Positions 1 through 35,940 of a stretch of 35,940 bases of DNA are shown one piece after another (the stretch's first letter is position 1; the number at the start of each line of letters is the position of its first letter). Source of the stretch: Marinoscillum sp. (GTDB lineage: Bacteria; Bacteroidota; Bacteroidia; Cytophagales; Cyclobacteriaceae). The stretch spans positions 1 to 35,940 of the forward strand of contig JAMWZA010000041.1 in NCBI GenBank assembly GCA_024305105.1. Reading direction: 5' to 3'. Both the position numbers and the translations under genes were made by a program. The notes under the pieces were generated by a model. That model had not been told where the DNA came from, searched no databases, and saw nothing but the letters and a program-made list of their open reading frames with translations.

Positions 1-151
1 AATTTCTTCTGACTTTCTAAGTTTTACGTGAAACTTTTAGAATGGCGTTTATAGTATGTATGTCGAGGATGTCTTAGCAGTTGTTACTCCAAGCAATAAG
101 ACGGCCTTGAAGATTCACCGGATGAGAATTGTGAGTTAATTTGTGAGAAAA

Positions 152-204
152 GACAAAAAGTTGTCTGAGATCCTGTTGGAAACAGGATTGAGTTCCTTTT
201 TGTC
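152..204. repeat. Long imperfect inverted repeat (two nested stems)
   Basis: The outer arms GACAAAAAG (152-160) and CTTTTTGTC (196-204) pair perfectly over 9 bp. Inside them ATCCTGTT (170-177) and AACAGGAT (181-188) form a second perfect 8-bp stem with a 3-base loop. The intervening arms match only partly. It could be a REP-like palindromic element, a terminator of a gene left of the window, or a structured RNA; the sequence alone does not decide. Confidence 0.55.
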
Positions 205-255
205 CTCCAAATTTACTTTCAATTCCCGGGGAAACTTCACAGCCTTGGGTTTTTG

Positions 256-281
256 GTACTTTTGGGCCAAGCCAAAAGTAC
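256..281. repeat. 10-bp perfect inverted repeat, REP-like
   Basis: GTACTTTTGG (256-265) and CCAAAAGTAC (272-281) are exact reverse complements separated by 6 bases. From memory, elements of this kind (GTACTTTT...AAAAGTAC) are common intergenic repeats in Bacteroidota genomes; this was not checked by search. No T-run follows on either strand, so a terminator role is less likely. Confidence 0.55.
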
Positions 282-498
282 GGCAGAAAGCCATTGAGCC
301 AGACGCTACTACGAATTCTTAATAAGGACCTCAGTACTAAAATCAGAAAAAAAACACATAGAAGCCATCGAGAAACTGCTGGGATAATCCTTCCTTTTCA
401 CACCAATAGACGGTTCAGTAAAAAAAATTCACGCCACTGTCATATTTTAAGATTGGTACACACTAACCTTATAGAAATGCACCAATTAACATGACTGC

Positions 499-999
499 AT
501 GATAAAAGAACCATTTGAAGAAGTACTGGCAGCCAATAAAGAACCGATATATCGGATCTGCAGGATCTATGCAACACCTCCCTATGAAGCTGAAGACTTA
601 TTTCAGGAAGTGACTTTTCAGGCATGGAAGTCCTACAAAAACTTCGAGGGAAAGTCTAAAGTAAGCACCTGGATGTATCGGGTAGCCTTGAATGTTTGTT
701 TGCAAATGAAAACAAAGCATGACAGGAAGAATCACCAAACGATTACAATAGATGCGATCCAGTTCAGTTCGGATGATTCCACAACTGAAGATCGGGAGCG
801 ATTTGACCAGTTAAAAGCCTGTATAGAAGTACTACCTGAGTCCGACAAATCAGTCATCGTACTGTATTTAGAGGACCTTCCATACAAAGAAATTGGCAAT
901 GTGCTGGGACTGACCGAAAATCATGTTGCCGTAAAAATGAAGCGAATCAAGGCTAAACTGGCCGATTGTATGACTCTAAAAAACGAACGCTATGATTGA
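499..999 (+). CDS. ECF-type RNA polymerase sigma factor (sigma-70 family)
   Basis: This 166-aa protein has the two-domain plan of an ECF sigma factor. Region 2 lies at about residues 10-75, with the EAEDLFQEV core and the STWMYRVALNVCL segment that contacts the -10 element. Region 4 lies at about 108-158, with LPESDKSVIVLYLEDLPYKE followed by a helix-turn-helix around GLTENHVAVKMKRIKAKL. Regions 1.1 and 3 are absent, as usual for the class. Its last 8 bases overlap the next gene, a four-helix membrane protein, which suggests translational coupling and a sigma/anti-sigma pair. The start at 499 is chosen because the ATG at 491 runs straight into a stop. Family assignment is secure; the regulon cannot be read from the window. 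Confidence 0.93.
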   Translation: MIKEPFEEVLAANKEPIYRICRIYATPPYEAEDLFQEVTFQAWKSYKNFEGKSKVSTWMYRVALNVCLQMKTKHDRKNHQTITIDAIQFSSDDSTTEDRERFDQLKACIEVLPESDKSVIVLYLEDLPYKEIGNVLGLTENHVAVKMKRIKAKLADCMTLKNERYD

Positions 1000-1618
1000 T
1001 CAGGAACTAAAACGAATTTGGAAAGGAGCCTCCTCAAGTGAGCGCATCACGATTAATAAAACACAATTACTTAATCAATTAAAAGATAAGATGGATAAGA
1101 TGGATCGTAATATTAAAGCTAGGGACAAAAGAGAAATATATGCCTCGGTTGCCGGTATAGTGGCCTTTTCATTAGCAGCCTGGGACATACCTTTCATTCT
1201 CAGTAAAATAGCCTGTTTTTTTGCTATTGGCTGGTTTATATATGTCATCTACCGACTGAAAAAGGAAAGAAAAGGTGAAGCCACTGACCTTAACCTGTCT
1301 TTTCGTGATCAACTGGAACAGCGCAAGCAATACATAATGGGGCAATCTAAAATGCTGAAATCAGTCGTTTACTGGTACGCCTTACCTCCTTTTTTAATGA
1401 ATCTCCTCTTGTTTCTAGGTGCAGGGAACCCTGATTCGGCTGACTTTTTCCTTTCTGGCATTATCCCTGGTAGTCTGGTGGAAAAGGTCATAATCGTGGT
1501 TTTCCTGGGGTTGTTTTATGGATACATCGCATGGATGAATTATAGTACCGCTAAAAAAAACCTGGATCCACTCGTAGAACAGATTGAACAAACACAACGT
1601 GAATTGAAAGAAGAATAG
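992..1618 (+). CDS. Membrane protein, candidate anti-sigma factor
   Basis: This 208-aa protein has a soluble N-terminal part (about 1-48, charged, with a short coil KDKMDKMDRNIKARDKRE) and four hydrophobic segments at about 50-66, 69-88, 126-143 and 160-183. It ends in a charged helix rich in E, Q and K. It overlaps the sigma gene by 8 bp and shares its frame-shifted start context, the usual arrangement for a sigma factor and its membrane regulator. No zinc-binding ZAS motif (HxxxCxxC) is visible, so it is not a classical anti-sigma of that type. The function is inferred from position and topology only. Confidence 0.6.
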   Translation: MIDQELKRIWKGASSSERITINKTQLLNQLKDKMDKMDRNIKARDKREIYASVAGIVAFSLAAWDIPFILSKIACFFAIGWFIYVIYRLKKERKGEATDLNLSFRDQLEQRKQYIMGQSKMLKSVVYWYALPPFLMNLLLFLGAGNPDSADFFLSGIIPGSLVEKVIIVVFLGLFYGYIAWMNYSTAKKNLDPLVEQIEQTQRELKEE

Positions 1619-1639
1619 TACCTAATACCAAACGTCACT

Positions 1640-1661
1640 GAGACGGCATTCGTGCCGTCTC
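1640..1661 (+). terminator. Hairpin terminator after the sigma operon
   Basis: The arms GAGACGGCA and TGCCGTCTC are perfect over 9 bp and close on a TTCG tetraloop. TTGTTT follows on the plus strand. The hairpin lies 22 bp after the stop of the membrane protein and only 5 bp beyond the stop of the convergent TonB-receptor gene. It may therefore also protect the 3' end of the long minus-strand operon, although no T-run follows on that strand. Confidence 0.75.
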
Positions 1662-1665
1662 TTGT

Positions 1666-3876
1666 TTACCACTCTACCCGATAAGCCAGTATAGGAATCA
1701 ATCCTAGTTGGTTTTGTACTTCCCATTGGTCTTTGAAGCTATCATAATACTGATAAGCGAAATTCTCGATATTGGCCACATTCTGAAGGTCCAGGGCGAT
1801 AGACGTTGTACGGTTTTCATGGTAACGCTTCCATACCACTCGCAGGTCAAATCGGAGATAAGCTCGTTGATCATAAAAATCAGCGGGCAATACCACCAAT
1901 TGAAAGGAGTTGAAAGCCGAACTCAAATAAGGCCGAAACCCACCTTGATACATTCCTCTGAAATCTAAAGACAAACGCCTATCCTTAGCGTCATTAGACA
2001 CATCCCATTCCTTGCCAGTGCTTAAAGTCAAGCTATACTGGGTATCGTAGTAGTTTTGTACGTCATCCACCTGTGCAGTAAACCACGAAGCTCCCAGATT
2101 GAGATAAGCATTACCAGAGAAATCCTTTTGAAGTTGGGTGGAAACGCCACCAGTAAATGCCTGCTCCTTGTCTGTTGACGTCAAAGAATTCACTTCGGGG
2201 AAATAGTAGTAAAACAACTCTGTATGTAGATTCCAGTTCTGGCTAATCAAATCATGAGCAATCGTTCCCCGATAGCTGTTGATTAAATCATACTGAGCGG
2301 ATAATGGTGAAAACGCAATTTCACCATAGCCCGCGTTGAAGTAATAATTGTAAGGATTCAGGAGCATCGAATAAATGCCAGCTTCGAGTGAAATTACATT
2401 TTTCTCCTCTAAATCGAGGCTCATTCCCAAACGTGGCTCTACCGATTGGTCTCCACTTGTCAAGGCAGCGGAGACTCCAAGGTATCCATTTAATCCCTTG
2501 CCCATTTTGCTTGAAAACTCTAAATACGGCCTGGTTAGTGAATTAGTGATTTCGTCAAAATCAGGGTTTCGTGTTGCACCAAATTCTTTCAGCCGATAAG
2601 TGTAGAAATTCTGCATGATACCGACCTTCACTTCACCACTACCTGCTCTGGAAACATTCTCCATTTTCATACTCAGAATGCTTTGTTCACTATCAATGTT
2701 CTGCTGGTAAGATTCATCATCCGAATCCGTATAGACCGTTTCATCTCGTTCACTTATAGAAGTACTAAAGACTGCTCCCAAACTGAATTTTCCTCGATCA
2801 TAGCCCGTTTCCCAGTTCAAACCAGCTACCGCAGTTTGGTTGTCATAATAAATATCCTTCCGGTCCTTTTCCACTTCCGACTCCTCAAATGGCTTGTGCT
2901 CAAAATCATTGTAACTCAATCCTCCAACTCCGAAAACCTTTAGCTTTGATCGATCGCCTGTTGGTGTGGTTACATTGAATGACAGGTCCTGAAAACCAAT
3001 GCTTTCTCCTCCAAAGTCAACACCCATACCAGCTAGTAAACCAGTGAATGAGTATCGGTAATTAACCGCATAAGTGGCCGGACTTCCTTGCTGGAATGGT
3101 CCTTCAGCCATAAAGTCAAACCCAATCAATGAAGCCTGTGCGGTATACTGCCGCTCCTGATTCGTTCCTTCCCGGAGGTTCATATTAAAAATACCTCCCA
3201 CGCTGTTACCGTTTTCGGTACCGAACGTGCTGTATAGAAACTCCGATTGATCCAGCATCTGTGCACTGAGCATGTTCACTCCTCCTCCGGTTGCTGTAGG
3301 CTGATCCAGAAAAGTTCCTGCATTGGATAAGTGATTGGGGTTGACAATTTCTGCTCCTTCCAGCTTCCACACATTGTAGGCTGGTGACAGTCCACGCACA
3401 GAGATGGCATTGTTTTGATCATTGGATACAGCGACATCTGGAGAACTGACAATCAACCGTGCAGGATCGTAATACGTAGCAGCAATCCGATTGATTTTCT
3501 CCTCGGTAATACTAATGCGACCAGGATTTATCAAAGGTCTTGGAGCACTTACCACCACTTCGTCAAGATCACTAAAACTCCTTTCGAGAAAAATGTCTTG
3601 TTCAGTGATTTTACCTGCTTTCAACCACACATCTTCCACCAACACTGGCTGATAGCCCACATAGGTAACGACCAGACTGATGCGGCCTGGAGTTAAACCT
3701 GAGAAAGTATACCGACCATTCTGATTGGTAGTGGTGCCCGTATTGGATTTGTGCACACTGATAGAGGCTCCTACCAGTGGCTCATTATTCAACTGATCAT
3801 AAACGCTCCCCGTGAGCGTTTGTGCTTCCAACATCACTGTGCCGGCAATTGCCAGCACCCCAATCCAATACCTCAT
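1666..3876 (-). CDS. TonB-dependent outer-membrane receptor with CarboxypepD_reg domain
   Basis: The 736-aa product has a signal peptide (1-18), then a CarboxypepD_reg-like beta-sandwich (about 19-100; GSVYDQLNNEPLVGASISV, GRYTFSGL, VGYQPV). A plug domain follows (about 104-235; DLDEVVVSAPRP, NAISVRGLSP, GGGVNM), then a beta-barrel ending in an aromatic residue (RVEW). It is shorter than SusC (about 1000 aa) and no SusD partner lies nearby, so it is a stand-alone receptor and not half of a Sus pair. It is the last gene of the minus-strand operon, 6 bp after the exported TIM-barrel gene, so it most likely brings the operon's substrate, or a cofactor, across the outer membrane. The ligand is not predictable. 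Confidence 0.88.
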   Translation of the reverse strand: MRYWIGVLAIAGTVMLEAQTLTGSVYDQLNNEPLVGASISVHKSNTGTTTNQNGRYTFSGLTPGRISLVVTYVGYQPVLVEDVWLKAGKITEQDIFLERSFSDLDEVVVSAPRPLINPGRISITEEKINRIAATYYDPARLIVSSPDVAVSNDQNNAISVRGLSPAYNVWKLEGAEIVNPNHLSNAGTFLDQPTATGGGVNMLSAQMLDQSEFLYSTFGTENGNSVGGIFNMNLREGTNQERQYTAQASLIGFDFMAEGPFQQGSPATYAVNYRYSFTGLLAGMGVDFGGESIGFQDLSFNVTTPTGDRSKLKVFGVGGLSYNDFEHKPFEESEVEKDRKDIYYDNQTAVAGLNWETGYDRGKFSLGAVFSTSISERDETVYTDSDDESYQQNIDSEQSILSMKMENVSRAGSGEVKVGIMQNFYTYRLKEFGATRNPDFDEITNSLTRPYLEFSSKMGKGLNGYLGVSAALTSGDQSVEPRLGMSLDLEEKNVISLEAGIYSMLLNPYNYYFNAGYGEIAFSPLSAQYDLINSYRGTIAHDLISQNWNLHTELFYYYFPEVNSLTSTDKEQAFTGGVSTQLQKDFSGNAYLNLGASWFTAQVDDVQNYYDTQYSLTLSTGKEWDVSNDAKDRRLSLDFRGMYQGGFRPYLSSAFNSFQLVVLPADFYDQRAYLRFDLRVVWKRYHENRTTSIALDLQNVANIENFAYQYYDSFKDQWEVQNQLGLIPILAYRVEW

Positions 3877-3882
3877 TTTGAT

Positions 3883-4767
3883 TTATGCTAAAATTTTCTC
3901 TGTTAGATTCTTATAGGAGATTTCGATGCTCTTCAATGGATCTTCAGACTGATCCTGCTCCACGAAAAAGTGCTGCATTCCTGAAGTTTCTTTCGCGGCA
4001 AAAATCGACTTGTAGTCGATTGTTCCTTCACCAACCTCTGCAAAACCTTGCTCAGGAGTATCTGCCATGTCTTTCACATGCCATAGCGGCACCCTGTTTT
4101 CAAACCTTTTAAACTGCTTAACCGCATCTTTCCCTGCCTTGTTAACCCAGTAAAGGTCTAATTCAAACTGTACCGAATCAGCATCTGTTTCAGAAGCAAG
4201 AATATCCATTCCGGTCACACCATCTCCTAAATCAAGAAACTCAAAATCATGGTTGTGATAGCATACCTGAATGCCTACCTGATTGGCAGCTGCCGCAGCG
4301 TTACTTAGAGTTTCGGCCACACGTTTGTAGTCATCAGCATTTCTTAGTTCTTCAGGTAGCCATGGCCACACAGCATATTTCTGCCCTACGATGTTCATGT
4401 ACTCCAGAGCTGCTTCCCAGTTATCACTGAATATCGGCGGATTGATATGTCCACTGATAAATTTCAACCCTAAATCCTTACAGATTTGATCCATTTCTGT
4501 AGCATTCAGGCCAAACACCGTATTGCCATCAAACCCAAATGGTTCAATTTTCTTGTACCCAATCCTAGCCACTTTTTCCAAGGTTCCTTTAGGGTCAGCC
4601 GCCATTTGTTCTCTAAGAGTGTACAGGCCAACTCCTATTTCAGGCTGAGCAGTAGCAACAGCCTGTGCCGCTTCTTTAGAGCCTTTGGTCACACAAGAAG
4701 GCATGATCATGACGGCAGCCGAAGCTACTGCAGAGGTCTTTAAAAATTTTCTTCGATCGTTTTTCAT
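3883..4767 (-). CDS. Exported sugar phosphate isomerase/epimerase-like TIM-barrel protein (Tat signal)
   Basis: The N-terminus carries a twin-arginine motif (R5-R6-K-F-L-K) and a hydrophobic stretch ending at MPSC, so it may be a Tat-exported lipoprotein anchored at Cys25. Residues 43-294 form the AP-endonuclease-2/xylose-isomerase-like barrel. Likely metal and catalytic residues are E75, H171/H173 in CYHNHDFEF, D204 in FELDLYW, H230 in HVKDMAD and E270 in FFVEQD. In the published 3-keto-glycoside pathway a member of this fold hydrates the 3-keto-2-hydroxy-glucal formed by the lyase. A periplasmic version of that step fits the exported lyase encoded here, but it is inference. The start overlaps the preceding stop in ATGA (4764-4767), indicating coupled translation. 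Confidence 0.82.
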   Translation of the reverse strand: MKNDRRKFLKTSAVASAAVMIMPSCVTKGSKEAAQAVATAQPEIGVGLYTLREQMAADPKGTLEKVARIGYKKIEPFGFDGNTVFGLNATEMDQICKDLGLKFISGHINPPIFSDNWEAALEYMNIVGQKYAVWPWLPEELRNADDYKRVAETLSNAAAAANQVGIQVCYHNHDFEFLDLGDGVTGMDILASETDADSVQFELDLYWVNKAGKDAVKQFKRFENRVPLWHVKDMADTPEQGFAEVGEGTIDYKSIFAAKETSGMQHFFVEQDQSEDPLKSIEISYKNLTEKILA

Positions 4768-7367
4768 AATGCATCAGGTTTAGGTAAGAATTCAAAATTG
4801 GTGAGGGTGATTAATTCATTCTTTTCGTTTGGATTGGAGAAAACAAAAAAGATGGAGGACACTCCCTCAGTAGGTTTTATTTCAATTCGCTTGGTGGTTC
4901 CAGAATTTTCGTCTGGGTAGATACGAGCACTTCCGATTTCCTGACCATCAGAACTACCCAGTCTAATGCTGACATCAGTTCCTCTTAAATTTCTACGATA
5001 CGCCAGTTTAATGGCAGCCAAATCCGTGAGATCAATATCCTCGAAGGAAACCCAGGAACCATTAAATATGCTATTAATTACTCCTCCCCGTGCTTGAATT
5101 TCATAAGACTCATCAAATTGGTCTGCTGGAATTCGATTGTAACGCAACCATACATCACCAAACGCTTTAATTGGTTTCAAGGACCCTTTGCCTTGATCTT
5201 CATAAGAAGCCGACAACAAATATTTCCCACCATCCTCTGTAGTCTTGTATTTACCAGCCAATGGCAACTTAGCAGAGGCACCAAGTGACATAATGTATTC
5301 GACTATCTTCTGTGCATCTTGCGTGCTTAGGTCTGGGTGAGCTGACATTGCTTGCTCACCCCATACACCTCCACCACCACTGATGATTTTTCTGGATAAA
5401 TAGTTTACCGCGTTGCGATCCGTTCGGTATCGATTGGCAACCTGCGTGTATGATGGTCCAATGGATGGTTCATTCACTTTGTGACATGATTTACAATCCA
5501 TAGACTCAATGATCGTAAGTCCATCACTTACCGGACTTTGATGACCCAGAGCTTCGGCCATATCCGTGCTTTGATAATGTGCGATATCAAATGCTATATT
5601 ATCCTGATCAATTCCTACCGCCGATAGATCATCTTCCAAATCGGTAACCTGCACGTCATACGTTACCGTGCGGCCATCCCAGAAAAAACTGCTGTTACCA
5701 GCTACTTCTACAGAGACAGTTGGAGGTTCATTTCCTACTTCAATGACATACTGCTCCCGAATGGTATTTCTACCATCAGACAAGAACAACTCAGGATAAT
5801 AAACACCATCTTCCGTGAATGTGTAGCTTACCACCGAATCGGTACGCTCTTCTCCATTGATTAGCCATTTAAACTTTAGTTCATCCTGATCATAGTCCTC
5901 AGACCCTGAGGCATCAAACACCACTTCTAAAGGTGAAGAGCCTTTCATCCTGGAAAGACTGGATTTCAGTACTGGAGGTCGATTTCCTTTGATGTAGTTA
6001 ATTCTGGAAAGTCGTGCATTTTCGTTTTGGGTAAACCAACCTGTACCATACTCGATCATGTAGAGTTGCCCATCCTGTCCAAACTCCATGTCAATTACAT
6101 TGTTGAATTCCGTGTTTGGCATAAAAGGGTACCAATCCGTCGGATTTCCTTGTTCGTCAAGCTCCAGAAAGTATATGAATCCACGCATCCAATCGTAATA
6201 AATCACACGACCATCCAGATAAGAAGGAAACTTGTCGTAACCTTCATAATCGCCGCTGTAATACACAGGTCCGGCCATGGCATTTCTACCGCCATTCTTC
6301 ACCTGAGGGAATACCTCAAAGCGTGCATATGGGTAGTAAATCTTTGCTGGATTGGCTGGAGGGAGCTCTCGCAATCCTGTATTGTTTGGCGAGTTATTTA
6401 TTGGAGCCACTGCGTCGTAAGATTCTGCTCCAGAAGCCTTTGCGAAATCCCACTCATTATAGGCGAAGTTTTTACCAACGAACAGAGGCCATCCGAAGTA
6501 GCCGGGTTGTGTAGCGACATTAAATTCATCATAACCTCTTGGCCCTCTGCCCTCCTGGTCCGTTCCTGCATCAGGTCCTACATCTCCCCAAAAAACCCAA
6601 CCTCTTTTACTGTCAATAGAGATACGGTATGGATTTCGACATCCCATCACGTAAATCTCAGGCCTTGTTTTCGGATCATCATCTACAAAAAGATTGCCTT
6701 CCGGAATGGAATAGGTACCATCTGGTTCTGGCTTGATCCGTAAAATCTTACCTCTCAGATCATTTGTATTAGAAGATGATCGTTGTGCATCCCAAGCCTC
6801 TCTACCCGGACGCTCGTCTGATGGTGAGTATCCATTCGATGCAAACGGATTGGTATTGTCACCGGTAGACAAATACAACAAACCATCTCCTCCAAACTGG
6901 ATGGAACCACCCGTATGGCAGCACTCGTCTCGCTGTACAGGCACCTCCAGGACTACCACCTCATTTCTAAGTCCACCCGGGGTATACGTGAATCTGGAAA
7001 GTCTATTGACATCCAAATCACCCACTGGAGAATAATAGAAATAAATCCAATCATTCTGCTCAAAACCAGGGTCCAGCGACATCCCCATCAACCCATCTTC
7101 ATTGACATGATAAACCGGTATGGAATCATAAGTAGACAGCTCATCTGTTTCGAGATTAAAAAGTTTTATTGCTCCTCTTCTTTGTGTGAAGAGTATTTTA
7201 CTTTTTGGCAATACGGCCAACTCAGTAGGTTCATACAAATTAGAAGCAAATACTTCTTTGATAAACCTGGTTTCCTCTGGAGCTTTCGCAACTGCTTCCT
7301 CTTCATGTCCTGTACTGCACCCAAACCCAATTAAGCCCACAAGTACACCTAATGCTAACCTTTTCAC
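4764..7367 (-). CDS. Lipoprotein: PQQ-type sugar dehydrogenase-like propeller + PKD + cytochrome c + carbohydrate-binding-like domain
   Basis: This 867-aa protein begins with a lipoprotein-type signal (Cys17). A glucose/sorbosone dehydrogenase-like propeller spans about 35-455, with NEDGLMGMSLDP, HTGGSIQFGGDGLLYLSTGD and GCRNPYRI, the last being the usual GHRNP site with H replaced by C. A PKD domain follows at about 460-545 and an Ig-like stretch at about 547-620. A class I cytochrome c domain has CKSCH at 625-629 and a probable Met ligand in GEQAMSAHPDL. The C-terminal 130 residues look like a CBM6-type beta-sandwich. The likely role is extracytoplasmic oxidation of a carbohydrate, with electrons passed to the fused heme. 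Translation starts at GTG, one base after the upstream stop. Whether PQQ is bound is unknown; no pqq genes are in the window. Confidence 0.85.
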   Translation of the reverse strand: MKRLALGVLVGLIGFGCSTGHEEEAVAKAPEETRFIKEVFASNLYEPTELAVLPKSKILFTQRRGAIKLFNLETDELSTYDSIPVYHVNEDGLMGMSLDPGFEQNDWIYFYYSPVGDLDVNRLSRFTYTPGGLRNEVVVLEVPVQRDECCHTGGSIQFGGDGLLYLSTGDNTNPFASNGYSPSDERPGREAWDAQRSSSNTNDLRGKILRIKPEPDGTYSIPEGNLFVDDDPKTRPEIYVMGCRNPYRISIDSKRGWVFWGDVGPDAGTDQEGRGPRGYDEFNVATQPGYFGWPLFVGKNFAYNEWDFAKASGAESYDAVAPINNSPNNTGLRELPPANPAKIYYPYARFEVFPQVKNGGRNAMAGPVYYSGDYEGYDKFPSYLDGRVIYYDWMRGFIYFLELDEQGNPTDWYPFMPNTEFNNVIDMEFGQDGQLYMIEYGTGWFTQNENARLSRINYIKGNRPPVLKSSLSRMKGSSPLEVVFDASGSEDYDQDELKFKWLINGEERTDSVVSYTFTEDGVYYPELFLSDGRNTIREQYVIEVGNEPPTVSVEVAGNSSFFWDGRTVTYDVQVTDLEDDLSAVGIDQDNIAFDIAHYQSTDMAEALGHQSPVSDGLTIIESMDCKSCHKVNEPSIGPSYTQVANRYRTDRNAVNYLSRKIISGGGGVWGEQAMSAHPDLSTQDAQKIVEYIMSLGASAKLPLAGKYKTTEDGGKYLLSASYEDQGKGSLKPIKAFGDVWLRYNRIPADQFDESYEIQARGGVINSIFNGSWVSFEDIDLTDLAAIKLAYRRNLRGTDVSIRLGSSDGQEIGSARIYPDENSGTTKRIEIKPTEGVSSIFFVFSNPNEKNELITLTNFEFLPKPDAL

Positions 7368-7368
7368 T

Positions 7369-10300
7369 TTATAATTCTCTTATTTTAATATTTCTAAACC
7401 AGACGCTATTTCCATGATCCTGTAAAGTAATATGTCCTTGTTTTGCCTTTCCGAAATCAGGCATTTCGCTGAACTTACTCCCAGCCACCATGGCCTTCCA
7501 GGTGTCGTCACCTAACTCATACTCGACTACTTTATAGCCATTGAGCCAGTGTTCCACATGATTATCTTTTACTTTTAAAATGACACTATTCCATTCATTG
7601 GCTGGATTTACTGTGACGAATTTCGTTTCAATCATGTCATACAAATCTCCTGACCGATGCTTTTCGATTTGTCCATCAGGATGTCGCTCATTATCGAGTA
7701 TTTGATTTTCCATTCCCGTCAACCATGGGTATTCATATTGTTCATCCTCCACTACATGGTAAATGATCCCGCTGTTGCCACCTGATGAAATCTTCCAATC
7801 CAGTAACAACTCATAGTTTTCATAGGGTTTGTCCGTGATGACCACATCACCGCCAGCACCAGAGGCCTCTGGGTTAAAGGTCAATGTGCCGTTTTGAGCT
7901 TGCCATTTACCGCTGAGTGTTTCTCGGTTATAATTGCGTAAGCCAGTTGTTGATTGACCATCAAACAGCAACTTCCATCCTGCATCCTTTTCCGCTTTGG
8001 TTAGCTGATTGTGAGGTATATCAGTATTAGTCAGCTGCACTGGATCATTGGCTGGTATATTGGTCAGTGTATACCAGGCCTCAGTGGTCCATAGTTCGTG
8101 ATCACTAGCACTTACAAAAGGACGCTTTACGCGGAAATACACGACGTGCTTTTCTTTAAGACCATCCAACTGGAATGAAACTGTTTTTCGATCTTCAGAT
8201 AGTGAAAAAGCAGTTGGATTCATGGTAGTCAAACCAAGCTTCGGTCCGCCATACTCTTTGGTTGGTTTGAAGTAGAATTGTTCTATTTGAAAATTGTCAG
8301 GAGAAATGACCTGTCCTTCCTTGATGGGCTCCGTAAATTCGATCTCAAATCCATCTGATTTGGCCATCACCTTTAGCATTTCGAAAGTGGATTTACCATT
8401 GTAGACCATTCGCTGAAGTCCATAGTTGAGCTTACCTGTCTGTCCCCAGTTACCGGAAACACCAATACCACCTACGAGCAACGAGCCATCAGGAGCCCAC
8501 GCCAGTCGATTTACACCTGCTTCTATACCCTGAGAAAACCGGAACACAACCCCCTGATAGTTGTCATTGACCTCCTCTACAAACACGCGCTTCACTCCTC
8601 CATGTGTCACCTCACAATGGATCATCTGTCCAGCATACGGTCCCTTGTCCAGGTAGAGTGGTGTACTCGGTGAGTTCCCGATTTCATCCTGAGGAAGCCA
8701 AACCACCGGTTCGTCCTGTACGAGACCTTCCGTTCCTTCAAAGTCCACAGATCGAGAACCATACCAGGCACCTTTTCTGACATGATTAATTTTTGAGGCC
8801 GGTAACCAATCTCCTTGATTATCAGCCACGAAAATTTCTCCATCTACTCCAATTCCAATGCCATTTGGAGTGCGTAATCCGGAGGCAATGAACTCCACTT
8901 CTCCGGTTTCTTTGGAAATCTTCGCCAACTTGCCGCGATCTTTCGGTTGTGGATTAGCAGAAGCCCCACCGGGTAAAATATCGGTAGCTAAGGCCCCATA
9001 GAAGTAGCCTTCTTTGTAAACCAGTCCAAATGAAAATTCATGAAAATTCGAAGACACTGTCCAATCATCAGTCACGGTCAAATACTCATCAATGATCATG
9101 TCGCCATCAGTATCCACCAACTTTGTCAGCTCTTGCTTTTGTAAAACGTAAATTTCTCCGTCCACTACTTTTATTCCCAAGGGTTCTGCTAAACCTGTTG
9201 CGATGCGCTTTACAGTAATCTCTTCCGGGTTTTCTGAGCGGAAATTCTCCACCAGATATACCGGCCCTAAAGAATCCCACGTACAAACCAACATCTGGTC
9301 TTCATTCAAGAAATCAATTCCTCCTACACGTGGTTTGAAGTCATCAGGTCTTGCCTGAAATAGATCGAACGAAGGGTGTATACCCGCCAACCACTGCTGG
9401 TCACCTGGAATGGATTTTACCAACTTACCCGCATCGATGTATGGTTTAACTTCTTCATAGTCTTCCGGTGAAACCGAGAGCATCGACTCTGGTACCACCT
9501 CAAAGTTTCCTAAGTCGGTATTGAACCATTGGAAAGAAACCACCCCTCCAGATGCTCCATTGTAATAATGAATCTCCAGATCATGCTTACCCGCTTTTAG
9601 ATAAACTTCACCGTCGCGGGCTATGGTGCCATGTGGGCCACCATTATCAATAATTTCTTCACCATTCACATATACTTTACTGCCGTCATCAGAAACAATT
9701 CGGAAACTGTAGCTAGCGGTTTTCGAAATATTCAATGATCCTTTAGCAATCATGGCTACATTTTCGCGGCGGTCTCCCAATGCCGAACTACTTCGAATGT
9801 GTAATTGTGGAATGACGGTTCCTTTGAATGGAGCTTCTCCTTTAAGTACTTTGAAGTTGGGTGAATCTCCTGAATACAAGTACAGATAAGCTGCCAGCCC
9901 CGAAGACTCTTTAGTAATCGTTGTAAAGCTATCGGAAAAACCAGGAGTTACCGTTTTCACTCCCAGGTGCCAGGCATTTGCATCGGAGTCTCCCTCATCG
10001 TCATCCAAACTTAGAATATACCGGATCATGCTTTCAGCATCCTCAGTCGCCAAATCTGCATGAGGTGTCATCAATGCCTCTCCCCATACACCACTACCTC
10101 CTTTGATAACCTTTCCAGCAAGCATAGCTACTGTTTCGTCGCTATCGCTGTATTTCCGTGCCACTGCCACATACGCAGGCCCTACGGTTTTCACCTCTTC
10201 ATTGTGACATGATTTACAATCGCTGCGCTCAATCAACTGAGCACCTACCGGAACGACAAGTTCCTCTGTTTCATCCTCAGGAGCTTTACCAGCCACCATA

Positions 10301-11001
10301 TCAAATCCTTGATGGTAAAACGCCTTCAGCTCGGTTGGTCCATCGCTCTTTAGTAAGAGTTTTCCAGACACTTTCATCACAGAGCCACCCGGATATTCTA
10401 CAGACTCACTCGAAGTAATCTGAAAGTCAGCATTGGTTGTAAGATCCCGTTCATTGAGCAATGAACCAATGGTCGTATTGAGACCTACGGTATAATCTCC
10501 GGCATTTTCAAGTTCAAACTTTCTAAACAGTCCATTTTGACTACCTCGTTTTACCGCTTCAGGAGTTTCAAAAACCTTAATTTTCTGGCCTTCTACTATC
10601 AACTCGTACATCAATTGCACCTGACCATCTACCAGGCGATGGCCCTTGTACTGGATTTCAGGTTTGGTGACAACATCGCCTTTCACCACAAACCACTCAT
10701 TGTCTTCTTCACTTTCATCGGTGTAGTAGGCATAGCCTTTACTCGTGGGCTGGGGTCCATGAACTGTGGTATACACTGCTCCATCAAAGTTCACTCCACC
10801 TTTCCAGGCTTTATAAAGTGAGGCTCTCTGGGCATCATACGAGACCCAAACATCCTCATTAAGTGCTGCTGTGACCATCCTCGGTTTTAGGTCCATCACA
10901 GACCGAAACACCCACGCTTCTATAGGACGCTCCACTGTCTTTTCTTCTTTACAGGCTATCAGAGATAATGCAGCCAAACCAAATACCAAATACTTCTTCA
11001 T
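7369..11001 (-). CDS. Giant lipoprotein: cytochrome c + PA14 + beta-propeller + DUF1080 (3-keto-glycoside lyase/hydrolase family)
   Basis: The 1210-aa product starts with a clear lipobox (LIAC, Cys17) followed by K-E-E, which resembles the Bacteroidota surface-export signal K-(D/E)2. Domains in order: an N-terminal beta-rich module (about 25-255); cytochrome c with CKSCH at 262-266 and probable Met ligand in GEALMTPHADL; PA14 (about 395-505; IVSDDGSKVYVNGE, HDLEIHYYNG); an NHL/sugar-dehydrogenase-like propeller (about 545-865; GLRTPNGIGIGVDGEIFVADNQ, split here only for readability); an Ig-like linker (about 865-985); and DUF1080 (about 1005-1210; WKLLFDGQ, SGGNSGIIYHV, SGDLYDMI, HITLQDHGNSVWFRNIKIR). 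DUF1080 proteins are reported to cleave 3-keto-glycosides. An oxidase-like propeller, an electron carrier and a lyase in one chain suggest coupled oxidation and cleavage (inference). Confidence 0.87.
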   Translation of the reverse strand: MKKYLVFGLAALSLIACKEEKTVERPIEAWVFRSVMDLKPRMVTAALNEDVWVSYDAQRASLYKAWKGGVNFDGAVYTTVHGPQPTSKGYAYYTDESEEDNEWFVVKGDVVTKPEIQYKGHRLVDGQVQLMYELIVEGQKIKVFETPEAVKRGSQNGLFRKFELENAGDYTVGLNTTIGSLLNERDLTTNADFQITSSESVEYPGGSVMKVSGKLLLKSDGPTELKAFYHQGFDMVAGKAPEDETEELVVPVGAQLIERSDCKSCHNEEVKTVGPAYVAVARKYSDSDETVAMLAGKVIKGGSGVWGEALMTPHADLATEDAESMIRYILSLDDDEGDSDANAWHLGVKTVTPGFSDSFTTITKESSGLAAYLYLYSGDSPNFKVLKGEAPFKGTVIPQLHIRSSSALGDRRENVAMIAKGSLNISKTASYSFRIVSDDGSKVYVNGEEIIDNGGPHGTIARDGEVYLKAGKHDLEIHYYNGASGGVVSFQWFNTDLGNFEVVPESMLSVSPEDYEEVKPYIDAGKLVKSIPGDQQWLAGIHPSFDLFQARPDDFKPRVGGIDFLNEDQMLVCTWDSLGPVYLVENFRSENPEEITVKRIATGLAEPLGIKVVDGEIYVLQKQELTKLVDTDGDMIIDEYLTVTDDWTVSSNFHEFSFGLVYKEGYFYGALATDILPGGASANPQPKDRGKLAKISKETGEVEFIASGLRTPNGIGIGVDGEIFVADNQGDWLPASKINHVRKGAWYGSRSVDFEGTEGLVQDEPVVWLPQDEIGNSPSTPLYLDKGPYAGQMIHCEVTHGGVKRVFVEEVNDNYQGVVFRFSQGIEAGVNRLAWAPDGSLLVGGIGVSGNWGQTGKLNYGLQRMVYNGKSTFEMLKVMAKSDGFEIEFTEPIKEGQVISPDNFQIEQFYFKPTKEYGGPKLGLTTMNPTAFSLSEDRKTVSFQLDGLKEKHVVYFRVKRPFVSASDHELWTTEAWYTLTNIPANDPVQLTNTDIPHNQLTKAEKDAGWKLLFDGQSTTGLRNYNRETLSGKWQAQNGTLTFNPEASGAGGDVVITDKPYENYELLLDWKISSGGNSGIIYHVVEDEQYEYPWLTGMENQILDNERHPDGQIEKHRSGDLYDMIETKFVTVNPANEWNSVILKVKDNHVEHWLNGYKVVEYELGDDTWKAMVAGSKFSEMPDFGKAKQGHITLQDHGNSVWFRNIKIREL

Positions 11002-11027
11002 ACTATATAATACTTCTACTTAAATCT

Positions 11028-12080
11028 TTATAAACCTAATATTCTTCTATTGGCTTCATCATCCGGTTTCGCTCCAGCAAAATCATCAAATGCTTTCTCT
11101 GTTACTTCAATGATGTGATTTTGGATAAAAGGTGCTCCCTCTGCAGCTCCTTGCTGTGGAGATTTAATGCAACACTCCCACTCAAGCACTGCCCATCCAT
11201 CAAAATCGTATTGGCTTAGTTTGGTGAAAATACCGCTAAAATCTACCTGACCATCACCCAGTGATCTGAATCTACCAGGGCGATCCACCCAACTCTCATA
11301 TCCACCATAAACACCCGCTTTACCTGTTGGGTTAAATTCGGCGTCCTTTACATGAAACATCCGAATGTTTTCGTGATAGAAGTCAATGAACTGCAGGTAA
11401 TCCATCTGCTGCAATAGGAAATGCGATGGATCATAAAGGATTTTAGCCGAGCTATGCTTGCCAGTGGCTTCCCAAAATCGTTCGTAAGTAATGCCATCGT
11501 GCAAGTCCTCTCCAGGATGCAACTCATAACAGATCTCCACTCCATTGTCTTTGGCATGATCCAAAATCGGCATCCATTTCTTAGCCAATTCTTTGAAGCC
11601 AAGTTCTACCAATCCTGCCGGACGTTGTGGCCATGGATAAACAGTGTGCCAAAGCAACGCTCCTGAAAAGCTCGCCATCACATCGATTCCAAGGTTCTTA
11701 CTCGCAGTTGCAGCTGACTTAACCTGATCTATGGCCCACTCATTACGCGCCTTAGGGTTGCCTTTTACAGAATCAGGTGCGAAAGCATCAAACATGCTAT
11801 CGTATGCAGGATTAACGGCTACTAATTGACCTTGAAGATGAGTGGCCAGTTCTGTGATCTCCAAACCGGCTTCATTCACGATGCCCTTAATCTCATCAGC
11901 ATAAGTCTTGCTATCAGCAGCTTTCTTAATATCGATCAGTCGACCATCCCATGCCGGAATCTGTACGCCTTTATACCCCAGACCTTTGGCCCATTCACAT
12001 ATATTCTTCAGGTTATCAAATGGAGCCTTATCGTCTGCAAACTGCGCCAAAAAAATCGCTGGTCCTTTGATTGTTTTCAT
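11028..12080 (-). CDS. Cytoplasmic sugar phosphate isomerase/epimerase-like TIM-barrel protein
   Basis: This 350-aa protein has no signal peptide. It shows the AP-endonuclease-2/xylose-isomerase-like barrel with candidate metal ligands E186 and H188 (CYELHPGED), D217 and H220 (YDPSHF), H243 and D246 (FHVKDAE) and E300/E302 (VLEWEC). Residues about 250-275 (GVYGGYESWVDRPGRF) form an insertion typical of the larger members that accompany Gfo/Idh/MocA oxidoreductases. In this operon it is a good candidate for an intracellular hydratase, epimerase or isomerase step acting on 3-keto sugars. It differs strongly in length and location from the Tat-exported barrel at 3883-4767, so the two probably act in different compartments. 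The substrate is not known. Confidence 0.83.
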   Translation of the reverse strand: MKTIKGPAIFLAQFADDKAPFDNLKNICEWAKGLGYKGVQIPAWDGRLIDIKKAADSKTYADEIKGIVNEAGLEITELATHLQGQLVAVNPAYDSMFDAFAPDSVKGNPKARNEWAIDQVKSAATASKNLGIDVMASFSGALLWHTVYPWPQRPAGLVELGFKELAKKWMPILDHAKDNGVEICYELHPGEDLHDGITYERFWEATGKHSSAKILYDPSHFLLQQMDYLQFIDFYHENIRMFHVKDAEFNPTGKAGVYGGYESWVDRPGRFRSLGDGQVDFSGIFTKLSQYDFDGWAVLEWECCIKSPQQGAAEGAPFIQNHIIEVTEKAFDDFAGAKPDDEANRRILGL

Positions 12081-12085
12081 ATTAT

Positions 12086-12130
12086 AAGTTTTAGGTTCTA
12101 AGTTTTAGTTTTAGGTTCCAGGTTTAGGTT
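12086..12130. repeat. Degenerate word repeats bordering the S23-type gene
   Basis: GTTTTAGGTTC occurs exactly twice (12088-12098 and 12108-12118, period 20), and AAGTTTTAG occurs twice (12086-12094 and 12100-12108). The repeats run into the last codons of the four-helix-bundle gene. On the other side of that gene, 12553-12580 read on the minus strand (TAAGGTTTTGAGTTTAAAG...) resembles the plus-strand word series (TAAGTTTTAGGTTCTAAG...), so the two borders form an imperfect inverted pair around the gene. Confidence 0.6.
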
Positions 12131-12552
12131 TGAAAGTTTCCATAGGTCGATTCAGGTTCTTCAACCTTGAACTTGCTTCCACGAAAATCTGACTTGCGTA
12201 GATAATTTGAGAAAGATATTAGCATTCCTCTCAACTCTTTTATGCTCTTTTCAAATTGTTCCATTCGAACTTCATCAAGGTAAGACCTGTCACAGCCTCT
12301 TATCAACTGACTTTCAACTTCACTCAGTGAACCAAGTGAAAAGCCCAGAAAGTTGATAAATTCCTTATTACCGCCTCTTCCAAAACCTTCAGCAATATTG
12401 CCCATCACAGACCCTGCTGATCTATTCAACTGGTCTTTTAGTGCATAATCTTTTATATCATCCCTTTCAAACACTTCAGAGAAGATTTGTTTATTTAAGA
12501 CTCTTGATACTTGCCAAACTTTCAATTCGTTAAAATCAGTTATTGTGGCCAT
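12124..12552 (-). CDS. Four-helix-bundle protein of the S23 / 23S rRNA intervening-sequence family
   Basis: The 142-aa product matches the S23-type family (Pfam PF05635): FNELKVWQVSRVLNKQIF at the start, LKDQLNRSAGSVMGNIAEGFGRGGNKEFINFL in the middle (split in two helices), then SLGSLSEVESQLIRGCDRSYL and a last helix ending near KELRGMLISFSNYL. The basic, aromatic pattern is typical of the family, which was first found inside 23S rRNA and is related to Avd of diversity-generating retroelements. The ATG at 12552 is preferred over an in-frame TTG at 12573, because the extra seven codons are repeat sequence. It sits inside an otherwise metabolic operon and is flanked by repeats, so it looks like an inserted passenger. 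Its function is unknown. Confidence 0.85.
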   Translation of the reverse strand: MATITDFNELKVWQVSRVLNKQIFSEVFERDDIKDYALKDQLNRSAGSVMGNIAEGFGRGGNKEFINFLGFSLGSLSEVESQLIRGCDRSYLDEVRMEQFEKSIKELRGMLISFSNYLRKSDFRGSKFKVEEPESTYGNFQT

Positions 12553-12577
12553 GGATTTCAACTTTAAACTCAAAACC

Positions 12578-13744
12578 TTAATGACTCACTTTAGTCCAGG
12601 TATTGCCATTTTTGGTTGAGGCCACCACAGCTTCAATCATCGCCATTCCCATCACTCCGTCTTCCACTCCTGGAAAATCAAGTTTGGGATTTACTTTCTC
12701 TTTAAAAAGGTGACCTCTCAAAGCATGTGCGAAATTTCTATAGATATTGGCGAAAGCTTCCAGATATCCCTCTGGATGACCTGATGGCGTCCGTGTGTGG
12801 AGCATGGCCTCTTCTGAAAGGTAACCACCCCGATCGGCTCCAGTTCTGAAAATCCGATCCGGGTTGCCATGGTCTTTAACGATAAGGGTGTTGAGGTCTC
12901 TTTGTGACCATTCGAGTCCGCCTTTATCACCATAAACTCTGAACTTCAGATCGTTTTCATCTCCATTGGCGACTTGTGAAGCGGACAATACTCCATTGGC
13001 TCCATTCTCAAAATGCAGTAAAACGTTCGCATCATCATCCAAGGGCCTGCCCTCGATTGTTGCTCTAATTTCGGAAAGTACCTCAGTCACCTTTAAGCCA
13101 GAGACATACTCAACCATGTTAATGGCATGAGTTCCAATATCTCCAAAGCAATTGCTGATTCCTGCCCGCGCTGGATCTGCGCGCCATGACGCCTGCTTCT
13201 GATCAGTATCTTCAACTTTTGTCGTCAACCACCCTTGCGGATACTCGACCATCACTTTATGTATTTGCCCAATCTCGCTATTCCTGACCATAGCCATCGC
13301 TTGTTTAACCATCGGATAGCCGGTGTATGTATACGTGACGGCAAATGGAAGACCTGTTTCTTTCACCTTATCTCTAAGCTCAAGTGCCTGCTCCAGAGTA
13401 AATGCTAGTGGCTTATCAATAATCACTGGAAAACCATTTTCCAATGCTAACAAGGCAGGTTCGAAATGCATCACATTGGGAGTCACAATGGATACAAAGT
13501 CCATACGCTCTCCTTCTGGCAACTCTTTTTCTGCAGTAATCATTTCCTGAAAACTGCCGTAGCATCTGTTTTCAGGTAGGAACAAATCCTTGCCTGAATC
13601 TCTGGATCGCTGAGGGTCAGAACTGAAAGCACCACAGACCAACTCGATTTGACCATCAAGATTGGCTGCTATGCGGTGTACTCCACCTATAAAGGCCCCT
13701 TGACCACCACCAATCATGCCCATCCGTAGTTTGCGATGACTCAT
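12578..13744 (-). CDS. Gfo/Idh/MocA family oxidoreductase (first of a tandem pair by coordinate)
   Basis: The 388-aa protein has an N-terminal Rossmann fold with a glycine-rich loop (GMIGGGQGAFIGGVHR, residues 9-24), a DKP motif at 110-112 where most members have EKP, and the C-terminal catalytic sequence GDIGTHAIN with D202 and H206. The family uses NAD(P) to oxidise or reduce a sugar hydroxyl or keto group. No signal peptide is present, so it acts in the cytoplasm. It is encoded 2 bp after its paralog (13747-14883) and aligns with it almost without gaps over the first 210 residues. In the 3-keto-glycoside context it is a candidate for C3 oxidation of glycosides or for reduction of 3-keto-glucose. 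The direction cannot be assigned from sequence. Confidence 0.86.
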   Translation of the reverse strand: MSHRKLRMGMIGGGQGAFIGGVHRIAANLDGQIELVCGAFSSDPQRSRDSGKDLFLPENRCYGSFQEMITAEKELPEGERMDFVSIVTPNVMHFEPALLALENGFPVIIDKPLAFTLEQALELRDKVKETGLPFAVTYTYTGYPMVKQAMAMVRNSEIGQIHKVMVEYPQGWLTTKVEDTDQKQASWRADPARAGISNCFGDIGTHAINMVEYVSGLKVTEVLSEIRATIEGRPLDDDANVLLHFENGANGVLSASQVANGDENDLKFRVYGDKGGLEWSQRDLNTLIVKDHGNPDRIFRTGADRGGYLSEEAMLHTRTPSGHPEGYLEAFANIYRNFAHALRGHLFKEKVNPKLDFPGVEDGVMGMAMIEAVVASTKNGNTWTKVSH

Positions 13745-13746
13745 TT

Positions 13747-14883
13747 CTATATGTTTTCCCAGGTTTGACCATTTCTACTCGACAAGAGTACCGCTTCAAT
13801 AAATTTCATTCCACGTACTCCGTCTTCTACGTTTGGAAAAGCTCCATCTCGGTATGCTTCGCCTCTAATCGCTTGAGCTGTACCCGCATAGATATTGCCC
13901 ATCGCATCAAAAAGCCCTTCAGGGTGTCCCGGAGCGATTTTCGTACTTTCCATAGCAAAATCAGATGTATACGGATTTCCTGGCTTCAGTATCTGACGTG
14001 GTTCTCCTTCTTTGAGATGAGTAAGGAACGTTGGGTGCTCTTGCTCCCAAAAAAGCCCTCCTTTATCTCCGTAAACGGCTATTTTGATGTTGTTTTCTTC
14101 GCCAGTAGCTATCTGACTAGCACAGATAACTCCGCGCACTCCTTCTTTGATGCGAATCAATGTGGTGCCATCCACGTCCAAAGGATTGTCTTCATACAGC
14201 GTATTGACATCCGCTAATACCTTTTCCACCTTTAATCCAGTGGTGTATTCGATTAGGTTAAAAGCATGGACACCAATATCGCCATAGCAGCAACTCTGTC
14301 CGGATTTAGCGGGATCAAGTCTCCAGATGCTGGAACGTTTTTCCTTATCATGAATAAATGGGTTAATCCAACCTTGATAGTACTGTGCATCTACTTTCTG
14401 GACCTTTCCGATAACTCCTTCGGCTATCATGGTCTTCATTTGACGTACCATCGGGTAGCCCGTGTAGGTATGGGTCAGACAAAAAACTACTCCATGTTCT
14501 TTTATCAATGCTTCCAACTCAACCGCCTCGGAAGCCTTCATGGTTATCGGCTTTTCACAAATCACATGAAACCCTGCTTTGATTAACTGAGCAGCCATTG
14601 GGTAATGTAGGAAATTAGGTGTCAGAATAGACACAACCTCTATTCGCTCATGAGCCGGTAAAGCAGACTCCTTCTCGATCAATTCATCAATATTGGAATA
14701 GGTTCTGGAAGTATCCAGTTCAAGTTTCTCTGCGAATTCCATGCTGGCCTTATGGTCCACATCAAAAACACCACCTACCAGTTGATAACGCTCACCCATG
14801 TATGCAGCTATGCGATGCACCGGGCCGATAAATGAATTGGCTCCTCCACCGATTAATCCTAGTCTTATTTTTCCTTTACTCAT
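13747..14883 (-). CDS. Gfo/Idh/MocA family oxidoreductase (second of the tandem pair)
   Basis: The 378-aa protein has the Rossmann loop LGLIGGGANSFIGPVHR (residues 8-24), the canonical EKP motif at 110-112 and GDIGVHAFN with D202 and H206. These catalytic positions have exactly the same numbers as in the paralog at 12578-13744, so the two arose by tandem duplication with very few early indels. No export signal is present. It starts 9 bp after the MFS transporter stop and ends 2 bp before its paralog, clearly within one transcript. Its expected chemistry is NAD(P)-dependent oxidation or reduction at a sugar carbon. The pair may form a heteromer or serve opposite ends of the pathway (inference). 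Confidence 0.86.
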   Translation of the reverse strand: MSKGKIRLGLIGGGANSFIGPVHRIAAYMGERYQLVGGVFDVDHKASMEFAEKLELDTSRTYSNIDELIEKESALPAHERIEVVSILTPNFLHYPMAAQLIKAGFHVICEKPITMKASEAVELEALIKEHGVVFCLTHTYTGYPMVRQMKTMIAEGVIGKVQKVDAQYYQGWINPFIHDKEKRSSIWRLDPAKSGQSCCYGDIGVHAFNLIEYTTGLKVEKVLADVNTLYEDNPLDVDGTTLIRIKEGVRGVICASQIATGEENNIKIAVYGDKGGLFWEQEHPTFLTHLKEGEPRQILKPGNPYTSDFAMESTKIAPGHPEGLFDAMGNIYAGTAQAIRGEAYRDGAFPNVEDGVRGMKFIEAVLLSSRNGQTWENI

Positions 14884-14892
14884 TCTATTAAT

Positions 14893-16119
14893 CTATTGCT
14901 TTTCGTATGAAATATTTTCTTTCTTAAATGCTACAGCAAACAAGATAAAAACCAAAACAGCGAAACCTGCAGGGAACAACCAGATGCTTTGCCATGCATG
15001 TCCGCCATCAATTACGTAATAATCCGTAATCTGACCAGCCACCCAGAATCCAATCAACATACCCACGCCATAGGTGGCCAATGTGATCATTCCCTGTGCT
15101 GAACTTTTAAACTTATCTCCCGCTTTGGAATCGGTATAAATCTGACCCGAAACAAAGAAAAAATCGTAGCATATACCATGCAGGGCAATGCCCAGTAACA
15201 GCATGTACACAGAACTATCGGCATTACCAAAAGCGAACAATCCATAGCGCAATGCCCAGGCCAGCATCCCGAACAACAACGTCTTTTTGATGCCATATTT
15301 GGTGAGGAATACGGGTAATAAAAGCATGAATAGAACTTCGGATACCTGCCCTATCGTCATTTTCCCTGTAGGATTAGTTACCCCGATTTCGGCTAAAAAC
15401 GGATTAGCATTTTGATAATAAAATGCCAGCGGAATACAGATTAGAATAGATGAAACGAAGAATACGGCGAAATTGCGATTTTTTAGAAGCTTCAACGCAT
15501 CCAGCCCTAGAATATCACTCACGGTTAACTTCTCTCCTTTGGCTACCGATGGAGGTGTTTTTGGTAATGTAAAACTGTAAATCCCAAATAGCAAGGATGC
15601 AATTGCGGTCATCAAAAACGTGTTTTTGAGCATCCCATTAGCGATTGCCTCCTGTGCGTCCCAGGAAAAAAGATAGCTTATCACCAGTCCTGCACCGATC
15701 CAACCTATGGTTCCGAATACTCTGATTTTTGAAAACTCTTTGGATGGGTCTGTCATTTGTCTAAATGAGACCGAGTTGACCAATGCCAAAGTAGGCATGT
15801 AAGCGATCATGTATGCCAAAACATAGGGGTAAAAATTGGTAAACTCCGTTGACACATGCATCTGGTACATAAGCACTGCCCCTAGCAGATGCAAAACACC
15901 TAAAATTCTTTCCGCATTGAAATAGCGATCCGCGATAAGTCCAACAATGAAAGGTGCAATAATGGCTCCCCAGGATTGGGTAGAATAAGCCATGGCCGTT
16001 TCGCCACCTGTTGCACTTAGGTTATTGGCCATAAATGTACCCAAAGTAACAAACCAGCCACCCCATATAAAAAATTGGAGGAACATCATGGCGCTTAGTC
16101 GAACGTGTATTTGCTTCAC
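14893..16119 (-). CDS. MFS transporter, nucleoside:H+ symporter-like subfamily
   Basis: The 408-aa protein has about twelve hydrophobic segments and the family-typical opening RLSAMMFLQFFIWGGWFVTLG. GLIADRYFNAERIL follows segment 2 and FSKIRVFGTIGWIGAGL is in the middle. It resembles the NupG/XapB-like nucleoside:proton symporter group, whose Bacteroidota members are often found with Gfo/Idh/MocA genes. The start is GTG at 16119; an in-frame TAG lies six codons upstream and no ATG is available between. It is the first gene of the minus-strand operon and probably imports the sugar, 3-keto sugar or glycoside produced by the exported enzymes. The substrate is unknown. Confidence 0.85.
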   Translation of the reverse strand: MKQIHVRLSAMMFLQFFIWGGWFVTLGTFMANNLSATGGETAMAYSTQSWGAIIAPFIVGLIADRYFNAERILGVLHLLGAVLMYQMHVSTEFTNFYPYVLAYMIAYMPTLALVNSVSFRQMTDPSKEFSKIRVFGTIGWIGAGLVISYLFSWDAQEAIANGMLKNTFLMTAIASLLFGIYSFTLPKTPPSVAKGEKLTVSDILGLDALKLLKNRNFAVFFVSSILICIPLAFYYQNANPFLAEIGVTNPTGKMTIGQVSEVLFMLLLPVFLTKYGIKKTLLFGMLAWALRYGLFAFGNADSSVYMLLLGIALHGICYDFFFVSGQIYTDSKAGDKFKSSAQGMITLATYGVGMLIGFWVAGQITDYYVIDGGHAWQSIWLFPAGFAVLVFILFAVAFKKENISYEKQ

Positions 16120-16441
16120 TGGTTTTTCTTTATACTATTTAATGCGTCTAAACTACACAAACCTGCCTGATTTGCCCTAAAATCAGCACCATTTCCTGCT
16201 GGTAAAGGACGTTTGATGACAACTTTTTACACATTTAATGTAGCTCATCACTTTTCGTTTTCATCCTTCCTGACACAAAGCTTACAAAAATTTAAAGACT
16301 ACCAATCCAGAATCTCAGAAATCATAAGTTTTGCAGAAATCAATATTTAACAAATCTAATTTTACAAATCTGTTAAAATCCATTGATTTTGAATGACTTA
16401 TTTTGTTATCTTGATCGCCCATTAAAAAAAGCTTTATATAA
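16120..16441. promoter_or_regulatory. Divergent intergenic region between two MFS genes
   Basis: This 322-bp non-coding stretch must hold the promoter of the nine-gene minus-strand operon and that of the plus-strand transporter. For the plus strand a candidate is TTG (16383-16385), 21 bases, TATCTTG (16407-16413), one base short of TAnnTTTG. Upstream of it ACAAATCT occurs twice (16350-16357 and 16364-16371), bracketed by TTTAACA (16346-16352) and TGTTAAA (16371-16377), a possible operator. ACATT-T-AATGT (16231-16241) is another small palindrome. No exact box was found for the minus strand. Confidence 0.4.
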
Positions 16442-17656
16442 ATGAATTCAACCGTTAATAGTCAGCGACTTTTTATCGCTAGTTGTTTTGCATTGCTAAC
16501 AACAGCCTTTGCTTTCGGTATCAGAGCCGGCATCATGAATGACCTTGTAGCCGACATGAGCCTGGACGATTCTCAACTTGGCTGGATCAACTTCATGGGA
16601 ATTTTTGGGTTCCCGATAGCCACCCTGGTAGGCGGACCTATTTACAATACCCTTGGTCCACGAAAAATTGGTAACATCGCTTTTGTCTGCCACCTATTAG
16701 GAATTACTTTTTCCATTCTTTCTTCCAGTTTTTACACCCTCTTTTTCTCTACCTTTTTTATAAGCTTCGGTAATGGAATGGTAGAAGCAGCATACAATCC
16801 GATGATAGCCGCGATGTATACAGAAAAAAGAGCTGTAATGCTTAACCGCTTTCATGTATGGTTTCCTGGAGGAATTGCCATTGGTTCAGTATTGGCACTT
16901 TTAGTAGCAAACATGGGCGGTGGATGGCAAATCAAGCTGGCCATCATGTACGTTCCTGCGCTTATCTATTTCTTCCTGTTTCTTGGACAGAAATTTCCAG
17001 AAGCGCCTAAAGAAACGACCGTATCCACTGGAAGTAATTTAAAGGCCATCTTCTCATCTCCAATTTATTGGTTGATGCTCGCATGTATGGCACTGACAGC
17101 TACCACAGAGTTAGGAACCCAATCATGGGTGGAAAGAATTTTAGCCAACTCTGGCGCTCAACCACTGCTGGTTCTTGCACTGGTCACTGGTCTAATGGCG
17201 GTTGGCCGTTTATTTGCTGGTCCGTTAATTCACCGACTAAACATAACTGGGGTTCTTTTAGCCTCTGCTATCATATCTAGCGTAGCAATCTTTTTAATGA
17301 GTATGGCTACCGGCCCTATGGTTTATGTCGCTGCAATCCTCTTTGCTGTGGGCGTATGTTATTTCTGGCCTACCATGATCTCTTTTGTTGCAGAGTACTT
17401 ACCCGAAACAGGAGCCCTGGGCATGTCACTTATTGGTGGTGTGGGTATGCTTGGCTTATCCATATTCCAACCCATCATTGGTGGATGGATCGAAGGCCAT
17501 CGGGCTTCACTGAGTGGAGAAGGGCTTGCTGGAGAAGCTTTGGAGTTGGCTGCCGGACAGGCAACCCTAGCCAATATTGCTCTGATTCCAATCATCCTGA
17601 TCGGAGCCTTTATTGTCGTCTTTATCTGGCAGAGAAAGCACAAGCCTGCTCATTAA
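16442..17656 (+). CDS. MFS transporter (FucP/FHS-like)
   Basis: The 404-aa protein has about twelve hydrophobic segments. The N-terminal half contains FGIRAGIMNDLVADMSLDDSQLGWI (read as two pieces), GGPIYNTLGPRKIG between segments 2 and 3, and GNGMVEAAYNPMIAAMY, features of the fucose/glucose permease-like branch of the major facilitator superfamily. It is transcribed away from the catabolic operon and shares its 322-bp control region, so joint regulation is plausible. A strong terminator follows at 17680. Substrate specificity cannot be read; sugar is likely. Confidence 0.82.
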   Translation: MNSTVNSQRLFIASCFALLTTAFAFGIRAGIMNDLVADMSLDDSQLGWINFMGIFGFPIATLVGGPIYNTLGPRKIGNIAFVCHLLGITFSILSSSFYTLFFSTFFISFGNGMVEAAYNPMIAAMYTEKRAVMLNRFHVWFPGGIAIGSVLALLVANMGGGWQIKLAIMYVPALIYFFLFLGQKFPEAPKETTVSTGSNLKAIFSSPIYWLMLACMALTATTELGTQSWVERILANSGAQPLLVLALVTGLMAVGRLFAGPLIHRLNITGVLLASAIISSVAIFLMSMATGPMVYVAAILFAVGVCYFWPTMISFVAEYLPETGALGMSLIGGVGMLGLSIFQPIIGGWIEGHRASLSGEGLAGEALELAAGQATLANIALIPIILIGAFIVVFIWQRKHKPAH

Positions 17657-17679
17657 AAAAAAGTTGTACTCACACTTAT

Positions 17680-17710
17680 AAGGTGACCTTTTTAGGTCAC
17701 CTTTTTTTTA
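17680..17710 (+). terminator. Rho-independent terminator after the MFS gene
   Basis: AAGGTGACC (17680-17688) and GGTCACCTT (17695-17703) form a perfect 9-bp stem around a TTTTTA loop, followed by a run of T (17704-17709). It stands 24 bp after the transporter stop and separates it from the esterase gene, which therefore needs its own promoter. Confidence 0.9.
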
Positions 17711-17751
17711 TACCCATTTCGAAAACAAAACAATTCCTTTCATATTGCTTA

Positions 17752-17770
17752 GTTTTATTTCAAATAAAAC
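17752..17770. promoter_or_regulatory. 19-bp near-perfect palindrome upstream of the esterase
   Basis: GTTTTATTT (17752-17760), one C, then AAATAAAAC (17762-17770) is a perfect 9+9 inverted repeat that ends 5 bp before the esterase ATG. With a one-base centre it cannot fold as an RNA hairpin without losing several pairs, so it is more likely a protein-binding operator over the transcription start. TAGTTTTA (17750-17757) is a near match to the TAnnTTTG box and overlaps it. Confidence 0.45.
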
Positions 17771-17775
17771 AACCC

Positions 17776-19134
17776 ATGAGATTAATCTCACTTCTACTTT
17801 GCCTGCTCTTTTTTGACTCTGCTTCTGGACAAGTTACGTTTATCATCAACTCACTGCCCGACAATCATGATTGGTCCGACATATTCATTGCCGGAGACTT
17901 CAATAATTGGTCACCCGGAAACCAGATGCACAAGCTTCAAAAGTCCGGATCTATCTATTCCATCACCATTGAGTCTACTATGAAAGACATTAATTATAAG
18001 TTTACTCGGGGCAACTGGGACGCTGTAGAAACAGATGAATGGGGAAAAGACATCACCAATAGAACTTTCCACTTTAGCAAAGAACTTGATACGGTCTATA
18101 TTCATGTGGAGACATGGAAAGACTTTGAGCAGGAAGTGATCGCCACCAAATCAGCTAAAGTAGAAAACATCGACGATTTTTACATGCCACAGCTAAATCG
18201 TACCAGACGAATTTGGGTCTATCTTCCTCCTAATTATTCCTTCACCAATGAACACTACCCAGTTATCTACATGCATGATGGGCAAAACCTCTTTGATGAT
18301 GCGACAGCATTTGCCGGTGAGTGGGAAGTGGACGAATCATTAGATGAAATCTATGAACAAACTGAAAATGGCTTTATCGTCATAGGCATAGAAAACGGAG
18401 GAGAGAAACGAATCGCGGAGTACGCTCCATGGGAAAATAAAGAATATGGTGGTGGAGAAGGTGATTTTTATGGCCAGTTTTTGGTGGAGCGACTAAAACC
18501 ATACATTGATGAAAACTATAGAACTCTTGTGGGCCCTGAGAACACCACCATTATAGGAAGTTCACTAGGTGGCCTAATTTCCATGTATGTAGGACTGAAA
18601 CACCCAAAGGTCTACGGTAAAATTGGCGCCCTTTCGCCAGCCTTTTGGTTCAACCCAGAGATTTTCAGTTTTATAGACACTGTAACTACCAGTACTGACA
18701 TCAAAGTATACCTGAGTGCAGGTGGTGGTGAACCTGGCTCTGTCGAATCCAATATAAATAAGGTAGGTAATCTTTTAGCTGACAAAGGGTTTAAACATGT
18801 CAATCTTGTGGTGCACCCAAACCAAAAACATAATGAAGCTTATTGGCGCAGCATCTTCCCAGAGACGGTGAGTTGGCTGGAAGACCTGCCTGCTATCCTT
18901 TCGATTAAAAAATCACAAGTCAAGTTGTTTGTTCTGGGCAAAACCTTTTCCATTCGTTCCTTATTAGATGAGGACTATCAAGTGACCCTCTTCGATCTTA
19001 CAGGAAAAGTCCTTTTGTCTGACACAATTAATAACGATAAAAACATCTCGTTAAATCAAGTAACGGAAAGTATTGTGATGGTTAAGCTAGCAAATGATCA
19101 ATATGAGGAGGTTTTTAAGGTTAGATTAAAATAA
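17776..19134 (+). CDS. Secreted esterase with CBM48-like N-domain and T9SS sorting domain
   Basis: Starting at the ATG at 17776 (452 aa), the protein has a signal peptide (1-18). A starch-binding-like E-set domain follows (about 20-115; IFIAGDFNNWSP, YKFTRGNWDAVETDEWG). Next is a PF00756 esterase domain (about 130-375) with YMHDGQNLFDD and nucleophile S263 in GSSLGG; a His in HPNQKHNEAYW completes a plausible triad. The last 75 residues (VTLFDLTGKVLLSD, SIVMVKLANDQYEEVFKV) match a type A T9SS C-terminal sorting domain, so the enzyme should be exported by the type IX system. An earlier in-frame start would lie inside the MFS gene and lack a signal peptide. Substrates may be acylated or feruloylated polysaccharides or siderophore esters. 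Confidence 0.86.
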   Translation: MRLISLLLCLLFFDSASGQVTFIINSLPDNHDWSDIFIAGDFNNWSPGNQMHKLQKSGSIYSITIESTMKDINYKFTRGNWDAVETDEWGKDITNRTFHFSKELDTVYIHVETWKDFEQEVIATKSAKVENIDDFYMPQLNRTRRIWVYLPPNYSFTNEHYPVIYMHDGQNLFDDATAFAGEWEVDESLDEIYEQTENGFIVIGIENGGEKRIAEYAPWENKEYGGGEGDFYGQFLVERLKPYIDENYRTLVGPENTTIIGSSLGGLISMYVGLKHPKVYGKIGALSPAFWFNPEIFSFIDTVTTSTDIKVYLSAGGGEPGSVESNINKVGNLLADKGFKHVNLVVHPNQKHNEAYWRSIFPETVSWLEDLPAILSIKKSQVKLFVLGKTFSIRSLLDEDYQVTLFDLTGKVLLSDTINNDKNISLNQVTESIVMVKLANDQYEEVFKVRLK

Positions 19135-19147
19135 AGAACAACAATAA

Positions 19148-19639
19148 CTAAAGTGTAAAACGCTCCACCAACTCCTCATGATCAGCGTATTCTTTAAGTA
19201 ACTCTTCCCTCTGGACCAAACGAAAGTCTTTGAAGTCAAAGCCTGGATTGACCATACAGCCGATCAAGGCATAGTCTTCTGGTGAAAGAGCACTAAGTTC
19301 TGCTGCAAAGATACTCTGTCTTGGGAGCAACACTTGCAGGCTCTCTCCATCATCAGGATTATTGCCCAGTTTTTCCAGACGGTACCCTCCATGTTCAAAA
19401 ATGTGAACATCCAATGTTCCTCCTCCATGGTAATACCACAGCTCATCTGAGGTCAATTGATGAAAGTACGACTTATCGCCTTCACCCAGCAGAAAGTAAA
19501 TGGAGGTGGCTAGATTCCTCGTGCCTCCTCCTTGCATGATTTGAATGGTATTTGGATTTCGGTACACCTCTTTGTAGAAACCACCCTCCGGATGCGCTTC
19601 CATGTGCAAGTGATCAAGCCAGTATTTTTTATCGCGCAT
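19148..19639 (-). CDS. Cupin-fold protein, DUF985 family
   Basis: The 163-aa protein matches the DUF985 cupins: HPEGGFYKEVYR near residue 16, TSIYFLLGEGDKSYFHQL, DELWYYHGGGTLDVHIF, then VLLPRQSIFAAEL and GCMVNPGFDFKDFRLV. The fold is a small double-stranded beta-helix, with conserved His and Glu likely holding a metal; related proteins have been linked to sugar or dTDP-sugar chemistry without a settled reaction. The ATG overlaps the stop of ppk by one base (TAATG), so it is co-translated with polyphosphate kinase. It converges on the esterase gene with a 13-bp gap and no visible terminator. Confidence 0.85.
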   Translation of the reverse strand: MRDKKYWLDHLHMEAHPEGGFYKEVYRNPNTIQIMQGGGTRNLATSIYFLLGEGDKSYFHQLTSDELWYYHGGGTLDVHIFEHGGYRLEKLGNNPDDGESLQVLLPRQSIFAAELSALSPEDYALIGCMVNPGFDFKDFRLVQREELLKEYADHEELVERFTL

Positions 19640-21744
19640 TAATCAAACAGTTTTGCCGCCAGGATTCCCTCTCTCTTAACCCGGTAAAATTCTTTGTGAA
19701 TGTTAAATGGCTTTTCCTCATTCATTTCAATCGGTGTGAATGAGCCATCTTCATTCATCTCATACCCATTGACATTGTCTTTCATATTGAATGACAGAAT
19801 ATTGATCGCCTGTTGCTTGAGCAACAAGTCATTGATCAGGAATAAGGATTCCAATCGACTATCAAAAGAACGCACCATCATGTCCGCAGAGCCACTATAA
19901 ACCAAAGGACTTCCTTCATTGTGGAAATAGTATATTCTACTATGCTCCAGGTAATCTCCAACGATGGAACGTACCGTAATATTCTCACTCAACCCTGGCC
20001 TTCCAGGACGAATACAGCAAATACCTCTAACGATCAATTTGATCTTCACTCCGGCTCTAGATGCCGCGTAAAGCGCCATGATGGTATCGCTATCTTGTAA
20101 GGAATTGATCTTAATAACAATACCTGCTGATAAACCCTTCTTCGCATTCTCCTCCTCCTTGTTGATCAGTTCGATGAGTTTATTTCGCATCTCGCGAGGA
20201 GCAGTGATCAGGTTTTCATACTTATCAGGTACTGAATGGCCGGTGATTACATTGAAGAATTCCTGCACATCATTGGCGTATGCTTCATTCGAGCTCAAAA
20301 GACCTATATCTGTGTACAATCTGGCAGTATCTTCATTGTAGTTACCTGAGGACATGTGCACAAATCGTTTCACTTTCTCCCCTTCTCTTCTCACAATGAG
20401 GAGCAATTTGGTATGCGTTTTCAGCATCCCTACACCATAAATCACAAAGCAACCAGCACGTTGTAGACGCTGCGCTTCTTTCATGTTGTTTTCCTCATCA
20501 AATCGAGCCTTGACCTCAAACAACACCGAAACGTGTTTCCCATTTTCAGCAGCGTTCAGTAAAGCCGAAACGATACGGGAGTTCTTCGCTAATCGGTAAA
20601 TGGTCAGCTTGATGGAAAGAACATTCGGGTCATCAGACGCCTGATCCAGTAGATCAAGTAATGGGTCGATGCTGTTGTATGGGTGGTGCAACAGTATATC
20701 GCGATCCTTTAAAATTTTGAACATGTTCTGATCCTCATACTCAGACATGCTAATCGGTGGGACGGGTTTAGGTAAGGTTACTGTCTGGTCTTTGAACTCA
20801 TCGTGCTTAACGATCTGCCAGAGCCCCGTGTAATCCATTAATCCGCCTTCCGGCACCTGGATAATGTTGTCATCATCGATTTCATATCGAGTCTTCAGTT
20901 GACGTAGCAGCCACTTGTCATAGCTGGCTTCCACTTCCAGTTTTACTACACGGCCCGTTTTACGAGTCTTTAATTTCTTCTTCATCTCTTCGATGAAGTT
21001 GGCCTCCATATCCTCAGATTCCTCCAGTGTAAAGTCTCCATTCCGTGTCGCCCTAAACAACGTCTTAGAAGTGATCTCTACATTCTTAAAAACCTCGTCA
21101 ATGTGCTGGCGAACAACCTCTTCTATCGGAACAAAGATTACTTTATCCTTTCGCTCCATTTCATAGAACCTCGGAAGATTCTGTGGTATCTGGATGAAAG
21201 ACATTTTCCGTTTCTCCTTCTTATCCTGTGTCTTGGTCACCACACCAAACACCAGAATATTATTCATCAATATTGGGAAGGAATGATATGAATCATAGAC
21301 CATCGGTGTGAGCATAGGGAACACCATCTTTTCGAAGTAGTTGCTTACTCGTTCCTTTTCTCTCTTTTGAAGCTTATCATAAGAGAGAATCTCAAAGTTG
21401 CTATTTGAAAAATCCGGCTGCAGACTTTTGATGAAAACCTCATTTTGCTTACCTGCAAAAGCTTTATAATCATGAAGTAATTTCCTTTTGAAAGGCACGG
21501 CTCTTAACCCAGAATAATCGACACGATCCTTACCATAATCCAGATAGTTGTACAAACTACCGACTCGAATCATGAAAAACTCATCCGCATTGGAAGCAGT
21601 AATTGCTACAAATTTGAGCTTATCAAACAAGCTTCGACCTTCTTTCATGGATTGGTCAAGCACCCGGTAATTAAAACTTAACCAGCTCAGATCCCGGCTG
21701 ATTAGGTCACTCTGTTCGATTAAATGATCGTATTTTTCTATCAT
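19639..21744 (-). CDS. ppk1: Polyphosphate kinase 1
   Basis: The 701-aa protein has the length and order of domains of PPK1. An N domain opens with SRDLSWLSFNYRVLDQ and ASNADEFFMIRVG, followed by the head domain and two phospholipase-D-like C domains. H444 in LKTHTKLLL and H600 in LEHSRIYYF correspond to the two active-site histidines of the E. coli enzyme (H435 and H592). PNVLSIKLTIYRLA and SSGNYNEDTARLYTDIGL are also diagnostic. The enzyme reversibly transfers the gamma phosphate of ATP to polyphosphate. A candidate promoter lies at 21774-21804 on the minus strand, after the mdh terminator, so it starts its own two-gene unit with the cupin. Confidence 0.96.
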   Translation of the reverse strand: MIEKYDHLIEQSDLISRDLSWLSFNYRVLDQSMKEGRSLFDKLKFVAITASNADEFFMIRVGSLYNYLDYGKDRVDYSGLRAVPFKRKLLHDYKAFAGKQNEVFIKSLQPDFSNSNFEILSYDKLQKREKERVSNYFEKMVFPMLTPMVYDSYHSFPILMNNILVFGVVTKTQDKKEKRKMSFIQIPQNLPRFYEMERKDKVIFVPIEEVVRQHIDEVFKNVEITSKTLFRATRNGDFTLEESEDMEANFIEEMKKKLKTRKTGRVVKLEVEASYDKWLLRQLKTRYEIDDDNIIQVPEGGLMDYTGLWQIVKHDEFKDQTVTLPKPVPPISMSEYEDQNMFKILKDRDILLHHPYNSIDPLLDLLDQASDDPNVLSIKLTIYRLAKNSRIVSALLNAAENGKHVSVLFEVKARFDEENNMKEAQRLQRAGCFVIYGVGMLKTHTKLLLIVRREGEKVKRFVHMSSGNYNEDTARLYTDIGLLSSNEAYANDVQEFFNVITGHSVPDKYENLITAPREMRNKLIELINKEEENAKKGLSAGIVIKINSLQDSDTIMALYAASRAGVKIKLIVRGICCIRPGRPGLSENITVRSIVGDYLEHSRIYYFHNEGSPLVYSGSADMMVRSFDSRLESLFLINDLLLKQQAINILSFNMKDNVNGYEMNEDGSFTPIEMNEEKPFNIHKEFYRVKREGILAAKLFD

Positions 21745-21773
21745 GGAGAACTATCTCTTAATAATGGAACCGT

Positions 21774-21804
21774 CAAAATAGTACAGGTTTGTCTGGAATC
21801 ACAA
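21774..21804 (-). promoter_or_regulatory. Candidate promoter of ppk1
   Basis: On the minus strand TTG (21804-21802) is followed by 21 bases and TATTTTG (21780-21774), close to the Bacteroidota consensus TTG...TAnnTTTG but one base short. It lies 30 bp upstream of the ppk1 ATG and downstream of the mdh terminator, the right place for a separate promoter. Confidence 0.35.
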
Positions 21805-21841
21805 ATTACGTGGATTAATCATTTGTTGTTACTCCAAACAA

Positions 21842-21874
21842 AAAACCCTGACGAAGCACGCTTGTCAGGGTTTT
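21842..21874 (-). terminator. Rho-independent terminator after mdh
   Basis: AAAACCCTGAC (21842-21852) and GTCAGGGTTTT (21864-21874) form an 11-bp stem with an 11-base loop. Read on the minus strand the hairpin ends in a run of six T, 24 bp after the mdh stop. On the plus strand it is also followed by TTTT, but no plus-strand gene reaches it. Confidence 0.88.
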
Positions 21875-21897
21875 GGTCAATTTACTTCAACTTAGGT

Positions 21898-22818
21898 TTA
21901 TAACAACCCGTTTGTTTTCTTCACTGCCTCAGCGCTCTCTTCGAGTTTTGCTTTTTCAGCAGCGTCCAATTCGATTTCAACGATTTGCTCAATACCATTT
22001 TTACCAATAATGGCAGGCACTCCGATAGAAATATCACTTAATCCATACTCCCCTTCCAATAAGCAAGAGCATGGGAACATTTTCTTCGTATCACAAGCAA
22101 TCGCCTGTACCATCGCCGATACAGCAGCTCCAGGTGCATACCATGCTGAAGTTCCGAGAAGTTTTGTCAGAGTAGCTCCACCCACTTTCGTTTCTTCTTT
22201 CACGTATTCCAGTTTGTCATCAGACAAGAACTTAGAAACTGGCACACTGTTTCTGGTAGCCAATCGAGTCAATGGAATCATACCGGTATCGCTATGACCA
22301 CCGATCACCATTCCATCCACGTCAGATGCCGGGCAATCCAATGCTTCAGACAATCTGTACTTAAAGCGAGCCGAATCCAATGCTCCACCCATTCCGATGA
22401 TTCTGTTCTTTGGAAGACCTGTTGCCTGATGGGCAAGGTAAGTCATCGTATCCATTGGGTTAGAAACCACAATTATGATCACATTTGGTGAATGCTTGAT
22501 CAGGTTCTCAGCTACCGACTTAACGATACCTGCATTCGTAGAAATCAACTCTTCACGAGTCATACCTGGTTTTCTAGGAATTCCAGAAGTAATCACGGCT
22601 ATATGACTATCAGCAGTTTTGGTGTAATCATTGGTCGTTCCAGTGATCTTCGTATCAAAACTGTTTAACGAAGCGGTTTGCATCAAGTCCATTGCCTTGC
22701 CCTCTGCAAAACCTTCTTTGATATCTATTAGAACAACCTCCGAAGCGAAATCTTTAATCGCAATATATTCTGCGCAGCTCGCACCTACAGCTCCTGCGCC
22801 TACAACGGTTACTTTCAT
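21898..22818 (-). CDS. mdh: Malate dehydrogenase (LDH-like type)
   Basis: The 306-aa enzyme oxidises malate to oxaloacetate with NAD in the TCA cycle. Visible features are the dinucleotide loop GAGAVGAS (7-14), the acidic D32 that selects NAD, and the substrate-specificity segment PRKPGMTR (81-88). R82 and R88 are the residues that distinguish malate from lactate dehydrogenase. R151 and catalytic H175 (GGHSDTGM) are also present. Length and motifs fit the LDH-like MDH group used by Bacteroidota. It has an upstream TAnnTTTG promoter and a downstream terminator, so it can be a single-gene unit although tilS and the cNMP gene are upstream in the same direction. Confidence 0.96.
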   Translation of the reverse strand: MKVTVVGAGAVGASCAEYIAIKDFASEVVLIDIKEGFAEGKAMDLMQTASLNSFDTKITGTTNDYTKTADSHIAVITSGIPRKPGMTREELISTNAGIVKSVAENLIKHSPNVIIIVVSNPMDTMTYLAHQATGLPKNRIIGMGGALDSARFKYRLSEALDCPASDVDGMVIGGHSDTGMIPLTRLATRNSVPVSKFLSDDKLEYVKEETKVGGATLTKLLGTSAWYAPGAAVSAMVQAIACDTKKMFPCSCLLEGEYGLSDISIGVPAIIGKNGIEQIVEIELDAAEKAKLEESAEAVKKTNGLL

Positions 22819-22856
22819 CTATTTATAAGGATTTGGATGAGAAAAATTTGTCAGGC

Positions 22857-22886
22857 CAAAGCTACTATCCAAAGCGGGAATAGCAA
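22857..22886 (-). promoter_or_regulatory. Promoter of mdh (TTG-N19-TAnnTTTG)
   Basis: On the minus strand TTG (22886-22884), 19 bases, then TAGCTTTG (22864-22857) exactly fits the Bacteroidota housekeeping promoter consensus. The -7 box is 38 bp upstream of the ATG, giving a leader of roughly 30 bases. The same TAGCTTTG octamer is used in front of the OstA-like gene at 24796. Confidence 0.6.
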
Positions 22887-22897
22887 AGGTTTGATGG

Positions 22898-23425
22898 CTA
22901 AAGGTTTAGGTCATTATAGACCGTATTCAGGTCAAAGAAACCGAGCGAAGACTTATAGGTCTGAAACAGGTTACTGGTGTACTCATTGTACTGTTCTGAG
23001 AAGGCTGTCATCACCTTGGCACGAACTTCTGAATGGTTGTTCATTACCTCCATTAGATTGGCCTTGGGGATCACATAAATGTCTGCTTCGTCAGTCATCA
23101 CTATAGCAGTGTACAATCGCTTGGTACCCGAAATAAATGCATTGTCACCAAACAATCGACCGCTCCTTAGGGTCATTAGTTTTTCAAAATCATCCTTCAA
23201 TTCCAGATTGAGTGTAACTATTCCGCTCTTCAGAATGTATACCGCCTGACTTGGGTCTCTGGTAAAAAAAACCACCTCATTTTCATGATACTTGCGCAAG
23301 TAGAGATAAGGAGCAAAATACGATAGCTCCCGGTTAGAGAGCTTTTCGAACAGACGATTCTTCCTTAGAAAATTAAAAAGGACTAAATCTTCTTCAGAAT
23401 ATTTCTTTTTGAAAAACTTAAGCAT
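22898..23425 (-). CDS. Cyclic-nucleotide-binding-domain protein without DNA-binding domain
   Basis: The 175-aa protein carries one Crp-type beta-roll (about 25-145): FEKLSNRELSYFAPYL, HENEVVFFTRDPSQAVYILKSG, SGRLFGDNAFISGTKRLYTAIV. The last positions correspond to the phosphate-binding cassette, but its usual GE-x-A-L-x...R is reduced to GDNAFISGTKRLYTA. No helix-turn-helix follows; the C-terminal 30 residues are mixed. It is therefore unlikely to be a classical Crp/Fnr transcription factor and may be a ligand sensor acting on a partner protein. Its start overlaps the tilS stop by 8 bp. The function is unknown. Confidence 0.8.
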   Translation of the reverse strand: MLKFFKKKYSEEDLVLFNFLRKNRLFEKLSNRELSYFAPYLYLRKYHENEVVFFTRDPSQAVYILKSGIVTLNLELKDDFEKLMTLRSGRLFGDNAFISGTKRLYTAIVMTDEADIYVIPKANLMEVMNNHSEVRAKVMTAFSEQYNEYTSNLFQTYKSSLGFFDLNTVYNDLNL

Positions 23426-24746
23426 TTTGAATGAATTCCACTTTGAGCATCGCCCTGGTTGTTGTGCTTATTTTAAACCGCTCATCTGCCCGGTAACCTA
23501 CCAGCCACATGATCCGGCTTTCTGATTCTAAAATTAACACCTCTTCTTTCAATGTTACGGGAATTTTGCTGTCAATCATAAAATCGCTCACCTTTTTTTT
23601 ACCCTTCATTCCTAAAGGCTGAAAGCGATCTCCCTGCTCCCACTGACGTAAGCTCAAAGGCCAGACCAGCTGATCAAAATCGAAATATGCTGTGGTCTTT
23701 TCGATACTTTGTGGTAACTGATTTCCGTCCACTTTTTCCCACTTCAGCAATCCTCCCAAAACCTTTAGCTCACCCTCCTTTTCATGTATCTTTTCACGGA
23801 TGGAAAAACCAGGTTGACTCGGTTTTATGATCAACTGTCCCCGATCCACATTAAGCAGCCAACCAGCGGTTTCAAACAAAGCCCCGACCGATTGACTAGT
23901 GATCGATTGATGAATGTTTTTAGCCATACCAAACGGCACGCCCCATCGCTTTAGCAACTCAGCCAAAAGCACAACAGAAGCATTCCCATAATCAACCCAT
24001 TCGGTAGTGATGGTGATTCCGCTATCTGATTCTTCCACGTAATGCTCCAGGTTTTTAACCTGACCATCAACCAAATCAGCACTTCCTTTAAACCGTATGA
24101 GGGACTCTTCAAAGGTGTTCTCCAGATTCGGATTGATTTTCTTTAACTCTGGAATAACCGCATTTCTTATTCGGTTGCGTTGGTAATCATTCTTCTCATT
24201 GCTAACATCTTCTCGCCAGTTGATGCTGTTTTCTTTGGCATACTGGTAAACCTCTTCCTTGCGAGCAAAGAGCAATGGCCGAATCAATCGGTTCGTTTTA
24301 ATGGTGGCAATTCCGGTTAAGCCAGCTATACCAGTCCCTTTGGTGAAATTGAGAAGAACCGTTTCCAGGTTATCATTGGCATTATGTGCTGTGGCTATTT
24401 TAGAGTAATTAAAGTCACCTAGCAGTTGATCAAAGAATTTATATCGAATATCTCTCGCCACCATCTGAATAGACTCACCTGTAGCGTATTCTTCTGGTAG
24501 CACTTCTCTTACATGAAGTTGAATGTTGTTTTTCTGACAATAAGCCTCTACTAGTTGCTGATCGTCATTTGATTCCACACCTCTTAAATGGTAGTTTACA
24601 TGAGCTACACCTACTTTTATGGAAGCCCTACTCAGCAGGCTGACCAGAACCATTGAGTCGACTCCACCACTGACAGCTACCAGCACACGATCCTCTGGTG
24701 AGATCATGCGATGGTCTTTAATAAATGTTAAAAAACGCTCGTACAT
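23418..24746 (-). CDS. tilS: tRNA(Ile)-lysidine synthetase
   Basis: The 442-aa enzyme attaches lysine to C34 of the CAU-anticodon tRNA-Ile, an essential step for reading AUA. The PP-loop ATPase motif SGGVDS is at residues 26-31 (VLVAVSGGVDSMVLVSLL), followed by HVNYHLRG, ATAHNANDNLETVLLNF and TGIAGLTGI, all typical of TilS. The C-terminal domain (about 350-440) contains WEQGDRFQPLGMKGKKKVSDF and the final IMWLVGYRADERFK motif. It is transcribed divergently from the OstA-like gene with only 49 bp between start codons, and it overlaps the downstream cNMP-binding gene by 8 bp. Confidence 0.96.
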   Translation of the reverse strand: MYERFLTFIKDHRMISPEDRVLVAVSGGVDSMVLVSLLSRASIKVGVAHVNYHLRGVESNDDQQLVEAYCQKNNIQLHVREVLPEEYATGESIQMVARDIRYKFFDQLLGDFNYSKIATAHNANDNLETVLLNFTKGTGIAGLTGIATIKTNRLIRPLLFARKEEVYQYAKENSINWREDVSNEKNDYQRNRIRNAVIPELKKINPNLENTFEESLIRFKGSADLVDGQVKNLEHYVEESDSGITITTEWVDYGNASVVLLAELLKRWGVPFGMAKNIHQSITSQSVGALFETAGWLLNVDRGQLIIKPSQPGFSIREKIHEKEGELKVLGGLLKWEKVDGNQLPQSIEKTTAYFDFDQLVWPLSLRQWEQGDRFQPLGMKGKKKVSDFMIDSKIPVTLKEEVLILESESRIMWLVGYRADERFKISTTTRAMLKVEFIQNA

Positions 24747-24759
24747 ATACTAGAGGGAG

Positions 24760-24787
24760 TTGCTATCGTTGATTAATATTAGCTTTG
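24760..24787 (+). promoter_or_regulatory. Promoter of the OstA-like gene, near-leaderless
   Basis: TTG (24760-24762), 17 bases, then TAGCTTTG (24780-24787) matches the Bacteroidota consensus. The box ends only 8 bp before the ATG at 24796, so transcription should start at or a few bases before the start codon. The same TTG is an in-frame alternative start codon, but the signal peptide and this promoter both argue for the ATG. Confidence 0.6.
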
Positions 24788-24795
24788 CACGCTCA

Positions 24796-26520
24796 ATGTC
24801 GAAAACACTACAATATTATACATTCCTGCTCATCCTTTTGATGACTTCTCCTTTGGCTCAGGCTCAAAAAGGAAAGAAAATCAGATATAAGGCTGATGGA
24901 GCCCTGGAGTTCGGCAAAAGGGATGGTGAGTCGTTTAGAAAACTGAATGACAATGTAGTGTTCACTCAGGAAAACACCATAGTTTACTGTGATAGTTCGC
25001 TTTTCTTCAGTAAAAAGAACGTGATGGAGGCTTTTGGTCATGTGAAAATCGTTGACGACCCTGCAGTAATCACATCCGAGGAGCTGACATACGAAGGTGA
25101 CAACCGAATGGCTCGACTTAGAAAAAATGTCATCTATCGCGAAGATGAGCGGCGACTATACACTGAGTTTTTGGATTATGACCTGGATGGAGAAATCGCA
25201 AATTATTTTAACAATGGCAAACTCATTGATAGTACCAATACGCTGACGAGTAAAATCGGCTATTACTTCTCAAAAGATAGCTATGCACAGTTTTACACCA
25301 ATGTGGTCCTGATTGCCCCGGACTTTACATTAAAAACAGACACCTTAAAATACAACACCACTACCAAGATCGCTTACACTTACGGACCTACGGAAATTAT
25401 TGATGAAGGAGGTACCACCCTTTTTTCCCAGGGTGGCGAATTCCGAACCGAGCTCGAGGAGTCAGATTTCATTGAAGGTGAAATCGAAACGGAAGACTAT
25501 TACCTCGAGGGTGATGAGCTCTACTTCGATGATAAGGAACGATACTACAAGGCGGTTCAGAATGTGAAAATGACTGCCAAAGATGAAGATGTAATCATCA
25601 TAGGGGATGAAGGATACTATGACCGCCGCAATGGCATCAGTAAAATTTATGGCCGCCCGGTGATGAAGCGTATCCTGGAAGCTGACACATTCTATCTGAC
25701 TGCCGATACCTTAGTAGCAATAGAAAGCAAGTACGATTCAGCCAAACGAATTTTGGCTTACCCTAATATAAAAGTGTTTAAACAAGGCCTTCAGGGGATT
25801 GCCGATTCCATGGCTCATTTCATTCAGGATTCGGTATTATTCTTTTACAATGACCCAGTGATGTGGAACGTTCAAAATCAGATCTCCGCTGATACGATTA
25901 GCTTGGAAATTCGTGAAGAAGTTCTGAAAAAAATGAACCTTATGACCAGGTCCTTCCTTATATCAGCAGACTCTATCGACAACTACAACCAGATTAAAGG
26001 TCGACAAATGGAAGCCTATTTTGAGGCGAATCAGATTGATCGTATTGACGTGAACGGAAATGGTGAGATACTCTACTATGCCCTGGAAGAAGGAGACTCA
26101 GTATTAATGGGGATGAACAAGATATTCTGTGCGACTATGCAAATACGCTTCAAAGATCAGAAACTATCTAGTTTTTCGGTTTACACCAAACCAGAAGCGC
26201 AGTTCATACCTCCGCACGAATTAACGGAAGAAATCAAGTTTCTAATGGGTTTCCAATGGAGGAACGATGAGCGACCTGAACTATATGATGTAGCCTATTA
26301 CCTGAATCCTGATTATGAACCAGGGGATAGCATCATCAAAATACCCAACAGGCCCACCATTCGAAAACCAGAAGAAAAGCCCGAGCAACTTTTGCCTGAA
26401 TCAGTCAGAAATAGAATAAATCAAAATAACAATCAACCAAACAGAAGACCTCCGAATAAACCAGCCGTGCCACTACGTGGCAACAGTCTGGAAGGATTAA
26501 AAAAGGATGATGGAATTTAA
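24796..26520 (+). CDS. OstA/LptA-like periplasmic protein
   Basis: From the ATG at 24796 the product is 574 aa with a signal peptide (MSKTLQYYTFLLILLMTSPL, cleaved near AQAQ). The mature part is a long series of OstA/LptA-like beta-jellyroll repeats: VFTQENTIVYCDSSLFF, NVMEAFGHVKI, ITSEELTYEGDN, MARLRKNVIYRE, LTSKIGYYFSKD, LEGDELYFDDKERYYKAVQNVKM. The C-terminal 50 residues are rich in P, N and R and probably disordered. The LptA fold carries lipopolysaccharide across the periplasm, and the Bacteroidota form is much larger than the 185-aa E. coli LptA. Its place directly before bamD supports a role in outer-membrane assembly. Confidence 0.82.
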   Translation: MSKTLQYYTFLLILLMTSPLAQAQKGKKIRYKADGALEFGKRDGESFRKLNDNVVFTQENTIVYCDSSLFFSKKNVMEAFGHVKIVDDPAVITSEELTYEGDNRMARLRKNVIYREDERRLYTEFLDYDLDGEIANYFNNGKLIDSTNTLTSKIGYYFSKDSYAQFYTNVVLIAPDFTLKTDTLKYNTTTKIAYTYGPTEIIDEGGTTLFSQGGEFRTELEESDFIEGEIETEDYYLEGDELYFDDKERYYKAVQNVKMTAKDEDVIIIGDEGYYDRRNGISKIYGRPVMKRILEADTFYLTADTLVAIESKYDSAKRILAYPNIKVFKQGLQGIADSMAHFIQDSVLFFYNDPVMWNVQNQISADTISLEIREEVLKKMNLMTRSFLISADSIDNYNQIKGRQMEAYFEANQIDRIDVNGNGEILYYALEEGDSVLMGMNKIFCATMQIRFKDQKLSSFSVYTKPEAQFIPPHELTEEIKFLMGFQWRNDERPELYDVAYYLNPDYEPGDSIIKIPNRPTIRKPEEKPEQLLPESVRNRINQNNNQPNRRPPNKPAVPLRGNSLEGLKKDDGI

Positions 26521-26545
26521 AAGCAATCAAATAGAATTGATCTAT

Positions 26546-26553
26546 TAAGTTTG
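26546..26553 (+). promoter_or_regulatory. Candidate -7 box for bamD-recN block
   Basis: TAAGTTTG fits TAnnTTTG exactly and ends 16 bp before the bamD ATG at 26570. No clear TTG is seen at the usual distance upstream. It lies in the 49-bp gap after the OstA-like gene, so bamD and the genes behind it may have both read-through and their own transcription. Confidence 0.5.
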
Positions 26554-26569
26554 CGCCCAATTGAGAAAT

Positions 26570-27391
26570 ATGAGGACAATAGTTAGAAATATTACATTAA
26601 TCACATTGATTTTGGTGAGTGCTTCATGTACCAAATTCAGAAAGCTTCAAAAAAGTACTGACTGGAAGGTAAAGTATGAAGCTGCTCTTGAGTACTATGA
26701 GGAGAAAGACTATTACCGGTCAAGTGTACTTCTGGAAGAGATTCTCCCAATCATTCGTGGTACAGAAGAAGCCGAGAAAGCAAACTTCATTTACGCCTAC
26801 ACGTATTTTCATCAGGATCAGTACATTTTAAGTGCGCACTACTTCAAAACATTTACCGAGGTATATGGTAGAAGTGAGTACATAGAAGAAGCTGCTTATA
26901 TGCATGCTTACTCGTTATATAAGCAATCCCCTCAGGCTAGTCTGGATCAAACCAGTACTTATCAGGCAATTGCAGCACTCCAGTTGTTTCTAAACAAATA
27001 CCCATTCTCCAAGTATGAGGAAGAAGCTGAAGGATTGATTGATGAATTGCAGATAAAACTGGAAACGAAGGCTTATGACAATGCCAAACTTTATTTCCAA
27101 CTGAGACGCTACAAAGCCGCCCTGATTGCGTTTGATAACTTTTCTGATGACTATCCAGATTCAAGGTATAATCCTGAAATAGCTTATCTCGCGGTAAAAA
27201 CTGCATTCGACTTGGCCGAAGTAAGTATTCCCTCTAAGCAAGAAGAGCGTTACAATAATACTGTCAATCGCTATGAAGAAATGGTTGACAAGTATCCTAA
27301 CAGCCCTTTTATAAAAGAAGCAGAGGAAATTTATGCGGAAAGCATGGAACAATTAACTATCTTTGCCGATCAAAATAACAAGAATCAATAA
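26570..27391 (+). CDS. bamD: Outer membrane assembly lipoprotein BamD
   Basis: The 273-aa lipoprotein (lipobox SASC, Cys20) consists of TPR-like helix pairs: WKVKYEAALEYYEEKDYYRSS split over two helices, EEILPIIRGTEEAEKANFIYAY, QYILSAHYFKTFTEVYG, AIAALQLFLNKYPFSKYEEEA and FDNFSDDYPDSRYNPEIAYLAV. The repeated P-x-S-x-Y/F motifs at helix ends are characteristic of BamD/YfiO. It works with BamA to insert beta-barrels such as the TonB receptor encoded in this window. The ATG at 26570 is preferred over an in-frame TTG three codons earlier. The next gene, rpoZ, starts 5 bp after its stop. Confidence 0.93.
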   Translation: MRTIVRNITLITLILVSASCTKFRKLQKSTDWKVKYEAALEYYEEKDYYRSSVLLEEILPIIRGTEEAEKANFIYAYTYFHQDQYILSAHYFKTFTEVYGRSEYIEEAAYMHAYSLYKQSPQASLDQTSTYQAIAALQLFLNKYPFSKYEEEAEGLIDELQIKLETKAYDNAKLYFQLRRYKAALIAFDNFSDDYPDSRYNPEIAYLAVKTAFDLAEVSIPSKQEERYNNTVNRYEEMVDKYPNSPFIKEAEEIYAESMEQLTIFADQNNKNQ

Positions 27392-27396
27392 AGGAC

Positions 27397-27705
27397 ATGG
27401 CAGTAAACGCGTCTATTATTACAAGAGATAACGAGCAAATTGCTGATCTAAGTGGAAACATTTACGAATCGATCACTGTAATTGGTAAAAGAGCAAGACA
27501 GATCTCGGCACAACAAAAAGAAGAATTGAATTCTAAATTGGCAGAATTCGCATCTTCCGTAGATAACCTCGAAGAAATTTTCGAAAACAGAGAGCAGATT
27601 GAAATCTCTAGATTTTACGAAAGAATGCCTAAGCCATCTACCGTAGCGATCGATGAATTTGTAGAAGGTAAGGTTTCATTCAGAGCTCCTGACGAAGAAG
27701 CTTAA
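27397..27705 (+). CDS. rpoZ: RNA polymerase omega subunit (Rpb6 family)
   Basis: The 102-aa protein belongs to the divergent Bacteroidota omega/Rpb6 group: SGNIYESITVIGKRARQISA near residues 19-38 is the conserved core (NxYExxxVxxxRARQI), followed by an acidic helix and a family-specific tail ERMPKPSTVAIDEFVEGKV. It stabilises the beta-prime subunit during polymerase assembly. The order bamD, rpoZ, coaBC matches what is commonly seen in Bacteroidota (from memory), which supports the call. It is 10 bp from coaBC. Confidence 0.9.
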   Translation: MAVNASIITRDNEQIADLSGNIYESITVIGKRARQISAQQKEELNSKLAEFASSVDNLEEIFENREQIEISRFYERMPKPSTVAIDEFVEGKVSFRAPDEEA

Positions 27706-27715
27706 TTCACCAGCT

Positions 27716-28915
27716 ATGCTGGAAGGAAAAAAAGTATTAGTAGCGGTTTGTGGCTCAATAGCAGCCTACAAGACCGCTTTTTTTGTGCGTTTACTAATCA
27801 AGGCGGGTGCAGAAGTACAGGTTATTATGACCGAGAGCGCCAAGACTTTTATTACACCACTCACTCTAGCCACGTTGTCCAAAAAGCCCGTTCTATCGCA
27901 TTTCGAAAGAAACGAAACTGGTGAATGGAACAATCATGTGGAACTAGGCCTCTGGGCAGACATTATGGTGGTGGCTCCTGCCAGCGCCAATACACTGACC
28001 AAATTCGCTACTGGTGCATGTGACAACCTCGTTACTGCCGTTTACCTTTCAGCCAGATGTCCTGTGATGGTATGCCCGGCAATGGATCTGGATATGTACC
28101 AACACCCTGCCACCAGAAAAAACCTTACCTGCTTGACTGAATATGGCAACATTCTGATAGATGCCGAGGATGGCGAACTAGCTAGTGGGCTCAGTGGTGA
28201 AGGAAGAATGGCAGAACCTGAGCACATTCTTCAGTACATTCAAAACCATTTTGACAAAAAACAATCATTAGCAGGCAAGAGAGTCCTGATGACCTCAGGT
28301 CCTACGTATGAAGCCATTGATCCGGTGCGGTTCATAGGCAATCACAGCACCGGAAAGATGGGCCGCGCTATCGCAATGGAACTTGCCTCTAGAGGAGCGG
28401 AAGTACAATTCATCTCCGGCCCTACAGGGCATTACCCGAAACATCCACATATTCAGATAACCAAAGTGACCTCAGCAGATGAAATGTTTGCAACTGCTCA
28501 AGGGTACTTTGAAAATTCTGATGTAGCCATATTTACAGCAGCAGTTGCAGACTATAAACCCAGAACAATCGCCACTTCCAAGATTAAGAAAAAAGAAAAC
28601 GACCTAAACATTACTCTGGCACCAAACCCAGATATAGCGAAAGAATTAGGCGCCGTTAAGAAAGATCAATTCACCATAGGATTTGCACTGGAGACCGATG
28701 AGGAAGAAGTCAATGCTATGAAAAAGTTAGAGAAGAAGAACTTGGATATGATCGTACTCAACTCGCTCAACCATGAAGGAGCTGGATTTGCTCATGACAC
28801 CAACAAAGTTTCTATCTTCGATCGATATAATAATGCATCTCATTTTGAGTTGAAGAGTAAAGCAGAAGTTGCTAAAGATTTAGTAGACTTACTTGAAAAG
28901 GCACTCAATGAATAA
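27716..28915 (+). CDS. coaBC: Bifunctional phosphopantothenoylcysteine decarboxylase / phosphopantothenate-cysteine ligase
   Basis: The 399-aa enzyme performs two successive steps of coenzyme A synthesis. The N-terminal flavoprotein domain (about 1-180) has GSIAAYKT, catalytic H74 in NNHVELGLWAD, the PASANT flavin motif and VCPAMDLDMY. The C-terminal ligase domain (about 188-398) has VLMTSGPTYEAIDPVRFIGNH, STGKMGRAIA, AAVADYKP and KIKKKENDLNITLAPNPDI. Full length, with no missing motif. The gene overlaps the start of porD by 8 bp. Confidence 0.96.
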   Translation: MLEGKKVLVAVCGSIAAYKTAFFVRLLIKAGAEVQVIMTESAKTFITPLTLATLSKKPVLSHFERNETGEWNNHVELGLWADIMVVAPASANTLTKFATGACDNLVTAVYLSARCPVMVCPAMDLDMYQHPATRKNLTCLTEYGNILIDAEDGELASGLSGEGRMAEPEHILQYIQNHFDKKQSLAGKRVLMTSGPTYEAIDPVRFIGNHSTGKMGRAIAMELASRGAEVQFISGPTGHYPKHPHIQITKVTSADEMFATAQGYFENSDVAIFTAAVADYKPRTIATSKIKKKENDLNITLAPNPDIAKELGAVKKDQFTIGFALETDEEEVNAMKKLEKKNLDMIVLNSLNHEGAGFAHDTNKVSIFDRYNNASHFELKSKAEVAKDLVDLLEKALNE

Positions 28916-29807
28916 ATTTCTTACCGGATTCTTATTACTTGTTTGTGGATCAGTTTTCTCTCAGGAACTGAACTGTCGAGTAGTAGTGAATGCTGAACGT
29001 ATTCAAACAACCGAACGCAACATCTTTACGGATATGGAATCGGCTTTCGCTCAGTTTATCAATAACCGGAAGTGGACAGAAGACGAATACAGCCAGGAAG
29101 AACGCATTAATTGCAACATCATCATCACATTGGATCCAAATGAATCAGTTCCAAGCTCCGGTAGATGGGGCGCTTCGGTTCAGATTTTATCGTCCAGACC
29201 GGTCTACAATACAGACTATGAAACGGTCATCTTCAATTTCGCTGATCGTGACTGGCAATTTGAGTATCTGCAGTCACAGCCATTACAGTTCAACGAAAAC
29301 TCGTTCACCAGCAACATCACATCCCTTCTCGCCTATTATGCATACACCATTATTGGATTGGATTACGACACGTTTTCAGAGTCAGGAGGAACAAGATTCT
29401 ATCAGATTGCCAATCAAATTGTATTAAACGCACAAAACTCAAATTATCAGGGTTGGTCACAGTTCAACAGTGTAAGAAACCGCTATTGGCTGAACGAAAA
29501 CTTGCTAAGTAGTAATTTCGAGCCTTTGCGGACAGCACTTTATAGTTACCACATACAGGGTCTTGATATATTTGGTGAAGATCCTGAAACAGCCAGAGGA
29601 AATATATTAGAAGGATTGAAGGCAATCGAAAAAGCTAATCAATCACGACCAAGATCAATTTTGACCATTAGCTTTTTGGATGCTAAATCCGAGGAGCTCA
29701 CACAAATCTTTAAAGAAGGAACACCGACTCAAAAAAAACAGTCGTATGAAATCCTATCTAAATTAGACCCGAGTAAGTCTGAAACGTTTAAAAAGATTCT
29801 GGAATAA
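28908..29807 (+). CDS. porD: DUF4835 family protein, T9SS component PorD-like
   Basis: The 299-aa exported protein starts with a short signal peptide (MNKFLTGFLLLVCGSVFS, then QELNC). Family features include VVVNAERIQTTERNIFTDMESA, FINNRKWTEDEY, ERINCNIIITLD, SGRWGASVQILSSRPVYNTDY and the tail NILEGLKAIEKANQSRPRS. Databases name this family PorD of the type IX secretion system, although its mechanical role is poorly defined. The ATG at 28908, inside the end of coaBC, is preferred to one five codons earlier because it gives a clean signal peptide. The presence of a T9SS cargo protein at 17776 agrees with a working T9SS in this organism. Confidence 0.85.
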   Translation: MNKFLTGFLLLVCGSVFSQELNCRVVVNAERIQTTERNIFTDMESAFAQFINNRKWTEDEYSQEERINCNIIITLDPNESVPSSGRWGASVQILSSRPVYNTDYETVIFNFADRDWQFEYLQSQPLQFNENSFTSNITSLLAYYAYTIIGLDYDTFSESGGTRFYQIANQIVLNAQNSNYQGWSQFNSVRNRYWLNENLLSSNFEPLRTALYSYHIQGLDIFGEDPETARGNILEGLKAIEKANQSRPRSILTISFLDAKSEELTQIFKEGTPTQKKQSYEILSKLDPSKSETFKKILE

Positions 29808-30031
29808 TGGCCAAACGTCAAGTTCACTATAACGCCTCGCAATTGGATAAGCTAATCACAAAGAGTGAAATGATGAACTTTGTGATGGTAGACAAAGTGG
29901 TGTATTTCGTCAAACCAATCTCACTTAAATCCGATTACGTAAAAGTAAAGAATAGTAAGGGCCATACATTAGATTTGCCGATAGCTCAGATAGAAGACAT
30001 CTGGGGTGAAACAAAGGCAATCTATACATGA
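29807..30031 (+). CDS. Small conserved-looking protein between porD and recN
   Basis: This 74-aa protein is not recognised. It overlaps the porD stop by one base (TAATG) and the recN start by four (ATGA), so it is clearly translated as part of the operon. It has a lysine-rich N-terminus, then predicted beta-strands (NFVMVDKVVYFVKPIS, DYVKVKNSKGHTLDLP) that could make a small SH3-like or OB-like barrel. No signal peptide, no cysteine, no obvious catalytic residues. Confidence 0.75.
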   Translation: MAKRQVHYNASQLDKLITKSEMMNFVMVDKVVYFVKPISLKSDYVKVKNSKGHTLDLPIAQIEDIWGETKAIYT

Positions 30032-31683
30032 TCAAATCCCTGTCGATCAAGAACTATGCGCTGATTCAAACGTTGGAGATGAACCCATCCCCAAACCTTA
30101 ATATCATCACTGGTGAAACAGGCGCCGGAAAATCCATCATGCTTGGAGCTGTGGGTCTCCTGCTCGGAAACAGAGCGGACACCAAAGCACTATTCTCAGA
30201 TGAAGAAAAATGTGTGGTCGAAGGAGTTTTTGACATCAAGAGTTTCCAGATTCAAAGTCTATTTGAAGAATCTGACCTTGATTTTGAAGCAGAATGCATT
30301 ATTCGTAGAGAAATTAGTCCTACCGGAAAGTCTCGTGCGTTTGTAAATGATACTCCGGTAACGTTGGATGTCTTGAAAGCCATTGGGGTTCATCTGATGG
30401 ATATCCACTCCCAACACGAGTCACTTCATCTCGGTAACAATCAATACCAACTGGAGATCCTTGATCATTATGCTGGTAATGAACCCTTTTTTAAGGATTA
30501 TCAAGCAGCCTTCGACTCCTTTAAAGAAAAGCAATCGCGCTATCAGAAGCTATCACGACAATCTCAGGAAGACTCTAAAGATCAGGATTACAAACAGTTT
30601 CTTTTCAATGAACTGGATGAAGCCAAATTAATCAAAGGAGAATTATCTGATCTGGAGGAAGAACTGGAAGTACTCGAGAATGCTGAGGAGATTAAACTGA
30701 ACCTCACACAGCTCACACAGCTCATGGATGAGTCGGAGTTTTCTTTGATCAACCAAATCAAAGAATCTTTACCCCTACTCTCGTCAATCAAAGGGTTTTC
30801 TAAAAAACTGGAAGAACTGTATGAGCGAATCAATAGCGCTGGAATAGAACTGCAAGACATCTCCAATGATATAGCAAATGAGCAGGATCGCATTGAGCTT
30901 GATCCTGAGCGGTTACAAATTGTAAAAGAGCGTATTGACTTGATCTTCAAATTGCAGCAAAAGCACCAGGTCACTGATGCCGACGAACTGATCGACATCA
31001 AAGAACGACTGGAGGCAGATTTGCAAGGCGTTCTAAACATTGATGAGGAAATCAAGAAAGCCAAATCGGCCATGGAAAAAGCCGAGCAAGAGATGCTCAA
31101 AACTGGAAAAGCGCTGACTGCCAGTAGAACGAAGCACACGGCTCCATTCGCAGAAGCCATTGTTTCACTTATCAAAAAACTTGGGATCGAGAATGGATCA
31201 ATCGAGATCAAAATAAGCCCTGAAGAGCCCACTGAAAATGGTCTTGACTTGGTAGAAATGCTTTTTTCAGCCAATAAAGGGGTTCAACCGAGAGAACTAA
31301 AATCGGTTGCATCGGGTGGAGAATTTTCAAGATTAATCTTTGCCATTAAGTATTTGCTAGCTGATAAAAAGGCCATGCCCACTATCATTTTTGATGAGAT
31401 TGATACGGGGGTTTCAGGTGAGGTTGCCTTGCAGATGGTGAATATGATGAAGACCATGTCTCTAAACCATCAGGTCATCAGCATTAGCCACTTACCACAG
31501 TTTGCCGCTGGTGGTGATGCACACTATTACGTCTACAAAGATCACTCACAGGACAAATCTGTCAGTAAAATCAAAAGTCTAGAATCTGAAGAGCGCGTAC
31601 TGACAATCGCCAAAATGATCGGTGGTGAAAAACCAGGAGATAGCGCCATTCAAAGTGCCCGAGAACTATTGAATAAACAATGA
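30028..31683 (+). CDS. recN: DNA repair protein RecN
   Basis: The 551-aa SMC-like ATPase acts in double-strand-break repair. Walker A is GETGAGKS (29-36). SIKNYALIQTLEM opens the N-terminal head and HLMDIHSQHESLHL follows. The long central coiled coil (about 165-375) is rich in E, L and K. The C-terminal head has the signature SVASGGEFSRLIFAIKYLLA (an LSGGE-type motif) and Walker B IIFDEIDTGVSGEVA, then VISISHLPQFAA. Length and order are standard. It ends the plus-strand block that starts at the OstA-like gene; no terminator hairpin is visible after it, only the operator of the toxin-antitoxin unit. Confidence 0.96.
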   Translation: MIKSLSIKNYALIQTLEMNPSPNLNIITGETGAGKSIMLGAVGLLLGNRADTKALFSDEEKCVVEGVFDIKSFQIQSLFEESDLDFEAECIIRREISPTGKSRAFVNDTPVTLDVLKAIGVHLMDIHSQHESLHLGNNQYQLEILDHYAGNEPFFKDYQAAFDSFKEKQSRYQKLSRQSQEDSKDQDYKQFLFNELDEAKLIKGELSDLEEELEVLENAEEIKLNLTQLTQLMDESEFSLINQIKESLPLLSSIKGFSKKLEELYERINSAGIELQDISNDIANEQDRIELDPERLQIVKERIDLIFKLQQKHQVTDADELIDIKERLEADLQGVLNIDEEIKKAKSAMEKAEQEMLKTGKALTASRTKHTAPFAEAIVSLIKKLGIENGSIEIKISPEEPTENGLDLVEMLFSANKGVQPRELKSVASGGEFSRLIFAIKYLLADKKAMPTIIFDEIDTGVSGEVALQMVNMMKTMSLNHQVISISHLPQFAAGGDAHYYVYKDHSQDKSVSKIKSLESEERVLTIAKMIGGEKPGDSAIQSARELLNKQ

Positions 31684-31690
31684 TCTTACC

Positions 31691-31722
31691 TTTACGTATA
31701 AATTATTATTTTTGTACGTAAA
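31691..31722 (+). promoter_or_regulatory. Operator-promoter of the toxin-antitoxin unit
   Basis: TTTACGTA (31691-31698) and TACGTAAA (31715-31722) are exact inverted copies with 24-bp centre spacing, and each contains the self-complementary TACGTA. Between them, and touching the second copy, lies TATTTTTG (31707-31714), a perfect TAnnTTTG box. The antitoxin ATG is at 31732. A ribbon-helix-helix dimer pair bound at the two half-sites would cover the promoter, the usual autoregulation of such modules. Confidence 0.65.
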
Positions 31723-31731
31723 TTAATTGTT

Positions 31732-31983
31732 ATGGATACCAAGGTCACATTGAGTTTTGATGAAGAAGTAATCAAGAAGGCCAAAGCATACGCAAGTGCC
31801 CAGGGTATAAGTTTATCCAGACTTACAGAAATTTTATATAGACGTATTGCTGAAAATCAATACACGCAGATAGAGAATTTGCCAATAGCAGATTGGGTCA
31901 ATCAAGTAGCAGAAGGCACGGCAGAGTACAAACCCAAAAAACCCTCATTAAAGAAAGAATTTTACGAGTCTCGTAAAAAATGA
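31732..31983 (+). CDS. Antitoxin, DUF6364-like ribbon-helix-helix protein
   Basis: The 83-aa protein begins with a beta-strand and two helices, TKVTLSFDEEVIKKAKAYAS and GISLSRLTEILYRRI, the pattern of the ribbon-helix-helix antitoxins grouped as DUF6364 in Bacteroidota. The C-terminal half (PIADWVNQVAEGTAEYKPKK) is the part expected to wrap around the toxin. Its stop overlaps the toxin start in ATGA (31980-31983). The palindromic operator upstream fits self-repression. The gene pair sits between recN and fabI and appears to be an insertion in the housekeeping order. Confidence 0.85.
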   Translation: MDTKVTLSFDEEVIKKAKAYASAQGISLSRLTEILYRRIAENQYTQIENLPIADWVNQVAEGTAEYKPKKPSLKKEFYESRKK

Positions 31984-32396
31984 AGGTCTTTATAGATGCC
32001 AATATTTTGGTGACCGTACTCAACAAGGAGTATCCGCTGTTTCCATATGCTGCAAAGTTACTTAGCTTAAGTAATCGATTTGGTTTTGAATTGTGTACCT
32101 CTCCCACCTGTATAGCCATTGCCTTTTACTTTGCCTCAAAAAAGTGTGGTGAGGAACATGCCAAAAGAAAAATCCGAGTCTTGCTGGAGCATCTTCGATT
32201 GACTACTGTGGACGAACCCTGCACGATCAAAGCAGTAGAAAACCCAAGAGTATTGGGTCTGGAAGACGGCATACAGTACTACAGTGCAGAATTAGCTTCT
32301 TGTGATTACATTATAACAGAAAACTTAAATGATTTTCACTTTAGTGAGATTCCCTTGTCAAATTGTCGAGACTTTCTAATCAATGAAGTAGACTAG
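31980..32396 (+). CDS. PIN-domain toxin (VapC-like ribonuclease)
   Basis: The 138-aa protein has the PIN-domain order of acidic residues: D6 in FIDANILV, E in the middle helix region (KKCGEEHAKRKI), then D in GLEDGIQYYSAELASCDYIIT and the final N/D in TENLNDFH. The N-terminal MKVFIDANIL and the C-terminal ITENLNDF motifs are typical of VapC-like nucleases that cleave tRNA or other RNA. It is translated by four-base overlap from the antitoxin. The target RNA is unknown. Confidence 0.87.
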   Translation: MKVFIDANILVTVLNKEYPLFPYAAKLLSLSNRFGFELCTSPTCIAIAFYFASKKCGEEHAKRKIRVLLEHLRLTTVDEPCTIKAVENPRVLGLEDGIQYYSAELASCDYIITENLNDFHFSEIPLSNCRDFLINEVD

Positions 32397-32441
32397 TTTA
32401 AGGTGGCTTGGATTTAGATTTCCTATTCCATCGATTATCCC

Positions 32442-32449
32442 TATTTTTG
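32442..32449 (+). promoter_or_regulatory. Candidate -7 box for fabI
   Basis: TATTTTTG matches TAnnTTTG exactly and ends 19 bp before the fabI ATG. No TTG is seen at 17-23 bp upstream, so the assignment rests on the box and its position. Confidence 0.5.
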
Positions 32450-32468
32450 AACAAAAAATATCACACGA

Positions 32469-33281
32469 ATGGCTAATAACTTACTAAAAGGAAAAAGAGG
32501 TATTATTTCCGGAGCATTGGATGAGAATTCGATCGCGTGGCACGTTGCTGAAAGAGCGCATGAAGAAGGTGCTACTTTCACGCTTACAAATGCCCCTATC
32601 GCTATGCGAATGGGTAAAATCAATGACCTGGCTGAGAAAACTGGTAGTGAGATTATTCCTGCGGATGCTACTTCTGTTGAGGAGCTGGAAAACCTTTTTT
32701 CTAAATCGCAAGAAGTGCTAGGTGGCAAAATTGACTTTGTATTGCATTCCATAGGGATGTCTCCAAATATAAGAAAAGGAAGATCTTACGGTGAACTGAA
32801 CTACGACTGGTTCCAAAAGTCACTTGACGTATCCGCCCTTTCATTTCACAAGATGATGCACGTTGCTGAAAAGCAAGATGCGCTTAGCGAGTGGGGATCT
32901 GTGGTAGGTCTATCCTACATTGCTGCTCAGAAGACATTTCCATTCTACACAGATATGGCGGACGCAAAGGCGGTATTGGAGTCGATTGCAAGAGGATATG
33001 GTTACCGACTGGGTAAGTCTAAGAAAGTGAGAGTAAACACCATCAGTCAATCTCCTACCAAAACCACTGCCGGCTCTGGTATCGGAGGTTTTGATTCTTT
33101 CTTTGATTTTGCTGATAAGATGTCTCCACTAGGAAACGCTCTGGCCGATGACTGTGCCAACTATTGCATCTTCTTATTCTCAGACTTGAGTAAGATGATC
33201 ACCATGCAGAACCTATATCATGATGGTGGCTATTCCTCTACCGGTATCTCAGAAGAGATCATCGAGCAGATGGGTAAATAA
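32469..33281 (+). CDS. fabI: Enoyl-[acyl-carrier-protein] reductase [NADH]
   Basis: The 270-aa short-chain dehydrogenase-like enzyme reduces enoyl-ACP in the last step of each fatty acid elongation cycle. Diagnostic features: GKRGIISGALDENSIAWHVA (cofactor loop with the FabI-specific spacing), DFVLHSIGMSP, and the catalytic set Y150, Y160 and K167 (Y-x6-K, matching Y146, Y156 and K163 of E. coli FabI). The later ISQSPTKTTAGSGI segment belongs to the flexible substrate-binding loop. Full length. A palindromic repeat region follows. Confidence 0.96.
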   Translation: MANNLLKGKRGIISGALDENSIAWHVAERAHEEGATFTLTNAPIAMRMGKINDLAEKTGSEIIPADATSVEELENLFSKSQEVLGGKIDFVLHSIGMSPNIRKGRSYGELNYDWFQKSLDVSALSFHKMMHVAEKQDALSEWGSVVGLSYIAAQKTFPFYTDMADAKAVLESIARGYGYRLGKSKKVRVNTISQSPTKTTAGSGIGGFDSFFDFADKMSPLGNALADDCANYCIFLFSDLSKMITMQNLYHDGGYSSTGISEEIIEQMGK

Positions 33282-33286
33282 TGGGC

Positions 33287-33385
33287 TAGTCCATAGCATT
33301 ATAGTCCATAGTCCATGGTAATTGAGGCGTCATACTCCTATAAAACCGTGGACTATGGTCTATTGACTAATTAACTATTGACTAA
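33287..33385. repeat. Palindromic word-repeat element (TAGTCCATAG type)
   Basis: TAGTCCATAGTCCATGGT (33302-33319) pairs with ACCGTGGACTATGGTCTA (33345-33362) at 16 of 18 positions, with a 25-base loop. A further TAGTCCATAG is at 33287-33296, and TATTGACTAA occurs at 33361-33370 and 33376-33385. The element fills almost the whole fabI-ispE gap. Similar TAGTCCATAG arrays are, from memory, frequent in Bacteroidota intergenic regions. The hairpin could act as a terminator or RNA-stability element. Confidence 0.7.
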
Positions 33386-33387
33386 AC

Positions 33388-34191
33388 ATGCTCTCCTTCC
33401 CCAACGCCAAAATCAATCTTGGTCTAAATATCACCTCTAAAAAACCAGATGGTTATCACAACATAGAAAGTTGCTTCTACCCCATTCCATGGAATGATGC
33501 GCTTGAAATCGTGAAGAGTCATGATTTTGAATTCAGCTCTTCTGGACTGAAAATTCCTGGAAATCCAGAATCCAACCTCTGTATCAAAGCTTATGAGCTA
33601 CTTCGGAAAGAATTCAACCTTTCACCCATCCATATCCATTTACACAAAGTAATCCCAATGGGTGCTGGCTTAGGTGGTGGATCAGCGGATGGTGCATTTA
33701 CGCTAAAAATGCTCAATGAGCTCTTTCAGCTAGACTTGTCAAGCAAGCAACTCGAAGAGCTCGCTGGACAACTGGGTAGTGATTGCCCATTCTTCATAAG
33801 AAACAAACCGGTCATTGTGCGAGGCACAGGCGATCAATTCTTTGACTGCTCTGTAGACTTATCAGATAAAACCCTTTTAATCAAAAACCCGGGTGTTCAT
33901 ATCAGTACTCAGGAAGCGTATGCTCACGTTCGCCCGTATGAGCCCAAAGAGAAAATCGAACTTGTATTAGATCAACCAATCAATAAATGGAGTGAAGATC
34001 TTAAAAATGATTTTGAATCATCCATCTTCCCATCTCACCCAGAGATTCGTGACTTAAAAACACAATTGTATGAGATGGGAGCTGAATATGCCTCGATGAC
34101 TGGTTCGGGATCTACAGTCTACGGGATTTTTGAAAACCCACCAGAGAAAGCGAAAGATTATCAAGTCATTAAATTGACTCGATTTGTCTAA
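33388..34191 (+). CDS. ispE: 4-diphosphocytidyl-2-C-methyl-D-erythritol kinase
   Basis: The 267-aa GHMP kinase phosphorylates CDP-methylerythritol in the non-mevalonate (MEP) isoprenoid pathway. NAKINLGLNI at the start, DGYHNIESCFYPI, the ATP-binding loop PMGAGLGGGSADGAF (90-104), LGSDCPFFI and the late MTGSGSTVYGIF are the family motifs, all intact. The start codon follows directly on the TATTGACTAA repeats. No clear promoter of its own is visible, so it may be read from fabI through the repeat element. Confidence 0.95.
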   Translation: MLSFPNAKINLGLNITSKKPDGYHNIESCFYPIPWNDALEIVKSHDFEFSSSGLKIPGNPESNLCIKAYELLRKEFNLSPIHIHLHKVIPMGAGLGGGSADGAFTLKMLNELFQLDLSSKQLEELAGQLGSDCPFFIRNKPVIVRGTGDQFFDCSVDLSDKTLLIKNPGVHISTQEAYAHVRPYEPKEKIELVLDQPINKWSEDLKNDFESSIFPSHPEIRDLKTQLYEMGAEYASMTGSGSTVYGIFENPPEKAKDYQVIKLTRFV

Positions 34192-34220
34192 AAAAACCTT
34201 CATCTAAAAGTTGGTTTGAA

Positions 34221-34228
34221 TATACTTG
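34221..34228 (+). promoter_or_regulatory. Weak candidate -7 box for the LytTR gene
   Basis: TATACTTG differs from TAnnTTTG at one position and ends 16 bp before the ATG at 34245. No TTG lies at the expected distance, so this is tentative. Confidence 0.3.
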
Positions 34229-34244
34229 TTGTTGCACTCAGCTA

Positions 34245-35831
34245 ATGACAGATATAGGGTTCTGCATACGGTTATTCTTCATCCCACTGTTCGGATTGTT
34301 TCTTTTACAGGAGGGATCCACACAGTCTTATATCGAGTGCGCCACAATTGACAAACCCACTGAAATTAATCAGCACATTCGGGTCTTTCACACACCAGCA
34401 TCACTGGATGGTCATCAAGTGATGCAAAAGATCCGGGAAAATGAAATAGACGAAACGGAGCTAAAAGTGAATCCCGGCATGAGCTTCCCTGAAGATCATT
34501 ACTGGATTGCACTGAATCTCACCAATCAAGACACTTCTGCGACCAACATCTTTCTGGAGATAGACTATCCACAGTTGGACTTCATTGAAGTATTTGAAGT
34601 TGATAGCAATCAAAGCAAGATACTTTATACCACTGGAGATGAATTCCCTTTTGACCAGCGCCCCATTTTGAGTAGAAACTACATATTCCCGTTAATCATA
34701 CAGCCATTAGACACTTCGACTGTACTGCTGCATTTGCGTAAGTTTAAATCTGCGATGCGATTTCCACTAAATCTTTACAAAGAGAAAGCATACAATTCGT
34801 CGCATTTTAAATCCAATCTGATTTACAGCTTGTATTTTGGAATAATCTTATTAGTCGCTCTCACATCCATTGTCCTGGGAGTGATACTACGCAAGAGTAC
34901 GTTTGTTATCTACAGTCTCTACATTCTGTCTTTTGGATTGTGGCTATTTACTCGACTTGGATATTCATATCAATTCCTCATTCCCGATTTCCCAGAGCTA
35001 AACCAACACCTCTTGCCTGTATGTGGTCAGCTCGCCATCATGGGTCTGATTTTGTATGTAAGATCTTTCTTCGAAACCCATAAAATCCTGCCGATTTTTC
35101 ATCGAGTAATGAATGGCATTCTGGTATTTTTTGTATTCGGTTATGTGATATGGGCTTTGTTTCCTGACGAATTTGTTGCTTATGCCACCAAGCTGTTCAT
35201 TTTGAGATATGCGCTGTTTATCACCACCATAGTATTTGCATTTGTTTCAGCGATTGCTTACCGAAATGTAGACAAGTTTCGGTCAAACATGTTTTTACTG
35301 GCCTACTCCCTCTTCTTGACGGCTATTCTTAGTAAGATCATTGCTGAATATGGGGTAATCAATGAATTCAAATTCGCATATGACCCAATAATGATTGGCT
35401 TTCTAATTGAAGTCAGCGTATTGACCACTGCTATGGCGATTATTCTGAAGAAATCTCTCCAAAAATCTTCTGATCTGGAATCCAGAATCAATGACAACAA
35501 CCAACAAGAAGGCCTGAATGGGTATATCATTCTGAATAGCAAAGCCACAATCAATACGGACGAAATCATCTTTGTCAAATCCGATGATCATTATCTGGAG
35601 TATTTTTTAACATCGGGTAAAAAAGAGATTGATCGTAATTCATTATCTCAGGTGATTGAACTTCTTCCGAATCACTTCGCACAAACACATCGAAGCTTCA
35701 TTGTCAACCTGAATCAGGTAAAAATGGCATATGCCGATAAGTTGGTCATGAACAATGGCGAAGAGATTAAACTATCCAGAAAATTCAAGTCTCAGATAAA
35801 GAGAATGCTCTCTAATCAGCAGCTTAACTAA
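34245..35831 (+). CDS. 7TMR-DISM membrane regulator with C-terminal LytTR DNA-binding domain
   Basis: The 528-aa protein has a signal peptide or first anchor (about 8-27), an extracytoplasmic 7TMR-DISMED2-type domain (about 35-175; EDHYWIALNLTNQ, FLEIDYPQLDFIEVF, SRNYIFPLII), and seven hydrophobic segments between about 188 and 400. A short polar linker (KKSLQKSSDLESRINDNNQQ) follows, then LytTR (about 430-525; DEIIFVKSDDHYLEYFL, FAQTHRSFIVNLNQVKMAY, KLSRKFKSQIKRML). Sensing and DNA binding are joined in one chain with no kinase, so DNA would have to be bound at the membrane. Two 21-bp-spaced direct repeats immediately downstream are a likely target. The family call is firm; ligand and regulon are unknown. 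Confidence 0.9.
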   Translation: MTDIGFCIRLFFIPLFGLFLLQEGSTQSYIECATIDKPTEINQHIRVFHTPASLDGHQVMQKIRENEIDETELKVNPGMSFPEDHYWIALNLTNQDTSATNIFLEIDYPQLDFIEVFEVDSNQSKILYTTGDEFPFDQRPILSRNYIFPLIIQPLDTSTVLLHLRKFKSAMRFPLNLYKEKAYNSSHFKSNLIYSLYFGIILLVALTSIVLGVILRKSTFVIYSLYILSFGLWLFTRLGYSYQFLIPDFPELNQHLLPVCGQLAIMGLILYVRSFFETHKILPIFHRVMNGILVFFVFGYVIWALFPDEFVAYATKLFILRYALFITTIVFAFVSAIAYRNVDKFRSNMFLLAYSLFLTAILSKIIAEYGVINEFKFAYDPIMIGFLIEVSVLTTAMAIILKKSLQKSSDLESRINDNNQQEGLNGYIILNSKATINTDEIIFVKSDDHYLEYFLTSGKKEIDRNSLSQVIELLPNHFAQTHRSFIVNLNQVKMAYADKLVMNNGEEIKLSRKFKSQIKRMLSNQQLN

Positions 35832-35832
35832 C

Positions 35833-35863
35833 GTCATTCACGGAAAGAAACCTGTCATTCACG
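35833..35863 (+). promoter_or_regulatory. Paired direct repeats, probable LytTR binding site
   Basis: GTCATTCACG occurs at 35833-35842 and 35854-35863, a start-to-start distance of 21 bp (two helical turns) with an 11-bp gap. LytTR proteins bind two direct repeats of about 9 bp spaced by about 12 bp, so the geometry fits. The site lies 2 bp beyond the stop of the LytTR gene and could control a gene starting to the right of the window. A near-palindrome CCCCTTAATTAGGGG (35892-35906) follows. Confidence 0.6.
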
Positions 35864-35940
35864 ACAAAAAGTTGCTCTACCTCAATTAAAGCCCCTTAAT
35901 TAGGGGGTATGGAAAAATCCGCCAAACACCTTACCAACGT

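Follow-up and report, generated by a model that had tools for sequence, protein, structure and literature searches.

The window, the whole 35,940-nucleotide stretch of Marinoscillum sp. DNA analysed here, holds nine contiguous minus-strand genes between positions 1666 and 16119, separated in succession by 9, 2, 4, 43, 26, 1, -4 and 6 bp. The genes, and the features within and beside them, are given below; export signals were judged by eye from the sequence, supplemented by TAT models.

16442..17656, plus strand: divergent MFS permease (PF07690), syntenic, beyond the nine-gene span
14893..16119, minus strand: MFS permease of the Nuc_H_symport (nucleoside H+ symporter) family (PF03825, 414 bits)
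13747..14883, minus strand: Gfo1, Gfo/Idh/MocA oxidoreductase (Pfam), signal peptide absent by eye
12578..13744, minus strand: Gfo2, Gfo/Idh/MocA oxidoreductase (Pfam), signal peptide absent by eye
12124..12573, minus strand: 23S_rRNA_IVP / four-helix bundle protein (PF05635, 99.6 bits), start codon uncertain
11028..12080, minus strand: TIMc, AP_endonuc_2 TIM barrel, predicted cytosolic 2-hydroxy-3-keto-glucal hydratase (Pfam; phmmer to 8ro4)
7369..11001, minus strand: BIG, 1210-aa fusion lipoprotein with N-terminal beta domain, cytochrome c, PA14, propeller and DUF1080 (Pfam, AlphaFold, Foldseek)
10006..10245, minus strand: BIG cytochrome c domain, residues 253-332 (Pfam; C262, C265, H266, M311)
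8335..9327, minus strand: BIG propeller, about residues 559-889, boundaries approximate (AlphaFold, Foldseek)
7378..7980, minus strand: BIG DUF1080 / 3keto-disac_hyd domain, residues 1008-1208 (PF06439, 161.6 bits; Foldseek)
4764..7367, minus strand: GSDHcyt, 867-aa lipoprotein with GSDH propeller, PKD, cytochrome c and CBM6 (Pfam; lipobox-like GFGC by eye)
3883..4767, minus strand: TIMx, AP_endonuc_2 TIM barrel with twin-arginine signal, predicted AtOGE-like 3-keto-glycoside eliminase (TAT models; alignment to 8bvk)
1666..3876, minus strand: TonB-dependent receptor-like outer-membrane protein with CarboxypepD_reg domain (Pfam, NCBIfam)
1640..1661, no strand assigned: terminator-like hairpin immediately beyond the operon's final gene (9-pair stem, 6 G-C)

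A preliminary description of this DNA had recognised the closely spaced nine-gene run, and Pfam agrees with its MFS permease, two Gfo/Idh/MocA proteins, two TIM barrels and two cytochrome c proteins, as with the lack of any glycoside hydrolase family among the nine genes. Two entries required correction: DUF1080, there given a gene of its own, is part of BIG, and the 23S_rRNA_IVP gene had been overlooked. The proposed TonB receptor stands as a CarboxypepD_reg outer-membrane protein, but it scores 55.9 bits against the SusC model, far under the cut-off of 368, and Pfam finds SusD in none of the nine genes; a SusCD polysaccharide utilisation locus is therefore rejected. Export signals are borne by BIG, GSDHcyt and TIMx and, by eye, by none of Gfo1, Gfo2 and TIMc. 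A known C3 dehydrogenase is absent from the locus, whether of the LacAB kind (neither GMC nor PF13618 is found by Pfam among the nine genes) or an exported Gfo protein, Gfo1 and Gfo2 being signal-less by eye.

What is new at the locus is a heme fusion, in which a propeller of dehydrogenase fold is carried on one polypeptide with cytochrome c and DUF1080. The exported cytochrome c and the exported DUF1080 both sit on BIG (Pfam; signal by eye), whose residues 14-17 form a lipobox-like LIAC (by eye), and whose C262, C265, H266 and M311 are invariant in 12/12 aligned sequences, the window counted. An AlphaFold model built from 42 of the 80 BIG-locus sequences plus the window, with the first 18 residues left off, reached a mean pLDDT of 85.9 and a pTM of 0.78. 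In Foldseek comparisons its propeller has the fold of the PQQ-type sugar dehydrogenases 2ism (TMt 0.71), 3a9g and 6jt5, and its DUF1080 domain (the present PF06439, 3keto-disac_hyd) matches 3u1x, 8rr2, 9fbe, 8tda and 8v31; by their PDB titles, 8rr2 and 9fbe are 3-keto-glycoside eliminase/hydratases, and 8tda and 8v31 the hydratases BT2 and AL2. The N-terminal domain has no Pfam match, and neither does its separate homologue in L053. This heme-fused protein looks unstudied: no such fusion is described in the titles and abstract openings among the matches listed, a set that largely leaves out subscription papers.

The claim of two sugar-dehydrogenase-like propellers fared unevenly, as GSDHcyt carries one by sequence (GSDH, PF07995, 118 bits, Pfam) and BIG by structure comparison only; the PQQ sugar dehydrogenase propeller fold is nonetheless present in both. 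A GSDHcyt AlphaFold model from seven sequences was poor (mean pLDDT 57.9), hence its Foldseek matches were set aside. PQQ is bound in GSDH proteins by a His, an Arg-Asn, a Lys and an Arg-x-Arg. Aligned to YliI of E. coli, GSDHcyt retains H151, R244 and N245; the Lys is replaced by M394 and the RxR by N423/I425, in a C-terminal part that was aligned by eye and lies beyond the profile match (36-297). One relative, L081, retains the first Arg of RxR. As the site is incomplete, its C-terminal-half residues not being retained in GSDHcyt, we reject membership of the PQQ dehydrogenases. PqqE was above cut-off in 0/59 genomes, but the control set likewise gave 0/14, and bacteria can obtain PQQ by scavenging. 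GSDHcyt homologues occur in 46/98 genomes, the one at L043 having an additional ThuA domain at its N-terminus.

TIMc matches PDB 8ro4, named 2-hydroxy-3-keto-glucal hydratase and presumably AtHYD of Agrobacterium tumefaciens, with a phmmer E of 3.3e-176 over 350 residues, and is thus a predicted 2-hydroxy-3-keto-glycal hydratase; at E 1e-60 it is single-copy in each of 59/98 genomes. TIMx aligns to the eliminase AtOGE (8bvk), one among several matches, and its metal and catalytic residues (H171, H173, E202, D204, H230, E270) are kept in 26/26 sequences. It is predicted to be an AtOGE-like 3-keto-glycoside eliminase, although these residues cannot separate lyase from hydratase with certainty. 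Its TAT signal is barely above the NCBIfam cut-off (17.0 vs 16.7) and barely below that of Pfam (19.9 vs 22.7); RR is found at 24/25 N-termini and KR at one. By homology, then, the locus appears to supply a 3-keto-glycoside eliminase of AtOGE or DUF1080 type. The preliminary description had envisaged an exported lyase and one exported hydratase; DUF1080 and one TIM barrel do bear signals (by eye), but the roles are partly exchanged, the hydratase-like barrel being the cytosolic TIMc and the exported TIMx being AtOGE-like, while solved relatives of DUF1080 are titled either hydratase or eliminase/hydratase. Gfo1, whose nearest solved relative is 3v5n, is a putative 3-keto-sugar reductase or dehydrogenase.

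Because TIMc, TIMx and DUF1080 match solved hydratases and eliminases, the locus resembles a 3-keto-glycoside cluster, as previously suggested, with exported early steps. We propose, with a probability of about 0.5, that it encodes a glycoside oxidation-elimination-hydration-reduction route whose early steps are extracytoplasmic, and in which propeller-heme proteins replace LacAB as oxidant. Glycoside would enter through the outer-membrane receptor and be oxidised by BIG and/or GSDHcyt, most likely at C3, each sending the electrons to the heme c that it carries; elimination by TIMx, by BIG's DUF1080 domain or by both would then cleave the 3-keto-glycoside, after which TIMc would hydrate the product and Gfo1/Gfo2 reduce it to a common hexose. 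The place held in many related clusters by LacA/LacB and a separate cytochrome c lipoprotein would thereby fall to the propeller-heme proteins. We infer all catalytic steps, the C3 position, the electron route and transport; onward flow of electrons to the respiratory chain is suggested by heme c alone. More tentatively, BIG alone may both oxidise and cleave, its propeller acting at C3 with a cofactor that is not canonical PQQ, its fused heme c receiving the electrons and its own DUF1080 eliminating the aglycone or second sugar. A single surface or periplasmic polypeptide could then conceivably replace LacA, LacB, LacC and the 3-keto-glycoside lyase. If true, these proposals would add extracytoplasmic glycoside oxidants of a new class to a widespread non-hydrolytic sugar route, assign a heme-propeller family of Bacteroidota and Gammaproteobacteria its first function, and make oxidation, electron output and bond cleavage testable jointly on one protein. 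The fusion, together with gene swaps between genomes, makes the hypothesis directly testable.

Comparison with relatives brings out the families, the conserved gene neighbourhood and the fusion. Among 58 hydratase loci of relatives, surveyed with the window and with flanks of at most about 10 kb, LacA and/or LacB occur in 17, propeller-heme proteins without LacAB in 13 (14 counting the window), and neither within the fetched stretch in 28, the last figure counting against the proposal; the two never occur together, LacAB being present in 0/14 propeller-type loci. A DUF1080 gene is found in 16/17 LacAB loci, and a separate small cytochrome c lipoprotein gene in 20/58 loci, including 16/17 of the LacAB type. 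The exclusion between LacAB and propeller types (P 0.004; P 0.016 with genus collapsed) amounts to few independent events and is weak evidence only, because the LacAB type forms approximately one clade (1 change, support 69/0) on a hydratase tree from which L202 and L203 were omitted (ORF used too short). A Gfo1 or Gfo2 homologue of at least 45% accompanies 43/58 of these loci, Gfo2 adjoining the hydratase more frequently than Gfo1, and a homologue of either the operon or the divergent MFS permease is present in 32/58.

The BIG loci were the best 80 of 396 relatives, drawn from 579 pattern hits, and all 80 encode DUF1080 in BIG's own open frame, a fusion that partly reflects how loci were selected. 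Counting against the route that we propose, no partner gene lies in the flanks of 35/80, part of them on short contigs, and all nine gammaproteobacterial BIG loci belong to this group. The hydratase is found in 12/12 genomes with a full or near-full BIG (that of G063 is without DUF1080, and that of G050 is cut by the contig; fragments at contig ends of G036 were not counted), against 59/98 overall (P 0.0014; by 8 genera, P 0.012). It adjoins BIG in eight of the twelve and does not in the other four, the latter again counting against the proposal. The parts of BIG are encoded by separate genes in G078 and G093.

The alternative that survives best, although we consider it improbable, is that a distant LacA/LacB, or an exported Gfo of another locus, oxidises C3, while BIG and GSDHcyt, their propellers non-catalytic, serve as scaffolds that bind sugar and accept electrons. 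The window's genome has other extracytoplasmic oxidants, as it holds one LacA/LacB pair at a distant site (C24), and at another (C272) a Gfo-like gene of Tat type behind a double-DUF1080 gene. The acceptor of an FAD glucoside 3-dehydrogenase is a mono-heme cytochrome c, according to PMC9915066, an observation that favours our own proposal as well, and the incomplete PQQ site of GSDHcyt fits this alternative. Against it, LacAB is missing from the 14 propeller-type loci within the flanks surveyed, and the LacB family is missing genome-wide from G040, G052, G064, G078 and G093 (completeness 96-100), all of which have the hydratase and propeller-heme proteins.

It is less probable still that the propeller-heme dehydrogenases act elsewhere, for example on free-sugar C1 or an aglycone alcohol, the 3-keto genes serving a second purpose. 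Characterised enzymes of the GSDH propeller fold do oxidise C1 of aldoses, and CBM6 and PA14 (Pfam) suggest sugar ligands; however, DUF1080 lies in BIG's frame in every kept locus, and the operon encodes TIMc, which resembles a hydratase acting on a 3-keto product. Least probable is a cytosolic, levoglucosan-type chemistry in which the Gfo proteins form an NAD-dependent pair, one for oxidation and one for reduction, while the exported parts merely capture sugars, since DUF1080 and the eliminase-like TIMx, expected on the keto product, bear export signals, even though Gfo1 and Gfo2 are signal-less and weakly levoglucosan dehydrogenase-like (NCBIfam), and G023, G074 and G091 hold the hydratase and Gfo2 with no LacB, near-full BIG or GSDHcyt genome-wide, so that the route can exist without LacB or propeller-heme proteins.

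Returning to the propeller-heme route that we favour, its extracytoplasmic character agrees with the export signals, as the preliminary description proposed. We know of no heme in the BT2157-BT2160 system of Bacteroides thetaiotaomicron or the Alistipes AL system, and LacC of the Caulobacter lactose route is a cytochrome c. An extracytoplasmic 3-keto route as such is not new, having been published already (PMC9007349 and PMC11300592). In the former, a periplasmic LacABC route with DUF1080 (putative signal peptide) is described for lactose in Caulobacter and proposed for Bacteroidetes; oxidation is likewise extracytoplasmic and cleavage is by DUF1080, whereas the window locus lacks LacA/LacB beside DUF1080 and unites cytochrome c, propeller and DUF1080 in one protein. 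In the latter, BT2158 is called a periplasmic glycoside 3-dehydrogenase. Its system has the DUF1080 family in common with the window locus, but takes its dehydrogenase from the Gfo proteins (NCBIfam BT_2158_fam). The GlycDH-AtOGE-AtHYD-Gfo operon of A. tumefaciens has the chemical steps in the same order, an AtOGE homologous to TIMx, a hydratase and a Gfo protein; it differs in its FAD-type dehydrogenase with TAT partner, and in the available main text of PMC10628242 "cytochrome" goes unmentioned and a DUF1080 fusion was not found. The quinohemoprotein pyranose dehydrogenase of Coprinopsis cinerea is likewise a single secreted protein that unites a sugar dehydrogenase domain with a cytochrome and a carbohydrate-binding module, and BIG matches its fold (6jt5, Foldseek), but it has heme b and PQQ and lacks a lyase domain (PMC4332668). 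Planctomycete-specific cytochromes combine heme c with CBM or PA14 and are suspected of a role in carbohydrate metabolism (available part of PMC5615132; TIGR02604); BIG was rejected as a PVC-type heme-binding protein of TIGR02604, far under its cut-off (15.3 bits vs 122.2), and a DUF1080 fusion was not found for them in that part of the source.

The 23S_rRNA_IVP gene is probably a passenger and resembles an insertion: the window, G002 and G004 have it, whereas the same-genus G001 and G005 lack it at the corresponding site. The hairpin at 1640..1661 is by itself no evidence of termination, as the scan gave 14 against 11.8 expected; a promoter scan gave fewer sites than shuffled sequence (22 vs 31.4), and we claim no operator in the divergent intergenic region, which aligned poorly over four sequences, window included. 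The position of the divergent MFS permease is kept in 3/3 same-genus relatives whose contig extends there, and a homologue of the outer-membrane protein follows TIMx in the four same-genus relatives fetched and in L043.

The preliminary description had proposed a nine-gene operon for extracytoplasmic 3-keto-glycoside degradation, and the nine minus-strand genes at 1666-16119 are borne out, with gaps of 9, 2, 4, 43, 26, 1, -4 and 6 bp. Its gene list needs correction in two places: a 23S-IVP four-helix gene had been overlooked, and DUF1080 (PF06439, 3keto-disac_hyd) had been counted as a gene of its own, where Pfam places it within a larger fusion lipoprotein, BIG. Tight spacing and conserved gene order are the evidence for the presumed co-transcription; export signals other than the twin-arginine (TAT) type were judged by eye on the sequences. 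In transcription order, and with Pfam assignments, the cluster comprises:

MFS protein, minus strand: first in transcription order; Nuc_H_symport
Gfo1, minus strand: Gfo/Idh/MocA oxidoreductase
Gfo2, minus strand: Gfo/Idh/MocA oxidoreductase
12124-12573, minus strand: 23S-IVP four-helix protein
TIMc, minus strand: cytosolic TIM barrel, predicted hydratase; AP_endonuc_2
BIG, minus strand: 1210-aa lipoprotein; cytochrome c, PA14, PF06439 and, within the propeller, an NHL match below threshold
GSDHcyt, minus strand: 867-aa lipoprotein; GSDH, cytochrome c, CBM6, with PKD slightly under cut-off
TIMx, minus strand: exported TIM barrel; AP_endonuc_2, with a TAT signal slightly under the Pfam and slightly over the NCBIfam cut-off
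Outer-membrane protein, minus strand: CarboxypepD_reg; last of the nine

We consider it likely, with a probability of about 0.75, that the cluster encodes a putative pathway of this type with exported early steps. TIMc, in which no signal peptide was found by eye, matches PDB 8ro4, named 2-hydroxy-3-keto-glucal hydratase, over its full length (E 3.3e-176). The DUF1080 domain of BIG matches structures titled 3-keto-glycoside eliminase/hydratase (8rr2, 9fbe) and 3-keto-2-hydroxy-glucal hydratase (8tda, 8v31) in Foldseek. TIMx bears a twin-arginine signal, and its six PDB matches include 8bvk, the O-glycoside eliminase AtOGE, for which the available part of the source gives His132, Asp163, His189 and Glu233 as metal ligands and His134 as catalytic base (PMC10628242). 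In the alignment these correspond to H171, D204, H230 and E270, and to H173, of TIMx. Each is kept in 26 of 26 sequences, but such metal and catalytic residues are common in the TIMx superfamily and so cannot separate lyase from hydratase with certainty. Gfo1 and Gfo2, in which inspection by eye found no export signals, weakly resemble levoglucosan dehydrogenase and others, far under the cut-offs (about 107 versus 650 bits).

The cytochrome domains of BIG and GSDHcyt both resemble c551/c552, with CxxCH and Met invariant in 12/12 and 7/7 aligned sequences, respectively. The fold of BIG is confidently predicted (AlphaFold, 43 sequences; mean pLDDT 85.9, pTM 0.78), and in Foldseek its predicted propeller matches two sugar dehydrogenases of PQQ type (2ism, 3a9g) as well as a pyranose dehydrogenase from a fungus (6jt5); profile comparison of this propeller with Escherichia coli YliI was not significant (probability 0.7%). 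Residues 36-297 of GSDHcyt match YliI by profile (probability 98.9%), and GSDHcyt keeps His151 and Arg244-Asn245; in the C-terminal part, compared by eye, it has Met394 where YliI has Lys and Asn423/Ile425 where YliI has Arg-x-Arg, all positions that we take to be PQQ-binding. PqqE was above cut-off in 0/59 genomes, a search without positive control, since the control genomes also gave 0/14. In one genome outside the genus (G040) the GSDHcyt homologue (L043 12715-16077) begins with a ThuA (trehalose utilisation) domain (234 bits), a predicted domain make-up that ties ThuA to heme-propeller sugar proteins.

The fusion in BIG was put in context through TIMc, single-copy in 59 of 98 genomes including that of the window, by comparing 58 further TIMc loci (the surroundings in 51 genomes, plus seven loci from an earlier set). 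Homologues of the known C3 dehydrogenase LacAB lie near 17 (LacA only at L195), with a separate small cytochrome c gene at 16/17 and a DUF1080 gene at 16/17; the small cytochromes found all start like lipoproteins (20/20). BIG or GSDHcyt lies near 13, besides the window, and LacAB was found at none of these 14. TIMx is present at 10/13 propeller and 11/17 LacAB loci, and 28/58 loci carry neither type, five of them with a DUF1080 gene. These counts suggest a frequent set in which LacAB and a cytochrome c lipoprotein accompany DUF1080, hydratase, Gfo2 and MFS; BIG unites the cytochrome c and DUF1080 modules with a dehydrogenase-fold propeller where LacAB is missing from the locus. The modules of BIG are spread over three adjacent genes in G078; G093 holds two together, its nearest DUF1080 match being on a different contig. 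The N-terminal domain of BIG (residues 25-240, window 10282-10929), beta-rich and without Pfam match, has a homologue encoded as a separate gene in both.

Mutual exclusion of the two types gives P 0.004 (0.016 with genus collapsed), although few independent events underlie this value, as on the hydratase tree one change suffices for the LacAB type (branch support 69/0) and at least five are required for the propeller type. Stronger evidence is the absence of any LacB-family protein (E 0.001) from five genomes (G040, G052, G064, G078, G093) with hydratase and propeller-heme proteins. Against the propeller proteins as oxidant stand three genomes with hydratase and neither LacB nor propeller-heme proteins (G023, G074, G091), and the window's own genome, in which a LacAB pair on contig C24 and, on C272, a Tat-type Gfo-like gene following a double-DUF1080 gene mean that other oxidants are at hand. 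We regard the chances that BIG and GSDHcyt act as oxidant as evenly balanced, and it is doubtful that C3 oxidation and cleavage would fall to one and the same polypeptide. The Tat-type gene is weakly like Gfo1 (24%); the double-DUF1080 genes of this genome (C135 37166-38437 and C272 21780-23057; L145, L146) perhaps mark other loci of 3-keto type.

A 3-keto route outside the cytoplasm that uses heme as acceptor is not in itself new: the available portions of the sources propose a periplasmic DUF1080-family 3'-ketolactose hydrolase with LacABC, Bacteroidetes included (PMC9007349), term BT2158 a periplasmic glycoside 3-dehydrogenase (PMC11300592), and note that in Rhizobium radiobacter a mono-heme cytochrome c takes electrons from FAD glucoside 3-dehydrogenase (PMC9915066). 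New, as far as the literature searched shows, is a single protein that carries heme c, a propeller of dehydrogenase fold and DUF1080, at a locus without LacAB.

A search for the same order in relatives found Gfo1-Gfo2-TIMc-BIG-GSDHcyt-TIMx-outer-membrane protein kept in three genomes of the genus (G001, G002, G005), and the remainder of it in G004, whose contig begins within Gfo2; BIG and TIMc are both absent from a further congener, G003. The order is largely kept in G040 (Gfo2-TIMc-BIG-GSDHcyt-TIMx-outer-membrane protein) and G045 (Gfo1-Gfo2-TIMc-BIG-TIMx). In Saprospiraceae it is rearranged (BIG-MFS-Gfo2-TIMc-TIMx at L113, for example), which speaks for a functional bond over mere inheritance of order. 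Among the best 80 of 396 BIG relatives in the genome collection, all 80 have a single open frame of more than 1100 aa reaching into the DUF1080 domain; their flanks hold TIMc at 23, Gfo at 30, MFS at 36, TIMx at 14, the outer-membrane homologue at 12, GSDHcyt at 7 and the four-helix gene at 4, and the available flanks at 35/80 hold no partner gene. Nine of the 80 are gammaproteobacterial (Gilvimarinus, Paraglaciecola, Aliiglaciecola, Cellvibrionaceae), and in 9/9 partner genes are absent from the available flanks; that the complete fusion protein is present there at 46-51% identity (L084, L094, L098, L102, L103, L107, L109, L111, L133) without them suggests transfer.

The four-helix gene is probably a passenger, given its patchy presence (window, G002 and G004, not G001 or G005). 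It lies between Gfo2 and TIMc in the window and likewise in G002 and G004. Two Cyclobacteriaceae MAGs carry at that site a gene of 27-29% identity (L075 8413-8841, L076 8443-8862), pointing either to more than one insertion there or to a long-standing passenger.
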